Of a stretch of DNA of 64,000 nucleotides, positions 1 to 64,000 are shown piece by piece (the first letter of the stretch is position 1; the number at the start of each line of letters is the position of its first letter). The notes beneath the pieces were generated by a model. The model did not search any database. It worked only from the letters and a program-made list of their open reading frames with translations, and was not told the origin of the DNA. The DNA comes from Rhodospirillales bacterium (GTDB lineage Bacteria > Pseudomonadota > Alphaproteobacteria > Rhodospirillales > Magnetospirillaceae). Where the stretch lies: contig JACMKT010000237.1 of the NCBI GenBank assembly GCA_014380005.1, positions 1 to 64,000 on the forward strand. Direction: 5' to 3'. The position numbers and the translations under genes are program-made.

Positions 1-1
1 C

Positions 2-127
2 GATCTGGAGGACGCAATCCGCCGCTACATCCGAAATCACAACGGCCAAGCCAAGCCCTTCGTCTGGACCAAAACCGCCGACGCCATCGTCGACAAACTC
101 AGCCGCCTGCCTGCACCTTCTGAATGA
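2..127 (+). pseudogene. C-terminal end of IS630-family-like transposase (truncated by window edge)
   Basis: Frame from nt 2 reads DLEDAIRRYIRNHNGQAKPFVWTKTADAIVDKLSRLPAPSE*, which resembles IS630-type transposase C-termini (FVWTKTAD motif). Whether the full gene is intact lies outside the window. Confidence 0.65.
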
Positions 128-152
128 GTCGGTGCACTAGGAGGAAAAAACG

Positions 153-254
153 ATGGTCAACTGGCTTAAGAAGCTGCTTCCGATCATCGTTCTTATTCGG
201 GTCGAGAAGACCAGTGACGGCAGTTATGTCGTGACCTTCTTCGACATCCGATAA
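153..254 (+). CDS. Small hypothetical protein (33 aa, hydrophobic N-terminal half)
   Basis: ATG preceded by a strong SD (aggagg, ~142-147); MVNWLKKLLPIIVLIRVEKTSDGSYVVTFFDIR; followed at once by a perfect hairpin. Confidence 0.45.
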   Translation: MVNWLKKLLPIIVLIRVEKTSDGSYVVTFFDIR

Positions 255-260
255 GGATGG

Positions 261-287
261 GGGTGCCGAGCCGCAATCTCGGCACCC
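261..287 (+). terminator. Hairpin terminator candidate after the small ORF
   Basis: gggtgccgag-ccgcaat-ctcggcaccc: 10-bp perfect arms, then ttcctccccc (weak T tract). Confidence 0.5.
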
Positions 288-316
288 TTCCTCCCCCAAC
301 TATATGGAAAATCGTT

Positions 317-535
317 ATGCAACCGCAAGAGGTTAAAGCGTGGCGCGAGCGGCATGGGTGGAGCCAGAAAGAAGCCGCCGCCGCCTTGGGCATCGGCAAA
401 TCTACCTTGGAATCCTACGAGCGGGGTTATCGGTCGGAAGACAAGCGCCCGGTGGTGGTGCCGAAAACTATACGGCTCGCCATGGCCGCTCTTGATATGG
501 GCGTGACGGATTACAAACCGCCAAAGATGCCCTAG
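317..535 (+). CDS. XRE-family helix-turn-helix regulator (72 aa)
   Basis: MQPQEVKAWRERHGWSQKEAAAALGIGKSTLESYERGYRSEDKRP is a typical HTH_3 pattern. Confidence 0.75.
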   Translation: MQPQEVKAWRERHGWSQKEAAAALGIGKSTLESYERGYRSEDKRPVVVPKTIRLAMAALDMGVTDYKPPKMP

Positions 536-578
536 AGAAAGTAGAACGTCCGGGCTTCTGAACTTCTGCCCCGTTGGT

Positions 579-630
579 GACGGTAAGGGCTGGGGAGCTT
601 CGTTACCTCAGCCCCCCAGCCCTTACCGTC
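579..630. terminator. Bidirectional terminator-like inverted repeat between convergent genes
   Basis: gacggtaagggctgggg (579-595) pairs perfectly with ccccagcccttaccgtc (614-630). Confidence 0.55.
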
Positions 631-646
631 TTAGGCCTTCGGCCTG

Positions 647-2218
647 TCAGCTGCTGGCGATCATCCGCCAAAAATCCGGCCAACCATCCTCACGCAACTT
701 AATTGCCATGGTTTCGCCGCGCGGCTGATCCGGGACGGGGGTCAGAACGATTTCCTGCAGCACGCATTGAAACATTAACCGCATGCGCTTGACGTCGCGC
801 GAGAGCTCGACAGCCCACATGGCCCGCGAGAGGACCACGCGGATCGCCGCCTCGTCGGGCAATGCCAGCGAAACATCGGCCTGCATTTCCAGTCGGATAT
901 GCCTCGCTTCCTCTTGCAGCGCGAGGGTCCGCCGAATGGTGTAATCCTTGTTGATGCCGCGCTCGACCGCCTCCAGGAGGTGCCCGATGCCCTGCTCGAT
1001 ATCATTCAGACGCTCTTGCAATTCTTCGCGGCGACGGGTTTCCCCGGCGAACCGTTCAAGGAATTGCGTGCGGAAATCCGGACCTTCCGCAATGCGCGCA
1101 TGCAGCGCTTTAAAAGTCGCCGCCATTACGACAGGCTCTTTCGTACCGCGCGAATTCCGGCACGTTCCAGCGTAACGATTATTCGAACAAAGATAGCGCC
1201 CCTGATTGGCAATGGATTTTTGCCCGCTGCACCAGCCGCATTTGACCCAACCAGTCAGGGCATGCTGATTGTGGGTTTTCAAAATTCGCGGGGGACTGAC
1301 CTTCGGCGTCTTTTCAGATCGGCTCCTGAGCCGGGCCTGCACACGCTCCCAAAGATCATCATCGACAATCTTCAATTCCGGGACATGTGTTCGGGTCCAT
1401 TCCTCCTCGGGATTTGGCTTGAATTGGCGCTTACCGGTAACCGGATCGCGGATAGTCCGCATCCTGTTATAGGTCAGATTGCCGATATAGACCTCGTTCC
1501 GCAGGAGCCCTTCCCGCCGCTCGATACTGCCAGCCAAGGCGTTTGCCTTCCACAGGCCGCCGGCGGGAGCGGCGACACCCTCCTGATTTAGCCGGGCCAG
1601 AATGTTAGCGACTTTTTCACCATCGGCGTATTCACGAAACACCCGGCGGACAATCGCCGCTTCGGCTTCGTTGATCTCTCTAACCCCATTGACGTTCCGC
1701 CCCTTACCGTCAACGACACCGCGCACCACTCGGTAGCCGTAGGCTCGCGATGACGGAGCAAAACCGGCTGCAACCCGTGCGGACTGACCACGGCGGACCT
1801 TTGATTTCATGTCGCGCAGAAAAAGAGCGTTCATGGTGCCCTTGAACCCGATATGCAGTTCAGTAATCCGACCCTCATGCGCGGTCCAGATCGCCACGCC
1901 ATGATAGCCAAGAGTTTCATGAAATGCCGCTATGTCCTTCAGGGAGCGGGACAAGCGGTCTAGGCCTTCGGCCACTATTAGATTGATGCGGCCAGCTTTC
2001 GCGGCCACCAGCAAGCCGATGATGCCGGGACGCTCCATGGTCGCGCCCGAGATCGCCGCGTCGGAATACACCAGGACATTAGCTGGATCAGTTCCACGAA
2101 TGTGATCGGCGATCAGGGACCGGCAAAGGGCCACTTGGTCGTCAATGGAAGATGGATTTTGGAGATCGCTTGAATAGCGGGCGTAAATGGCAATGCGAGG
2201 GTGAGGCGGGAAAATCAT
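647..2218 (-). CDS. Large serine recombinase / DNA invertase family (523 aa)
   Basis: N-terminal resolvase motifs (AIYARYSSDLQNPSSIDDQ, YSDAAISGATMERPG, LDRLSRSLKD), recombinase domain, Cys-rich zinc ribbon (CGWCSG...YLCSNNRYAGTCRN) and coiled coil. Confidence 0.93.
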   Translation of the reverse strand: MIFPPHPRIAIYARYSSDLQNPSSIDDQVALCRSLIADHIRGTDPANVLVYSDAAISGATMERPGIIGLLVAAKAGRINLIVAEGLDRLSRSLKDIAAFHETLGYHGVAIWTAHEGRITELHIGFKGTMNALFLRDMKSKVRRGQSARVAAGFAPSSRAYGYRVVRGVVDGKGRNVNGVREINEAEAAIVRRVFREYADGEKVANILARLNQEGVAAPAGGLWKANALAGSIERREGLLRNEVYIGNLTYNRMRTIRDPVTGKRQFKPNPEEEWTRTHVPELKIVDDDLWERVQARLRSRSEKTPKVSPPRILKTHNQHALTGWVKCGWCSGQKSIANQGRYLCSNNRYAGTCRNSRGTKEPVVMAATFKALHARIAEGPDFRTQFLERFAGETRRREELQERLNDIEQGIGHLLEAVERGINKDYTIRRTLALQEEARHIRLEMQADVSLALPDEAAIRVVLSRAMWAVELSRDVKRMRLMFQCVLQEIVLTPVPDQPRGETMAIKLREDGWPDFWRMIASS

Positions 2219-2349
2219 GATGGGAGGTTATGACAAGGGTATCCCACAAAGGCAACGGTTGTGCGGAGCAAGGTGAAGGCAAGCATCCAATTGGGTGTGC
2301 CTCAAATTTGCCAACGGGGGTCTGCCCTGGAGGTGGCGGATTTCCTCGG

Positions 2350-2397
2350 TTGAACCATGTTGAACCCTCTTGAACCAAGTTGAACTTTCTTTGAACC
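2350..2397. repeat. Five TTGAAC(C/T) repeats on a 10-bp period
   Basis: TTGAAC starts at 2350, 2360, 2370, 2380 and 2391. Confidence 0.8.
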
Positions 2398-2428
2398 CTT
2401 TTTCTCCTGTCGTGATTGGGCAGGATAG

Positions 2429-2448
2429 GCGTGGTGATATCACCACGC
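2429..2448. promoter_or_regulatory. 20-bp perfect palindrome (operator-like)
   Basis: gcgtggtgat|atcaccacgc is self-complementary over 20 bp. Confidence 0.7.
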
Positions 2449-2518
2449 GACGCCCATAAGGGCGTCAGAGCTTATTCGCACCCTTCGGGTGCTCAACGCG
2501 GATTGTTCTGCGACCATG

Positions 2519-2546
2519 AAAAAAGCCGCCCGGTGACGGACGGCTT
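2519..2546 (-). terminator. Rho-independent terminator candidate for the minus-strand tra operon
   Basis: On the minus strand, aagccgtccg-tcac-cgggcggctt is followed by TTTTTT; one mismatch in the stem. Confidence 0.65.
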
Positions 2547-2629
2547 GAATAAACCCAAGTGCATGCGATGGAACGTCACCTCACTTGAATTGTTTTACGA
2601 CGGAGATATGCCCCCCACTTCCACTCTCC

Positions 2630-2911
2630 TCAACCGCGAAAAGCCCGGCGTGGATCGCCTTGAACTTCCCGACCTGCATCATATGCATCCGCAAGCACTC
2701 TGTTGTCGCTGTTGTAGAAAGACGGACGATATCCCCCAGGCTCCTCGCCAACGAATTTTGAGAACGGCGTGCCGGTGCGCTGGATGCAATGATTTTCCAG
2801 TTCTTCCGAGGTCAGGCCAACGGCGTTGGCGCCGGCAGCGACCGCACGGCGCACTGATTTCCGCGAATATCGCGGGTCGCCCAGCAGCTTCATTTTCAAC
2901 CAACCAAGCAT
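2630..2911 (-). CDS. Hypothetical protein (93 aa)
   Basis: Compact ORF downstream of the relaxase, same strand, followed by a terminator candidate. Confidence 0.55.
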   Translation of the reverse strand: MLGWLKMKLLGDPRYSRKSVRRAVAAGANAVGLTSEELENHCIQRTGTPFSKFVGEEPGGYRPSFYNSDNRVLADAYDAGREVQGDPRRAFRG

Positions 2912-2976
2912 TTTTCACACTCCTTGAGGGTAAGGCGCGGAAGTTGTTTACCATGCGGCTGGAAGAACGCCCACCT

Positions 2977-4746
2977 TCACCGCTCAACGCCCAGTTCCTT
3001 TTTGGGCGCCTTCCCCTTCTTGGGTTGGCTGGCCTTCGCCTCTGCCGGCGACAAAGCATCTTCGACAAAGGCACCCATGGTATTGGCAAGGCCCGGCTCG
3101 ACCGGCACCGCCTTTCCCTTGCCCACCTGATCGGCAATCCACTTTGCCAGCACCTGATTGCTGCTTATCGTCAGTAATTCGCCGCCTACGGCACCGGCTG
3201 CCAGGGTCACTGACCGGCTCTTTTCGGTGGTGGCTACCGTGATGGGGCTGTCCGGGTATTGCGCCCGCAATGCCCGTGCGCGGGTCGGAAGGTCCAGTTC
3301 CCGGCCGGCCACCAGCACCGGGGTTTCCGTGTTCAGGTGGATGGCGGATGCGGCCAGCACGTCGGCTGTGAGGATGATTGGGCCGCTATAGGGCTTGCCG
3401 GTGAGGTGGCCGGCAGGGTCGATGAGGTGGGTGAGGTCCGGACGGTCGGCAGGATCGCCCACGTCGCAAGTTTGGCCGTCAGCATCGAGGGCGCGGACGG
3501 CCCAGACATGGCCCTCTCTATCCCGGAATGGAAACAGCACCCGGCCCTGATCGTCTGCCTTAAGGTCCATGGCGTCCACGTCGGGCTTGGCAATGCCGGC
3601 GATGGTCGGCTGCTTCCATGGCGAAGCGGCGTACCAGCTTTGCAGGGCGGGGCTGATCGACCTGGGAGCGCGGTAGGGAGCGCGGCGGGGTGTCAGTACC
3701 TCTTCGATGGAATGCAGGAGTTCTTTGTAGGTGACGATGATGGCCAGAGCCAGGGCGTCCTTGTGGGCATCGGCCAACAGGTAGTCTTTCCAAGAGCGCA
3801 GGTTGAAGACGTTGCGACCGAGGAAGGTCGATTTCTTTTCCTGGCGATAATGCTGCCATAGCCGGTTGGTGGCCGGATGGCGGGTCAGCGGCTTGGCCTG
3901 ATACGGGCGCTTCGGATGGCGCGCTGGCGGCTTGGCCGGACCGTCGCGCTCCGGCGCCGGCACATAGGGGCCGAGACGGTCTTCCAGTTTCTTCAGCGAG
4001 CACGAGCGGTCCAGGGCGCTGGCCTTCATGGCGGCCTTGCCGCCGATCTGCACGAACACCATGCCGGCGCCGCGCTTCTTCAGCACCGCATCGAACTCGG
4101 CCAGGCCCTCGTGCACCTGGCGCCAATCGGTGGCGCCGGCGATGACGGCGAGGATCTCGGGCTCGTGCTCCTTCAGGTGGCTTTCGAAACTTTGCTGCCA
4201 GGACCTGGCCTCGTAATCCCTGGCCTTGGGCGACAGTGGATTGCGGTCCTCCATGCCCTTGTCCACCTGGAGGCCGTATTTCTGTTCCATGGCCCGAGCC
4301 ACCTTGCTCAAAGTGGCGTAATCACGGTGCGGCGTGTGAACGCGCAGCGAGGTGGGATGCACTTTGTTAAAGGCGACATGCATGTGGAAATTGTCGGTGT
4401 TGATATGGGTGCCGGCGACACGCTGATGTTCCGCGAAGCCAAGAGCTTCAGCGAAGTTCCGCTCGATGTCCTGGAGGTCTTCCAGCGAGAGCTTTTCCTG
4501 TTCGCCGTGGTGGAACGACACCACCAGATGATAGGTCTTGTCGTCGATGCCGGGCTTCATAGCCCGTGTCGCCTCGATCTCGATCAGCGCAGTATCGAGA
4601 TCGTCCAGGCCGGCGCCGGCATCGCATTTGACGATCCAGAATTTGTCGAGCTTTTCGCCTTTCTCCTTGGCCGCGGCGACGTAGCGGCCAAGGTGGGAAA
4701 AGTCGTCTCGGACGTCAGGCTTCTTGGCGATCTTCTTGGCGATCAC
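2977..4746 (-). CDS. Conjugative relaxase (MobP/VirD2-TraI-like)
   Basis: Relaxase motif pattern: HLVVSFHHGEQEKLSLEDLQDIERNFAEALGF and HQRVAGTHINTDNFHMHVAFNKVHP (HxDxxHxH-like), with a long C-terminal extension. Confidence 0.9.
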   Translation of the reverse strand: MIAKKIAKKPDVRDDFSHLGRYVAAAKEKGEKLDKFWIVKCDAGAGLDDLDTALIEIEATRAMKPGIDDKTYHLVVSFHHGEQEKLSLEDLQDIERNFAEALGFAEHQRVAGTHINTDNFHMHVAFNKVHPTSLRVHTPHRDYATLSKVARAMEQKYGLQVDKGMEDRNPLSPKARDYEARSWQQSFESHLKEHEPEILAVIAGATDWRQVHEGLAEFDAVLKKRGAGMVFVQIGGKAAMKASALDRSCSLKKLEDRLGPYVPAPERDGPAKPPARHPKRPYQAKPLTRHPATNRLWQHYRQEKKSTFLGRNVFNLRSWKDYLLADAHKDALALAIIVTYKELLHSIEEVLTPRRAPYRAPRSISPALQSWYAASPWKQPTIAGIAKPDVDAMDLKADDQGRVLFPFRDREGHVWAVRALDADGQTCDVGDPADRPDLTHLIDPAGHLTGKPYSGPIILTADVLAASAIHLNTETPVLVAGRELDLPTRARALRAQYPDSPITVATTEKSRSVTLAAGAVGGELLTISSNQVLAKWIADQVGKGKAVPVEPGLANTMGAFVEDALSPAEAKASQPKKGKAPKKELGVER

Positions 4747-5114
4747 CGCGCGGCCCTGGGATGCATGTCGTGATGGATGGCCTTTACGCTGGCACGGAGT
4801 TCGGCCTGGGTCTGGTAGATATTCTCCAGCAGCGCGCCGATCTGCTTCAGCGTCGCCGGAGACAGCGCGCCGTCGCTCTCGTCAATGAGCAGCTTCATGA
4901 GATTGCCGAGGCGGGCCTGATCGGCATTGACCTTCAGCAGATCGCGGATCGCCTGCGCGGACACGAAATTATTGGCGTCGGGCAGGCGATGGCCCAGCAC
5001 CAGGCGGCGCAGGAGCTCGGAGATGGAGAGCTTGACCTGATCGGCCAGGGTCTGGACTTGGATTTTTTCATCGCCCGTGAAAGAGACAAGGATACGGTTG
5101 CGAGTAGTCGCCAT
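4743..5114 (-). CDS. TraJ/MobC-like relaxosome accessory protein
   Basis: MATTRNRILVSFTGDEKIQVQTLADQVKLSISELLRRLVLG: ribbon-helix-helix-like; overlaps the relaxase start (ATGA-type). Confidence 0.75.
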   Translation of the reverse strand: MATTRNRILVSFTGDEKIQVQTLADQVKLSISELLRRLVLGHRLPDANNFVSAQAIRDLLKVNADQARLGNLMKLLIDESDGALSPATLKQIGALLENIYQTQAELRASVKAIHHDMHPRAAR

Positions 5115-5129
5115 GGATGCCTTCCGAGC

Positions 5130-5168
5130 AAAAAGAAAGGCCCACGCCGGTGACGCCGGCATGGGCCT
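5130..5168 (-). terminator. Rho-independent terminator candidate after ardC-like gene
   Basis: ggcccacgccggtgacgccggcatgggcc hairpin; on the minus strand it is followed by tttcttttt. Confidence 0.65.
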
Positions 5169-5180
5169 TGTAGGTAATCT

Positions 5181-7967
5181 TCACGCGATGCTGCGCTCCG
5201 GCGCGTTGATGCGGGCGAGTGTGGCTTCGACAACCTGGCGCACGGCGCCGTTACCGCGCGCCTTGCCCAGATCGTCAAAATCAGTGAGGCCCTTCGCCAT
5301 TTCTGCCGGGGTGAATTTCGGCGCGAAGAAATAGCCGCCTACGTTCTTGGCTGCTTCCTCGGCCTTGATCATGCCGACATTGCCAAGCTTGTTGGCGTGG
5401 TCGTTATCGGCGGCGAGGAGAATGGGACGGTCGGGGAATTTGGCGTGGACAGCTTCGGCCACGGCCAGCAAGTTACCGGAATCGAAGGCCACGACCACGG
5501 GGCGGTTGGTCGCGTCGAAAATGCGGGCGGCGGTGGCGTAGCCTTCGGCGATAACAACGGCGCCGCCGTGAGGTGTTAAGCTGTCCAGGGTGCCCTTACC
5601 AGTCGGCTCGACCACATGCATGCCGCCGGCTTTCTGGCTGTCCTTCAGCCAGCGCTTACCGTCAGCGCTGGCGAACTGGACGGTCCACAGCTTGCCGTCC
5701 GCATCACGGGCCGGGATGACCAGCTTGCCAGCGCCATCGACCTTGACGCCATGGGCACCCACACCCTTGCCGGCGAGGTATGGGCAAGTCTCCGGCGTTG
5801 CCGACGCCGGCAGGTTTGCCCAGATGCCGTAGGCGACTTTGGCAGCCTTTTCGGCCGAGTCGAGACGTTGGGCTTCTCGATCCGCGCGAACCTGTGCGGC
5901 TTCGGCCTGGATGCGGGCGCGATCCTCACCGGTCAAGGCCACGCCGACGGCCACCCATTTCTCATGGGTGCCGGATTTGTAATTGGTAATGTTCCCGGCG
6001 GGGCGGCCGTCGAGGAACCCGCGATAAGCGCCGTTCTTCTGCGCGCCCTTATCGCCGGTGACCGGCACGCGGTGCCATTTGCCGTCCATGTCGGGATCGC
6101 CGTCCAGTTCTAGCCCGTAGGACTTGAGGGCTTGGGCGAATTCCTTTTGCGGGGAAAGATCGGGTTCCGGCAGCTTGTCCTTGACCGTCCATTTGGCGAA
6201 GGGCGCTGGGTCAGCGCCTTCGGGGATGTACCAGGATTTTTCGGCGCGGGACCATTTGGCGCCGGCGGACTTGGCCTCGTCCTTCTCGGCAAAGGGAACG
6301 GCGATGAACTGGCGCTTGGATTGTTCGGCCTCGGCACGAGGGGCTTTGGTTTCGGCGGCAGTCATCGACTTTCCCCTCTGTCGTTCCCGCAACAATGCTT
6401 CCAATGTTTGTTCGTCAGCTTGCCAATATGCCCGCTCATCCTTGTTGCTGGTGCCCAAGGGATAGCGTCCGTTCGCTTCTGAGAGAGCATCGAAGCGGAA
6501 TTCCTTGCCGGCTGCGATTTCGTCGCAAACGTCGGCAAATTTAGCCCGAGAGCGGGCACGGGCGAATTGTGGATCGGTTGAGTTGCGGTCCATGTATTCG
6601 ACCGACTTTTCGAAGGCTGTGAAGTCGTAGCTTGCGGCACGTGGCCGATCGATAACCGGCATGCCGACAAGCTGCACTATGTTGGCTTCATGTCTCCAGT
6701 TGATGTCCATGGCAGGGGACTGCGCCAGCACAATGCTTTCAATTGCCCGCACTGCAAGCGGATCACTGGACAGGAGACGGGTGGAAACGTATCCCCGCGC
6801 TTCCGCGTCGCTCCGCAGACCGAGAGGATTGGGGGCACGAAGAATATCCAGTCCGCCATGCTCGGGATCGATGTCCAATCGCCAGCCCTCCCGAGCGGCA
6901 AGCTCCCGATCTTGATCGGTCCACGGTTGAGTGGAGATCGCAGCCTGACGGGGCAGTGGAGCAACTTGGGGCGTATGGGGGGATTCTGGGGCAATGCTGC
7001 TTCGCACCCCTTGTTCCCTGGACTCGATGCCGGTGCGGATCTGCGCGGTGTGCTGCTGGCGCGCGGCACGCTCCAGCTCGGGGCGCTTCTCCGGTTCCAT
7101 CACCCAGGTCTTGATGGTCTCGGCATCCTTGGCGGCGCGGAAAATCTCGTTCTTGTCCTCGCGCAGCACCTTCAGCCAAGATTCCACATAGGCCGCATGG
7201 TTGGACGGATCGAACGAGATGCCGAGATCTCGGGCCAACATGTAGCTGGAGATCTCGGCGCGGAGTTCTTCACGCGCGTAACCTTCCGAGCCGAAGGGGC
7301 CGAAGGCGCGAGACAACCTGGTCGGATGGCCGGTGGCGTGGCCCAATTCGTGGAGCGCGGTTTCATAATAGGCCGGCGCGTTCGGGAAAGCCGAGGTGGG
7401 CGGAAGGTGAATTTTATCGGTGGCCGGCTGATAGAACGCCCTGTCCGCCTGATCATGCAGCACCGGGATGCCGGCACCGGCAAGGATGGCTTCCGCCCGC
7501 TTGATGGGATCGAACGACGGCGCCGGAGCGACCCATGGCGCCAGGCCATCGATCTGTTCGGCGTTGAACACCTTGGCGTAGAAGACGCGCGGGCGGTCGA
7601 GGCGGACTTCCTGGGTCTGCTGTTTGCCCTCCGCACTGAGGACCGGCTTGCCGGCGCCGTCCACCATTGGCTCGCGCGTCGTCCACTGCCAATATTCGAT
7701 GGTGGCGGACTTCTCCCCCTTCCGCACCTGGCTGCCTTCGGCCACCGCCTGGTTATAAGTCAGCCAGCGCGGATCTGCACGGCCCTGCAGGGTCAGCCAC
7801 ATATCATTGATGCCGCGATACGGCTTACCACTGACTGGGTTGAAGGGCGCGGCGCCGATAGCGCCGGCCAGCCACGGCTTTTGCCACGGCGCTGTGCCGG
7901 CCTCAATGCGCGCGATAATTTCTTGCGCGATCTCGTCACGGTAATTGAGCTTGGGCGCGGCCATCAT
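5181..7967 (-). CDS. ArdC-like ssDNA-binding/zincin protein fused to DUF5710-like and Toprim domains (928 aa)
   Basis: N-term NYRDEIAQEIIARIEAGTAPWQKPW; HELGHATGHPTRL zincin motif; KRQFIAVPFAEKDEAKSAGAKWSRAEKSWYIP; C-term Toprim-like VIAEGYATAARIF...VVAFDSGNL. Confidence 0.88.
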   Translation of the reverse strand: MMAAPKLNYRDEIAQEIIARIEAGTAPWQKPWLAGAIGAAPFNPVSGKPYRGINDMWLTLQGRADPRWLTYNQAVAEGSQVRKGEKSATIEYWQWTTREPMVDGAGKPVLSAEGKQQTQEVRLDRPRVFYAKVFNAEQIDGLAPWVAPAPSFDPIKRAEAILAGAGIPVLHDQADRAFYQPATDKIHLPPTSAFPNAPAYYETALHELGHATGHPTRLSRAFGPFGSEGYAREELRAEISSYMLARDLGISFDPSNHAAYVESWLKVLREDKNEIFRAAKDAETIKTWVMEPEKRPELERAARQQHTAQIRTGIESREQGVRSSIAPESPHTPQVAPLPRQAAISTQPWTDQDRELAAREGWRLDIDPEHGGLDILRAPNPLGLRSDAEARGYVSTRLLSSDPLAVRAIESIVLAQSPAMDINWRHEANIVQLVGMPVIDRPRAASYDFTAFEKSVEYMDRNSTDPQFARARSRAKFADVCDEIAAGKEFRFDALSEANGRYPLGTSNKDERAYWQADEQTLEALLRERQRGKSMTAAETKAPRAEAEQSKRQFIAVPFAEKDEAKSAGAKWSRAEKSWYIPEGADPAPFAKWTVKDKLPEPDLSPQKEFAQALKSYGLELDGDPDMDGKWHRVPVTGDKGAQKNGAYRGFLDGRPAGNITNYKSGTHEKWVAVGVALTGEDRARIQAEAAQVRADREAQRLDSAEKAAKVAYGIWANLPASATPETCPYLAGKGVGAHGVKVDGAGKLVIPARDADGKLWTVQFASADGKRWLKDSQKAGGMHVVEPTGKGTLDSLTPHGGAVVIAEGYATAARIFDATNRPVVVAFDSGNLLAVAEAVHAKFPDRPILLAADNDHANKLGNVGMIKAEEAAKNVGGYFFAPKFTPAEMAKGLTDFDDLGKARGNGAVRQVVEATLARINAPERSIA

Positions 7968-8137
7968 TCGCCCTCCACAACGTCATCGAAGCGGCTGGCT
8001 AGAGCGTCTTCGGGGGCCAGGGCGTCGTCTTCGAACGCCGCCATCAGATCGGCGTCATCGGGATCGACCGGCACAACCATGCCAGCGGCGGCCATGCCGG
8101 CGATTTGCGAGATCAGGGCTTTGGGGTCCTGGGGCAT
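7964..8137 (-). CDS. Small acidic hypothetical protein (57 aa), not in the supplied ORF track
   Basis: MPQDPKALISQIAGMAAAGMVVPVDPDDADLMAAFEDDALAPEDALASRFDDVVEGE*; 4-nt ATGA overlap with the ardC-like start; SD aggagat upstream. Confidence 0.6.
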   Translation of the reverse strand: MPQDPKALISQIAGMAAAGMVVPVDPDDADLMAAFEDDALAPEDALASRFDDVVEGE

Positions 8138-8223
8138 TGCAATCTCCTCTCCAAGGGGCTGTTTCGGGGTCCGTGTACATGCTTCTCAGAACAAGCCGCT
8201 CCAGCGTCGGGGCGGCGTCACGG

Positions 8224-8568
8224 CTAGGCGGATGAACGACGGCGAAAATGGGTGCGTGCGAGCCCGCAAAGGCCGCGATACACATCACGAATGACGATGC
8301 AGATGCCGATAGCGATCAGCGTCCCAGAAACGCCGAGAACGATGCCGGTACCGAACGACGTTTCCGCAGGATGGGTGCGGCCGGTCAGTTGGTCGCAAAG
8401 TTCGGCCTCGCTGGAAAAGGTCAGGGGCGTATCGGTGCCAAGCTTCGTAAGTTCCCAGCCATTGCAGGCCACCCGCACAGCGGCCACGCTGGCAACGACC
8501 TCGGCTGGAGGGTCAAGCCGCGCGTAAAAGGGCGGGGAAATCATCGGAGAGGTGGTGGTTTCGGGCAT
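8224..8568 (-). CDS. Hypothetical membrane protein (114 aa)
   Basis: One clear TM segment (GTGIVLGVSGTLIAIGICIVI) in the tra operon orientation. Confidence 0.5.
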   Translation of the reverse strand: MPETTTSPMISPPFYARLDPPAEVVASVAAVRVACNGWELTKLGTDTPLTFSSEAELCDQLTGRTHPAETSFGTGIVLGVSGTLIAIGICIVIRDVYRGLCGLARTHFRRRSSA

Positions 8569-8578
8569 GGCTTGACTC

Positions 8579-9034
8579 CTAGGCGGCCTTGTCTTCGACC
8601 ACCGGCGTGATGCCGGTGGAGTTATCGACTTCGATTTCCACGCTGGTGCGCTTCTGGCCGTCCTGGTCCCACTCGCGCGAGCGCAGTGCGCCCTGGACCA
8701 GCATCAGCCGGCCCTTGGTCCCCTGCTTGGCGAGCACCTTGTCGATGAGCGAAGGCAGGAACGTGAAGACGCGGAGCCAATCGGTTTCGTTGCGCCATTC
8801 GCCCGTACCGGTCTTGAACGAGCGCTCAGCCGCCAAGCTGAAGGAGGCGACCTTGCCGCCGGCCTCACCGGGCATGGTCTTGATGTCGGCGTGGGCACCG
8901 AGCCGGCCTGCGAGCATGACCAGATTCATGGGTGGGGTGTCGATGGTGATCGGCACCAGGCCGCCGGTGTGATCGACCTCGATCTCCACCGTGTGGTGCT
9001 TCTGCCCGTTCTGTTCCCACGACCTGGCACGCAA
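8579..9034 (-). CDS. SSB-like OB-fold protein, downstream half of an interrupted tandem SSB gene
   Basis: MNLVMLAGRLGAHADIKTMPGEAGGKVASFSLAAERSFKTGTGEWRNETDWLRVFTF; same frame as 9041..9280; likely internal ATG at 8929. Confidence 0.8.
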   Translation of the reverse strand: MRARSWEQNGQKHHTVEIEVDHTGGLVPITIDTPPMNLVMLAGRLGAHADIKTMPGEAGGKVASFSLAAERSFKTGTGEWRNETDWLRVFTFLPSLIDKVLAKQGTKGRLMLVQGALRSREWDQDGQKRTSVEIEVDNSTGITPVVEDKAA

Positions 9035-9040
9035 CGAGCC

Positions 9041-9280
9041 CTAGACGAAGAATTGCCGGCCCTTGGTGGCTTGGCCGGTCAGCACGTTGTCGATCAGCCA
9101 GGGCATATAGGTGACCACCCGGAACCAGTGGGTCACCGTCTGGTACTTGCCGGCGCGGTTCTTGAAATGGTGATCGACGGCAAGGGAAAGGGTGGCGACC
9201 TTCCGGTTGCCGGTGAGGGTCTTGATTTCGGCGTCGCCACCGAGGCGACCGGTGAGCATCACCGAGTTTTGATTGAACAT
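9041..9280 (-). CDS. SSB-like OB-fold domain, upstream half, ending at in-frame TAG
   Basis: MFNQNSVMLTGRLGGDAEIKTLTGNRKVATLSLAVDHHFKNRAGKYQTVTHWFRVV...KGRQFFV*; homology to the downstream domain continues after the stop. Confidence 0.8.
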   Translation of the reverse strand: MFNQNSVMLTGRLGGDAEIKTLTGNRKVATLSLAVDHHFKNRAGKYQTVTHWFRVVTYMPWLIDNVLTGQATKGRQFFV

Positions 9281-9291
9281 TCGGTCTCCTT

Positions 9292-11139
9292 TCAGCGGGG
9301 GGAAGTGTCAGTGCCGGCCGCCGCACGCAGCCGGTCGGCGATGCCGGCGGCGCCGGCGGGAAGCTCGGGGGTATTTTCCTTGTCGTCACTCACAACAGGG
9401 GCCGGCGCGGGCGCGGCCTGGTCGTGGCCGACCGGCGCCGGGATGCGCGAGCGGGCATCCAAATCTTTGTCGAAGAAATAAAGCGGCTGGATGCCCAGGA
9501 TCGGCGGCTGGCCGGCGACGAAGGTGAGCATCTGTCCCGGCTTGACGATCTTGTTGGGATCGCGGCGGGACTTTTTCGCCGCCTTTAGCTTCATGACCTC
9601 GTCGTATTCCAGCAACGCGCGCTGTGTGGAATTCACCGCGTCAGTGACATTGCCGGCGACCTCCAATGCCTTCTTACTGGCGGTGCGCTTCTTCTGTACG
9701 ATGGTGGTCTTGCCGCACATCTCCGACAGCACCTTGGCCGTCGATACCTCGTTCGGGGCATAGGCAATCTTCACCTTGCACAGCCCCATGATGGAGTTCT
9801 TCTCCCCGTAATGGGTTTGAAGCTGTGTCAGGTCCTGGACGATCAGGAAGGCCTTGATGCCGTAGCCGCCCATGTAGGCCATGGACTGTTCGAAAATTTC
9901 GAGCTTCTTCACCGAAGTGAACTCGTCGAACATGATCAGCAGCCGGCGCTTGTAATTGGCGTTGCCGCTAGCGTCGAAGGTTTTCATCAGGCGGCGCAGC
10001 AGCAGATTCCAAAGGACGCGCAACAGTGGCCGGAGCCGGTCGATGTCGGACGGCGGCACGATGATGTAGAGCGACACAGCCTGATCACCGTGCATAAGGT
10101 CGGTCAGGCTGAAATCCGAAGCAGCCGTGTTGGCGGCAATGATCGGATCGCGATAAAGCGACAAATCAACTTTGGAAGAAGAGAGGACGCCGGAACGTTC
10201 CTGTGCTGCCTTGTCCTGCATTTCCTGACCGGAAGCTTGGATCAATTCAGTCGCTGCCGGCGTCGTGGCCTGGAAGGCGATCATGTTTCTCAGCACCGAA
10301 TCGATGCCTTCACCCGGATTGGTCAGGATCATATCCACGTCGTGGAGCGAGGCTTCCCGGTCGTGGTCCTGCCGCATCTTGTAGAGGCTGTATAAAATTG
10401 CTGCACAGAGCCATGAGAAGCCCGATTTCTGCCAGAAATCGGCAAGGCCCTTGCCATCGGGATCAACGATCAGCAGGGCGATGTTCTGCGCATCAGCGAC
10501 TTCATGGATGGTACCGAACCGCACGTCCGACAGCGGATTGAAGCGAATGCTTCCAGTTTCGGTCGTTGGATCGAATTTAAGGATGCGCTGGCCCTGTGCC
10601 GCTCGCCATCCTGCCGATTTGGCGTAGTTCTCTCCGCGAATGTCATGGACCACGACCGATTCCGGCCAACTCAACAGCGTGGGGATCACGAGGCCTGTGC
10701 CTTTGCCGGAGCGCGGCGGGGCGAAGCACAGCACATGTTCGGGACCGTCGTCGCGGAGCGACTTGGTGCGGAACAGCTTGCGCCAGCCGCCGACCACCAC
10801 GCCGGTTGCACGCCAAAGGCCCGCATCCTTGATGTCAGCCAGCCGAGCCCAGCGGGCGGACCCGTGCAGAGTATTTTCGCCATGGGCTCCATGGAGGGTG
10901 CGTGCGCCGATCCGCGAGGCGATGACCATCAGCAGCACCAGTTGGCCGATGATCGCCCCGGCTGCGCCGTACAAGCCCCACAGTAGGAAGGAGGGCAGCG
11001 CCTTATAGGCTTTGACGTAGTTCCACACCCAGACCCAGGAATGGGCTTCCAGGGGATAGAAGTCCCACACCGACTGCCACAGCCAGCCGGTGCCAACGAT
11101 GGTGGCCACCACCACGACGGGGAGAAGGAGAGCGATCAT
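9292..11139 (-). CDS. virD4: Type IV secretion coupling protein VirD4/TraG
   Basis: Walker A-type FAPPRSGKGTGLVIPTLL; Walker B-type RLLIMFDEFTSVKKL; N-terminal TM segments. Confidence 0.92.
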   Translation of the reverse strand: MIALLLPVVVVATIVGTGWLWQSVWDFYPLEAHSWVWVWNYVKAYKALPSFLLWGLYGAAGAIIGQLVLLMVIASRIGARTLHGAHGENTLHGSARWARLADIKDAGLWRATGVVVGGWRKLFRTKSLRDDGPEHVLCFAPPRSGKGTGLVIPTLLSWPESVVVHDIRGENYAKSAGWRAAQGQRILKFDPTTETGSIRFNPLSDVRFGTIHEVADAQNIALLIVDPDGKGLADFWQKSGFSWLCAAILYSLYKMRQDHDREASLHDVDMILTNPGEGIDSVLRNMIAFQATTPAATELIQASGQEMQDKAAQERSGVLSSSKVDLSLYRDPIIAANTAASDFSLTDLMHGDQAVSLYIIVPPSDIDRLRPLLRVLWNLLLRRLMKTFDASGNANYKRRLLIMFDEFTSVKKLEIFEQSMAYMGGYGIKAFLIVQDLTQLQTHYGEKNSIMGLCKVKIAYAPNEVSTAKVLSEMCGKTTIVQKKRTASKKALEVAGNVTDAVNSTQRALLEYDEVMKLKAAKKSRRDPNKIVKPGQMLTFVAGQPPILGIQPLYFFDKDLDARSRIPAPVGHDQAAPAPAPVVSDDKENTPELPAGAAGIADRLRAAAGTDTSPR

Positions 11140-12089
11140 GCTGCGGCCTCCTGCAGCATGTGGCCGTCCTTCATCACCCAATTATCGTTGCTCGGTTCGT
11201 AGATGTCGGTGATGCGCCGGTTGCCGTCATCGTCGCGTTTGATTTGGACAATGACATCGACCAGATTGACCAAATATTCGGCCACGCGGGGCATGCTTTG
11301 ACCCGACCATGCAATCAGCTGGTCGAACTTCCGCTGGATCACTTCCTCTGGACTGGAGGCGTGGATCGAGCACATAAAGCCGTTGATGCCGGCGTTCAGG
11401 GCGCCGAGTGCAGCAAAGGCGTTCTGGGTGCTGATTTCGCCGAAGATCACATAATCGGGCGTGGCACGCATCTTGTGGTCATAGAGCGGGCGCCAGTCGA
11501 TCATGCCTGAGGAGGTGGACGCTTCGCGTGCCGCCAGCAATCCGACGCCATCCCAGAACCGGTCGATTTCCAGTTCCGGGGTATCCTCGGCGGCGACGAC
11601 GCGGCAGGTATCGGGCAGGAAGTGCAACAGCTTGTTGATCAAGGTGGTTTTGCCGGTGTTGGTGCCACCGGCGATGATCATGTTCGCTTTGCGCTCCATG
11701 GCCGCCTGGAGATAGGCGACCACGTCAGGGGTGACCCCCAACTGCTCCCAGGTGGGGGTGAAAGGATGCTTGCAGCGGATTGCCATGGAAATGCCCGACT
11801 GCACGGACGCGCCCATGAGGCATTCAAAGCGGTGTCGCACCTCCGGCACGACGCAGCTCAGTTTGGGCGCCGCACCGGGGTCGAACTTCACACCAGTGAA
11901 GTTCGCCAGCGACCGGCAAATGTCCTCGATGCGGGCCAGCGTCAGTTCCGGTGCATCGATCAGGAACTTGCCGACGCCGCGCTGATCAATGATGACTTTC
12001 TTCGCCTCGGTCATGCGCATTTCGACGGTGGATGGATCGTCGTAGAACGTCGCCAGCGGGCGCAGGATGGTGGAGATTGCCGAGGCCAT
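11136..12089 (-). CDS. virB11: Type IV secretion ATPase VirB11
   Basis: MIIAGGTNTGKTTLINKLL (Walker A), VAAEDTPELEI, RATPDYVIFGEI. Confidence 0.92.
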   Translation of the reverse strand: MASAISTILRPLATFYDDPSTVEMRMTEAKKVIIDQRGVGKFLIDAPELTLARIEDICRSLANFTGVKFDPGAAPKLSCVVPEVRHRFECLMGASVQSGISMAIRCKHPFTPTWEQLGVTPDVVAYLQAAMERKANMIIAGGTNTGKTTLINKLLHFLPDTCRVVAAEDTPELEIDRFWDGVGLLAAREASTSSGMIDWRPLYDHKMRATPDYVIFGEISTQNAFAALGALNAGINGFMCSIHASSPEEVIQRKFDQLIAWSGQSMPRVAEYLVNLVDVIVQIKRDDDGNRRITDIYEPSNDNWVMKDGHMLQEAAA

Positions 12090-12091
12090 GA

Positions 12092-14293
12092 TCAGAACCC
12101 CGCCGGGCAGGACGTGCCATAGGCGGCGCTGTAGCTCGCCCATGACGCGCCCGTGGCAGCGTTAATGTTGTAACCCCATCCGCCGTTGCAATTATTTCCG
12201 TCAATCGCTCCTGTGTTGTCCTGGCCGTCTGTTACGTTATAGGTGGATTGTTCCACGCAAGTTGTGCTGATGACGGTCCCTGTTTCGGTGTTCTTCTTTT
12301 CGATTTTGTTGATGGTGTGGATGCCACGCCCATAAGACTTGCTGGAATAGGCCGCGCTGCACCAAACAGTGAGTTCGAGGTTCCCGGATTTGATATTGTT
12401 GCTGATGCACACGTCGGGGACAATAACCGGCGTGCCGGTGCCAATTTGCTTAAGGTATTCCGTCTCATCGGGCCGCTTCCAACGTTCGTACTTCGCGGTC
12501 TCCCGATATGCCTTGCAGCCAGAAGGCGGCGGCTCATAGCTCGACTGGCCGGTATTCTGGTCCACGGTCTCTTCCAGCACATAGGATAGCTGCGCGGCAC
12601 CGGGCAACACCTCGGACGAAGCGACAGTGAAGGGGGTGCCATTGACGGTGATTGTCACCGTGGACAGCGGATAGGCCCATAGTTGCTCATCGTGATTCTG
12701 GTAGCCGGTGACCGTCTCATCGTGCGGGTAAGTCACCGTCGAGTTCTGGCACGGGGTGACGTATTCCGGCGTGCCGTCCACCTTCTTGTAATAAAACCGC
12801 TCCTGTCCGTAAGAGATGTTGGCATCAAGGTCATGCGTCCATCCTGCCGGGTCCATGCAGCCGTTCGGGGTGGAAAGGATCGCCTGGGGTGAGGTATCCG
12901 GGGTGCAATCGGTGATGAACTGAGGGACGCCATCGACGGTGATGCGCCGCCTGGATTGCAACGTCGCCGTCTTGGTCGTCATGCTTGTGATAGCCGGGCA
13001 GATGTAGTTTCCGGCGACATCCGCGTAGACGATCTCGTGGGGGAAGGTGCGGTCAGTGTCGGCGCACGGTGCGGCCTGATAGGTCACACCGTTGCGGACA
13101 TACGTCCACATGGACAGTTCGTAGCTGAGTTTTGCCGCGTAATCTGGCCGCATGGGGCAGGCGGACTTGTTTTCGCTCATGGGGATGGCGGCGGATTTGG
13201 TTGACGCGGCGCAGCCCTTGCCCGGAACCTGCGTCAAGGCGTTGTTGCGCCCGATGTAGACAAAGGCCGATTGCGGCACCGCTTTTTGTTCAAGGAAGTC
13301 CAGATAGACGGGGCACTGTCCCTCGTCCTCGGTGATGGTGTAGATGGTTTCTTCGTCCTTGCCGCACTCACCGACCGGATGGTTTTCCCCGGCCTCGTTC
13401 ACGTAGTACCATTGGAATTGCGGCCACGCCTGGAGCGTATCAATGTTCACATTGTCAGTCGGGCACGCCTGAAATGACTTCTTCAGGGGATAGCTAATTT
13501 CGGAGTCAGTACAGGTGCCGTCGCTGGTCAAGGCCCCATCAGTGAAGGTCTGTTCCTTCGATTGGACCACGGCCTTGCCCTGCGCCAGGTCGATACGCAC
13601 GGTGCAACCGTCTTGGCTGGTCCGGACATCCACCACAGGGTCTTTTTCTTCCGGGGCGGCCGCCGCAACGGTCGGTGTCCTATAGCTGGCCGCCTGGTCG
13701 TTTCCCGTCTTGCCGCCGTTGGACACCGGATTGTCGGCTACGCTGTCCTTCTCGACCTTCTTTTTCTCGTCGTCCTTCGTGGGTTCGGCGAGGCGCTGCA
13801 GGGCGGCTACCAGGGCCGTCTTGCTGCCTTTCACCTCCAAAGTCTTTTCGGGGAAAAGCTGGCTGGTTTCCTTGGCGTCCCATTGCGCGGTCATGCCTTC
13901 GGTCGAAATGGTTTCCGTCCGATCACCCTTGGCAACCGTCATCACCAGGACCTGACCGATAGTTTGGTCTTCAACCGTCACCTTGCGAGCGTAGCCGTTG
14001 GCGGTGACACCGGTCACCAATTGGGCGGGCACACCTTCAATCTGGCCGAGGTTAAACGACGTGGCCACCGGCTGTTCGGGAAGCGGTAAAGCCGCCTTGG
14101 GCCACACCGGCACGGTGATCACGTCAGAGGACGGCATGGTGCCGGCGTTGCCGGCGGATGTTTGTGCCGGCGACGTGGTGGCCTTCGCTGGAGCGGTCTG
14201 CGCATTGGCGACGGCATAAGACAGAATCATGAGAGACGCGGCCAGCGCCGCGAAAACAAAATCAAAGCGTAAGTGTTTGCGCATGACGGTCAC
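12092..14293 (-). CDS. Secreted cysteine-repeat protein in T4SS operon (733 aa; TraN-like role is speculative)
   Basis: Signal-peptide-like N-terminus (FVFAALAASLMILSYAVANAQ); roughly 50-aa units ending in CP/C-containing motifs; overlaps the virB10 stop. Confidence 0.75.
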   Translation of the reverse strand: MTVMRKHLRFDFVFAALAASLMILSYAVANAQTAPAKATTSPAQTSAGNAGTMPSSDVITVPVWPKAALPLPEQPVATSFNLGQIEGVPAQLVTGVTANGYARKVTVEDQTIGQVLVMTVAKGDRTETISTEGMTAQWDAKETSQLFPEKTLEVKGSKTALVAALQRLAEPTKDDEKKKVEKDSVADNPVSNGGKTGNDQAASYRTPTVAAAAPEEKDPVVDVRTSQDGCTVRIDLAQGKAVVQSKEQTFTDGALTSDGTCTDSEISYPLKKSFQACPTDNVNIDTLQAWPQFQWYYVNEAGENHPVGECGKDEETIYTITEDEGQCPVYLDFLEQKAVPQSAFVYIGRNNALTQVPGKGCAASTKSAAIPMSENKSACPMRPDYAAKLSYELSMWTYVRNGVTYQAAPCADTDRTFPHEIVYADVAGNYICPAITSMTTKTATLQSRRRITVDGVPQFITDCTPDTSPQAILSTPNGCMDPAGWTHDLDANISYGQERFYYKKVDGTPEYVTPCQNSTVTYPHDETVTGYQNHDEQLWAYPLSTVTITVNGTPFTVASSEVLPGAAQLSYVLEETVDQNTGQSSYEPPPSGCKAYRETAKYERWKRPDETEYLKQIGTGTPVIVPDVCISNNIKSGNLELTVWCSAAYSSKSYGRGIHTINKIEKKNTETGTVISTTCVEQSTYNVTDGQDNTGAIDGNNCNGGWGYNINAATGASWASYSAAYGTSCPAGF

Positions 14294-15405
14294 TCCACCA
14301 CTTTCGAGATGTACCAGTCCGCATCGGGGCGGATCACCACACGTTGGCCCTGGAAGGTTTTGAGGATCGGAACGAGGTTGATGGTGCGTTCCAGAGCGGC
14401 GGCGCCGATCTCGCCAAACCGCTGGGAAAGCTCCTGGCCGCCCTGCGAAAGGGCGCCGCCATCGGAATAGCTACTGGATGATCCAGATGCCGACGACGAG
14501 CTGCTGGACGTGGCGGTCCCGGCCTGGGCAGTCGCCATACGCACGGCGGCGGAAATGCCGGCGAGGATCGTGGCTGTGCCGTAGGTTTCCCAGATGCGGT
14601 TGTCCACCTCGCCCGAGGCGCCGAGGTGGCCCTGCACGTCGAAGACGTTGGACCGCATGTTGAAGATTTCGAAGCGCGAGCCGCCGGCCAGCAGGCGCGA
14701 GCACCGCCATTGGGAGCGGGTGGCGCCGACCTTTTCCAGGCTCTTGTAGCCGCAGACCAGGCGCGAGCCCTTCGGGATTAGGATGTTGCGGCCGTGGTAG
14801 CCGAACACATCCCGGCTCACCTGAATGACGGTGGTGCCGCCGACCGTGCCATCCAGCTGCGAGTTCGTGCCGTTCTCGACGATGCCGGTGATGATGCGGT
14901 CGGTGGTCAGCATGCGGCTGTTGTCCACGGGACGCGTGGACGTGACGGCCTTTTCCTCGTATTCGGCGCCACCGGGCACCTTAACCGTGGCGGCCAGATC
15001 GAGAGGCATGGCCGGGGCTGTTATATGGGGCTGTGCCGCTGTGGCGCTGGTGCCGATCTGCGGCATGGACACCGGCAACGCCACTTCTGACCATCCCGCT
15101 CGGTTGGCTGAACGACGGCGGTAAGAAGCCTGCACGGCATCCGCATAGGGATCAGGCTCCGGCGCTGTCGCAACCGGTGCCGGCGGCGCCGAAGCGGGCA
15201 CTTCCTTGATGATGGTTTTTTCGATGATCACCGGGGGCATGGCCGGCGCTGGGGCGGGAGCAGGCGCCGGGGGCGGTGCCTCAGCCTTGACGGCCCAGGC
15301 ACCCGGCTCATTCGGCGGCATGGGCTCAGGCGTGGCCGTGGCCGGCTGGCATGCGCCGGAAAGCGTCATGCCCAGCGCCAAGGCCAAGTCGCAGATCGCG
15401 GACAT
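14290..15405 (-). CDS. virB10: VirB10/TrbI-type T4SS protein
   Basis: Pro-rich N-term region; TDRIITGIVENGTNSQLDGTVGGTTVIQVSRDVFGYHGRNILIPKGSRLVCGYKS is VirB10-like. Confidence 0.9.
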   Translation of the reverse strand: MSAICDLALALGMTLSGACQPATATPEPMPPNEPGAWAVKAEAPPPAPAPAPAPAMPPVIIEKTIIKEVPASAPPAPVATAPEPDPYADAVQASYRRRSANRAGWSEVALPVSMPQIGTSATAAQPHITAPAMPLDLAATVKVPGGAEYEEKAVTSTRPVDNSRMLTTDRIITGIVENGTNSQLDGTVGGTTVIQVSRDVFGYHGRNILIPKGSRLVCGYKSLEKVGATRSQWRCSRLLAGGSRFEIFNMRSNVFDVQGHLGASGEVDNRIWETYGTATILAGISAAVRMATAQAGTATSSSSSSASGSSSSYSDGGALSQGGQELSQRFGEIGAAALERTINLVPILKTFQGQRVVIRPDADWYISKVVE

Positions 15406-16568
15406 CAGGGCTGGTCCCCGGTGTACTGGATGCAGAGATACTTTTTGCCGTCTTTCAGGGTGATGAGCGGCGCGACGCTTTCGATGATGTACGTGCTGCC
15501 CTGGACGCGGGTGTTGACCAGTTCGTCAATGCCATCGATCGTCACGTAGGCGGTGCCCAACTCCATGCCGTCCCACTTCTTGCCGTATCGGATGTACGTG
15601 AAGAAGTCGTCGCGGTAGACCATTTCGGGCTTCAGCTCGCTGTCGCCTTTGAGGCTGTAATCCTTCCAGCCGTGCAGCTTGGCCGGATCGAACGGGACAT
15701 TGCGCACGAAGTCGCCGCTGGGCGGCGCCGGGCTGGTCAGATCGCGGACGGCAGCCGCCGTCTTGGCGTCCAGTTTGGGGACTGCACCTTTCTCTTGTCG
15801 TGGCGACGTGCCGGCGGCGGCAGCCTGTTCGGGCAGGCCAGGGACTTCGGGCTTCTCCCGACCGACGATCTTCACGACCAGATCGGGGACGTTTACCGAG
15901 TTGAAACCCTCGGAACGGAGATAGAAGGCATAGATACGTCCCGACTTGGTCTGAACGGTGAGGTTCGTGTCGGTGCCATACAGATCAGGGCGGATGGCGA
16001 TGGTGTTGGCCGTCTTCACCTTCGCCTTGAATCCTGCCGGGTCGCCCAGATCCGGCGGCACGGCGATCACCGCATCCTCGGGGAGGATAATGGTGGTGGT
16101 CATCATTTCGCGGGTGCGGACTTTATAGATGCAGTCATCGCACAGCTGGATGGCATAGACGCCCTGGCGCTTCTGGCCGGTGGCCGGATCGGCTTCGATC
16201 TTGTCCCAGGCTTCCTGAATTTGGCCGCCCGGCCCCTGGCGCTGCATTTCCGTGTACAGCCCCTCAGACTGTTCCAGCGCCTGGGTGTAGTTGGCCGCCG
16301 ACATGGGGATTTTCCCCGGCTGGCCGGCCTGCTGCTGTCCGCCCTGAGGCTGCTGCGGGCTGGAGGGTTGTGCCGTTGCCGCAGCAGGGGCGGTTGCCGG
16401 CGGCGACTTGCCGGGTGGCGTGGCCGGCACCGGCTGTCCGATGGTCCGGGTTGGAATCTGGTTCTGGCCTTGGCCCTTGCTTCCCAAGGGCGTCTGGGCC
16501 AGGACGAACGACGGCGAGGACATGAGCAGCACAAAGGCAGCCGCAGCCGCATGGCGACGACGGGTCAT
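15405..16568 (-). CDS. virB9: VirB9/TrbG-type T4SS protein
   Basis: Signal peptide; periplasmic beta-rich region; VYRDDFFTYIRYGKKWDGMELGTAYVTIDGIDELVNTRVQGSTYIIESVAPLITLKDGKKYLCI. Confidence 0.88.
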   Translation of the reverse strand: MTRRRHAAAAAFVLLMSSPSFVLAQTPLGSKGQGQNQIPTRTIGQPVPATPPGKSPPATAPAAATAQPSSPQQPQGGQQQAGQPGKIPMSAANYTQALEQSEGLYTEMQRQGPGGQIQEAWDKIEADPATGQKRQGVYAIQLCDDCIYKVRTREMMTTTIILPEDAVIAVPPDLGDPAGFKAKVKTANTIAIRPDLYGTDTNLTVQTKSGRIYAFYLRSEGFNSVNVPDLVVKIVGREKPEVPGLPEQAAAAGTSPRQEKGAVPKLDAKTAAAVRDLTSPAPPSGDFVRNVPFDPAKLHGWKDYSLKGDSELKPEMVYRDDFFTYIRYGKKWDGMELGTAYVTIDGIDELVNTRVQGSTYIIESVAPLITLKDGKKYLCIQYTGDQP

Positions 16569-17383
16569 GAATTCCCCCTTTCTTTGAGCACAACCACGCC
16601 CGACCGGAAGCCCTGCGGGTTTTCGAATTTTTCCGACGGCTTGACAGTGTGCGGGCGCGCGGTGACCGGCAGGTATGCGCGCAGGCGCTTCACCTCGACC
16701 ACGTCCCCACGGCGCGTATCGGTCTGGACGAAATCGACGGCATAGCGATAGGTGCCGTTGCGTTCCGAGATACGGTCAGCACTCTCCACGACGATGGAGC
16801 GGATCAGGCCGCTCTTGATGGCGGCGTCAATTTCCTTCTTCCGCTCAGCGATGAACTGTTTCCACCAGTCTGTATCGGAATGCAGATTGGCCTCGCGCAT
16901 GCGGTCGTCCTGGGATACCGGATCTATCTCCAACAGGATGCGGACATACCTGCGGACGAAGGCCTCCATCATGATGTCGTAGCCCGGCGTCTCCTTGGTG
17001 ATCGGCAGCACCCGGACCAGCGAGGCCGGATCGACCGGCACTGCCTTGTCGTCGCGCTGCTCGATCCTGACGAGGCCCATTTGGGTCTCTTTCAGCGGCA
17101 CCAGTTGGGAAATCGCCGAGGTTAAGGAGATGATCACGGCGAATTGACCGATGCAGATCATCACGACCAGGCGGAAGATCCAGGCGAGGCGGCGGTGCGC
17201 AGCTTCAAACGCGTACGGATCGGCTTTGGTATGGGCGCTGTGATCGACCGGCTTTGATTTCTCCTCCGGAGAAACTTCAACTGTCGATTCCGGCTGTTCA
17301 GCAGGGCTGCTTTTGCCGAGAAACGGCGTTCGCCGTATCCGGAACGCTCCCTGCCCGAAGATGCGTTTGAACACCGCAAGCAT
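16565..17383 (-). CDS. virB8: VirB8-type T4SS protein
   Basis: Single TM (IFRLVVMICIGQFAVIISLTSAI) followed by a VirB8-like periplasmic domain; position in operon; ATGA overlap with virB7-like gene. Confidence 0.85.
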   Translation of the reverse strand: MLAVFKRIFGQGAFRIRRTPFLGKSSPAEQPESTVEVSPEEKSKPVDHSAHTKADPYAFEAAHRRLAWIFRLVVMICIGQFAVIISLTSAISQLVPLKETQMGLVRIEQRDDKAVPVDPASLVRVLPITKETPGYDIMMEAFVRRYVRILLEIDPVSQDDRMREANLHSDTDWWKQFIAERKKEIDAAIKSGLIRSIVVESADRISERNGTYRYAVDFVQTDTRRGDVVEVKRLRAYLPVTARPHTVKPSEKFENPQGFRSGVVVLKERGNS

Positions 17384-17556
17384 CAGCCCAGGTCCCAGCG
17401 ATAGAATTGAGGCTCGTAGGGCACGGTCACACAGGCGCACGGCGACTTGAGCATTTCATCCGTGCCGGAACCGTCCTTCTGAAGTTCGACATTGCTGCTG
17501 GTACCGCAGGCGGCCAGCAGCAGGGCGGCGGCGGCAATAAACGGGATCATCTTCAT
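17383..17556 (-). CDS. VirB7-like lipoprotein (57 aa)
   Basis: MKMIPFIAAAALLLAACGTSS carries a lipobox (LLAAC); located between virB6 and virB8. Confidence 0.75.
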   Translation of the reverse strand: MKMIPFIAAAALLLAACGTSSNVELQKDGSGTDEMLKSPCACVTVPYEPQFYRWDLG

Positions 17557-17590
17557 AGTTCCCCCCTTGGCGTGAGAAATCGGCCGGGCG

Positions 17591-18667
17591 TCAGGAGCCC
17601 GGCTTGTTGATGTTTTGGAATTTGTTGACGAGATTCTGGACAGCGCCGGCCGGATCAGCCATTGCCTTCTGACCTGCAAAGAAGCCGCGGCTGATGCCGG
17701 CAAGCGCGTTACCGGCCATGGGCAGGCCATGCTTCGCGCCGGCCATGGCGGAGCCCGCGACTCCGGCGCTCAATATGCCGGCAGCGGTATTGGTAAGAGC
17801 GGTCTGCGCGATACTGTTGGCAATGGCTGTTCCCTCGGTCATGAGCGCCGTGCCCATCCAGCCGAGGAACAGGATCACCAGGAACTTCGGATTGCTCACG
17901 CTGGCGAACTGGTTGAGCGTGTCGCCGGTCATATCCTTTGGGTCGAACGTGATGCCTTTCGAAACGCCGAAGATGGTTATCGACAGCGCCGCTGTGCTGG
18001 CGAACAGCACAACTACGGCGGCCAGCAGCGTTTTGGCGCCCGACTTCGCCATGTCCCGGCCCCAGCCGAAGGCAAAGGCCATGAATAGGAACGGCCCGAA
18101 TACCCCAACCATCGTGACGCGGAAGATCGCAACCACGACCTGGCTGGAATAAACCACGACGAGCAGGAAGTACGGCACGACCAGCAGGACGGCGTAAACG
18201 TACAGGACGAAGCGATAGAGGGAGCCCGCGCTGACAATGGCCCCGGCAGCTTGGAAAACCTTGTAAACGGCTTGTTCACCGTTGGCGGCCAGCGCCACCA
18301 GTCCGGTATAGCCAGTGCTTTTTGAGGTCGTCGCCAGGGAGAAGACTGAAGAACTCGCCCCGCCCATGATGTCGAGAGACGTGCTGTAATTCCAAGCAAT
18401 GAGACTAACGCCTAGACTTCCGAGTAATACGCCGGTTATACTGACATAGATAAACTCTTCTGCGATCTTGTTCAGATCGGTCATTCTTAGTGCGAGTTTT
18501 ACGCCTGAAACGACAATCCAAAGACCAGCAAAGGAAGCGAACATTATGAGCATGGGGGTCTGGAGCGCGTCACTGAGACGGTCCACGAATTCTTGCGACA
18601 AGTCCACGTATGCTTGGAGCGGTTCGCACGTCCAACAGGTAGTGGCGAGATCGTCAGCCATTTCCAT
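17591..18667 (-). CDS. virB6: VirB6/TrbL-type polytopic T4SS protein
   Basis: Multiple TM segments; N-terminal CWTCEPLQAYVDLSQEFVDRLSDAL; position in operon. Confidence 0.85.
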   Translation of the reverse strand: MEMADDLATTCWTCEPLQAYVDLSQEFVDRLSDALQTPMLIMFASFAGLWIVVSGVKLALRMTDLNKIAEEFIYVSITGVLLGSLGVSLIAWNYSTSLDIMGGASSSVFSLATTSKSTGYTGLVALAANGEQAVYKVFQAAGAIVSAGSLYRFVLYVYAVLLVVPYFLLVVVYSSQVVVAIFRVTMVGVFGPFLFMAFAFGWGRDMAKSGAKTLLAAVVVLFASTAALSITIFGVSKGITFDPKDMTGDTLNQFASVSNPKFLVILFLGWMGTALMTEGTAIANSIAQTALTNTAAGILSAGVAGSAMAGAKHGLPMAGNALAGISRGFFAGQKAMADPAGAVQNLVNKFQNINKPGS

Positions 18668-18989
18668 GGCGCTCCTTGCCGCGACCCCAGAGATGGCGGT
18701 GGCCGCCGAATCGATGGCCGGATTTCAATACGGAATTCAGCAGACGCTGGCTGGACTGAAAGTAATTGGCTTTATCTTCCTCGCGCTTGTTGTCGTGTTC
18801 GCCTTTGCGAGTGGAAGCAAAAGGCCAACACAGGTGCCGAAAAAGAAAGCTGGTCCCGTTGGAGGATCGCACGCGGTAGAAGGCATGATCTTGGATGCAG
18901 ACGCCGAAAATCCTCTGGTCCGTCACGCAGCCCGCCGACTTCCACTTTGGGCCACGGACGCAGCCCGCATTTTCTCTGATCGACGTTGA
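18666..18989 (+). CDS. Putative small membrane protein antisense to operon direction (107 aa)
   Basis: MALLAATPEMAVAAESMAGFQYGIQQTLAGLKVIGFIFLALVVVFAFASGSKRPTQVPKKKAG: clear TM followed by positive residues. No convincing minus-strand CDS in this interval. Confidence 0.45.
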   Translation: MALLAATPEMAVAAESMAGFQYGIQQTLAGLKVIGFIFLALVVVFAFASGSKRPTQVPKKKAGPVGGSHAVEGMILDADAENPLVRHAARRLPLWATDAARIFSDRR

Positions 18990-18991
18990 GG

Positions 18992-19780
18992 TCATTTGCC
19001 GTCTTCCCCCGTCTTTGACGGTTCCTTGACGGCATCAAGGGACAAACCGGCGGCGGCCTGACCGGCGGAAGTCACCTTGAGCAGTTGAGCGAGTGTCTGG
19101 CTTTGGGAGGCCTGCGCCCGGGCCTGCAGGATTTGCGCCTGCGCCTGGACGTGCAGGCGATCCTGCACAGTGGCGGCGTTGTTAAGATTGGACTGCAGAT
19201 CATCAGCGGCTTTGTTGAGTTCGTCCGCCTGCTTCATCTGCACGTCGCTCTGTGCGAGCGCACGAACCACAGTGTCTTGGAAAAAGGCGTTGCGATTGGA
19301 TTCCGCTACGTGACGCGCCTGCGCCTGCTCGTTGAAGCCCATCTTGTTAAGTTGCTTGGCATCGACAAACAGGGAGGACTTGTAGCTGGAGGCCAGATCG
19401 CAAATCGAGCCGAGGTTCATATCTTCGAACTTGATGCCCCAGCCTGCGCCATCGGGCATCAAGCAACGCATGTCGCTTTTAATCTGCGAGGCGAACTTAT
19501 CGATGCGGGGAATGGGCAGGCTGATGTGTGTCAGTGCACCGATGGCTTCCGACGTCTCGTTCACAAATTTAGTGATGTCGGTGAGAAAGCTCAGTTGCTC
19601 CTTGAGCGTCTGAAGTTGCGCGAGTTCAGCCGCGTACTCATCTTTCATCTGCTTAAGTTGCTCAATGGCTTTGCCAACCATCGTGCCGTCGAGCACCGCC
19701 ATAGCCGCCTGCGCGGCATAAGGCGCCGTCAGCCCCAGACCGAGGGCGAGCAACGCCGTTCTTAGACGTGAGACGGCCAT
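18992..19780 (-). CDS. virB5: VirB5/TrbJ-type pilus-associated protein
   Basis: Signal peptide; LKQMKDEYAAELAQLQTLKEQLSFLTDITKFVNETSEAIGAL; Gln-rich C-terminal helix. Confidence 0.82.
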   Translation of the reverse strand: MAVSRLRTALLALGLGLTAPYAAQAAMAVLDGTMVGKAIEQLKQMKDEYAAELAQLQTLKEQLSFLTDITKFVNETSEAIGALTHISLPIPRIDKFASQIKSDMRCLMPDGAGWGIKFEDMNLGSICDLASSYKSSLFVDAKQLNKMGFNEQAQARHVAESNRNAFFQDTVVRALAQSDVQMKQADELNKAADDLQSNLNNAATVQDRLHVQAQAQILQARAQASQSQTLAQLLKVTSAGQAAAGLSLDAVKEPSKTGEDGK

Positions 19781-22104
19781 TCATTCCCCCACTTCGCTTG
19801 TATTTCTTGGAGATCGCGCACGGCGTCAGGACCCGAGCGATAGAACCGGGTCGGCTTGCCGAGCGGGCCGAGATCGATATTGAGGATGGTGGATTCCTCG
19901 AAGCCGGTGGCGGCATCGCGCTTCACCAGCAGCACCTTGCGGCCCTCGGGGGCGCCGAAAACGAAGCCTTTTTGCTCGTCGTTTAGATTGAACGGCTCGT
20001 AGGCATCTCTGTTGCCTTGAGGGTTGGCGAAGAAGAAGAAGCTGGCGGTATTCTCAATGACGGCAGGACCAATGCCCGAGCTATGCAGCGCGCTGGGGTC
20101 CTGGAACGCCATACCGACAGCCCCCTTGAGCTTGCCGTATTCGCGATACATTTCGACGCCCAGTTTGCAGAACGACGAGTTCTGCAGCAGCTTGGCGGCT
20201 TCGTCGATGAAGGCCACGAAGCCGTCCACACGGCCCGCACGGGCCATGCGCTCCATGGCGTTGGCAATGTGGGCGACGACAGGAGCGCCGAGGTTGGGAT
20301 CGTCTAGGGCCTCGTTCATGTTGATGCCGGTCATGAACGTTTGGTCCAGCAATCCGGCAAGGCCGTCACGCGGCGCATTGAATGTGCCTGCGTAAAGACC
20401 GGCTCGTTCCTTCGGGTCGATGACCCAGCGAGAGAAAGCCTGCCGCGCGTCACTTTTGGCCGGGAACACCAACGGGAAGATTTCGTTGAAGGTTCGCGCC
20501 TCGACGGGCAACTGGAACGCTGTCTCCACGGCGTGGGACAACACATCCTCAATGCCCAACTCGTTTCCCGCCTCGCCCAGCATGGTGCGCATCAGCAGGG
20601 CCAAACGCTGGCGATTGATCAGCGTGTCGTCGCAGTCCAGGGGATTGAAGGCGAGCCGGTCAAACGACTGGTAGAGGCCGCCCATGACCTCCACCATGAA
20701 GCGGGCGCCTTCCTTGGAATCAAAAATAACGGACAAGATGCGGCTGAATTTCGCCAGGCCGGCCAGCAGATGCAGGATCAGCGTGGACTTGCCGCTTCGG
20801 GACGGCGCAATTACCAGGAAGTTGCCCAGAGCTTTAGGCGCGGGCGTGCATTGGAACTGGAAAGCGTAGGATTGTCCGCTGGAGGTTCCGAACGTCCTGA
20901 CCGGGGCGTCGCCATATTGCGAAGTGGCGAGGCCAGTGGGCGCGCTTTCGAACGGCCACAGCGAGGCGGTGTTCTCGCAAAAAAGCTTGAGCGGGCGCGG
21001 CAGCTTTTCGTGGTCGGGTGTCCGATTGTACCAGATGACCGGCGCCGCCCTGGTTTCAACGGAATAGGCGACGCGGCGGTTGCCGAGGATGCTGCAAATC
21101 TGACCGGTGATGTCCTCGATCTCGGTTTCGGTGCGACCACGCACGATCACGGCCAGTTGCGTGTTGCAGCGCTGTGTCCTGCCTTGGTTCAGGAGTTCAC
21201 TTGCGGCCAGCGCCTCCCCTCTCGCCTCATTGGAAGCGAGAGGATTATTGGCCGCGCGCTTGAGCATCAGCTGATCGAAGGTCTTGCCGATGGGCACCGC
21301 GACTTGCGAAACTTCGATCTCGCCCGGCACGTTCATGATTTCGTGCAGCAAGTGACCCGAAAGCAGATCGGGCCATGCACTTATGGCGATCACACGGTGG
21401 TGATAAGCGTTGGGCAGGTGGACAATGCAATCGCCCGTGGCCTTGTCGAATAGCGGACTGGCGGCGGGCAGATTGGCCGAGACGTTGGACGACACCGCGC
21501 GGAGGTCATCGCGCAGATCGCCGCAGACCAAGTAATTCAGAAAGCCGGTCAGGGGGCAGTCAGCTGCCGGGTCTGTTGGGCGGATCAGGTGGACGGGGCG
21601 ATAGGCGCCGAGCAGATTACGGACCTTTTCATCCGCCTCTTCCAGCGGCTGCATTGATGGCGCCTGCAGCATCATGTACCAGCGCAATTGATAGGCCTTG
21701 CGGTATAGCGCCGCTTCCGCGTCACCGATTTCCTGCAAGGCTGGAGATGGCCAGCGGGCATCCAGGTGGAGTGCCCGCAGCCGTTTGACCCCGAATTTGC
21801 GCACGATCACGCCGCGCGAAGCGCAGGCATATTCAAAATCGGCACGTCCTTCATTGAGGGCGAATTGCTCCTGTTCAGGCTTGGTGTCGTACGCCAAGCC
21901 GCCCAGGCGGTAGGACCGCATGACCGTGCCGCTTTTCAGCCGCACGGTCATGTTGTCGTGATCGACGCGGTCGAACTCCAGCTCGTCACCTTGCCAGTCG
22001 AACTGGACGGACCCGAAGACCAACCGCCGGGCCGCCGGAACCGCGAGGGCTCCGGCGGCCACAGCGGCGCTCCCCATGCCGAGTGCGAGAGGCCACATGC
22101 TCAT
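19762..22104 (-). CDS. virB4: VirB4 type IV secretion ATPase
   Basis: NFLVIAPSRSGKSTLILHLLAGLAKFSR (Walker A), VAFIDEAAKLLQN (Walker B). Confidence 0.92.
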   Translation of the reverse strand: MSMWPLALGMGSAAVAAGALAVPAARRLVFGSVQFDWQGDELEFDRVDHDNMTVRLKSGTVMRSYRLGGLAYDTKPEQEQFALNEGRADFEYACASRGVIVRKFGVKRLRALHLDARWPSPALQEIGDAEAALYRKAYQLRWYMMLQAPSMQPLEEADEKVRNLLGAYRPVHLIRPTDPAADCPLTGFLNYLVCGDLRDDLRAVSSNVSANLPAASPLFDKATGDCIVHLPNAYHHRVIAISAWPDLLSGHLLHEIMNVPGEIEVSQVAVPIGKTFDQLMLKRAANNPLASNEARGEALAASELLNQGRTQRCNTQLAVIVRGRTETEIEDITGQICSILGNRRVAYSVETRAAPVIWYNRTPDHEKLPRPLKLFCENTASLWPFESAPTGLATSQYGDAPVRTFGTSSGQSYAFQFQCTPAPKALGNFLVIAPSRSGKSTLILHLLAGLAKFSRILSVIFDSKEGARFMVEVMGGLYQSFDRLAFNPLDCDDTLINRQRLALLMRTMLGEAGNELGIEDVLSHAVETAFQLPVEARTFNEIFPLVFPAKSDARQAFSRWVIDPKERAGLYAGTFNAPRDGLAGLLDQTFMTGINMNEALDDPNLGAPVVAHIANAMERMARAGRVDGFVAFIDEAAKLLQNSSFCKLGVEMYREYGKLKGAVGMAFQDPSALHSSGIGPAVIENTASFFFFANPQGNRDAYEPFNLNDEQKGFVFGAPEGRKVLLVKRDAATGFEESTILNIDLGPLGKPTRFYRSGPDAVRDLQEIQAKWGNEWPSHV

Positions 22105-22439
22105 GAACGGCCCCCACGGGGCGAAACAGGAGCAGCCCCGGCAAGCAGCCATCGGCGGGGAGAACCTCGCCAGAAGCGGGAGCTAGTCAGGAAGACGGAT
22201 TCGATGTGGCGGTCGATACGTCCCACGCGCCACGCTAGCACCAGCCCCCCAACCAGCGTCACGGCGAAGCCAATGAGTGCAAAGGCGATTGCTGCGGAGG
22301 CCACAAAGATGCCCACGAAGAACAGCACCACCAGCACCAGCACCGCCGCGACGATGGCCGCAATCACCATCAGGGGCGGAAGCCCGAATATGGTGTCAGG
22401 AGACTGCATGTGCGTGAGGACGACCGACCGCGCCTTCAT
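22101..22439 (-). CDS. virB3: VirB3-like membrane protein
   Basis: MKARSVVLTHMQSPDTIFGLPPLMVIAAIVAAVLVLVVLFFVG; located between virB2 and virB4. Confidence 0.78.
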   Translation of the reverse strand: MKARSVVLTHMQSPDTIFGLPPLMVIAAIVAAVLVLVVLFFVGIFVASAAIAFALIGFAVTLVGGLVLAWRVGRIDRHIESVFLTSSRFWRGSPRRWLLAGAAPVSPRGGRS

Positions 22440-22747
22440 GATGACTTCTGCATCAGTTCGATCAGCCATACGATGGCGAGCGGCCCAACTGTCACCAGAA
22501 GACCGGAAACGAAATAAATCCAGATTTTGTCGAATTCGATGCGCTGCTTGACGGCACCGATGATGCCGTAGATGACAATGCACAGGCCGATGATGCCGCC
22601 GGCCACACCGACAATGACTTTGGTCAACGACGAAACGCCTTCGTTGACGGAACTGCCCCAATCCGCATCGGCTGCCAAAGCCGGATAAGCCACCATAACA
22701 GCGGCAATAGCCGCTCCCATGGCAATGGCGCGATAAGAAGCCTTCAT
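22436..22747 (-). CDS. virB2: VirB2-like pilin
   Basis: Signal peptide plus two TM segments (SLTKVIVGVAGGIIGLCIVIYGIIGA, IWIYFVSGLLVTVGPLAIVWLIELM). Confidence 0.82.
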   Translation of the reverse strand: MKASYRAIAMGAAIAAVMVAYPALAADADWGSSVNEGVSSLTKVIVGVAGGIIGLCIVIYGIIGAVKQRIEFDKIWIYFVSGLLVTVGPLAIVWLIELMQKSS

Positions 22748-22761
22748 GAAACGAACCCCCT

Positions 22762-23262
22762 TTAGCGGATGATGGATGTGAGGATGGAAAGGGTGAGGCC
22801 GCAGCCCGCGACCGTGAGGATGGTGAGCAGGATCATCACCAGCCGATGGCGCCGAATGGATCGGTGCAGATCGGCCATGGCGACGGCCTGGCGTTCGACC
22901 AGCGCGAACGCTTGGTCGAGACTGGCCTTGATGGTCTTGTCCTTGAGGCTGGCGAGAACCGCTTCCACGGCCTCGGCGCAGGCATTGCCGGTGGCGCCGA
23001 GCAGATTGCGGATAGCCTCGTCGTGACGAGCAAGCATGCGGTCGTAATCACGCACGAAGCCCTGATGGAGCGTCACCACCATGAGCAGCGGATCATCCTT
23101 GCCCACGGCCACACCGTGCTCACGCACCAGGGCGGCGCGGGCATCGTCCAGGCTCATGACCGGGAAGGCCGGCGGCTGGTCACCGCCGGCACCCGAAGTC
23201 GAAGCCTGACCCTCGGACAGTATTTCCCCCGTCTCCGGGTCGAAGATCGGCGTGCCGCTCAT
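22762..23262 (-). CDS. IncP TraM-like conjugal transfer protein
   Basis: LLMVVTLHQGFVRDYDRMLARHDEAIRNLL plus C-terminal TM; next to TraL-like gene. Confidence 0.65.
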   Translation of the reverse strand: MSGTPIFDPETGEILSEGQASTSGAGGDQPPAFPVMSLDDARAALVREHGVAVGKDDPLLMVVTLHQGFVRDYDRMLARHDEAIRNLLGATGNACAEAVEAVLASLKDKTIKASLDQAFALVERQAVAMADLHRSIRRHRLVMILLTILTVAGCGLTLSILTSIIR

Positions 23263-23996
23263 AGCCGCGCCCGATCCATCTGAGATTGGAGGTTGCGCCA
23301 CATCATCTTGAGGCGCTGGCGTTCCATGATGGTGTAATCGGTGCTGGCCGCCGCTTCCGTGAAAGTCAGGCGCTGATTCATCAGCTTCCGCATGTCTTGG
23401 CCGAAGGTTTCCGGCTTCACCGCCGGAAGCGTCACCAACGCCTGGACGCGGCCTGCGTGGTCTTTAAACGCCTTGCTCTCTTCAAAGCTTTTGCCGGTAT
23501 CCTGATGAACTACCGGTCCGAAATACTGGTTAAGCCAGACCACCAGCGGCACGTCCGGAATGTTTTTCGCCAGACTGACGAAGCCCTGCATGGTGTCTTG
23601 CAGGCCAGGGCCGCCGGTAATGACGGTATGAATGCGGACGGAATGCCCGGCATCGGACAGCAACCGCGCTACGCTGTTTTGTAGGATGTACGAGGACAAC
23701 GGGACGAAGGAACTGGCGCCGTTGTCGATAAGGGCGATCTGGCCCCCTTTCTCCGCCTGTTCCATGATGCGTTCAATCAACTGATCGAACGCACGCGGAT
23801 TGATGTCGTCGCCGTCCATGATGTTCAGGAACTCGACGCCGATGGCCTTGTAGCCCGCGAACGTGGCGTTGACCGGATCGGTGTCGATGGCGAGCAGCGG
23901 GTTCAAGCCCCGCTCCATGTAATGCTGAGCCAGCAACGAGGCGATCAGGCTTTTGCCCACGCCCCCCTTGCCCTGAAGAATGAAATCAACCTGCAT
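23259..23996 (-). CDS. IncP TraL-like ParA-superfamily ATPase
   Basis: MQVDFILQGKGGVGKSLIASLLAQHYMERGLNPLLAIDTDPVNATFAGYKAI: deviant Walker A. Confidence 0.8.
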   Translation of the reverse strand: MQVDFILQGKGGVGKSLIASLLAQHYMERGLNPLLAIDTDPVNATFAGYKAIGVEFLNIMDGDDINPRAFDQLIERIMEQAEKGGQIALIDNGASSFVPLSSYILQNSVARLLSDAGHSVRIHTVITGGPGLQDTMQGFVSLAKNIPDVPLVVWLNQYFGPVVHQDTGKSFEESKAFKDHAGRVQALVTLPAVKPETFGQDMRKLMNQRLTFTEAAASTDYTIMERQRLKMMWRNLQSQMDRARL

Positions 23997-24014
23997 AATT
24001 ACGCTCCCGTTGGA

Positions 24015-24362
24015 TCACCACAGTTCGCCCTCGCACGGGCTATTGTTGTGGTCGAATTTCGCCGTGATCGCGTCCTCGGGTGAGGACGCCACCGGCGGTT
24101 TCGAAACGGTCACGGTGCGGGTGGGAAACAAAACAAGCCCGCCACCGGCTTGACCGGTGGCGGGCTTGTTTTGAACAGGCTGGGGCTGAAGGAGCTTGCC
24201 GACTTGATTATAGAAGTTACGAAGAGTGACAGAGACTCTGCCCTCTCCATGCAACTCCAGCCAAATCTGGCGGACAGTGATGCCGCTCTCAAGCCGCTGA
24301 GAAATCAATGGCTTTAGGGCGATAACCTCACGCTTTGCTTGACCCCAGCGATTGGCTGACAC
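24015..24362 (-). CDS. IncP TraK-like relaxosome protein
   Basis: MSANRWGQAKREVIALKPLISQRLESGITVRQIWLELHGEGRVSVTLRNFYNQV plus position upstream of TraL/TraM-like genes. Confidence 0.65.
   Translation of the reverse strand: MSANRWGQAKREVIALKPLISQRLESGITVRQIWLELHGEGRVSVTLRNFYNQVGKLLQPQPVQNKPATGQAGGGLVLFPTRTVTVSKPPVASSPEDAITAKFDHNNSPCEGELW
24129..24173. terminator. 20-bp perfect inverted repeat with 5-nt loop inside traK-like ORF (terminator/attenuator-like)
   Basis: caaaacaagcccgccaccgg-cttga-ccggtggcgggcttgttttg; T-rich on both exits. Confidence 0.6.
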
Positions 24363-24367
24363 AATAT

Positions 24368-24405
24368 CCCCGCATCGTGATCGTTACGTTCACGATTCAG
24401 CGGGG
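24368..24405. promoter_or_regulatory. Interrupted inverted repeat upstream of traK-like gene (operator or oriT candidate)
   Basis: ccccgcatcgtgatcgttacgttcacgattcagcgggg: ccccgc/gcgggg and atcgtga/tcacgat arms with a small offset. Confidence 0.45.
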
Positions 24406-24529
24406 ACTTAAAACCTAGTGTCTCTGTGGTGAACTATTCTTTTTCCCAATACCGCCTCGGGTCGATACGAGTAATTAACCATCCAAAGGCAACAAGCCAA
24501 ATAGACCTTTTTCGTCAGCCGAACCGCAC

Positions 24530-25285
24530 CTACCGCGCCGTTCCCGCCAGCGTGCGATAAATCCCCGCATTCGTGCGCACCATGTCGGGCGGCAAGTCCC
24601 TGGCGGCCATGCGTTCGGCGGCGGGGGCGTCGCCTTTCAGGGCCAGCAGCAGGGCTAGGTTTTGGCGAAGCTGGGTGTTGGCGCTGGGGTGTTCGTTGGC
24701 CTGTTTCAGGGTTTGCAGCGCCTGATCCAACTGGCCCGACTGGGCTTGCGACAGGGCCAGATTGTTCAGCACCACCGGGTTGTCGGGGGACAGTTCCAGG
24801 GCGCGCCCATAGGCGGCCTGGGCCTCCTCATAGCGGCCCGAACTATCCAGCGCCACCCCCAGGGCCGAGTGGATGTCCCAATTGCCGGGTGCCTTGGTGC
24901 GGGCTTCTTCCAGAGTTCTCAGCGCCAGCCCCAACCGTTCCGCCGCCAGATAGTCTTTGCCCAATTCCGTCAGCAGGCCAAGGCTGCGCCCGGTACGGGC
25001 CAATTCGCCCTGCATGAGGTCGGCAGCCTGTTGCGGCTGGCCGCCATAGCGCCACGCCCGCGCCAGGGACAGGCTGATGGAACTGTCCTCGGGGCGGCGC
25101 TGGTGCAGGGTGCCCCAATGCTGGGCGGCGCCCTTCCAATCGTTATTGGCTTCGGCGGTGGCGGCGGCGCTGCGCAGGCTGGGCTCCACCGCGCGTGCGA
25201 TCACGTCATCGCCAGCCGTCTCCATGGTGGCTGCGGCGCATCCGGCCAGCAGCAGCGGGATCAGGAACGGGGCAAGGCGGCGCAT
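24530..25285 (-). CDS. TPR lipoprotein, TadD-like
   Basis: Lipobox-like LLLAGCAAAT; TPR units (LLTELGKDYLAAERLGLALRTLEEARTKAPGNWDIHSALGVALDSSGRYEEAQAAYGRALELSPDN). Confidence 0.8.
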   Translation of the reverse strand: MRRLAPFLIPLLLAGCAAATMETAGDDVIARAVEPSLRSAAATAEANNDWKGAAQHWGTLHQRRPEDSSISLSLARAWRYGGQPQQAADLMQGELARTGRSLGLLTELGKDYLAAERLGLALRTLEEARTKAPGNWDIHSALGVALDSSGRYEEAQAAYGRALELSPDNPVVLNNLALSQAQSGQLDQALQTLKQANEHPSANTQLRQNLALLLALKGDAPAAERMAARDLPPDMVRTNAGIYRTLAGTAR

Positions 25286-25404
25286 GGGGGCAGCTCCGGT
25301 AAAGAATTCGTAAAAAACTGTATAATTACAGGTAATTACTTCGGTAACGGCAATGTTGCCATAGGAAAGATTGGTGCGCTATCATTGTTTGTCTCGAATA
25401 AACT

Positions 25405-25878
25405 TTGTCCGTGGGGGCGAACATGGCTGGCCGGTTCCTAATCAAAAGCGTGGTGGTCGCGGCGCTTGCCCTAACGGCCACGTCCGCCATGGCCGGCCCG
25501 CCGGTGGAAGTGGGGGCGGGCCATGCGGTGCTGCTGGTGCTGGACCATCCCGCCCGTCAGGTCATCATCGGCGACCCCACCGTGGCCGACGTGTCGGTGG
25601 AATCGCCCACCCGTGTGGTGGTGTTCGGCAAGCGGGTGGGCTCCACCTCGCTGATGGTGCTGGATGGCGGCCACCAACCGATGCTAGAGGCGGCCATCGT
25701 GGTTCAGCCCGGTGGCAGCGGCGCCGTCACCGTCACCTATGGCACCGGCAAGGACGTCAAGGCGGGCGGCCTGAATGCCGTGTTCGCCTGCGCCACCACC
25801 TGCGTGCGTGCCGCCGACAAGCCCTCGGGCGCCGCCCCGCCCCCGGCAGCTCCGCCGGCCCCGGGCAAGTCTTCATAA
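25405..25878 (+). CDS. Pilus assembly protein, CpaC/RcpA N-terminal-domain-like (157 aa, no secretin domain)
   Basis: GAGHAVLLVLDHPARQVIIGDPTVADVSVESPTRVVVFGKRVGSTSLMVLD matches the N-terminal domain of Tad secretins. Confidence 0.8.
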   Translation: MSVGANMAGRFLIKSVVVAALALTATSAMAGPPVEVGAGHAVLLVLDHPARQVIIGDPTVADVSVESPTRVVVFGKRVGSTSLMVLDGGHQPMLEAAIVVQPGGSGAVTVTYGTGKDVKAGGLNAVFACATTCVRAADKPSGAAPPPAAPPAPGKSS

Positions 25879-25976
25879 TAAAGATAAAATTTTAGTAAAC
25901 AGTGCTGAGTGATGAATTTGCCTATTCCACTGGATTGGCGTATTATTCGCTAGGCTTCTTGTTGTGGAATAAGTAA

Positions 25977-27242
25977 ATGGCATCGCTCAAGGCGCTTGGA
26001 AAGGGAGCGGTTGTTGCCGCCCGTCTCCGTACGGAGACCCGGGGCGCCGTCGCAGTGGTGTTGGCTCTGGTGCTGCCTGTGCTCATGGGCATGCTGTCAT
26101 TGGGGGTTGAGACCGGTCTATGGTTCGCTTCCAAGCGTGACCTGCAATCGGCGGCGGATGGCGGCGCCATTTCGGGCGCGTGGGAGATCACCCGTTCATC
26201 CTCGGCCTCTACCATCAGCACGGTAGCGGCTTTGGATGCCCGCAAGAATGCTCATTCCGCCGACCGTCCGTTCACTGTCGATGTCTTCGCCCCGCCTGTC
26301 TCCGGGGCCTACGTGGGCAACGCCCAGGCGGTGGAGGTGCAGGTCCGCCGTACCGAGACATTGCTGCTGGCGAAATTGTTCCTGGATTCAATTCAGGTTT
26401 CGGCCCGCGCGGTTGCCCTTGCCGGTTCTCCCGGCGATTACTGCGTCATCGCTTTGGACAAGGCCTCTGCCGATACCGCCGAATTTCGAGGCAACGCCAC
26501 TATCAATCTGGAAAATTGCGGTGTGGCCGCTAATTCCAATAACGATCAGGCCTTGTTGATCTCCGGTTCGGCAACCCTGAAGGCGGATTTCATTGAGACG
26601 GTGGGGGGGTATGCCCAGCAGGGGGCGGGCATGTTGCTGGTGGATACCCGCATCACCCATTCCACCGCTATCGCCGATCCGTTCGAAAATTTGACCATTC
26701 CCGCCACGGGATCGTGTTCGTCCAAGACCAGCTACAAGATCACTGAGACTATTTCCCCCACCACGTGGTGCGGCGGTGTCACCTTTAATGCCCAGGCCGA
26801 TGTGCATTTCCAGCCCGGCGTTTACATCGTCAGTGGCGGTGAATTCCGGGTCAATGCCGGGGCTACTCTGACAGGCACCGGGGTGACCATCATCCTGACC
26901 GGTTCGGGCACCAATATCGCCACCGTCAATATCAACGGCAACGCGACGGTGGAGTTGGAAGCGCCGACCTCGGGCACCTATTCCGGCGTGGTGATGTACC
27001 AGGACCGGGCGGCGTCCACGAGTGGCGTTAATACCTTCAATGGCGGCGCCAACATGGAACTGACCGGAGTGGTCTACATCCCCAGTCAGGAGATTCGCTT
27101 CAGCGGCGGCAGCAGCAATGGCAACGGCTGCACGCGGTTGGTGGGCCGCTCGGTGACGTTCACCGGCAATGCCAATCTGGAAAACAATTGTACCGGCAAA
27201 GGCATTCCCGCCATTACTCGCACGCCCATATTGGTGGAGTGA
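25977..27242 (+). CDS. TadG-like pilus assembly protein
   Basis: RGAVAVVLALVLPVLMGMLSLGVETGLWFASKRDLQSAADGGAISGAWEI (TadG N-terminal motif). Confidence 0.85.
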   Translation: MASLKALGKGAVVAARLRTETRGAVAVVLALVLPVLMGMLSLGVETGLWFASKRDLQSAADGGAISGAWEITRSSSASTISTVAALDARKNAHSADRPFTVDVFAPPVSGAYVGNAQAVEVQVRRTETLLLAKLFLDSIQVSARAVALAGSPGDYCVIALDKASADTAEFRGNATINLENCGVAANSNNDQALLISGSATLKADFIETVGGYAQQGAGMLLVDTRITHSTAIADPFENLTIPATGSCSSKTSYKITETISPTTWCGGVTFNAQADVHFQPGVYIVSGGEFRVNAGATLTGTGVTIILTGSGTNIATVNINGNATVELEAPTSGTYSGVVMYQDRAASTSGVNTFNGGANMELTGVVYIPSQEIRFSGGSSNGNGCTRLVGRSVTFTGNANLENNCTGKGIPAITRTPILVE

Positions 27243-27247
27243 CGGCC

Positions 27248-27688
27248 ATGGGAGGAATTCTCACAAAATTGGTAAAATGCTGCCGTGGCGCTGCTGCGGT
27301 GGAAATGGCGCTGGTTGCTCCGGTGTTGCTGGCGGCCTTGTTGGGCGTGGCTGATTTCGGCATGGTGGTCAACGAACGCATCCGTCTGTCCAGCGCGGCG
27401 CGGGCCGGCGCTCAGAAAGCCATGACCGATCCGTCCGACACCACCAGCATCCGCCAAGCCGTGGAAGCCGCGACGGAAGACATGGTGTCGAACCGCTTGG
27501 CCGTGACGGTCAGTACCCAATGCTCGTGCGGTGATGGCAGCGCCATCGTCTGCGGCAGCACCTGCGCCGATGGCAATACGCGTAACTACGTCACTGTCCA
27601 GGTGGACGAGACCTATCCGACCCTGTTCACCTATCCTGGTATGGGGTCGTCGCTGACGCTCAGCGCCAACGCTACTTTGCGTTATTAG
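27248..27688 (+). CDS. TadE-like pseudopilin
   Basis: RGAAAVEMALVAPVLLAALLGVADFGMVVNERIRLSSAARAGAQKA. Confidence 0.85.
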   Translation: MGGILTKLVKCCRGAAAVEMALVAPVLLAALLGVADFGMVVNERIRLSSAARAGAQKAMTDPSDTTSIRQAVEAATEDMVSNRLAVTVSTQCSCGDGSAIVCGSTCADGNTRNYVTVQVDETYPTLFTYPGMGSSLTLSANATLRY

Positions 27689-27699
27689 GGGAGGTCGGC

Positions 27700-28077
27700 A
27701 TGCTGCGCACTCTTCTTCGCAACCGACGGGGCGCCACGGCGGTGGAATTTGCACTGGTCCTGCCGGTGTTCTTGAGTTTCCTGCTGGGCACGATGGAGGT
27801 GGGCCGGTTCCTGTGGGTCCGTTCGACCCTGCAATTTGCCGCCGAGGAAGCTACCCGCTACGCCATCGCTCACAGCACCGCCGGTACCGCCGAAATTTCC
27901 GCTCAGGCCAAAGCTAGTTTGGCGGGGCTGGAAAGTGCCTCGGTGCAGATCAACGTGGCCAGCAGCAGTGCCACGGTCACCGTCCGACTTACCCATGATT
28001 TCCAATTGGTAACGGCAGGGCTGTTGCCCTTCAGCACCGTATCCCTGTCGGCCACGTCCCAGTTCCCAAGGAATTAG
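27700..28077 (+). CDS. TadE-like pseudopilin
   Basis: RGATAVEFALVLPVFLSFLLGTMEVGRFLWVRSTLQFAAEEATRYA. Confidence 0.87.
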   Translation: MLRTLLRNRRGATAVEFALVLPVFLSFLLGTMEVGRFLWVRSTLQFAAEEATRYAIAHSTAGTAEISAQAKASLAGLESASVQINVASSSATVTVRLTHDFQLVTAGLLPFSTVSLSATSQFPRN

Positions 28078-28111
28078 AACTCTTTGGCTGAACCGGACGG
28101 AAAGGGGCCGC

Positions 28112-28576
28112 TCACAGCGGGCGCGGGCGGCCGTAATGGATGAAATCGGTCCAGGTGCGCTCGACCCGCTGCATGGTTGACAGTGTGGTCTCCAGCATCT
28201 TGGCGGTGTCTTCGCTGCCGCCCAGCACGGTGGACAACTCGTCTTGCAGCTTGCGCACGCCGTTGCACAGCTCCAGGCCCTTTTCCGTCAGCTTCAGGCG
28301 CACCGAGCGGCGGTCATGGGGCGAGCGTTCCTGCATCAGATAGCCGTACTCGGTCAGCGCCTTGATGTTGTAGGACACGTTGGAGCCCTGGTAATAGCCA
28401 CGATCCTTGAGGTCGCGGATCACCACTTCGTTTTCGCCGATGTTGTAGAGCAGCAAAGCCTGGACGGCGTTGATGTCTTCAATGCCCAGGCGCCGCATTT
28501 CCGTGCGCAGAACGTCAAGGAAATGCCGGTGAAGGCGCTCGATCAGGCGGACGATGTCCAAGTATGGCTGGTTCAT
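28112..28576 (-). CDS. MarR-family transcriptional regulator
   Basis: Winged-helix pattern VIRDLKDRGYYQGSNVSYNIKALTEYGYLMQERSPHDRRSVRLKLTEKG. Confidence 0.85.
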   Translation of the reverse strand: MNQPYLDIVRLIERLHRHFLDVLRTEMRRLGIEDINAVQALLLYNIGENEVVIRDLKDRGYYQGSNVSYNIKALTEYGYLMQERSPHDRRSVRLKLTEKGLELCNGVRKLQDELSTVLGGSEDTAKMLETTLSTMQRVERTWTDFIHYGRPRPL

Positions 28577-28702
28577 GGCGCTGGATTATAAAGAAACGTC
28601 CATGGGGCAACAACAGGGTTTTTCAATAGGATGGATTTGCCGTGCAGGGGCTGCTCACTGTATCCTGTCTCTCTTTTCTCCACCTGAGCCACAGGGGATA
28701 GG

Positions 28703-29782
28703 ATGGCTGGCGGAAATGGTGCGGCGGGTCACCCCACCGTCATTACGGTGTTCAATCAAAAAGGCGGCGTGGGTAAGACCACGACCAGCGTCAATCTTGC
28801 CGTCTGCTTGGCCGCCTTCGGCCAGCGGGTGGCCTTGATCGATCTGGATAGTCAAAGCAACGCCACCACCAGTCTGGGCGTCACCCCGCCCGTCGCCACC
28901 GGCGCCTTCCACTTGATCACGGGCCGGGCGTCCTTTGCCGAATGCCTGCGCAAGACCCCTTATGACGGGCTGCAACTGGTCGGCGGCTCGGACGAACTGG
29001 CCTGGGCCGACATCGAATTGGCGCTCAAGCCCAGCCCCGAGGCCGGCCTGTTGCGCGCCTTCGAAGCCATTCCGCCCCATCTTGACGTCATCGTCATTGA
29101 CTGCCCGCCGGCGCCGGGCATCGTTTCGGTCAATGCGCTGGTGGCCGCTTCCGTGGTGGTCATGCCGGTGATGCCCAGCCCGCACGCCTTGGACGGCCTG
29201 CACAAGGCGTGGTGGAACGTCAACCGGGTGCGCTCCAACTTCAACCGCGACCTGCACACGGTCAATATTCTGCTGACCATGACCGAGGATGGCGAGCTGA
29301 CCAAGCGCCTCAGCGAGGACATCATCGCCGAGTTCGGTTCTCGGGTGATGCCGGTGCTGGTGCCGCGCGACAACGTGGTCATCGAAGCCGCCGCCCGCGA
29401 CCTGCCCATCGCCGTGCTGGCCGCCGGTTCGCCGCCGGCGCGGGCCTATCTGCGGGTGGCCGATCTGCTCATGGCCCGTACTCACCACATGACCGCCGAA
29501 TCCCCACGGGGCGAGGACGCCCCCGACCGCGACGGAGCACTGGCCCGGTTGGAGCGGTGGCACGATGCGGTGGGCAATCTGAAGCTGGCGGTTGGTGCTG
29601 GGGTGCCCGCCGACCCGGTGCAGGCCTGGGCGGAAGAAGAACCGGATTTGCCGCCACCGCCATCCATGGGCTGGGGCTGGAAGCTGGGGGTGGCGGCAAT
29701 GCTGATCGCCCTAGGCGCCGTCCTGGGCTTCGCCGCCGCCCTGGCGGTGTTGCAGGGCGGCCCGATGGCGTTGCCGGGGTGA
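28703..29782 (+). CDS. ParA-family ATPase with C-terminal transmembrane segment
   Basis: FNQKGGVGKTTTSVNLAVCLAAFGQRVALIDLDSQSN; C-term WGWKLGVAAMLIALGAVLGFAAALAVLQGG. Confidence 0.85.
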   Translation: MAGGNGAAGHPTVITVFNQKGGVGKTTTSVNLAVCLAAFGQRVALIDLDSQSNATTSLGVTPPVATGAFHLITGRASFAECLRKTPYDGLQLVGGSDELAWADIELALKPSPEAGLLRAFEAIPPHLDVIVIDCPPAPGIVSVNALVAASVVVMPVMPSPHALDGLHKAWWNVNRVRSNFNRDLHTVNILLTMTEDGELTKRLSEDIIAEFGSRVMPVLVPRDNVVIEAAARDLPIAVLAAGSPPARAYLRVADLLMARTHHMTAESPRGEDAPDRDGALARLERWHDAVGNLKLAVGAGVPADPVQAWAEEEPDLPPPPSMGWGWKLGVAAMLIALGAVLGFAAALAVLQGGPMALPG

Positions 29783-29826
29783 GGGTGTCGCCAGCCGCTG
29801 GTTATCGTGACTGGCGACATTTGCCG

Positions 29827-30198
29827 CTATTTTCCTTTGAAGAGAAGGAACAAAGCGACAGAGACGACCGTTGTGACCATTTGTTTGCATTGCTTCGGCA
29901 GTCCGTGAGCCATCCTGACAAAGTGTTCGCAGTTGGAGTTAAAGAGATCCCAGCGCTGTCCCTTGCGGGAACGCGCCCAGGAAATTACTTCATTTGCCGG
30001 CTTATTCCCTCTGATGGAGGAGTGCCGCCAAGAAGCTCCTTGGGTGAACTCGGACAAGGCCTCTTCAACGACGAGGCCCAAGCGCTTGGATGCGTGGATA
30101 ATAAGCCCGTTATCACCCATGATACCGAAGTGGGTATAGAAAGGGCCAAAGGCGTTGGTGGCGATGGTTGCCCCAGGGGGCGGGAGGATGTTGTTCAA
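29827..30198 (-). CDS. LRAT/NlpC-P60-superfamily-like protein with C-terminal TM (123 aa)
   Basis: FYTHFGIMGDNGLIIHAS (His motif) and NSNCEHFVRMAHG (NCEHF Cys motif); C-term MVTTVVSVALFLLFKGK. Confidence 0.75.
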   Translation of the reverse strand: MNNILPPPGATIATNAFGPFYTHFGIMGDNGLIIHASKRLGLVVEEALSEFTQGASWRHSSIRGNKPANEVISWARSRKGQRWDLFNSNCEHFVRMAHGLPKQCKQMVTTVVSVALFLLFKGK

Positions 30199-30234
30199 AG
30201 GTAAATCTTTCTGCTAAGGTTGCTTTTCGCGGAC

Positions 30235-30261
30235 CACATGTCCGTCTGATGCACATGTCCG
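30235..30261. promoter_or_regulatory. Direct repeat CACATGTCCG x2 (17-bp spacing) between divergent LRAT-like and XRE genes
   Basis: cacatgtccg at 30235-30244 and 30252-30261, with gcggac/gtccgc ends. Confidence 0.55.
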
Positions 30262-30291
30262 CAAGGCGCACCTTCATCGAAAGAGGTAGTC

Positions 30292-30648
30292 GTGTCAACT
30301 AATAGTTTGACCGTGGGCGTAGCCTACCCTGCCCTTGTCGGGAAAGTTCTTACGAAGAGGCGGGAAGGTCGTGGCTGGGACCAAGCGAAAATGAGCCAAT
30401 TGGTGGGGCTCAGTCGCTCGACGTGGTCACGCATTGAGAACGGCGAATCCGCGCTCACTATGGATCAGCTTGCTAAGGCTGCTGAGGTGCTGGGGGTAGC
30501 TCCGCACGAAATCCTTGCGGACGCTGATAAAGCGCAAGAGCTTATTGTGGATGGTGGCCTCAAGGTCGTTCCTGAGCGGAACAATGCGGGCCTGACCTTA
30601 TTGGCCGGCGCCGCGTTGGCTCTTCTAGTGGCGAACGCTTTGAAATAG
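30292..30648 (+). CDS. XRE-family HTH protein with C-terminal TM (118 aa)
   Basis: LTKRREGRGWDQAKMSQLVGLSRSTWSRIENGESALTMDQLAKAAEVLGV; C-term LTLLAGAALALLVANALK. GTG start. Confidence 0.82.
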   Translation: MSTNSLTVGVAYPALVGKVLTKRREGRGWDQAKMSQLVGLSRSTWSRIENGESALTMDQLAKAAEVLGVAPHEILADADKAQELIVDGGLKVVPERNNAGLTLLAGAALALLVANALK

Positions 30649-30702
30649 GCTCGCCAAGGATGCGATGGGCACAGTGAGTAAAATTTGACTGTAGAAAGTT
30701 AT

Positions 30703-30830
30703 TTTTTACACGAATGAACACGAATAAAAACGAATGTGGGGTCGCGGATTAAAGCGCCATTTGAAGGGGTGTTAGGTGAATGCCATTGCTCCATTGCATT
30801 CGTGTTTATTCGTGTTCATTCGTGTAAAAA
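30703..30830. repeat. MITE-like inverted repeat, copy 1 (34-bp arms, 33/34 matching)
   Basis: tttttacacgaatgaacacgaataaaaacgaatg (30703-30736) versus cattcgtgtttattcgtgttcattcgtgtaaaaa (30797-30830). Confidence 0.85.
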
Positions 30831-30883
30831 TTTAGCCCCGCGTCCGCGCGGACAATGCCTACGCGGACGCGAGAGCTTAATCC

Positions 30884-31405
30884 TTACTTATTGCTCTTCA
30901 GCCAAGTCAGCATGGTGTCGGCGTCCGACACTTCGAAGGGGTCGGTTGGGCAGTTGTCGTCGAAGCCGGGTTCGGCGAAGACCTTCACCACTTCGCCGTT
31001 ATCGACGAACATGGAATAGCGCCAGCTGCGCATGCCGAAGCCCAGATTGGACTTGTCCACCAGCATGCCCATTTTGCGGGTGAATTCGGCGTTGCCGTCG
31101 GGCAGCAGGAAGACGTTCTTGGCGCCCTGGGCCTTGCCCCATTGGAACATGACGAAGGCGTCGTTGACCGACAGGCAGACCACCGCATCCACGCCCTGCG
31201 CCTTGAACTCGTCGTACAGTTCCTCGTAGCGCGGCAGGTGGCTGGTGGAGCAGGTCGGGGTGAAAGCGCCGGGCAGCGAGAAGATAACCACCTTCTTACC
31301 CTTGAAAATCTCGTCGCTGGTCAGGTCCTTCCACTCGAACGGATTGGGGCCTCCCAGGGCTTCATTGCGAACGCGGGTTTTAAAAGTGACTTTCGGAACT
31401 TGCAT
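30884..31405 (-). CDS. Peroxiredoxin (Prx5-like)
   Basis: [37 protein letters not shown]. Confidence 0.9.
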
Positions 31406-31463
31406 CGCTGGTGCTCCCTCGATTTTGAATTGGCAACATCCGCAGGGCGAAGGCGGTTCCAGC

Positions 31464-32171
31464 CTATAGCAACCCCACGCTTTTAAAGCTGGTATGGCCC
31501 TTGCGACCGACGATCAGATGGTCGTGCAGGGTGATGGAGACGGCCTTCAGCGCGTCGCGCACCGCCCGCGTCATCTCCATATCGGCTTTGGACGGCGTGG
31601 GGTCGCCCGACGGGTGATTGTGAATCATGATGATGGCCGAGGCATTCAGGGCCAAGGCGCGCTTGACCACTTCGCGCGGGTATAAGGGCGTGTGGTCCAC
31701 CGTGCCCTTTTGCTGCAATTCATCGGCGATCAGGACGTTCTTGTGGTTCAGGAACAGCAGGCGGAATTGTTCCGTGGGCAGCCGGGCCATGGCGGCGTTG
31801 CAATAATCCAGCAGGGCGTCCCACGACGACAGCACCGGCTTGTTCATCACCGTCAGTTTGGCCAACCGCAGTGCCGCTTCCTGCACCACCTTCAGCACCG
31901 CAGCCGAGGCCGGACCCAAGCCTTCGGCACCCACCAAATCCTGGTAATCGGCGGTGATCACCTCGGCGAAGCCGCCGAAGCGGTCGATCAGCGCCTTGGC
32001 GATGGGTTTGACGTCCTTGCGTGGGATGGCCGTGGCGAGCAACAGCTCGAGCATTTCGTAATCGGGCAGCGCATCGGGATTGGCGATGAAGCGCTCACGC
32101 AGGCGCTCGCGGTGCCCCACGTAATGGGGCGCCTTTTCGTCCAGGCCGGGCAGGATGGGATCAGCAGTCAC
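31464..32171 (-). CDS. radC: RadC-family JAB-domain protein
   Basis: [68 protein letters not shown]. Confidence 0.92.
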
Positions 32172-32181
32172 AGGCTGGGGG

Positions 32182-32727
32182 TCACAGGCGGTCGTGGAAG
32201 GCTTCCAGCCAAGCCAAACGGGTCTCCAGCAACGAAATGTCGTGGTCGAGCCAATCGGTCAGGTGGCAGGGATCGGAATCATTGGTGGCGAAGGTGCCGC
32301 GCAAATCCAGCAGGCGGGACAATTCGCTTTCCACCATCTCGCACAGCAGATCAGCCTGGGCGCGCTGTTCCTTGGCTTCCAGCAAATCCAGGAAGCGCAT
32401 TTTCAGGGCGATGATCAGCTTGGACAGATCGGTGCCGGGGCGCAGCCGCGCGGTCAGCAGGGTGTGCAACTCGCGCCGTCCGGCCTCGGTGATGGCGACC
32501 TGGGCGTCGTCTTCCATGCCGGCGCCGTCCAAGGCTTCCACCAGACCTTCATAGCGCAACAACTCGATGGAGGTGCCCATGAGGTCCAGCTGCGGGCCGG
32601 CGACCCGCGACAGGAAATGGCGCACTGATCCGGCCAGTTGGGAATAGTGCATGGGCTCGCGGGCGATAATGCCCAGCGCGCACAGCCGCACGGCTTCCTT
32701 CGGCGTCAGAGTGTTGTCTGCGAACAT
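32182..32727 (-). CDS. Hypothetical PadR-like/winged-helix-like protein
   Basis: [45 protein letters not shown]-terminal helical region resembling PadR C-domains. Confidence 0.5.
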
Positions 32728-32856
32728 GGTGGGAACCCTTCCCGGCCTCAATTGCGAACCGTTCGCAACATATAGTGCAGCGCGAGAGCTTCGTCCAGCA
32801 CTGTTGTCAGTATGCCAGAACGTGGGCGGGGCGCCTAGTGGGCTGAAGGGCTAGCA

Positions 32857-34188
32857 CTACTCCCGGTAAGCCTCTTGGAACCGCACCGGCTTGCCCACCG
32901 GGTCGCCCACCAATTGGCCGTCCATCATCACCGGATTGCCGCGCACGATGGTGGCGGTGGGCCAGCCGGTGACGCGCTTGCCATCGAACGGGGTCCAGCC
33001 GCAGCGGCTGACGATCCATTGGTTGGTGATGACCCGTTCGGCCTTCATGTCCACCAGGGTGAAATCTGCGTCGTAGCCCAGGGCGATGCGGCCCTTGCCG
33101 GCGATGTCGTAGATGCGGGCCGGGCCGGCGGCGGTCAGATCGACGAAACGCTCCAGGCTCAGGCGCCCGGCATTGACATGGTCCAGCATCAGCGGCACCA
33201 GGGTCTGCACACCGGTCATGCCTGAGGGCGATTGCGGATAGGGCTTGTCCTTTTCCTCGCGGGTATGGGGCGCGTGGTCGCTGCCCAGTACGTCCACCAC
33301 GCCATCGGCGATGGCCTGCCACAGGCCGGCGCGGTGATGTGCTTCCCGGATCGGCGGGTTCATCTGGGCGTAGGTGCCCAATTCCTCGTAACATTCCGGC
33401 GCGGTCAGGGTCAGGTGCTGAGGCGTGGTCTCGACGGTGGCGAGGTCCTTGTAATCGGCCAGGAAGGCCATTTCCTCGGCGGTGGTCACGTGCAGCACAT
33501 GGACGCGGCGCTTGGCCGCCTGGGCCAGACGGATCAGCCGCTGGGTGGCAAGCAGCGCGGTCTGGGCGTCGCGCCAGACGTGGTGAACACGGGGATGGGC
33601 GCCCTGTTCGGCAATGGCTTTGCGCTCGATCAGCCGGGCTTCGTCCTCGCAATGGACGGCAACGCGGCGGAAGCCTTGCGCCAGCACGCGGGCCAGGGTG
33701 GCGTCATCGGCCACCAGCAGATTGCCGGTGGAGGAGCCCATGAACACCTTGATGCCGGCGCAACCGGGAATGCGTTCCCACTCGGCCAGATGGTCCACAT
33801 TGTCGGCGGCGGCGCCCAGGAAGAAGGCGTGATCGGTCCAGGTGCGGCCTTCGGCCCGCTTCAGCTTGTCCAGCAGCTCGGTGTCGGTGGTGGTGCCGGG
33901 CTTGGTGTTGGGCATCTCGAACACGGCGACCACGCCACCCATGGCGGCGGCGGCGGTGCCGGTGGCAAGGTCTTCCTTGTGCTCCAGGCCGGGTTCGCGG
34001 AAATGCACCTGGGTGTCAATGACACCCGGCAGCACGTGCAGGCCGGTGGCGTCGATCTCGGATTCGGCGCTGGCGGTGCGCAGATCGCCAATGGCGGCGA
34101 TCTTACCGCCGCGCACGGCGATGTCGGTCTGAGCAATGCCGTTGGGAGTGACGGCGATGCCGCCGCGCAGGATCAAATCATAGGTCAT
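32857..34188 (-). CDS. pyrC: Dihydroorotase
   Basis: LHVLPGVIDTQVHFREPGLEHKEDLATGTAAAAMGGVVAVFEMPNTKP; VDVLGSDHAPHTREEKD. Confidence 0.9.
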   Translation of the reverse strand: MTYDLILRGGIAVTPNGIAQTDIAVRGGKIAAIGDLRTASAESEIDATGLHVLPGVIDTQVHFREPGLEHKEDLATGTAAAAMGGVVAVFEMPNTKPGTTTDTELLDKLKRAEGRTWTDHAFFLGAAADNVDHLAEWERIPGCAGIKVFMGSSTGNLLVADDATLARVLAQGFRRVAVHCEDEARLIERKAIAEQGAHPRVHHVWRDAQTALLATQRLIRLAQAAKRRVHVLHVTTAEEMAFLADYKDLATVETTPQHLTLTAPECYEELGTYAQMNPPIREAHHRAGLWQAIADGVVDVLGSDHAPHTREEKDKPYPQSPSGMTGVQTLVPLMLDHVNAGRLSLERFVDLTAAGPARIYDIAGKGRIALGYDADFTLVDMKAERVITNQWIVSRCGWTPFDGKRVTGWPTATIVRGNPVMMDGQLVGDPVGKPVRFQEAYRE

Positions 34189-34200
34189 GGATCAACTCCG

Positions 34201-35949
34201 TCAGGCCGACAGGCATTCGAATACATCGCCCTCGGGCGCCTTGCCGTCCAGATGGCGGCGGTGCCACAGGGCATAAAATAGCAGGGTCCAGCAGGCGAAG
34301 CCGGTTTTCTTGTCGCAATGGGCGAACAGGCGGCGCACGGCTTCGGGCTTGGCGATGGCTTCAATGCAGGGCTGAGCCGCCACCAGCGCGCCCAGTTCCG
34401 GGCGGCCCGCGATCCATTCGGCCACCGGCACGGTGAAACCGCGCTTTTTGTCGAACGGGCGGGCGGCGGGCAGGGCCTTGTCCAGCCACAGGCGCAGAAG
34501 CCATTTGCCGCTGGTCTTGTGCACCTTCCATTTGTCGGGAAGGTTGAAGGCGAAGGCGGCCATTTCCGGGTCCAGGAAGGGCACGCGGCCCTCGATCCCG
34601 TTCATCATCAGGCAGCGGTCGGCCTTGATCAGCAGATCGTTGGGCAGCCAATCGGTGCAATCCACCGCCTGAGCCGTTTGCAGGCGTGAACGGCCAGCCA
34701 AGCGGGCGCCCCGTTCCGCTACCACCATGCCGTCGCGCCATCCGGTGGGCGCGGCGCGCAGCACGTCCAGCCCGTCAAAGGTGCCGGTGCGGCGCATGGC
34801 CTTGGTCAGCGGCCACGGACGCATGGCGCCGCGATACCGGCCATAGCCGCCGAACAGCTCGTCACCGCCTTCACCGGCCAGAATGACTTTCACGTCCTGG
34901 CGGGCGCGCTCGGCCAGTTTGAAGGTGGGGAGTGCGGCGTAATCGGCGGCGGGGTCGTCCATGGCGGCTGCCACCTTGGGCAGCAGGCGCCAGAAATCGG
35001 CCTCGGTGAATTCCACCTCCACATGCTCGGCGCCCACTTCTTTCGCCAAGGCGCGGGCGTGGTCGCGTTCGTCGTGCACACCGGTGCCGGGGAAGCCGGC
35101 GGTATAGGCCAGTACCGGGCGGGGGTTCAGCCGCGCCATCATGGCCAGCAGGGCCGAGCTGTCGATACCGCCCGACAGGAACATGCCATAGGGCACGTCG
35201 GCCCGCTGGTGCACGTCCACGCAATCCATCAGCACTTGGTCCAGGCGGGACAGCAGATAATTGCTGTCGCCATGCTCGGCGCCGTCGGGCAAGGCCGGGC
35301 GTTGGCGGCGTTCCACGATCTTGCCATCGGCGACCACCAGGGTTTCGCCGGGGGCGACGCGGTGGATGCCCTCGAAGATGGTCCCGGTCCCGCAGGTGAA
35401 TTGCAGTTGCAGCAATTCATGCAGCGCCTGAGCCCGCACGCGCGGCGCCACCAGCCCGGTGGCGATCAGCGCCTGGGCTTCCGAGGCGAAAGCCAGACCC
35501 CACGGACCCTGGGCCACATAAAGCGGCTTGATGCCGAAGGGGTCGCGGGCCAGCACCACGTGGGCCTTGGCCGGGTCGTGGATGGCCAGGGCGTACATGC
35601 CGCGCAGGCGCTTGGTGAAGCCCAATCCCTCGCGGGCATACAGATGCAGCGGCGGTTCGCAATCGGACCCGGTGGCGAAGCGCACCTCGGGCAGGGCGGC
35701 TTTCAGCTCGATGTAATTATAGATTTCGCCATTGGCGATGATGGCGCGGTTGTCGCCGTCCACAATGGGCTGGCGCCCGCCCTCAAGGTCGATGATGGCA
35801 AGGCGGTTCTGCACCAGCCCCACATTGTCCTTCACATAGCGCCCGCGCCCGTCCGGGCCGCGATGGCCCAGGGCGTCAGCCAGCCGGTCCAGCACCAAGG
35901 TGTCGGGGCGGCAGCCGTTGGGGGCGATCAGGCCGGCGATACCGCACAT
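34201..35949 (-). CDS. asnB: Asparagine synthase (glutamine-hydrolysing) family
   Basis: MCGIAGLIAPNG N-terminal amidotransferase; PYGMFLSGGIDSSALLAMMA; GEGGDELFGGYGRYR. Confidence 0.9.
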   Translation of the reverse strand: MCGIAGLIAPNGCRPDTLVLDRLADALGHRGPDGRGRYVKDNVGLVQNRLAIIDLEGGRQPIVDGDNRAIIANGEIYNYIELKAALPEVRFATGSDCEPPLHLYAREGLGFTKRLRGMYALAIHDPAKAHVVLARDPFGIKPLYVAQGPWGLAFASEAQALIATGLVAPRVRAQALHELLQLQFTCGTGTIFEGIHRVAPGETLVVADGKIVERRQRPALPDGAEHGDSNYLLSRLDQVLMDCVDVHQRADVPYGMFLSGGIDSSALLAMMARLNPRPVLAYTAGFPGTGVHDERDHARALAKEVGAEHVEVEFTEADFWRLLPKVAAAMDDPAADYAALPTFKLAERARQDVKVILAGEGGDELFGGYGRYRGAMRPWPLTKAMRRTGTFDGLDVLRAAPTGWRDGMVVAERGARLAGRSRLQTAQAVDCTDWLPNDLLIKADRCLMMNGIEGRVPFLDPEMAAFAFNLPDKWKVHKTSGKWLLRLWLDKALPAARPFDKKRGFTVPVAEWIAGRPELGALVAAQPCIEAIAKPEAVRRLFAHCDKKTGFACWTLLFYALWHRRHLDGKAPEGDVFECLSA

Positions 35950-36974
35950 CAGCCGGCGACCTTCCTGAAGAACTCCAGATAGCGCGCCACCACCACCGCC
36001 TCGGTGAATTGCTCCTGATAGACCTGACGGCCGGCGGCGCCGATATGGGCGGCAAGACCTGGGTCGTTCAGCACCCGGTTGATGCCCTTGGCAAGGGCGG
36101 CGGGATCGTCCACCGGCACCAGCACGCCGTCCACATCATCTTCGATCAGCTCGCCGGGGCCTTCCGAGGCGGTGGCGACCACCGGGATGCCCTGCGCCCA
36201 CGCCTCGATCACCACATTGCCCAGGGGCTCGTGGCGGGACGGGCAGCAGAACAAATCGGCGCTGGCGAACAGCCCGGCCACGTCGTCGCGCCAGCCCAGG
36301 AAGCGCACGCGCGAGATCACGCCCAGGCGCGACGCCAGCAGCTCCAGTTCGGCCCGCAACGGGCCTTCGCCGGCCAGCCACAAATAGGCTTCGGGGATGG
36401 CGGGCAGCGCCTTGATCAGGATGTCGAAGGCCTTGTTCTCGTGCAGCCGCCCCAAGGCCAGGATGACCGGCACCCCTTCGGGTGTGGAGAAGGTGGCGCG
36501 GCTGACCGGCGGGGCCACGGTGGCGTTGACGAAATTGGGCACGTAATGGACCTGCTCGGGCCGCCAGCCCTGACTGATGATCCAGTCGCAGATGTCCTGG
36601 GTGTTGCCGATCAGATGATCGAAGCCCTGATAATATTTCAGATCGTAATAGCCGCCCAACCGGCCCACCCGGATGTGCTTGCCTTTGGGGCAGAAGCGGC
36701 TGGCCCGGTTCATCCAGGTCAGCACGATGGCCGGCTTGAACTCGCCTACCGCCTTGGAGAACCCGTGGCGGGTCTTCAAATCCAGCATTCCGCCGAAGGG
36801 CAGCTCGGTCACCGCCACGCCGCCTTGGGCCAGCAGATGGTGCCGGCGCGGATTGTGGCGGATCAGCACGTGCTGATGGATGCCGGCGCGCTCCAAGGCC
36901 AGGGTCAGCCGTTCGAAGAACCCTTCGGCACCGCCACGATCGGCCCCCGCCATGGCTTGCAGCAATCGGATCAT
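35949..36974 (-). CDS. Glycosyltransferase family 4-like
   Basis: VPVILALGRLHENKAFDILIKALP...LWLAGEGPLRAELE...HEPLGNVVIEAWAQGIPVVATASEGPGELI. Confidence 0.88.
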   Translation of the reverse strand: MIRLLQAMAGADRGGAEGFFERLTLALERAGIHQHVLIRHNPRRHHLLAQGGVAVTELPFGGMLDLKTRHGFSKAVGEFKPAIVLTWMNRASRFCPKGKHIRVGRLGGYYDLKYYQGFDHLIGNTQDICDWIISQGWRPEQVHYVPNFVNATVAPPVSRATFSTPEGVPVILALGRLHENKAFDILIKALPAIPEAYLWLAGEGPLRAELELLASRLGVISRVRFLGWRDDVAGLFASADLFCCPSRHEPLGNVVIEAWAQGIPVVATASEGPGELIEDDVDGVLVPVDDPAALAKGINRVLNDPGLAAHIGAAGRQVYQEQFTEAVVVARYLEFFRKVAG

Positions 36975-37996
36975 GTCAGCAGCGCCTCGAACCGTTCCGC
37001 CGCCGCGTCCCACGAGCGGCCGGTGTACAGCGCCTTGGCTTCGCTTCCCATGGACTGTGCCACCGCTTCGTTGGTCAGCAGGGTGGAGGCCAGATTGGCG
37101 AAGGCCTCGTCATCGGGCACCACATAGGCGGATTGGCCGTTGCCCACCCGCTCGGGCGCCGCACCCAGGGGACGCAGCACGGCGGGCAGCCCAGTGGCCT
37201 GGCTTTCCATCAAGGTGAAGGCGGTGGTGTCGTCGGCGTGGCCGGGATACAGGTGCACCCGCGCCTCGCGATAGGCCTGGGCCATGACGCCGTCCGAGCC
37301 CGGGCGCAGTATCACGATGCCGTGGTCGCGGGCGGCCAGGACCTTGGCGGCCAGCATCTGCAATTCCGGGGCGACGGCGCCGCCATCGGCAGCCTTGGAC
37401 AAGGCGATGGAGTAGATGTGCAATTCGGCCTCAGGCGCCGCCGGGTGGATGCGGCTCAGCCACAGCTCCAGCAGCCAGTCCAGGCCGTGGGCGGGATGGG
37501 TGGTGACGATGGCGCGCGGCGGAATGGCCGGGGCGGTGGCTGCGTCGTTCAGGTAATCGGACTTCACCGCCGGCGGCAGCGCGCCCACGGCCAGCCCGCC
37601 CGGTGACCAGCCCTCGGTCTGCGCGGCCGAGCACAGCAGCACCAGCGGCTTCATGTCGTCCAGCATGATGCGGGTGGCCTTGCGGTCCAGCACACGGGCG
37701 GGCTGGGTGGTCCACAGCACGCGGCGCTTGGCCTGGCGGACGTATTCCAGCAGCGCCGGCTTGCGGAAGGCCACCAGCACGTCGGTGGTCAGCGGTTTAC
37801 GACCGTCGAAGGTCTCCCATTGGGCGCCCTCGATGAACATGCTCCAGCGGCAGCGGTTGAACACGGCCACCGAATGGCCGCGCCGCGCCAGCGCGCCGGG
37901 CAAGGCGGCGAACGCCTTCTCGGCGCCGCCCATGGCACGGGCCGAGGCGGTGAAGCCGTCGAAGGGGATGGAATCGTCGACAAGAGTAATATGCAT
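36971..37996 (-). CDS. Glycosyltransferase-like protein
   Basis: C-terminal GT4-like EARVHLYPGHADDTTAFTLMESQATGLPAVLRPLGAAPERV. Confidence 0.75.
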   Translation of the reverse strand: MHITLVDDSIPFDGFTASARAMGGAEKAFAALPGALARRGHSVAVFNRCRWSMFIEGAQWETFDGRKPLTTDVLVAFRKPALLEYVRQAKRRVLWTTQPARVLDRKATRIMLDDMKPLVLLCSAAQTEGWSPGGLAVGALPPAVKSDYLNDAATAPAIPPRAIVTTHPAHGLDWLLELWLSRIHPAAPEAELHIYSIALSKAADGGAVAPELQMLAAKVLAARDHGIVILRPGSDGVMAQAYREARVHLYPGHADDTTAFTLMESQATGLPAVLRPLGAAPERVGNGQSAYVVPDDEAFANLASTLLTNEAVAQSMGSEAKALYTGRSWDAAAERFEALLT

Positions 37997-38109
37997 CGTG
38001 ACATCTTATACGGGGATGGGCCGGGCCTGCCAAGGCAGGAGGGGTTGCCAACCCGTCGCCTTTGCCCCACCTTTTGCGGGTCCGCCGCCTGCCCATCGGA
38101 GTCCATTGC

Positions 38110-38979
38110 ATGGCCGATACCAGTTATACCCGCCTTAACCGCGCCGTTTTGTCGGTCGCCGGCGAGGATCGGCGTACCTTCCTGCAAGGCCTGATCTCCA
38201 ACGACATCGCCAAAGCCGGCCCGGAACGCGCCATTTTCGCAGCGTTTCTGACCCCCCAAGGCAAGTTCCTGTGGGATCTGTTCATCGTCGAATCCGGCGA
38301 TGCCTTTTTGATCGATGTGGAAGCCGCCCGCATCGACGACTTCCGCAAGAAGCTGTCTTTGTACAAGCTGCGTGCCAAGGTCACCATCGCGGTGGTGGAC
38401 GACATGGCGGTCTATGCCGTGCTCGATCCCCAGGCTGTTGGCCTGCCGGGCGAAGCCGGTGTGGCGCGGCCCTTCGCCGATGGTGTCGCCATGGTGGACC
38501 CGCGCTTGCCTCAACTGGGCGCCCGCGTTCTGCTGAAATCCCCTGACGCGTTGCAAGCCGCCGGCCTGACCGAGGCGCCCTTCGCCGCCTGGGACGTGCT
38601 GCGCTTGGCCCTGGGCGTGCCCGATGGCAGCCGCGACCTGCCGGTGGACAAGGCCCTGCTGCTGGAAAATGGCTTCGACGAGCTGGGCGGCGTGGATTTC
38701 AACAAAGGCTGCTACATGGGCCAGGAGCTGACCGCCCGGACCAAATACCGTGGTTTGGTGCGCAAGCGCCTGCTGCCGGTGGTCATCCAAGGCGACACCC
38801 CCGAGCCCGGCACCCTGGTCATGGCCGGTGAGCTTGAGGCCGGTGAAATGCGCTCCAGCAACGGCCCGGTGGGTCTTGCCATGGTGCGCCTGGAACACCT
38901 GAAATCGCCGCTGAGTGCGGGGGGCGCGACGCTGACGGTGGCGGTGCCGGACTGGATGCGGTTGCCTGAAGTGGAGTAG
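38110..38979 (+). CDS. ygfZ: YgfZ/GcvT-like folate-binding protein
   Basis: DFNKGCYMGQELTARTKYRGLVRKRLLPV (YgfZ signature K-G-C-Y-x-G-Q-E). Confidence 0.92.
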   Translation: MADTSYTRLNRAVLSVAGEDRRTFLQGLISNDIAKAGPERAIFAAFLTPQGKFLWDLFIVESGDAFLIDVEAARIDDFRKKLSLYKLRAKVTIAVVDDMAVYAVLDPQAVGLPGEAGVARPFADGVAMVDPRLPQLGARVLLKSPDALQAAGLTEAPFAAWDVLRLALGVPDGSRDLPVDKALLLENGFDELGGVDFNKGCYMGQELTARTKYRGLVRKRLLPVVIQGDTPEPGTLVMAGELEAGEMRSSNGPVGLAMVRLEHLKSPLSAGGATLTVAVPDWMRLPEVE

Positions 38980-38985
38980 TAGGGG

Positions 38986-39099
38986 CTGTAAGTTTTTTAC
39001 ACGAATAAACACGAATGAACGCGAATTTAGATGCACTGCCTAAGTCGGCCTGTGCTGATACATTCGTGTTTATTTGTGTTCATTCGTGTAGAAACTTAG
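38986..39099. repeat. MITE-like TTCGTGTTTA repeat, copy 2
   Basis: taagttttttacacgaataaacacgaatgaacgcgaat ... cattcgtgtttatttgtgttcattcgtgtagaaactta. Confidence 0.8.
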
Positions 39100-39100
39100 T

Positions 39101-39171
39101 TGAGCGCAGGCGTCGCCAAGCTGACGGTGCAGGAATGGATGCGGTTGCCTGAAGTGGAGAAGGGGGCTGTA
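39101..39171 (+). pseudogene. Diverged duplicate of ygfZ 3' end
   Basis: Reads LSAGVAKLTVQEWMRLPEVE, versus LSAGGATLTVAVPDWMRLPEVE in ygfZ. Confidence 0.7.
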
Positions 39172-39271
39172 AGTTTTTTTACACGAATAAACGCGAATTT
39201 TAGGTGCACCGCCAAAGTCGGCCTGTGCTGATGCATTCGTGTTTATTTGTGTTCATTCGTGTAAAAACTTG
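39167..39271. repeat. MITE-like TTCGTGTTTA repeat, copy 3
   Basis: ctgtaagtttttttacacgaataaacgcgaat ... gcattcgtgtttatttgtgttcattcgtgtaaaaactt. Confidence 0.8.
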
Positions 39272-39274
39272 CCT

Positions 39275-40570
39275 TCAGCCGTCTTCTTCCACCGGCATCC
39301 CGGCAGAGGAGAAGAAGCAATAGCCGTTGCGGCCGGAATGCTTGATCCGGTACATGGCGATGTCGGCGGCCTTGCAGACTTCTTCCATGGAATTGCCGTC
39401 ATCGGGGAACACGGCGACGCCGATCGAGGCGCCGATCTGGCAGGCATTGCCTTCGTAATCGATGGGCTGGGCCAGGATTTCGATGATTTTGCGGGCCACC
39501 AGCGCGGCCTCGCCCGAGCGGGCGATTTCTTCCACCACCACCACGAATTCGTCGCCGCCCACGCGGGCGATGGTGTCGGACGAGCGCACGCAGGCGGCCA
39601 GCCGGCGCGAGACTTCGCGCAGCACGTGGTCGCCGGCTTCGTGGCCATAACTGTCATTGACCGGCTTGAACCGGTCCAAATCCACATACAGCACCGCCAT
39701 GCGCCCGCCATGGCGCTTTACGCGGGCCAGGGCATGGTTCATGCGGTCGTTCAGCAGGTTGCGGTTGGGCAGGCCGGTTAAATTGTCGTGATGGGCCAGA
39801 CGGCGGATGCGGTCCTCGCTCTCCTTGCGCTCCGAGATGTCGCGCAGGATGGCGGTGAACAGGCGGTGGCGTCCGTGGCGCAGCTCGGAAATCGAGATTT
39901 CCATGGGGAAGGTGCTGTCGTCGCGGCGGATGCCGACGCCTTCCACCACTCGGCCCATGAGGTTGGGGAACAGCCCGGCCATATAGGCGTCGAACAGATG
40001 CTGGTGGCGTTCGCGCAGATCAATGGGCATCAGCTCGCCCAAATCCACGCCGGCCATCTTGCCGCGGGCAAAGCCGAACATGCGTTCCGCCGCCGGGTTG
40101 GCGGATTCGATGCGGCCGGAATCGTTGATGGTGACGATGCCTTCCGCCACCGAGGCCAGGATGCCCTGCAGCCGTTCTTCCCGTTCGCGCAGGGCTTCCG
40201 CCGATTTCACGAATTTCGAGATGTCGCGGCCTTCGATGTAATAGACATCGGGGGCGGGGGTCTGGCGCACCCGCAATTCGGCCTCGAACAAGGTGCCGTC
40301 GGCGCGCAGCAGCTTCAGCGGCAGGAAATCTTCTTCGGCCAGCAAATCCCAGCCGCTTTCCATGAGGAAGCGGTAATCCTCGACCACCCAATTTTCGAAC
40401 GGCCGGTCATGGGCATCTTCGGCGCTGCTCAGGCCCAGCATGCGCACGCCGGCATTGTTCAGGAAGACGATCTGGTTGCCGCGCAGCAGGCACACCAAGG
40501 ACGACGCAAGCTCAAGAAGCTCGCGGTCCAGAACAACTGTAGCTGTGCGCGCGGCCACGGATGCCGTCAC
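39275..40570 (-). CDS. PAS-GGDEF diguanylate cyclase
   Basis: PAS-like domains; DSYGHEAGDHVLREVSRRLAACVRSSDTIARVGGDEFVVV. The GGDEF motif reads GGDEF. Confidence 0.92.
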   Translation of the reverse strand: MTASVAARTATVVLDRELLELASSLVCLLRGNQIVFLNNAGVRMLGLSSAEDAHDRPFENWVVEDYRFLMESGWDLLAEEDFLPLKLLRADGTLFEAELRVRQTPAPDVYYIEGRDISKFVKSAEALREREERLQGILASVAEGIVTINDSGRIESANPAAERMFGFARGKMAGVDLGELMPIDLRERHQHLFDAYMAGLFPNLMGRVVEGVGIRRDDSTFPMEISISELRHGRHRLFTAILRDISERKESEDRIRRLAHHDNLTGLPNRNLLNDRMNHALARVKRHGGRMAVLYVDLDRFKPVNDSYGHEAGDHVLREVSRRLAACVRSSDTIARVGGDEFVVVVEEIARSGEAALVARKIIEILAQPIDYEGNACQIGASIGVAVFPDDGNSMEEVCKAADIAMYRIKHSGRNGYCFFSSAGMPVEEDG

Positions 40571-40625
40571 CTAAATGAACTCCCATAATCCTTCCGTATA
40601 ATCGTCGGGCCTATACGGGGGAAAG

Positions 40626-41549
40626 TCAAGCTGGCGCCAGCTTCTCGCGCAATTGGGCCAAGCGTTCAAACGGGGAAAGGCCCGGCTGCAAGGTCAAATC
40701 TCCGGCGCGGCGCACGCCTTCACGGCCCCAACGCTCGCGTACGGCTTCCTCCAGCCATTGTTCCGCCTGGGCGTGGCGGGCGCGGGCCAGACGATCGTCC
40801 TGGCTCAGATGGGCGGCGTGACGGTCGATGGACTCCACCAGGGAGTCCACGCCTTCGCGCCGGACCGACGAGACCAGCAGCACCGGCACGGTCCAACCCG
40901 GGCTTTCATCCTCGGCCCCGCCCAGGGACAGGGCGCCCATGACGTCGGCGCGGGCGCGCAGTGCCTCGCGGTCCATATCGGCCTTGGTGACCACCACCAC
41001 ATGGGGGATTTCGGCGATGCCCGCCTTCATGAATTGCAGGGAATCGCCTGAACCCGGCTGCACGCAGAACAGCACGGTGTCGGCCACGCCCACCACGTCG
41101 GTCTCGCTTTGGCCCACGCCCACGGTTTCGATCAGCACCACGTCATAGAGCGCCCGCATGAGCACCATGGCCGAGACGGTCAGCCCGGCCAGCCCGCCCA
41201 AGCGGTCGCGCGCCGCCATGGAGCGCACGAAGACGCCCTGATCCTCGGGGTCGGTGGACAGCCGGGTGCGGTCGCCCAGCAGTGCCCCGCCGGACCGGCG
41301 CGACGACGGGTCCACGGCGATGCAGCCCACGGTGCGCCCGCTGGCCCGCCATGCGGCGATCAAGGCGTTCATCAGGGTGGATTTGCCCACGCCCGGCGGG
41401 CCGGTCATGCCCACCACCTGGGCCACCGGCTGGGCATAGGCGGCGCCCAGCAGGGCCACGGTTTCGGGAGCGTCGGGGAAGCGCTCCAACTGGGCCAGGG
41501 CCTTGGCGAGGGCACCCTTGCCGCCGCTGCGTATTTGCTCGAGATCCAT
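40626..41549 (-). CDS. meaB: MeaB/ArgK-family GTPase (methylmalonyl-CoA mutase-associated)
   Basis: VVGMTGPPGVGKSTLMNALIAAWRASGRTVGCIAVDPSSRRSGGALLGDRTRL. Confidence 0.92.
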   Translation of the reverse strand: MDLEQIRSGGKGALAKALAQLERFPDAPETVALLGAAYAQPVAQVVGMTGPPGVGKSTLMNALIAAWRASGRTVGCIAVDPSSRRSGGALLGDRTRLSTDPEDQGVFVRSMAARDRLGGLAGLTVSAMVLMRALYDVVLIETVGVGQSETDVVGVADTVLFCVQPGSGDSLQFMKAGIAEIPHVVVVTKADMDREALRARADVMGALSLGGAEDESPGWTVPVLLVSSVRREGVDSLVESIDRHAAHLSQDDRLARARHAQAEQWLEEAVRERWGREGVRRAGDLTLQPGLSPFERLAQLREKLAPA

Positions 41550-41633
41550 GCGCCTGCCTCATGCTGGGGCTGCGATCATCCCTAGCTGGGGCAAGGTGGT
41601 CAAGCGGTCCCGGCAATGATATCGTCCCAGGCC

Positions 41634-42122
41634 ATGAAAACCATCCCCTCGCGCGCCTTGGCGCTGTTCGTCCTGGCCGTCAGCGTCCTCGCCTTGGCCA
41701 CCGCTTACGTCGCCCAATACGGCTTCGGGCTGAGGCCTTGCGTGCTGTGTCTGGCCCAGCGCGTGCCCTTTGCCTTGGCCGGCATCCTGGCCGCCCTGGC
41801 CCTGCTGGGGCCGGTGGGCGAGCGGGTGCGGCGGGGCCTGATCGTGCTGGCCGGACTGGCCTTCCTGGTCAATTCCGGCATCGCCGTCTATCACGTGGGC
41901 GTCGAGCAGAAATGGTGGGTCTCAAGCTGCGTGCCCACGGAATCCGGCCCGGTCTCGGTGACCGATATGGCCGCCTTGATGGCCAAGCCGGTGGAGGCCC
42001 GGTGCGACGAACCCGCATGGCAGTGGAACGGCATCACCATGGCGGCCATGAACATCGCCTTTTCCGGCGGGTTGGCGCTGATAGTGTTGGTGCTGTCGCG
42101 CCGCATGGGAGGGCGTGGATGA
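41634..42122 (+). CDS. dsbB: DsbB-type disulfide bond formation protein
   Basis: AQYGFGLRPCVLCLAQRVPF with C-x2-C; four TM segments. Confidence 0.88.
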   Translation: MKTIPSRALALFVLAVSVLALATAYVAQYGFGLRPCVLCLAQRVPFALAGILAALALLGPVGERVRRGLIVLAGLAFLVNSGIAVYHVGVEQKWWVSSCVPTESGPVSVTDMAALMAKPVEARCDEPAWQWNGITMAAMNIAFSGGLALIVLVLSRRMGGRG

Positions 42123-42634
42123 CCGACAAAGACGTGATCGCCCGCATTCTGCGCGTGGACCAAGCCGGTGAACTGGGGGCCGTGCGCATCTATCAGGGCC
42201 AGCGCGCCGTGCTGGGCAAGGGCCGCCACGGCCCGCTGCTGGCGAAGATGGCCCAGCAGGAACAGCATCATCTGGACACGTTCAGCCGTTTGATCTCGCA
42301 GCGCCGGGTGCGCCCGACCGCGCTGGCGCCCCTGTGGCACGTGGCCGGTTTCGCCCTGGGTGCAGGCACCGCCTTGCTGGGCGAACGGGTCGCCATGGCC
42401 TGTACCGTGGCGGTGGAAGAAGCCATCGACGAGCATTACGCCGATCAGGCCAGGATGCTGGGCGAGGACGAGGCCGAACTGAAGGCCACCATCGAGACCT
42501 TCCGGGCCGAGGAACTGGAACACCGCGACATCGGCCTTGCCCATGAGGCGGAGAAAGCGCCGGGCTACCCCGTGCTATCCGCCGCCATCAAAACCGGCTG
42601 CCGGCTGGCCATCTGGCTGTCCGAGCGGGTGTGA
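42119..42634 (+). CDS. coq7: Demethoxyubiquinone hydroxylase Coq7
   Basis: RILRVDQAGELGAVRIYQGQRAVLG; E-x-x-H di-iron motifs; overlaps dsbB by 4 nt. Confidence 0.92.
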   Translation: MTDKDVIARILRVDQAGELGAVRIYQGQRAVLGKGRHGPLLAKMAQQEQHHLDTFSRLISQRRVRPTALAPLWHVAGFALGAGTALLGERVAMACTVAVEEAIDEHYADQARMLGEDEAELKATIETFRAEELEHRDIGLAHEAEKAPGYPVLSAAIKTGCRLAIWLSERV

Positions 42635-42738
42635 CGGGGCCGACGTGTCCGCGCCATATGCCGCCTATCCGTCATGGCCGGGCTTGATCCACGGCTGTCT
42701 GGTTTAGCGGGAAATGGTGGATTTCTGGCATTGAGGTG

Positions 42739-42941
42739 CCATCCCCTCCGCCGTCATGCCCGTGCTTGACACGGGCATCCACGCGGTAGGGGCGAAAATT
42801 GTGCCAGATGGAACCACGTGGATACGCGTGTCAAGCCCGCGCATGACGATCTGGGGTGTGTCTGACTTAGGTGCTTCACAACCGGATTTGTTAAACCGGA
42901 CAGTCGTGGAACAAGTCCGGGCATGACGGCGGAGGGGATGG
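42739..42941. repeat. Intergenic palindromic repeat element with 24-bp perfect inverted termini
   Basis: ccatcccctccgccgtcatgcccg (42739-42762) is the exact reverse complement of cgggcatgacggcggaggggatgg (42918-42941). Confidence 0.85.
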
Positions 42942-42947
42942 GGCCAG

Positions 42948-43355
42948 TTAAACCTTCGCCTTGGCGTCACCCAGCACGCGGATGATCTTGTCCTTCAGGG
43001 CGGGCGGCAGGACCGGTTTGGCCAGGAAGGCGCCGATGTCCAGATCCTTGGCGCGGGCCACCGTGGTGGCGTCGGTGTGGGCGGTCAGCATGATGACCGG
43101 GGTGTGCGAGACCGCCGGGATGGCGCGCAATTGCCGCACGAAGCCAAAGCCGTCCACCGGGCGCATCTGAATGTCGCAGATCACCAGATCAGGGGCCTCG
43201 CGGGTGACCGCTTCCACGCCGGAATTGCCGTCATGGGCTTCCAGCACGGTGCCGATGCCCAGATTGGACAGCATCTTTTTGACGATAGTACGGACAAATT
43301 CCTGGTCATCGATGACCAGGACCTTGAGCGACGCGAGATTCACGCCCTCGGCCAT
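42948..43355 (-). CDS. CheY-like single-domain response regulator
   Basis: LKVLVIDDQEFVRTIVKKML; PDLVICDIQMRPVDGFGFVRQLR; VIMLTAHTD; FLAKPV. Confidence 0.92.
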   Translation of the reverse strand: MAEGVNLASLKVLVIDDQEFVRTIVKKMLSNLGIGTVLEAHDGNSGVEAVTREAPDLVICDIQMRPVDGFGFVRQLRAIPAVSHTPVIMLTAHTDATTVARAKDLDIGAFLAKPVLPPALKDKIIRVLGDAKAKV

Positions 43356-43463
43356 GTTGAAGCCCCCCTCTTGTGCGTTCCCACCAGATGCTACCAGAAG
43401 TCGTCACAAAAGCAAAAGGGGAGGCGTTCGGCCTCCCCTTTCATTTTCAAGAATCTGCCCGCC

Positions 43464-44099
43464 TTATTGGTTCGCGGCCAATTTACGGCTGCCCTCGGCT
43501 TGGGCGCGGGCGGCTTCACGGCCCAGTTCGAACGCCTTTTGGTTGACCTCGACCATGGCCGGCTTGCGGGTGCGGAAGCGTCCGACGATCTGCTCTTCCA
43601 AATCCGAGGCCGGGAAGGGCAGGAAATCGGCGATGGCGCCCAGCATGATGGTGTTGATCAGGCGCAGATCGCCCAAGGACCGGGCGATGGCGCCGGCGTC
43701 GAAATCATACACGGTGACACCGGCGGCGCGCATGGTGGCGACCGGGTCCTCGGGGTATTTGAACAGGCCGGACGACACCACCGGCGGGACCAAGCGGATG
43801 GTGTTGACCATGGCGATGCCGCCGGGACGCAGCATGTCGGCCCAACGGGCGCCCTCGGCCACTTCGAAGGCGACCAGGATGTCGGCGGTGCCCGGGGTGA
43901 TCACCGGGGACCACACCTTCTTGCCGAAGCGCACATGGCTGGTGACCACGCCGCCGCGCTGGGCCATGCCGGCCACTTCCGACTTCTTGCAGTCATAGCC
44001 CTTGGCGATGGCGCCCTGGGCCAGGATTTCGGCGGCGGTCATGACGCCCTGGCCGCCGGTGCCGCAGACCAGGATGTTGGTGATGAGGTTGTCGCTCAT
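43464..44099 (-). CDS. iorB: Indolepyruvate oxidoreductase subunit beta
   Basis: NILVCGTGGQGVMTAAEILAQGAIAKGYDCKKSEVAGMAQRGGVVTSHVRFG. Confidence 0.9.
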   Translation of the reverse strand: MSDNLITNILVCGTGGQGVMTAAEILAQGAIAKGYDCKKSEVAGMAQRGGVVTSHVRFGKKVWSPVITPGTADILVAFEVAEGARWADMLRPGGIAMVNTIRLVPPVVSSGLFKYPEDPVATMRAAGVTVYDFDAGAIARSLGDLRLINTIMLGAIADFLPFPASDLEEQIVGRFRTRKPAMVEVNQKAFELGREAARAQAEGSRKLAANQ

Positions 44100-44109
44100 G
44101 ATTGTTCCT

Positions 44110-45963
44110 TCAGTCCACGGCCACCGGCTGGGCCGGCACGATGGCCTTGGGCCCGCACGATTCCACGCACATGTGGCAACCGGTGCACATGGCGGTGTCG
44201 ATGGTGGTGTATTTCTTGACGATGTCGGGGGCGGCGTCGCGCTTGATCACTTCGGTCTTCTTCACCGAAATGGCCGGGCAGCCCACATTGATGCAATTGC
44301 CGCAGCCGGTGCAGTCGTTGTCCACCACCAGATACGGGGTCAGCTTGCCGTAGAATTCCGACAGCACGCAAGGACGGTCGGTGATGATCACCGAGGGCTC
44401 GTGAATGTCGATTTCCTGGCGGATCAGCTTGAACAGCACCGGCAGCTTGTAGGGATCGACCTTGTGGATGCGCTCGGCCTTGACGCCCAGGGCCTCGACC
44501 AGTTGGGCGAAGTCCACCCGGGGGGTGTCCTCGCCGTGCAGACCCTTGCCGGTGCCGGCATGGTTCTGGCCGCCGGTCATGCCGGTGGTGCGGTTGTCCA
44601 GCAGCAGGGTGGTGACGTTGCCCCGGTTATAAACGATGTCCAGCAGGCCCTGCATGCCCATGTGCAGGAAGGTGGAATCGCCGATGACCGAGACGATGGC
44701 CTTGTCCTTGGTCTCTTCCGAACGCGCCTTGTCCATGCCCAGGGCGATGCCCATGGACGCACCCATGGAGATGGTGGTGTCCAAAGCGTTCCACGGGCTG
44801 CCGGCGCCCAGGGTGTAGCAGCCGATATCGCCCGAAATCTGCACCCGCTTGCGCAGGCGCGACAGGGTGTAATAGACGCCCATATGGGGGCAGGCCGGGC
44901 ACATGGTCGGCGGGCGCGGGAAGGGCTCGTATTTGGGATAGGTGGTGGTGGCCGGCGGCTCTTCGCCACGGAACTTGAACACCGCCGGGATCAGAATGTT
45001 GGGGGTCAGCTCGCCCAGGCGGGGCAGCAGATCCTTGCCGTGGATATCCTGCAGGCCGGCGGCCTTCAACTCGTTCTCCACCAGCGGCTCGGTCTCTTCC
45101 ACCACGATCAGGTGATCGACGGTGGCGCGGAACGCCTTGATGGCCTGGACCGGCACCGGATAGGTGAAGCCCATCTTGAACACCGGGGCGTCGGGGAAGC
45201 TTTCACGCACATGCATGAAGGCCGGGCCCGAGGTGACGAAGCCCACGCGCTTGTCCGTGCCCGCATCGATAACGTTCAGCACCGAGGCTTCTGCGGCCTT
45301 GCGCAGCTCGTCTTCGCGGGCGATCTGCTTGGGCAGCATGGCCTTGGCGTTGTTGGGTGTCATCACCCAGCGCTTGGCGGTGATGTCGAAGCCGGTGGTG
45401 GCGCGGTTGTTGCGCTCGCCCACGGTGACCAGCGCCTTCACATGACAGATTCGGGTGGTCAGGCGCAGCAGCACCGGAGTGTTGTACTGCTCCGAGATAT
45501 CGAAGGCGGCCTTGACCATGTCGAAGGCTTCCTGGCTGTCCGCCGGCTCCAGCACCGGGACATGGGCGAAGCGGCCCCAGAAGCGCGAATCCTGCTCGTT
45601 CTGCGACGACGACAGACCCACGTCATCGGCGATGGCGATGACCAGACCGCCGACCACGCCGGCCAGGGTCTGGGTCATGAAGGCGTCCGAGGCCACGTTC
45701 ATGCCCACATGCTTCATGGCGCAGAAAGCGCGGGCGCCCGACATGGAGGCACCGATGGCCACTTCCAACGAGACCTTCTCGTTCACAGACCACTCGGCAT
45801 ACAGATCGGGATAAAGCGCGATCTGCTCCAGCATCTCGGTGGACGGCGTGCCCGGATAGGCGGCGGCGACCTTGACCCCGGCCTCCCACACGCCCCGCGC
45901 GATGGCTTCGTTGCCCGAAAGCAGCAGGCGGCTGGCGGCCTTAGCCTGAACGGCAGCGGACAT
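44110..45963 (-). CDS. iorA: Indolepyruvate ferredoxin oxidoreductase subunit alpha
   Basis: LSGNEAIARGVWEAGVKVAAAYPGTPSTEM; TPP-binding GDSTFLHMGMQGLLDIVYNRGN; C-terminal 4Fe-4S CTGCGNCINVGCP, CTGCHMCVESCGP. Confidence 0.94.
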   Translation of the reverse strand: MSAAVQAKAASRLLLSGNEAIARGVWEAGVKVAAAYPGTPSTEMLEQIALYPDLYAEWSVNEKVSLEVAIGASMSGARAFCAMKHVGMNVASDAFMTQTLAGVVGGLVIAIADDVGLSSSQNEQDSRFWGRFAHVPVLEPADSQEAFDMVKAAFDISEQYNTPVLLRLTTRICHVKALVTVGERNNRATTGFDITAKRWVMTPNNAKAMLPKQIAREDELRKAAEASVLNVIDAGTDKRVGFVTSGPAFMHVRESFPDAPVFKMGFTYPVPVQAIKAFRATVDHLIVVEETEPLVENELKAAGLQDIHGKDLLPRLGELTPNILIPAVFKFRGEEPPATTTYPKYEPFPRPPTMCPACPHMGVYYTLSRLRKRVQISGDIGCYTLGAGSPWNALDTTISMGASMGIALGMDKARSEETKDKAIVSVIGDSTFLHMGMQGLLDIVYNRGNVTTLLLDNRTTGMTGGQNHAGTGKGLHGEDTPRVDFAQLVEALGVKAERIHKVDPYKLPVLFKLIRQEIDIHEPSVIITDRPCVLSEFYGKLTPYLVVDNDCTGCGNCINVGCPAISVKKTEVIKRDAAPDIVKKYTTIDTAMCTGCHMCVESCGPKAIVPAQPVAVD

Positions 45964-46086
45964 GGATTCCTCACCTCGTCGTGATTTTTCGATTCTTTAG
46001 TTTCCTGGCGCGGGTGTGCCCCCGCGAAGGGGCTAGAACGTAACATCTTTGGGGGAGGGTTCGGAAGGGGGATGCGTGCCGTGGGC

Positions 46087-46956
46087 TCAGCCCGTGCGGC
46101 GGAACGCCCAGTATAGACTGGGACTGGCGAAGGCTATTCCGCTGCCCAGTCCTGCTTCACTTAAACCGGCATGGGCGGCGAGGGCACGCAGATGCGCCTT
46201 GCTGCGGCAATACCGGCGGGTGCCGCCGAATGTGATTCCGGTGCCCATGTGGTCAGGGGCGGAATAGTCGCTGAATAGCAGAAGGCCACCGGGTCGCAAC
46301 GCCGTGGCGCAGGCGGTCATGAATGGGGCGAGGTCGGCCAGATAATAGGCTGCGCCCATGCAGACGATGATATCGGCGCTGGCGGGTTTGGCGGTCAACG
46401 TCGTAACCATGTCGGCTTCGATCACCTGATCGTAAAGACCGCTAGCCTGGGCGCGGGTGGCCATGGTGGACGAGATGTCGATGCCGATCAGCGTGCCGGC
46501 ATAGGGCTTCAGGGCGGGAGCGGCCAATCCTGAACCGCACGCAGCGTCGATCAGGGTTCCGCCGCTGCACTGGGCCAGCCACTCGGGCGCGAATTCCATG
46601 AACGCGGCCACGGTATCGCGATGAATGGAAATATGGTCGTAGTCGTAAGTGGCGTATTCCGCCTCGGTCTGCTGGATTTCGGCACTTAGCCCGGATGCTG
46701 GGCGAAGGCAGCGGTGGAAGTATTCTATGGACAATTCGCGGTCGCCCAAGCGCCAATAAAGGATGGCAAGGGTTTGAAAGAATCTATAGCCCCCCTCCGT
46801 TTCCCCCAAATGCTCGCCCATGGCATCGATGGCGTCCTCCAGATCGCCATCGGGCGCGACCCAGGCGCTCCATTTGGCGAAGGTGGGCAGCAAGTTCTCC
46901 AGGGGGGTGCGGGACGCGATTTCAAGCGCAGCAGTTGCTTCGTGAGGATTTCGCAT
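46087..46956 (-). CDS. SAM-dependent methyltransferase with N-terminal TPR-like region
   Basis: GGTLIDAACGSGLAAPALKPYAGTLIGIDISSTMATRAQASGLYDQVIEADMV. Confidence 0.82.
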   Translation of the reverse strand: MRNPHEATAALEIASRTPLENLLPTFAKWSAWVAPDGDLEDAIDAMGEHLGETEGGYRFFQTLAILYWRLGDRELSIEYFHRCLRPASGLSAEIQQTEAEYATYDYDHISIHRDTVAAFMEFAPEWLAQCSGGTLIDAACGSGLAAPALKPYAGTLIGIDISSTMATRAQASGLYDQVIEADMVTTLTAKPASADIIVCMGAAYYLADLAPFMTACATALRPGGLLLFSDYSAPDHMGTGITFGGTRRYCRSKAHLRALAAHAGLSEAGLGSGIAFASPSLYWAFRRTG

Positions 46957-46961
46957 GCGTT

Positions 46962-48263
46962 TTATTCCTTCCGCAAATCCCGCACCCGCACCGCCTTGCC
47001 CTGGCTGCGCGGCACCTCGTCCGGCAGTCGGATCACCACTTCGCATGACACGCCGCACATGCTTTTGATGTGGTGGCGGACGTGGTGGGCCAGCACTTTG
47101 CGTGAGGCCTCGTCGCCCGTTTCGGCGGCTTCGGCTTCCACGGTCAGATGGTCCATGCTGCCTTGGCGCGAGACCACCAGTTGGTAATGGGGTGACAGGC
47201 CGGGGAAGCCCACCAGCACTGCTTCGATTTGGCTGGGGTACAGGTTCACGCCGCGGATGATCAGCATGTCGTCGTTGCGCCCGGTCACCCGCAGGATGCG
47301 CACATGGGTGCGGCCGCAACGGCAGGGCTCGGTGGTCAGCCGGGTGATGTCGCGGGTGCGGTAGCGGATCATGGGCAGGCCGCGCTTGGTCAGGGTGGTG
47401 ATGACCAATTCGCCGGCTTCGCCCATGGGCAGGGGCTCCTGGGTTTCGGGATCGATGATCTCGAACAGGAAATGATCTTCCCAGCCGTGCAGGCCCAGGC
47501 GGTCGGGGCATTCCATGGCGACGCCCGGCCCCATGATCTCGGACAGGCCGTAGGAATCCATGGATTTGACGCCCAGGCGGCGGTCCAGTTCGGCGCGCAT
47601 GGTCTCGGACCACGGCTCGGCGCCGAAAATGCCCACGCGCAATGTGCCGGTGGCAAGGTCCACGCCCATGCGCTCGGCCATTTCCGCCAAATTCAGCGCA
47701 TAGGACGGGGTGGCGTTCAGCACGGTGGCGCCGAAATCCTGGATCAGGGCGATCTGGCGCTCGGTCTGGCCGCCTGAGACGGGGACCACCGTGCAGCCCA
47801 GCCGCTCGGCGCCGTAATGGAAGCCCAAGCCGCCGGTGAACAGGCCGTAGCCCAAGGCATTGTGCATGATGTCGCCGGGCCGCACCCCGGCGCAGGCCAG
47901 GGAACGGGCGATCAGATCGGCCCAGCGGTCGATATCGTCCTGGGTATAGCCCACCAATGTGGGCTTGCCGGTGGTGCCGGAACTGGCATGCAGGCGGACC
48001 AATTCCTCACGCGGGACGGCGAACAGGCCGAAGGGGTAGTTGTCGCGCAGATCGGACTTCACCGTGAAGGGAAAGCGCGCCAAATCCTCCAGATGGACCA
48101 GATCGTCGGGGGTTACACCTTTGGCGTCGAACGCGGCGCGGGTGTGGGGCACGTTGGCATAGGCATGGGCCAGAGTCTGCTTCAACCGCTCCAATTGCAG
48201 GCGCTTCAGCGCCGCGCGGTCCATGCGCTCGATCTCGGGCGCATACATGAAACTGGCCGTCAT
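46962..48263 (-). CDS. paaK: Phenylacetate-CoA ligase
   Basis: LVRLHASSGTTGKPTLVGYTQDDIDRWADL; SYGLSEIMGPGVAMEC; RGVNLYPSQIEAVL. Confidence 0.93.
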   Translation of the reverse strand: MTASFMYAPEIERMDRAALKRLQLERLKQTLAHAYANVPHTRAAFDAKGVTPDDLVHLEDLARFPFTVKSDLRDNYPFGLFAVPREELVRLHASSGTTGKPTLVGYTQDDIDRWADLIARSLACAGVRPGDIMHNALGYGLFTGGLGFHYGAERLGCTVVPVSGGQTERQIALIQDFGATVLNATPSYALNLAEMAERMGVDLATGTLRVGIFGAEPWSETMRAELDRRLGVKSMDSYGLSEIMGPGVAMECPDRLGLHGWEDHFLFEIIDPETQEPLPMGEAGELVITTLTKRGLPMIRYRTRDITRLTTEPCRCGRTHVRILRVTGRNDDMLIIRGVNLYPSQIEAVLVGFPGLSPHYQLVVSRQGSMDHLTVEAEAAETGDEASRKVLAHHVRHHIKSMCGVSCEVVIRLPDEVPRSQGKAVRVRDLRKE

Positions 48264-48344
48264 CGTGCTCTCCCCCTTTGCCCCGCTCTTATGGCGGATG
48301 GGGGATTTACCTCTTATTGGCGGGGTATGGCAATGGGGGGCGCT

Positions 48345-49088
48345 TTAAGGCGCGATCAGCCCCTGGGTGATCGCCTTGGCAATGGCTTGGGCCGTGGTCG
48401 CCGTGCCCAGCTTTTCGCGGGCGGAACGCAGGGCGCCGGCCACGTCGGGTTCGGGGCGGTGGATGCGGCCCGAGATTTCCCACAGGGAATGGCCGTGGGC
48501 GATGCCGGTCAGGCATTGGCGCTCGATGGCCGACAATTCGTCTTCCGGGGTTTCCACGTCCAGCAGCCGTTCCACCGCCGTGTGGTAATAGACCGCCAAC
48601 AGCTTCAGCTTGGCCTGGGCGCCCATGACCTCCTGCAATTCGGCGACGGAGGAAAAGGCGTAGGACAGCACGGCGATGCAGCCCTCGGCGGTGTGGAACG
48701 GGATGGTGAAGCCGTCGCGGATGCCGAAATCGGCGGCCTCGGCGAACAGTTTTTGCTGGGCTGGGGACAACCCGCCCGGGCGGGTGGCAAGGTGGCGCCA
48801 CGAGAAAGGCAGGTGGCTGCGCTGGGCCTCCAGCACCACCGGGTCGATGAACTGGTAGCGGTTGGCGAAATAATGGGCCGTCCATTCCGCCGGGTACGAG
48901 CTGTCGATATAGGGCTGCTCCAGGCCGGGCCGGGAATTGCCGTACAGGTAATAGCTGACATGGGCCTGGGCGGCGAAATGGGACAGTGCCGTCTGGGCCG
49001 AAGGAATGTCCTTGGCCCATAACAGCTGAGAGGTCAGTCCGGCGACCCAGTCGTCCAACAGCGCGACTCCCATACTTCGCCAAATCAT
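48345..49088 (-). CDS. LuxR-family regulator with autoinducer-binding-like domain
   Basis: N-terminal PAB domain-like YPAEWTAHYFANRYQFIDPVV; C-terminal HTH LSAIERQCLTGIAHGHSLWEISGRI. Confidence 0.85.
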   Translation of the reverse strand: MIWRSMGVALLDDWVAGLTSQLLWAKDIPSAQTALSHFAAQAHVSYYLYGNSRPGLEQPYIDSSYPAEWTAHYFANRYQFIDPVVLEAQRSHLPFSWRHLATRPGGLSPAQQKLFAEAADFGIRDGFTIPFHTAEGCIAVLSYAFSSVAELQEVMGAQAKLKLLAVYYHTAVERLLDVETPEDELSAIERQCLTGIAHGHSLWEISGRIHRPEPDVAGALRSAREKLGTATTAQAIAKAITQGLIAP

Positions 49089-49146
49089 AAAATGGCTAGG
49101 GGAAGCTTACGCGCGTTTGGCGAGTCCGCCTAGTCGGGTGAACACC

Positions 49147-50607
49147 CTATGCCAAACCTCCCATGCAGACATATTTGACTTCCAGGAATTCCTCGATGCC
49201 GTAGGAACTGCCTTCGCGGCCGATGCCGGATTCCTTCATGCCGCCGAACGGCGCCACTTCCGTGGAGATAATGCCTTCGTTGACGCCGACGATGCCGTAT
49301 TCCAGTGCCGACGATACCCGCCAGCAGCGGCCCACGTCGCGGGTATAGAAATAAGCGGCTAGGCCGAATTCCGTATCGTTGGCCTGCCTTACCGCTTCCG
49401 CCTCGGTTTCGAATTTGAACAGGGGCGCCACCGGGCCGAAGGTCTCTTCCCGGGCGCACAGCATGTCGGGGGTGACGCCGGTCAGGATGGTGGGTTCAAA
49501 GAAGGTGCCGCCCAGGGCGTGGCGCTTGCCGCCCAGCATCACCTTGGCGCCCTTGCTCAGGGCGTCGGCGATGTGGCGTTCCACCTTGTCCACCGCCTGG
49601 GTGTTGATCAGCGGGCCTTGCTGGGTCTCGCCCTTGAGGCCCGGTCCCACCACCAGCTTCTTCACCGCTTCGGCCAGCTTGGCGGCGAAAGCGTCGTAGA
49701 TGCCGGCCTGGACCAGAATGCGGTTGGCGCAGACGCAGGTCTGGCCGGTGTTGCGGAATTTGGACGCCAGGGCGCCGGTCACCGCCGCATCCACATCGGC
49801 ATCGTCGAACACGATGAAGGGGGCGTTGCCGCCCAATTCGAAACTGACCTTCTTCATGGTGCCGGCGCATTGCTTCATGAGCAGCTTGCCCACCTCGGTA
49901 GAGCCGGTGAAGCTGAGCTTGCGGACGATGGGGTTGGCGGTCAGTTCACCGCCCACGGCCACGTAATCGGCGGTGGGCAGGATGTTGAAGACGCCCGCCG
50001 GAATGCCGGCACGCTCGGCCAGTTCGGCCAGGGCCAGGGCGGATAGGGGCGTGTCCTCGCCCGGCTTGACCACCACGGTGCAGCCCGCCGCCAGGGCCGG
50101 GGCGCATTTGCGGGTGATCATGGCATTGGGGAAGTTCCACGGGGTGATGGCGGCGACCACGCCCACCGGTTCCTTGGTCACCAGAATGCGGCGGCCCGGA
50201 GCGTTCTCGGGGATGATGTCGCCGTTCACCCGCTTGGCTTCCTCGGCATACCACTCGATGAAGGCGGCGCCGTAGACCACTTCACCCTTGGACTCGGCCA
50301 GCGGTTTACCTTGTTCAGCCGTCATGATGATTGCCAGATCGTCGCCGGCGGCCAGGATCAGCTCGAACCACTTCTTCAGGACGCTCGCGCGGTCCTTGGC
50401 GGTGCGGGCGCGCCATGCGGGCAAAGCGCGGTTGGCGGCGTCGATGGCGCGGCGGGTTTCCGTGGCACCCAGCGAGGCCACCTGGGTAATGATGGAGCCA
50501 TCCGCCGGATTGGACACCGCGAAAGACGCACCGGAATCCGCATGGATCCACTTGCCGTCCACATAGGCCTGGCTGCGCAGCAGCGTGGGATCACGAAGGT
50601 CTAGCAT
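49147..50607 (-). CDS. gabD: NAD(P)-dependent succinate-semialdehyde dehydrogenase
   Basis: [61 protein letters not shown]. Confidence 0.92.
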
Positions 50608-50682
50608 GGCGTCGTTTCCTTAGGCGAAGGCGTTTATCCAGATATACTCAGGTCCACCCCCAACGGAAAGGCCTTCGCCGCC

Positions 50683-51534
50683 ATGCCCAGCACTCTCCTC
50701 GGCCCGCGTTCGCTCTATCTGCCCATCGCCGGCCACGAGGTACATGTCACCGAATGGGGCGACCGCGACGCCCCGGCCCTGGTCATGTGGCATGGGCTGG
50801 CCCGCGTCGGGCGCGATTTCGACACCATCGCCCGCCAATTGGCCCCCATGTTCCACATCATCTGCCCCGATACCATCGGGCGCGGCCTGTCCAGCTGGTC
50901 CAAGAACCCGCAGGATGATTACACCGTGCCGGCCTATTGCGGCCATGCGGTGGAATTGCTGGACCAATTGGGGCTGGATAAGGTGCGCTGGGTCGGCACC
51001 TCCATGGGCGGCATCATCGGCATGGCCCTGGCCGGGACCAAGGAAACCGCCGGGCGCATTGACCGGCTGGTGATCAACGATGTGGGGCCGGAACTGAACA
51101 AGCCGGCGGTGGAGCGCATCAAGGCCTATGTCACCATGGTGCCGGAATTCGCCACAATGGCCCAGTTCGAGGGCTTCCTGCGGCTGGCCTATGCGCCGTT
51201 CGGCAAGCTGACCGACGCGGAATGGCGGGTCATGGCCGAAACCTCGCTGCGGCGGCGCGACAACGGCAGCTATTCATCCCATTACGATCCGGCGGTGATG
51301 ACCGTGTTCGCCGAACACATTGATGAGTTCGACATGTGGGACATCTACGATGCCATCACCTGCCCGACTCTGCTGGTGCGGGGGGCGGAGTCTGATCTGT
51401 TGCTGGCCGACGTGGCGCTGAAAATGACCCAACGCGGCCCGAGCCCGGCCTTGGTCACGGTGCCGGGCTGCGGCCATGCGCCGGCGTTGAATACGTCGGA
51501 TCAGATTGCGGTGCTGAAGGGGTTCTTGGCGTAG
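50683..51534 (+). CDS. Alpha/beta-fold hydrolase
   Basis: VRWVGTSMGGIIGMALAG nucleophile elbow; C-terminal GCGHAPAL. Confidence 0.9.
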   Translation: MPSTLLGPRSLYLPIAGHEVHVTEWGDRDAPALVMWHGLARVGRDFDTIARQLAPMFHIICPDTIGRGLSSWSKNPQDDYTVPAYCGHAVELLDQLGLDKVRWVGTSMGGIIGMALAGTKETAGRIDRLVINDVGPELNKPAVERIKAYVTMVPEFATMAQFEGFLRLAYAPFGKLTDAEWRVMAETSLRRRDNGSYSSHYDPAVMTVFAEHIDEFDMWDIYDAITCPTLLVRGAESDLLLADVALKMTQRGPSPALVTVPGCGHAPALNTSDQIAVLKGFLA

Positions 51535-51548
51535 GGGGGAGGGGAAAT

Positions 51549-53873
51549 TTAAGTCCCCGGCCAGTGGTTCTCGCCGTCCATGATGAATTCGGCGCGCTCT
51601 TCGTCCTTGGGCTTCTTCTTGCGCGGCTTCTTCTTGGCGCCATCGTCGCCCGCATCGGCTCGTTCCATCATTTTGGCGACGGTTGCCAGCACGGTTTCCA
51701 CGCTGGGGGCTTGGCGTTCGGTGATGTTGTCGTCAATTCCCACCGGCGCCGCTTCCGCTTCTGGCACCACGTCGTGGGCCTCGATTTCGGGGCGGCGGCG
51801 TAAGTGGTAGACGGTTTGTTTGCCGAAATCCTTGGCCAGGGACAGCACGCCCACATATTCGCTGACGAAGTGTTCTTCGAATTCCTCGCCGTTATTGACC
51901 GCTTCCGAGCGTAGCGCCGATTGCTCGGCGGTCATGACGGCGACGAATTGCTGGGTGGCGTAGACGTGGCCGATGACGGTGACCGGCTCCAGCCGGGCGG
52001 CACGGTTGATGTGGCTGCCGTAGAAATTCTTGCGCCCGCAGATGGGGTCGATGGCTTCGAACACCGGCCCGGCATGCAGCGAGATGCGCAGGTTCAGCGG
52101 GTTGGGCAATTGGTCCAGCATTTCCTCGCCCAGGCGCGCCACCGCTTCCTGCATGGTCAGGGCGTATTCGGCCATGGGGGTGGCCTTGTCCATGACGGCG
52201 AAGATGGCGTCGCCCCAGGTGTTGATGCTGGTGGGCTCGATGCCCGCCGCCACCATGCTGTCCTTCAGCCGGGACAGGAAGTCCAGGAAGGCCGGGATGT
52301 TTTCTTCCTTCAGCTTGGAATAGCCGGCGATGTCGCAGAACAGCATGGAGCGGATGACGCGGCCCTGTTCGGCCTCTTCCTCGTCGCCGCCGAAATCCAG
52401 ATTGGGCAAGGCCGGGCCGTCGGGGCCGATCAGTTCGGGGAATTGTTGCAGCAAGCCGTCCAGATCGATGATGCGCAGCTTGGCGATGTCTTCCCATTGG
52501 TCGATGAAGTCACCGGCACCGCCCACCAACGAGCCCGGCATCATGTCCCACACCGCCAGCAGATAGGGCGCGGTGTGCAGGAAGGTCGACCGCAATGTGG
52601 CCAAGCCGTGCAGGCACTGATTGGCGAAGCGGTACAGCATGTCGTGGCCGAGATAGCGTTCCTCGGTGGCATAGGTCACCGAGGCGGCCAGCTTCAGCGC
52701 GTTGCGGAAGCGCATTTCCCAGCGCGGGCCGCCATAGCGCACCTGATTGGCGATGAAATCGTCCATGGCGAAGGGCATCACCACGTTGACCTCGGCGCCG
52801 CGCTCCAGCATGGCTTCGATGAACAGCAAATCCGAGCCGCAGGCGGCCATGGAATAGCCGATCTGGGCGTCCAGCTCTTCCAATTGCTGGGCGATTTCGG
52901 CGCGGACCGAGGCTTCCAAGGCGGGCGGGAAGTGCGGGCCTTCGCCGGGATGGTCCAGGGCGTGGCCGGTGAACACCACCACGGTGGGCGGCTTGATGAT
53001 GTCGTCCAGTTCCGCCGGCACGTCGATGCCGCCCTGGCGCACCAACTCCAATTGCTTCAGGGCGGAAACCACGCGGCCGTAATGCACGCCTTCAATGGTG
53101 CGCGCCCATTCGAAGGTGCCGATGGCGGCTTCGCTTTCGCCCACCAGCAACTGGGCCAGACCCAAGGTGGAAAGGATGCGGTAGCGGATTTCCGGCGACA
53201 GCGTAGGGTCGGTCTCGCCGTCGTTCATCAATTCCGTGATGCGGGCGGCCAGTTGCCGTGCCTGGGCGCGGTCGCCCAGTAGCTGCGACATGATGGCGGC
53301 TTCGATGCCGTCGCGGGGATTGGAACTGGAATGGAAGGCGCGCAGGAACAGGTCGCGGCAATGGGCCAGATCGTGGCGCCGGCCCGAGGACAGCCATGCT
53401 TCGCGGAACACGCGGGCCAGGGCGTTGTAGGTCTCGGCGTCGGCGGTGGCGACCAAGCGCTTGCCGCGCACCAGATCGATGGATTCGGCCAGTTCGGCCA
53501 TGGCGGCCAGCGAGCGGTCGGTATCCCGGCTGTCCAGGGTCTCGATGGCGCTTTTCAGGCTGGTTTGCAGGCGGCGGAACGGTCCCTCGTCGATGAGGAT
53601 GGCGTCCAGCAGCGGCCCCAACAGGCGCCGCGCTTCGTCTACCGCACCGGTCTGGGACAAAGCGATGGCGCCGAAGATGGCCAGCTTGACGCTGTCGGGA
53701 TGGACCCTGAGGCCGTCGCGACAGACGTCATGGGCCAGGAAGTTCTGGCCGTCATCCAGCAACGCACGGGCTGTGCGTTCCCATTCTTCCTGCGATCGCG
53801 GCGCGTTGGATGTCGTATCGGCCACGGGCCCCAGCCCTCCCAGCATATTAATCCCCAAGCCCATATTTAACAC
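51549..53873 (-). CDS. TPR-region plus adenylate/guanylate cyclase domain protein (774 aa)
   Basis: C-terminal class III cyclase-like SMLFCDIAGYSKLKEENIPAFLDFL...TSINTWGDAIFAVMD...LRISLHAGPVF; N-term TPR/DUF4071-like. Confidence 0.85.
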   Translation of the reverse strand: MLNMGLGINMLGGLGPVADTTSNAPRSQEEWERTARALLDDGQNFLAHDVCRDGLRVHPDSVKLAIFGAIALSQTGAVDEARRLLGPLLDAILIDEGPFRRLQTSLKSAIETLDSRDTDRSLAAMAELAESIDLVRGKRLVATADAETYNALARVFREAWLSSGRRHDLAHCRDLFLRAFHSSSNPRDGIEAAIMSQLLGDRAQARQLAARITELMNDGETDPTLSPEIRYRILSTLGLAQLLVGESEAAIGTFEWARTIEGVHYGRVVSALKQLELVRQGGIDVPAELDDIIKPPTVVVFTGHALDHPGEGPHFPPALEASVRAEIAQQLEELDAQIGYSMAACGSDLLFIEAMLERGAEVNVVMPFAMDDFIANQVRYGGPRWEMRFRNALKLAASVTYATEERYLGHDMLYRFANQCLHGLATLRSTFLHTAPYLLAVWDMMPGSLVGGAGDFIDQWEDIAKLRIIDLDGLLQQFPELIGPDGPALPNLDFGGDEEEAEQGRVIRSMLFCDIAGYSKLKEENIPAFLDFLSRLKDSMVAAGIEPTSINTWGDAIFAVMDKATPMAEYALTMQEAVARLGEEMLDQLPNPLNLRISLHAGPVFEAIDPICGRKNFYGSHINRAARLEPVTVIGHVYATQQFVAVMTAEQSALRSEAVNNGEEFEEHFVSEYVGVLSLAKDFGKQTVYHLRRRPEIEAHDVVPEAEAAPVGIDDNITERQAPSVETVLATVAKMMERADAGDDGAKKKPRKKKPKDEERAEFIMDGENHWPGT

Positions 53874-53900
53874 GGCTTTTCCCCGAAGGGGTAGGGGCGC

Positions 53901-54626
53901 CTAACTTCTAGTGGGCGACAGGCGGAATTCCAGCAGGCCGTCCAGGCGGCCCAACGCTTCCACCAGCTTGATGGGCTTGGTCGGCGCCTTGGCGTACAGC
54001 ACCAGATCGTATTCGAACCGGGTGCCTTCCTGGGCCAGTTGGAAAGTCCAGTCCGAGACCTCCCAGCCGAACTGCTCCATCAGCGCGCGGATGTCGGCGG
54101 CGTTGGGGGTTCGGTCGTGGGGGAATTTTAGGGACAGATGCATCATGGTCTGGTGGGGCAGGGCGGTTTCGATGCTGCGCACGCCGCTCATCAACGCCAC
54201 CGTGATCAGGGCGGCGCAGATGGCGGCGCCGTAGAAGCCCACGCCGATGACCACGCCGATGGCCGCCGTCATCCAGATGGAGGCCGCCGTGGACAGGCCG
54301 CGGATGGACAGGCCTTCTTTCATGATGACGCCGGCGCCCAGAAAGCCGATGCCGGTCATGATGCCCTGTATGACGCGGGTGGGATCGGCGGTTCCGGGCA
54401 CGGCGGACATGCCGCCGAACCAATGGGCGGGATAGGCGTTGATGACGGTCAGCAGGCACGAGGCCACGCAGACCAGGGCATAGGTGCGGATGCCGGCGGC
54501 GCGGCCATGATAGGACCGCTCATAGCCAATCAATACGCCCACTGCCAGTGCGCCCAGCAGATGCAGCAAGATGATGCCGTTGGTGACCAGTTCCGGGGCC
54601 GTCCAATAGGCCTTCAGCACATCCAT
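53901..54626 (-). CDS. MgtC/SapB-family membrane protein
   Basis: LLGALAVGVLIGYERSYHGRAAGIRTYALVCVASCLLTVI; GIMTGIGFLGAGVIMKEGLSIRGLSTAASIW. Confidence 0.92.
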   Translation of the reverse strand: MDVLKAYWTAPELVTNGIILLHLLGALAVGVLIGYERSYHGRAAGIRTYALVCVASCLLTVINAYPAHWFGGMSAVPGTADPTRVIQGIMTGIGFLGAGVIMKEGLSIRGLSTAASIWMTAAIGVVIGVGFYGAAICAALITVALMSGVRSIETALPHQTMMHLSLKFPHDRTPNAADIRALMEQFGWEVSDWTFQLAQEGTRFEYDLVLYAKAPTKPIKLVEALGRLDGLLEFRLSPTRS

Positions 54627-54805
54627 GACCGCATTCCCCCAGAGTCCGTGGCGGTCAGAATAGGACATGACGGTTGAGTTAAGCTTAAGGCCATGGGCCG
54701 GCATTGGTCGGGGCAACCGCTACGAAATCGTCAAGACCTCCACCACCGATTTGGGCCGGTTCCTGGTGGCGTGGACCGCCTATAGCGCCATCCTATGGGT
54801 CGTCC

Positions 54806-55576
54806 CTACGGCTTGAAATCCGCCCCCTTGCGGTGACGGTAGGTCACCAGTTCGTGCACGATGCCGTGCAGGGTCTGAACTTCCTGATTGGTCAGATTGG
54901 CGCGCTGGAACAGATTGCGGATGTTGCGCACCATCACCGGGCGCTTTTCCGGGTGGCGCAGGAAGCCGCACTCGTCCAATTCGCGTTCCAGATGGTCGAA
55001 GAAGCCCAGCAGCTTGTCCTTGGTGGTCAGCTCCGCCGCCCCCTTGGTCATGTGCTCGTTGGGCAGCACCGGGTCGCTGGTCTGGAACCATTCATAGCCG
55101 ATCAACAGCACGCATTGCGCCAGATTGAGCGAGGTGTATTCCGGGTTCAGCGGCACGGTCACCACGGTATCGGCAATGGCCACATCGTCGTTTTCCAGGC
55201 CGGAGCGCTCGGGCCCGAACATGACGCCGAATTTCTGGCCTTCGGCGGCGATGGCGCGCATGGCGGTGGCGGCGCTGCGCGGCGTGTCCACCGGCTTGAC
55301 CATGAAGCGGTTGCGTGCCGTGGTCGCCCACACCCGGTGCAGATCGGCGACGGCTTCTCCGGTGGTCTCGAACACCTTGGCGCCCAACAGCACGCGGTCG
55401 GCGCCCGAGGATGCGGCGATGGCGCGGTCGGACAGCCAGTCGGGTTTGGGCGCCACCAGCCGCAAATCGGTCAGGGCGTTGTTGAGCATGGCCCGCGCGG
55501 CGGTGCCGATGTTTTCCGACAATTGCGGACGGACCAGGATGATCGCCGGCCCGTTAGAGGAAGAAGTTTCGGTCAT
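54806..55576 (-). CDS. trmJ: tRNA (cytidine/uridine-2'-O-)-methyltransferase TrmJ-like
   Basis: SpoU motifs: IILVRPQLSENIGTAARAMLNNALTDLRLV; VMFGPERSGLENDDVAIAD; LNLAQCVLLIGYEW. Confidence 0.9.
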   Translation of the reverse strand: MTETSSSNGPAIILVRPQLSENIGTAARAMLNNALTDLRLVAPKPDWLSDRAIAASSGADRVLLGAKVFETTGEAVADLHRVWATTARNRFMVKPVDTPRSAATAMRAIAAEGQKFGVMFGPERSGLENDDVAIADTVVTVPLNPEYTSLNLAQCVLLIGYEWFQTSDPVLPNEHMTKGAAELTTKDKLLGFFDHLERELDECGFLRHPEKRPVMVRNIRNLFQRANLTNQEVQTLHGIVHELVTYRHRKGADFKP

Positions 55577-55587
55577 GGTCCTATCGA

Positions 55588-56319
55588 TTAATGCAGAACG
55601 CCCATGAGGTAGCCGGCCAGCACGCTAATCACGGCGGTGGCGGGCAGGACGAAGTTGGTCAGGGTGTGGCGCGTCTTGTCCGAGGATTTGGCGGTAAACA
55701 CGAAATGGCGCTGCATGGTGCGCACCACCACTTCCACCGCCGCCGCCCCGGCGAAGTCCGAGAATACGCCCGACACCGCCCATGGGGCATAGGCGCCATC
55801 GGCGAACTGGTTCAGCACGGCGCGCGAGGATTTGTCGCTGGCGTCCAGGAAGGTCTCCCAGCCGCACACCACTTGGCGGCCCTGGACCTTGTCCATCTGC
55901 GCCTCGACCCGGTGGAAGGTGTAGGTGGTGTCGATGACGCGGACGATGCGCGAGGTGGCTTCCTCGCGCTTGGGAATGGGGTTCGCCATGCGCGGCGGCG
56001 GGGCGGGCTTCTCTACTGGCGTTTCGGCTTCAGAGGCAGCGCCACCGCCCAGGATGGCGTGCAGCGGATGGTCGGGCGGCGCCAGAAGCTGCCAGCGCTT
56101 CAGCGCTTCACGCGCCAGTTCGATCTGACCGGCGGAGACTAGCTTTTCCGCCAAGGTACGCCACAGCTCCGCCGGGCCGCCTTCGTCCGATTGCTGGGTG
56201 GCGGACAGGGCGGCCAACAGCTCGGGGCGCAAGGAAGCCGGGCAGTGCAGGGCCACCCAGTTCAGCACCTCGGATAATGCGTCGGCCATGTTTCCGTCCT
56301 TGTTTTCGGGCCGGAGCAT
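55588..56319 (-). CDS. Hypothetical protein with C-terminal TM
   Basis: Long ORF with coherent composition; C-term FVLPATAVISVLAGYLMGVLH. Confidence 0.65.
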   Translation of the reverse strand: MLRPENKDGNMADALSEVLNWVALHCPASLRPELLAALSATQQSDEGGPAELWRTLAEKLVSAGQIELAREALKRWQLLAPPDHPLHAILGGGAASEAETPVEKPAPPPRMANPIPKREEATSRIVRVIDTTYTFHRVEAQMDKVQGRQVVCGWETFLDASDKSSRAVLNQFADGAYAPWAVSGVFSDFAGAAAVEVVVRTMQRHFVFTAKSSDKTRHTLTNFVLPATAVISVLAGYLMGVLH

Positions 56320-56421
56320 ACTAGCCGAATGCCGCCTACGCCAGACGGTTTAAGCCCGACGGCCAATTGCGGGCTATGCCGCCGACAGGGTCAAATGCCC
56401 GAAAATATTCGGGAGGCGGAC

Positions 56422-56640
56422 ATGAACATTATCGCCAAACTCGCCCAGCGCGTGGTGGAAACCGCCAGCCTGTGGCTGAAGCAATCGGCGGAATTGAACC
56501 GGCGGCTGTCATCCGGTCAGGTCAGCGGGCGGGGCTATGTGCGCGAGGCGGCGGCCATCTGGCGCTACAATCTGAAGAACTTCTGGCACCCGGAACCCGA
56601 CCCGGCCCATTCCGCCAAGGAATTGGTGGGGCGGTATTAA
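56422..56640 (+). CDS. Hypothetical protein (72 aa)
   Basis: MNIIAKLAQRVVETASLWLKQSAELNRRLSSGQVSGRGYVREAAAIWRYNLKNFWHPEPDPAHSAKELVGRY; SD-like ggaggcgg upstream. Confidence 0.6.
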   Translation: MNIIAKLAQRVVETASLWLKQSAELNRRLSSGQVSGRGYVREAAAIWRYNLKNFWHPEPDPAHSAKELVGRY

Positions 56641-57311
56641 CCCTTCGCCAGCACATTCACCCGCATGGGCTGCTCGAAGCTCCAGCCGTCTTCGCTGCGG
56701 CTGCCATTGGCGTTGAACAATGCGTGCAACTCCTCGGTCATGGCATCGAAGCGGGCCTCGCGCTCGCTATTGGCCGAGAGGATGCGGTCGCGGAAGGCGG
56801 CGAAAGTCTTCATGGTCACGGTGTGGATATAGCGGAATTCCTGCACCGGCTTCAGCGCAGGGCAATTCCTCAGCGCTTGATAGGCCAGGGTGCGGACTTG
56901 GGTTTCGTCGTCCACCGGGCGGCAGGTCTGGAAGAACAGGCCCTCGGCCAGGGGCTCAGAGACATAGACCTGACCGCCGGGGCGCAGCACGCGGGCGGCT
57001 TCATCCAGGGCCTTGCCCATGAGATCCGGCGGCACGTGGTGCAGGGAATTGAAGAACACCACCACATCCGCCTCATTGCTGGGGGCGGGCAGGGCTTGGC
57101 CGACGCCTTCGACGATTTCCGTGCGCGGGGCGGGGGCGGCGGCGCGGGCCTTGGCCAATTGGCGCGGGCTGCATTCCACCCCCAGCACCTGGGCGCCGAA
57201 TTTCGCCATGTGGCGCACCAGCGAGCCGTCGCCGCAGCCCACATCGATGACGCGCTTGCCTTCCAAGGCCAGGGTCTCCACGATCACGTCCGTATTGCGC
57301 CGCCTGTCCAT
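56637..57311 (-). CDS. Class I SAM-dependent methyltransferase
   Basis: KRVIDVGCGDGSLVRHMAKFGAQVLGVECSPRQLAKA; DVVVFFNSLHHVP. Confidence 0.9.
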   Translation of the reverse strand: MDRRRNTDVIVETLALEGKRVIDVGCGDGSLVRHMAKFGAQVLGVECSPRQLAKARAAAPAPRTEIVEGVGQALPAPSNEADVVVFFNSLHHVPPDLMGKALDEAARVLRPGGQVYVSEPLAEGLFFQTCRPVDDETQVRTLAYQALRNCPALKPVQEFRYIHTVTMKTFAAFRDRILSANSEREARFDAMTEELHALFNANGSRSEDGWSFEQPMRVNVLAKG

Positions 57312-57348
57312 GGGCTTCCCTCCACATTATTCAGCGTTTGCTTTATCC

Positions 57349-57858
57349 ATGCGCACGGTCCCTGTCGAGAGTTACGACGCCGCCATCATCCTGGGCGCCA
57401 AGATCGAGGCCGACGGCACCCCGTCGCCGGCCATGGCGCGCCGTGTCGCCCACGGGGTGGATCTGTTGCACAGCGGTCGCGTGCGTGCCCTGCTGATGAC
57501 CGGCGGCGCCACCACCACGGCCACGCCCGAGGCTTGGACCATGCGGCAATTGGCGCTGGAGGCGGGGGTGCCGTTTGAGCTTGTGCATGTGGAAGACCGG
57601 GCGCTCAACACCATCGAGAACGCTCTGTTCTCGGCGCCTTTGGTGCGGGCCCAGGGCTGGGGCCGGCTGGTGGTGGTGACGGATTCCTTCCACCTGCCGC
57701 GCGCCCGCTACATCTTCCGCCGCTTCGGCTTGGCGGTGGACATGTCGGGAGCCCGGCCCGAGCAGCCCAGTCGCGACTGGTGGCTGGCCCATCTGCGTGA
57801 AGCAGCCGCCATTCCGTGGACCATCCTGCGGGTGGAACGGGCGCTGCTGCGCCGTTAG
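57349..57858 (+). CDS. YdcF/DUF218-family protein
   Basis: AAIILGAKIEADGTPSPAMARRVAHGVDLLHSGRVRALLMTGG; TIENALFSAPLVRAQGWGRLVVVTDSFHLPRARYIFRRFG. Confidence 0.88.
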   Translation: MRTVPVESYDAAIILGAKIEADGTPSPAMARRVAHGVDLLHSGRVRALLMTGGATTTATPEAWTMRQLALEAGVPFELVHVEDRALNTIENALFSAPLVRAQGWGRLVVVTDSFHLPRARYIFRRFGLAVDMSGARPEQPSRDWWLAHLREAAAIPWTILRVERALLRR

Positions 57859-58640
57859 GCTGCCCGTCGCCCGCTTTCGAAGCGGCGTTGGTAGCGGCTG
57901 CTGATGGCGGCGGTATCCATGACCACCAGCACGTCGGTGGTGTTGAAATGCGGGTCGATGACCGCGCCTTCACCCACCCACGCCCCGGCGCGCAGATAGC
58001 CCTTCAACAAAGGCGGCAGGGCGCAGAAGATGCGGCGTTGGTCGCCGTCTTGGGCCGTCATGGCCGAGGTATCCACCGCCCAAGGCGACAGCGCTCGCGT
58101 GTGCAGCTCCGCCGGGGCTCGGTGGTGGTCGCGCAAATAGGCCAGTTGCGGCCCGTGCTGGCTGAGGTCGGTCCCCGGCAGGCTGGCGCAGCCGAACAGC
58201 AGATCGATGCGATGTTCGACCAAATAGGCGGCCAAGCCCTGCCATAGCTGCTGCACGGCGCCGCGGCTGCGCCAATTGGCGTCCACGCAGGACCGGCCCA
58301 ACTCCAGCACATTGCCGGGATAGCTCAGCAGGGACGAGATGTCGAATTCATCGGTGGTGTAGAACCCGCCCACCGCCTCGGCGGCCGCGCGGCGGATCAG
58401 GCGATAGGTGCCCACCACCTCGCCATTGGCGAAGGCCAGCAGATGGTCGCAAACCGCGTCGTACTTGTCCTCGTCGCGGCCCGATGCCAGGGCAGCGGGG
58501 CTGGGATGGGCGCCCATTTCGTCGAAGAAGACGCGGTAGCGCAGGCGTTGCGCGGCGGCCACTTCGTCCCCATTGCGGGCCAGCCGGACCTCCACCTCGG
58601 TGGTGGCTGGCAAATCCATGGAGCTGAATTGGTGCGTCAT
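57855..58640 (-). CDS. GNAT-fold acyltransferase, OlsB/AHL-synthase-like
   Basis: EVAAAQRLRYRVFFDEMGA; DEDKYDAVCDHLLAF; LELGRSCVDANWRSRGAVQQLWQGLAAYL. Confidence 0.85.
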   Translation of the reverse strand: MTHQFSSMDLPATTEVEVRLARNGDEVAAAQRLRYRVFFDEMGAHPSPAALASGRDEDKYDAVCDHLLAFANGEVVGTYRLIRRAAAEAVGGFYTTDEFDISSLLSYPGNVLELGRSCVDANWRSRGAVQQLWQGLAAYLVEHRIDLLFGCASLPGTDLSQHGPQLAYLRDHHRAPAELHTRALSPWAVDTSAMTAQDGDQRRIFCALPPLLKGYLRAGAWVGEGAVIDPHFNTTDVLVVMDTAAISSRYQRRFESGRRAA

Positions 58641-58783
58641 GGCCGGTCACACGAAATGGAATGGTCCGCAAACCTGATCGCCATGAGACACCGCGTATAA
58701 TGCCTGTGTAATGTGACAATGGAACACCAGCGCGCCACCTGGGTCAAATGAACGATATATTACGATTGCGGCGGAAGCGGATG

Positions 58784-58799
58784 TTAATATTTGTTTAAC
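58784..58799. promoter_or_regulatory. CtrA-box candidate TTAA-N7-TTAAC
   Basis: ttaatatttgtttaac, 69 bp upstream of the histidine kinase ATG. Confidence 0.6.
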
Positions 58800-58867
58800 G
58801 CCACCTCCATTCAGTTGTAGCGCAAAGCGGTTATGGTCCCCTCCCAGACACTTTGGTGGAGGGTGAC

Positions 58868-59716
58868 ATGCAGCTTCTATCCGCGCTGTTCGCGGTCGCC
58901 GCCGTGATCATTGCGTTCCTGGTCTGGAAATTGGTGGTCTCGCGCCGCGAGCTGATCCAGGAACACGCCGCCCATGTGGCGAAAAGCGCTTATCTCGCCA
59001 ATATGAGCCATGAATTGCGCACGCCCCTAAACGCCATCATCGGCTATTCCGAGATGATCAAGGGCGAGATGATGGGGCCGTTGGGCAATCCCAAATACGC
59101 CGAGTTCGCCGGCGATATCCATGCCTCGGGCACCCATCTGCTGGACCTCATCAACGATGTGCTGGAACTGTCGCGCATCGAGGCTGGCCGGTTGGAGCTT
59201 AACGAGCGGACCATCGAGATGGCCCCCGTTCTGGTCAGCTGCCACCGCCTGCTGCAAGACCAAGCGCGGCGGGCGGGGCTGACGGTGGACATCCACAGCG
59301 GGCCGGATTTGCCGGAAATCCTGTGCGACGCCACCAAGATCAAGCAGGTCGTGCTGAACCTGATGACCAACGCCATTAAATTCACCCCCCGGGGAGGCAA
59401 GGTCTCGGTCCACGCCTATCGCCGGGACGGGGCCGTCGCCATCACCGTCAGCGATACCGGCGTGGGCATCCCCGCCCACGAAATCCCTCGGGTGCTGACG
59501 CCGTTCCTTCAGGCCGCCCACACCCATGTGATGTCCGATCAAGGCACCGGTTTGGGCCTGCCCTTGGCGAAGAAGCTGATGGAATTGCACGGCGGCGCCT
59601 TGACCCTGGACAGCACGCCGGGCGCCGGCACGCGGGTCACCGTGACCTTCCCGGCGGAGCGCTGCACGACAACCAAACCGTGGGCAAATCTTTGCGCGGT
59701 TCCCGTGGGCGCCTGA
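58868..59716 (+). CDS. Membrane-anchored sensor histidine kinase without recognisable sensor domain
   Basis: H-box AYLANMSHELRTPLNAIIGYSEMIKGEMMGPLGN; N and G boxes; one N-terminal TM. Confidence 0.9.
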   Translation: MQLLSALFAVAAVIIAFLVWKLVVSRRELIQEHAAHVAKSAYLANMSHELRTPLNAIIGYSEMIKGEMMGPLGNPKYAEFAGDIHASGTHLLDLINDVLELSRIEAGRLELNERTIEMAPVLVSCHRLLQDQARRAGLTVDIHSGPDLPEILCDATKIKQVVLNLMTNAIKFTPRGGKVSVHAYRRDGAVAITVSDTGVGIPAHEIPRVLTPFLQAAHTHVMSDQGTGLGLPLAKKLMELHGGALTLDSTPGAGTRVTVTFPAERCTTTKPWANLCAVPVGA

Positions 59717-59742
59717 TCCCACCCTGACAGGAGATGCGAAGC

Positions 59743-60036
59743 ATGTGGACCACGTCCAACACACACGGAAAGTCCGAGCTTGTCTGTTACGTCTTCCACC
59801 ACTCGTCCGGCCTCGTGGTGGACCGTAGCGAGATTGTCGTCTCCGATTGCGGTTATGCCCAGGAACCCAAACAAGAAATCGACGCCAACGGGGTCTCCGC
59901 CTGGTTCCTGTTCCGCTCCATTCCCATCCGCCTGTGCCGCCATGCGGGCGAATGCGAGCAATGTTCCTATGCCCTGGGCGAGGTGACGTTCTCGAACGTC
60001 CAGCAGGTGGCGTGGCAGAAGCGGCGGGCGTCGTAG
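59743..60036 (+). CDS. Hypothetical protein (about 97 aa)
   Basis: MWTTSNTHGKSELVCYVFHHSSGLVVDRSEIVVSDCGYAQEPKQEIDANGVSAWFLF; SD aggag upstream. Confidence 0.6.
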   Translation: MWTTSNTHGKSELVCYVFHHSSGLVVDRSEIVVSDCGYAQEPKQEIDANGVSAWFLFRSIPIRLCRHAGECEQCSYALGEVTFSNVQQVAWQKRRAS

Positions 60037-60161
60037 GGGGCGGTAATAGGGCTTTTGGATGGGTCGAGAACTTAGGGCCGGGCTCAGCCAACGTATTTAC
60101 GTTGCCTTTCCCATTTGGCTAGCCTGAAATGGCAATTCGCCGTCAGGGATGATGTTCGTCG

Positions 60162-62273
60162 ATGCTTCACAGGTTCCGCACGCTGTTTTATTTGCCGACA
60201 AAAAATGAGCAATGGTTAGCCCTGATCTGCACGGCGACGCTCTTGGCTGGCATATGGACCGCCTACGCCTTTCAGACTAAGGAAATTAACGAACTTGCGC
60301 AGCAAGAGGCTGTCCATCGGGCCGAGAACAGCGTTCGCTCTTTCGAAGACTATGTGGTTGCCAATCTCAATCTGATTGACAACGAACTCAGATTTGTCAG
60401 TACCTATGCTCAGGAAAATGGTGGCGCGCGTGCCATCGCGCTGATCGAAGAACGCCGTCTCTTTGTCGGCTTGTTCGGAACCCTTGCCGTTGTCGATTCG
60501 GAAGGCAACGGCAAGTCGGTGGGCGAGGGCGGAATCGTCCCCGTATTCATCGGTGATCGCCAACATTTCGTTGAGGCCCGGGATCAGCCGGACGAACGGT
60601 TGGTGATCGGCCGGCCGGTGGTCTCTCGTACGAGAGACCGCTGGGTCATCCCTTTCGTCCGCGCCGTCCATCATCGGGATGGTCATTTCGGCGGAGCGAT
60701 CTCAGCCGCCGTCCAGCCGGAACTCTTTTCCCGCTTTTTTGACCGCTCGGCTCTTGGCCCGAATGGCAGCCTCACCCTGGTCGCAACGAACGATCAAATG
60801 ATTTTGGCGCGCGGCCCCGCCGGCCCCCAGCCGGCTGGCCAGAACATCGCCGCTTCGGCGTTGTGGAAGGCCTTGGAGCAGGCGCCACAGGGGGTTTATT
60901 GGCAACGCGCCCTGGTCGATGGTGTTTTCCGGGTTTACGCTTACCACCGCCTCGAAAACTATCCCCTGGTCGTGGCGGCAGGCGTGGCTCTTGAGGATAT
61001 CGCGGCTCAAGGTGCGGATCTGCGCCGGAATTTGTTTTTTGCCGCCATGGGCACAAGCATGGTCGTGCTCCTGGTCTTGGCTGGGTGGATTGCGCAGCAA
61101 TCCATGCGCCGGAAGCTGCGTCAGTCCCACGGCCAATTGGAGGTCGCGGTGGAGCGCCGCACCCGCGATCTTCGCGTGATGCACCGTGCCTTCGAGCAGA
61201 GCCCCAACATGGTGATCATCACCGATGGCGAGGGGCGCATCGCCTTTGTCAATGCGGCCTTCACGGCTCTTTCCGGCTATGCGTCCGCGGACGTGCTGGG
61301 AAGGACACCCGCCGTTCTCGCCTCGGGTACGACGTCGCCTCAGACCTATGCTGCGCTGTGGAAGGCCATTACGGCCGGTGGTGAATGGTCCGGCGAATTA
61401 ATAGACAGGCGCCGGGATGGCAGCATGTTTTGGGTCTATTCAATGATCTCGCCGGTCTTCGACGATGATGGCACCATCACCCATTACGTCGCCATCCAGC
61501 AGGACATTACCGAGCGCAAAGAGACCGAGATCGCCATGGCCGAGGCCCACCACCAGGCGGAGGCGGGCAACCGGGCCAAATCGGAACTGCTGGCGAATAT
61601 GAGCCATGAACTGCGCACTCCGCTCAATGCCATCATCGGCTTTGCCGATATGATGAAGCAGGAAATGTTCGGTCCCCATGGCAATGCCAAATATCGCGAT
61701 TATGCCAACGATATTTTCGTTTCCGGACAGCATCTCCTTGGGCTGATCAACGACATTCTCGATGTTTCTGCCATCGAGGCCGGCAAGCTGACGCTGCACG
61801 AGGAAGCGGTTGATTTGGCCGAGGTGCTGACCGCCAGCATCCGCCTGATTGCGCCGGTCGCCGAAAAGGGCGAACTCACGGTGGTCGAAGCCGTGTCGCC
61901 GTTGCCGAAATTCTACGGCGACGAACGCCGATTGAAGCAGATCATCCTTAATCTGCTGTCGAACAGCGTGAAGTTTACGCCACGGGGCGGCACGGTGAGG
62001 GTGGCGGCGGAGCATTGCGGCCAGGACGGTATCCTGATTACCGTGGCCGACACCGGCATCGGCATCGATGCCGACGGCCTTACCAAGGCCATGCAGCCCT
62101 TTGGGCAGGTTGATAGCCAACTCCAACGGAAATACGAGGGCACCGGGCTTGGGCTTCCCCTCACCAAGAGCCTGATCGAATTGCACGACGGCAGCCTGTC
62201 AATTGACAGCTGTCCCGGAATCGGCACAACCGTCACCGTGCGCTTTCCGCACAGTCGCGTTGTGGCGGGGTGA
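60162..62273 (+). CDS. Cache-like/PAS sensor histidine kinase
   Basis: Two TM regions flanking an extracytoplasmic sensor; PAS (QSPNMVIITDGEGRIAFVNAAF); H-box SELLANMSHELRTPLNAIIGFADMMKQEMFGPHGN. Confidence 0.92.
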   Translation: MLHRFRTLFYLPTKNEQWLALICTATLLAGIWTAYAFQTKEINELAQQEAVHRAENSVRSFEDYVVANLNLIDNELRFVSTYAQENGGARAIALIEERRLFVGLFGTLAVVDSEGNGKSVGEGGIVPVFIGDRQHFVEARDQPDERLVIGRPVVSRTRDRWVIPFVRAVHHRDGHFGGAISAAVQPELFSRFFDRSALGPNGSLTLVATNDQMILARGPAGPQPAGQNIAASALWKALEQAPQGVYWQRALVDGVFRVYAYHRLENYPLVVAAGVALEDIAAQGADLRRNLFFAAMGTSMVVLLVLAGWIAQQSMRRKLRQSHGQLEVAVERRTRDLRVMHRAFEQSPNMVIITDGEGRIAFVNAAFTALSGYASADVLGRTPAVLASGTTSPQTYAALWKAITAGGEWSGELIDRRRDGSMFWVYSMISPVFDDDGTITHYVAIQQDITERKETEIAMAEAHHQAEAGNRAKSELLANMSHELRTPLNAIIGFADMMKQEMFGPHGNAKYRDYANDIFVSGQHLLGLINDILDVSAIEAGKLTLHEEAVDLAEVLTASIRLIAPVAEKGELTVVEAVSPLPKFYGDERRLKQIILNLLSNSVKFTPRGGTVRVAAEHCGQDGILITVADTGIGIDADGLTKAMQPFGQVDSQLQRKYEGTGLGLPLTKSLIELHDGSLSIDSCPGIGTTVTVRFPHSRVVAG

Positions 62274-62423
62274 ACGATCGTGGCGCGCCTTGCGCCAAAC
62301 CGTGCGGACATGCCTTGCGGGCGAGATTGACGATCGTTGGCGAAAAAACCAGTTCATCAATTGCCGCTTGGGTATATGAGATCTAAAGTTCCGCACCCCT
62401 CTCGAAACCGCCTGGTGGCCCCC

Positions 62424-64000
62424 ATGTCCAAATCCAGCACCACTCAGCAACGACGCATCCTGGGCGCATCGGGGGCGTTCATCATTGCGTTGGTCGTCGT
62501 TCTTGGTGGCATCGATATTTATTTCGATTACCAAAAGACGATTGAAGCCGCTTTTGTTCGGCTTGAGAACTTGGCTCGCATTGCCGATGAAAGCGTCTCA
62601 GGCCGGATGCGGGCCATTGATATAATGCTGCAGGACGTGGCGCGAGAATCTCAAGCCATTGAAAATCAAAGGGATGAAGACGCTCTTCTGTCCTACATGA
62701 AAGCCCGCGCAAAATCCTTTGAGGAGGTGCGAAGCATATCGGTCAGTGATCAAAATGGCCGGATCATCTACAGCACCCTGCCGGAATTGAAGAATTTCGA
62801 TGGCAGCAAGCGCCCCTATTTCACCGCCCCCTTTGCCGACCAAAGCAACCCAAAGCTGTTCATACACGGGCCAATTCTAGCCTCAACCGGCAAGGTGGTG
62901 GTCTTCACCTCCCGCTCCAAAACTTTGAAAAACGACCAATGGGACGGCGTCGCCATCGCCACCCTTCCTGCCGCCTATTTCGCCTCTGTCATGGATTCAG
63001 TGCGCCCACAGGATGACGGGTTCGCCACCTTGCTGGGGATCGAAGGAACGATTATCGCCCGTTCGCCCGATCAGGAAAAATTCACCGGCAAGAACATCGC
63101 CAAGGGCCCGGCCCATGCCGCCCATGTGGCAGCGGGTCAAAGGATGACTCGCGCCCTGGTGACGACGGCAACGGAAGGCAGGCGGAACCTGGTGGTGTCG
63201 CGCACCACCAATATCTCGGAATTGGTGGTCGCCGTCGGCTGGACCGAGGAAGTGGTCCTGACCGAATGGCGTGACAAGTCGTTGATCAAGGGGGGCGTGC
63301 TGTGTCTGCTGACACTGATCGCCATTTTGGTTTTGCGGCGGTTCGCCCAGCATGAGGATGAGTTGCTGTCACAGCGCAATTTCGCCCGCCAATTGGTGGA
63401 AACCGCCAATGTCATGGTGGTCGGGTTGGACCGTAACGGCGTTGTGCAGGTGTTCAACGCGGCGGCGGAGCATGTCACGGGTTTCGCCAAGGCCGAAATT
63501 CGCGGTAGGTCCTGGTTCGATACAGCGGCGAGCGGTAGCGGCATGACTGATATGGCCGAATGCTTCCGGGCGGGCGAGCCGCTGCCCCGCCAATTCGATG
63601 GCGCGATCCGCACCAGGGATGGGCGCGAGCGCGTTATCTCGTGGCAGAACAGCGTCGTGTCGGGACAAGACATCGTATCCATGTCGTTTGGCATTGATAT
63701 GACCGACCGCTTGCAGGCAGAACGCGAGTTGATCGAAAGCCAACGGTTCATCCAAGCCATCGCAGAGAACATGCCGGGCATGGTCGCCTATTGGGACGCG
63801 GACATGCGCTGCCGCTTCGCCAACAAGCCCTATCTGGACTGGTTCGGCAAGCCGCCGGAGCAGATCATCGGCAAGACCATGCTGGACCTGATGGGCGAGA
63901 ATCTGTTCGCCATGAACGAACCCCATATCCGGGCGGCATTGAAGGGTGAAAAACAGGATTTTGAACGAACCCTGACCAAGGCCAACGGCGAGATCGGCTA
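62424..64000 (+). CDS. Cache-like plus PAS sensor protein, truncated by window end
   Basis: ATG at 62424 opens a frame running off the end: MSKSSTTQQRRILGASGAFIIALVVVLGGIDIYFDYQKTIEAAFVRLENLARIADESV; two PAS-like segments. Missing from the ORF track because it has no stop in the window. Confidence 0.85.
   Translation, partial: MSKSSTTQQRRILGASGAFIIALVVVLGGIDIYFDYQKTIEAAFVRLENLARIADESVSGRMRAIDIMLQDVARESQAIENQRDEDALLSYMKARAKSFEEVRSISVSDQNGRIIYSTLPELKNFDGSKRPYFTAPFADQSNPKLFIHGPILASTGKVVVFTSRSKTLKNDQWDGVAIATLPAAYFASVMDSVRPQDDGFATLLGIEGTIIARSPDQEKFTGKNIAKGPAHAAHVAAGQRMTRALVTTATEGRRNLVVSRTTNISELVVAVGWTEEVVLTEWRDKSLIKGGVLCLLTLIAILVLRRFAQHEDELLSQRNFARQLVETANVMVVGLDRNGVVQVFNAAAEHVTGFAKAEIRGRSWFDTAASGSGMTDMAECFRAGEPLPRQFDGAIRTRDGRERVISWQNSVVSGQDIVSMSFGIDMTDRLQAERELIESQRFIQAIAENMPGMVAYWDADMRCRFANKPYLDWFGKPPEQIIGKTMLDLMGENLFAMNEPHIRAALKGEKQDFERTLTKANGEIG

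Follow-up and report, generated by a model that had tools for sequence, protein, structure and literature searches.

An SSB architecture with two OB folds in one chain is best known from Thermus and Deinococcus. The gonococcal genetic island, which carries a type IV secretion system, encodes an SSB of its own, SsbB, to which no role in DNA secretion could be assigned (PMC3334931). In Magnetospirillum gryphiswaldense MSR-1, the plasmid pMSR-1 carries an ssb gene (WP_011899510.1, MGR_RS00115) directly after a VirD4 gene, and its product and the protein considered here share 75% identity across both domains in full. With regard to interrupted genes, in-frame stops in bacteria were found in a survey to be widespread, mostly short-lived and overall under purifying selection; genes of the mobilome were over-represented among them, and readthrough was argued to be frequent (PMC7918605).

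The gene described here shares with pMSR-1 ssb its two domains and its position directly after the VirD4 gene; it differs in having an in-frame stop where pMSR-1 has CAC, and in its ArdC-type neighbor, no ArdC gene having been found beside pMSR-1 ssb. It lies in the window, by which we mean the whole stretch of 64,000 nucleotides analysed, on a 74,540-base contig (C25) of a draft assembly of 287 contigs that totals 4.24 Mb, with 97.9% completeness and 6.25% contamination. We consider it likely that the stop is an amber codon peculiar to this copy, which prematurely ends the ssb gene of an integrated conjugative element in a bacterium of the genus Magnetospirillum: an ordinary nonsense allele, probably a recent one, which lowers SSB output.

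A two-domain ssb gene with one internal stop

Read on the minus strand, positions 9280-8579 translate as a single frame. Its sole internal stop is the TAG at 9043-9041 (codon 80 of 233), beyond which the frame stays open to a terminal TAG at 8581-8579. The features of the gene are as follows:

8579 to 9280, minus strand: ssb of the conjugative element, with two SSB/OB domains and one in-frame amber codon (translation, Pfam, uninterrupted relatives)
9041 to 9043, minus strand: in-frame TAG, codon 80, where relatives have CAC, CAT or CAG (alignment of relatives)
8936 to 9280, minus strand: OB1, residues 1-115, in which the stop cuts the predicted strand 76-90 (Pfam and structure model)
8582 to 8935, minus strand: OB2, complete, with strands predicted between residues 119 and 226 (Pfam and structure model)
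9285 to 9292, minus strand: ribosome-binding site AAAGGAGA of the true start, ATG 9280 (duplex with the 16S tail, -9.0 kcal/mol)
8927 to 8929, minus strand: ATG proposed for reinitiation, without a ribosome-binding site (duplex with the 16S tail, +0.4 kcal/mol)
8953 to 9030, minus strand: possible RNA hairpin, beginning 10 nt past the amber codon (shuffling test, z -2.1)

A sequence-only reading had proposed that the ORFs 9041-9280 and 8579-9034 share one frame and together form a tandem SSB gene with homology intact past the stop, and the analysis bears this out. The first ORF matches the Pfam SSB profile PF00436 at 3.9e-12, over profile positions 2-74 of 104 only, the second at 8e-22 over positions 1-100 of 104, and the read-through frame contains two PF00436 domains (6.4e-42); a complete SSB OB domain is present as OB2, and OB1 is complete only if the stop is read through. 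Full-length relatives, 70-75% identical, align over the stop position without a gap, and a two-domain frame across the stop is thus far beyond chance. As to the second ORF, which that reading began at TTG 9034, the frame is right; the start was placed mechanically, and the ribosome-binding site in front of it is weak.

Modelled with AlphaFold, the read-through frame folds into two OB barrels (mean pLDDT 87.7, pTM 0.83). Since the stop falls inside the predicted strand 76-90 of OB1, a 79-residue product would be without the end of the first barrel, the lost remainder being strands 93-102 and 107-110 of the model.

Chromosomal SSBs in the genus terminate in DLDDDIPF, but this protein has VVEDKAA at its end and its relatives are alike in this; an acidic C-terminal tip of the DDDIPF type is absent from the element SSB and from its relatives, and for this reason we have not filed it as a housekeeping SSB. 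The two-OB form lacking this tip is conserved in the element family across two families of the order (loci L035-L039, L073, L074, L076 and L077).

The surrounding element

By gene content, the window looks over its first 24.4 kb like an integrated conjugative element: a serine recombinase, a relaxase, MobC, an ArdC-type protein, ssb, VirD4, VirB11 to VirB2 and TraL. The annotated parts of the element other than ssb are:

647 to 2218, minus strand: serine recombinase with Resolvase and Recombinase domains (profile match)
2977 to 4746, minus strand: MobA/VirD2-type relaxase (profile match)
5181 to 7967, minus strand: protein with ArdC N-domain, metallopeptidase and Toprim domains, downstream of ssb in the same orientation (profile match)
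9292 to 11181, minus strand: VirD4-type coupling protein, upstream neighbor of ssb (profile match)
11136 to 23996, minus strand: type IV secretion genes VirB11 to VirB2 and TraL, without lesions relative to pMSR-1 (comparison with pMSR-1)

In the stretches of the element's transfer genes that align with pMSR-1, we found no stops or frameshifts. The ArdC-type protein is 928 residues long and includes a DUF5710 domain as well; several of its relatives match the N-terminal third only. The element is followed by a Tad-type protein, after which come metabolic and signalling genes of ordinary kinds; positions 51549-53873, outside the element, encode a protein in which a TPR-S sensor domain is combined with an adenylate/guanylate cyclase domain.

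Uninterrupted relatives and the origin of the two domains

Relatives were sought in 317 genomes of the order, and in plasmids, viral contigs and genome contigs. Within the order, a two-domain ssb was found in G007 (two loci), G001, G012, G207 (three loci) and G210; pMSR-1, the sole relative in the plasmid search at the DNA level, makes the ninth other full-length locus, the nine not being all independent, as the pMSR-1 protein is identical to one from G007. The viral contigs yielded no relative, and the genome contigs only a Magnetospirillum MAG (W65) at the same locus as G012. This match, together with the identity of the G007 and pMSR-1 proteins, shows the relatives within the genus to be Magnetospirillum. 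By host, the nine comprise pMSR-1, an MSR-1-like chromosome (twice) and two more genomes of the genus Magnetospirillum; the remaining four belong to another family of the order. The MSR-1-like chromosome (G007; L036 and L037) carries the element twice, and the two-domain ssb genes of the two copies are nearly identical; in the other family, G207 (L073, L076 and L077) has three diverged copies, each flanked by VirD4 and ArdC genes.

None of the nine loci has an internal stop. The position is occupied by CAC in four (pMSR-1, both G007 loci and one G207 locus), by CAT in one (G001) and by CAG in three (G012/W65, G210 and one G207 locus), and the third G207 locus (L077) has Q there according to its protein; the comparison of CAG with TAG in homologous elements, which the sequence-only reading had called for, thus returned TAG in no case. 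Judged from these alignments, the stop is private to the present copy. Homologues arranged as two separate genes with a conserved stop were looked for and not seen; with all nine loci uninterrupted, the stop is neither a conserved recoding signal nor part of a two-gene arrangement. A single change from CAG to TAG, as that reading had suggested for a Q position, would be the simplest origin: CAG or Q in some relatives and in the second domain suggests CAG as the parent codon, whereas histidine (CAC or CAT) is found about as often.

In a tree of the separate domains, calculated without Thermus or Deinococcus sequences, the OB1s of nine aligned proteins form one group and the OB2s another (support 94/95 and 93/87). 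This argues for an established fusion and not a chance join. Both groups stand apart from chromosomal SSBs, and the single-domain SSBs of two sister elements adjoin them; the two domains of the family look, from this tree, like a duplication within the element lineage. In all neighborhoods compared VirD4 lies on one side of ssb, and ArdC on the other in all but pMSR-1; the single-domain SSBs (G006 and G046) occupy this same VirD4-ssb-ArdC slot with their own starts.

Age of the stop and rival explanations

Pairwise dN/dS past the stop is similar to that among the intact copies, and residues private to the present copy are not concentrated there. We saw no further lesions and no relaxed selection in ssb, a comparison of low power given that only 36 OB1 codons lie past the stop. 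An old pseudogene was rejected on these grounds, and a recent nonsense allele remains. Sequence without decay past the stop fits a recent origin and equally a base error; it fits readthrough or reinitiation as well. As for the cause of the change, CCAGG sites are hotspots of C-to-T change in the presence of a Dcm-type methylase. Deamination of 5-methylcytosine at CCAGG is unsupported in the present host, in whose genome no C5 methyltransferase (PF00145) was found, the E. coli control being positive.

That the TAG is a base-calling or assembly error, the true gene being uninterrupted like its relatives, is unlikely, if the least unlikely of the alternatives. The stop is unique among ten loci, sequence downstream of it is undecayed, and the draft is contaminated and in many contigs, one of which reduces our trust in it further: the contig with the chromosomal ssb ends in a chimeric-looking, low-GC stretch. 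An error of that kind differs from a single substitution, however, the site is not a homopolymer, and the other element genes are unbroken relative to pMSR-1. Over its OB domain the chromosomal gene itself (C29; L003, positions 1-600) is normal. Within the glycine-rich linker, close to where the contig stops, it passes into sequence whose GC content drops to 36% and which has no DDDIPF tail, although one is expected; this end is probably a chimeric assembly join.

Reinitiation, by which the gene would be effectively split and OB2 translated on its own into a small SSB, starting at ATG 8929 or at a GTG or TTG before it, we regard as improbable. OB2 is complete, and single-domain SSBs do sit in the same slot of the sister elements; those genes, however, have purine-rich ribosome-binding sites of their own, whereas ATG 8929, the restart put forward by the sequence-only reading, has none and is separated from the stop by about 110 nt. 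The earlier candidates TTG 9034, GTG 8989 and GTG 8956 form duplexes with the 16S tail of -3.0, -3.6 and -5.0 kcal/mol, weaker than that of the true start. Still more doubtful is amber readthrough giving some full-length two-OB protein, whether through a suppressor tRNA or through leaky termination helped by the hairpin. The undecayed sequence past the stop and the argued frequency of readthrough in bacteria (PMC7918605) are in keeping with it, as is the hairpin, matched in stability by only three of 200 shuffles; the hairpin was not seen in the three relatives checked, however, and conservation of the stop, a mark of readthrough, is found in none of the orthologues. TAG is moreover a normal terminator here, ending both ssb itself and the next gene. 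A search for a suppressor tRNA found no anticodon CTA among 37 tRNAs (Rfam tRNA model), nor by an anticodon/T-loop pattern, a negative of little weight because the inventory is incomplete: tRNA-Trp and tRNA-Tyr were likewise not found, and a pattern of the same type missed tRNA-Tyr. Beyond the weak and unconserved hairpin, readthrough has gained no positive support, and among the options put forward from the sequence it is the recent nonsense mutation that fares best, with the stop in this copy only and the surrounding transfer genes intact.

Expected consequences of the probable nonsense allele

The parent gene makes one two-OB protein which, to judge from its domains and the place of its gene beside that of the coupling protein, presumably coats single-stranded DNA of the element during or after transfer. 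With the nonsense allele, translation would most likely end at residue 79, giving an OB1 fragment unable to complete its barrel, and OB2 would be made little or not at all; SSB output lost or strongly reduced is the most likely outcome. The loss would probably be recent and tolerated, with the host SSB perhaps standing in and the element otherwise intact. We infer that the mutation is real, that it arose recently and that it reduces SSB output; it may also act in a polar manner on the genes for ArdC, MobC and the relaxase, which lie downstream.

The loss is probably tolerable, since in two sister elements the slot is taken by a single-domain SSB; on the same evidence, the two-domain form would seem dispensable in the element family. 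It would be quite another matter, and one we think very improbable, for the amber codon to be tolerated and partly bypassed, with most ribosomes stopping there and minor readthrough aided by the hairpin, or restart, yielding a mixture of two-OB and OB2-only proteins in an element that is moving from a two-domain SSB towards a single-domain one of the kind seen in its sister elements. By far the best account of the stop, and the most likely, is an ordinary one: either a nonsense allele confined to this copy or an error in one base of the draft, and not a new reading of the genetic code.

Comparison with known systems

Taken alone, the interrupted gene is of little significance, as premature stops are common in genes of mobile elements, and it fits the ordinary background of the surveyed in-frame stops (PMC7918605). 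A TAG that is both real and tolerated would point to a two-OB SSB being dispensable for these conjugative elements. The more useful by-product is the two-OB SSB that the element family has as its own and that occurs in two bacterial families.

Among solved structures, the best matches of the model are the SSBs of Thermus aquaticus and Deinococcus radiodurans (2IHF, 2FXQ and 1SE8; E from 1e-15 to 2e-14, TM normalized to the query 0.70-0.76), which like the read-through frame have two OB folds in one chain; identity to them is 18-23%, and the present gene is on a mobile element. The gonococcal SsbB differs in being tetrameric and in lying in a different gene cluster (PMC3334931). The single-domain SSBs of the sister elements (G006 C48 and G046 C128) share the slot between VirD4 and ArdC and are 71-74% identical to OB2; they differ in having one OB domain, with a start of its own.
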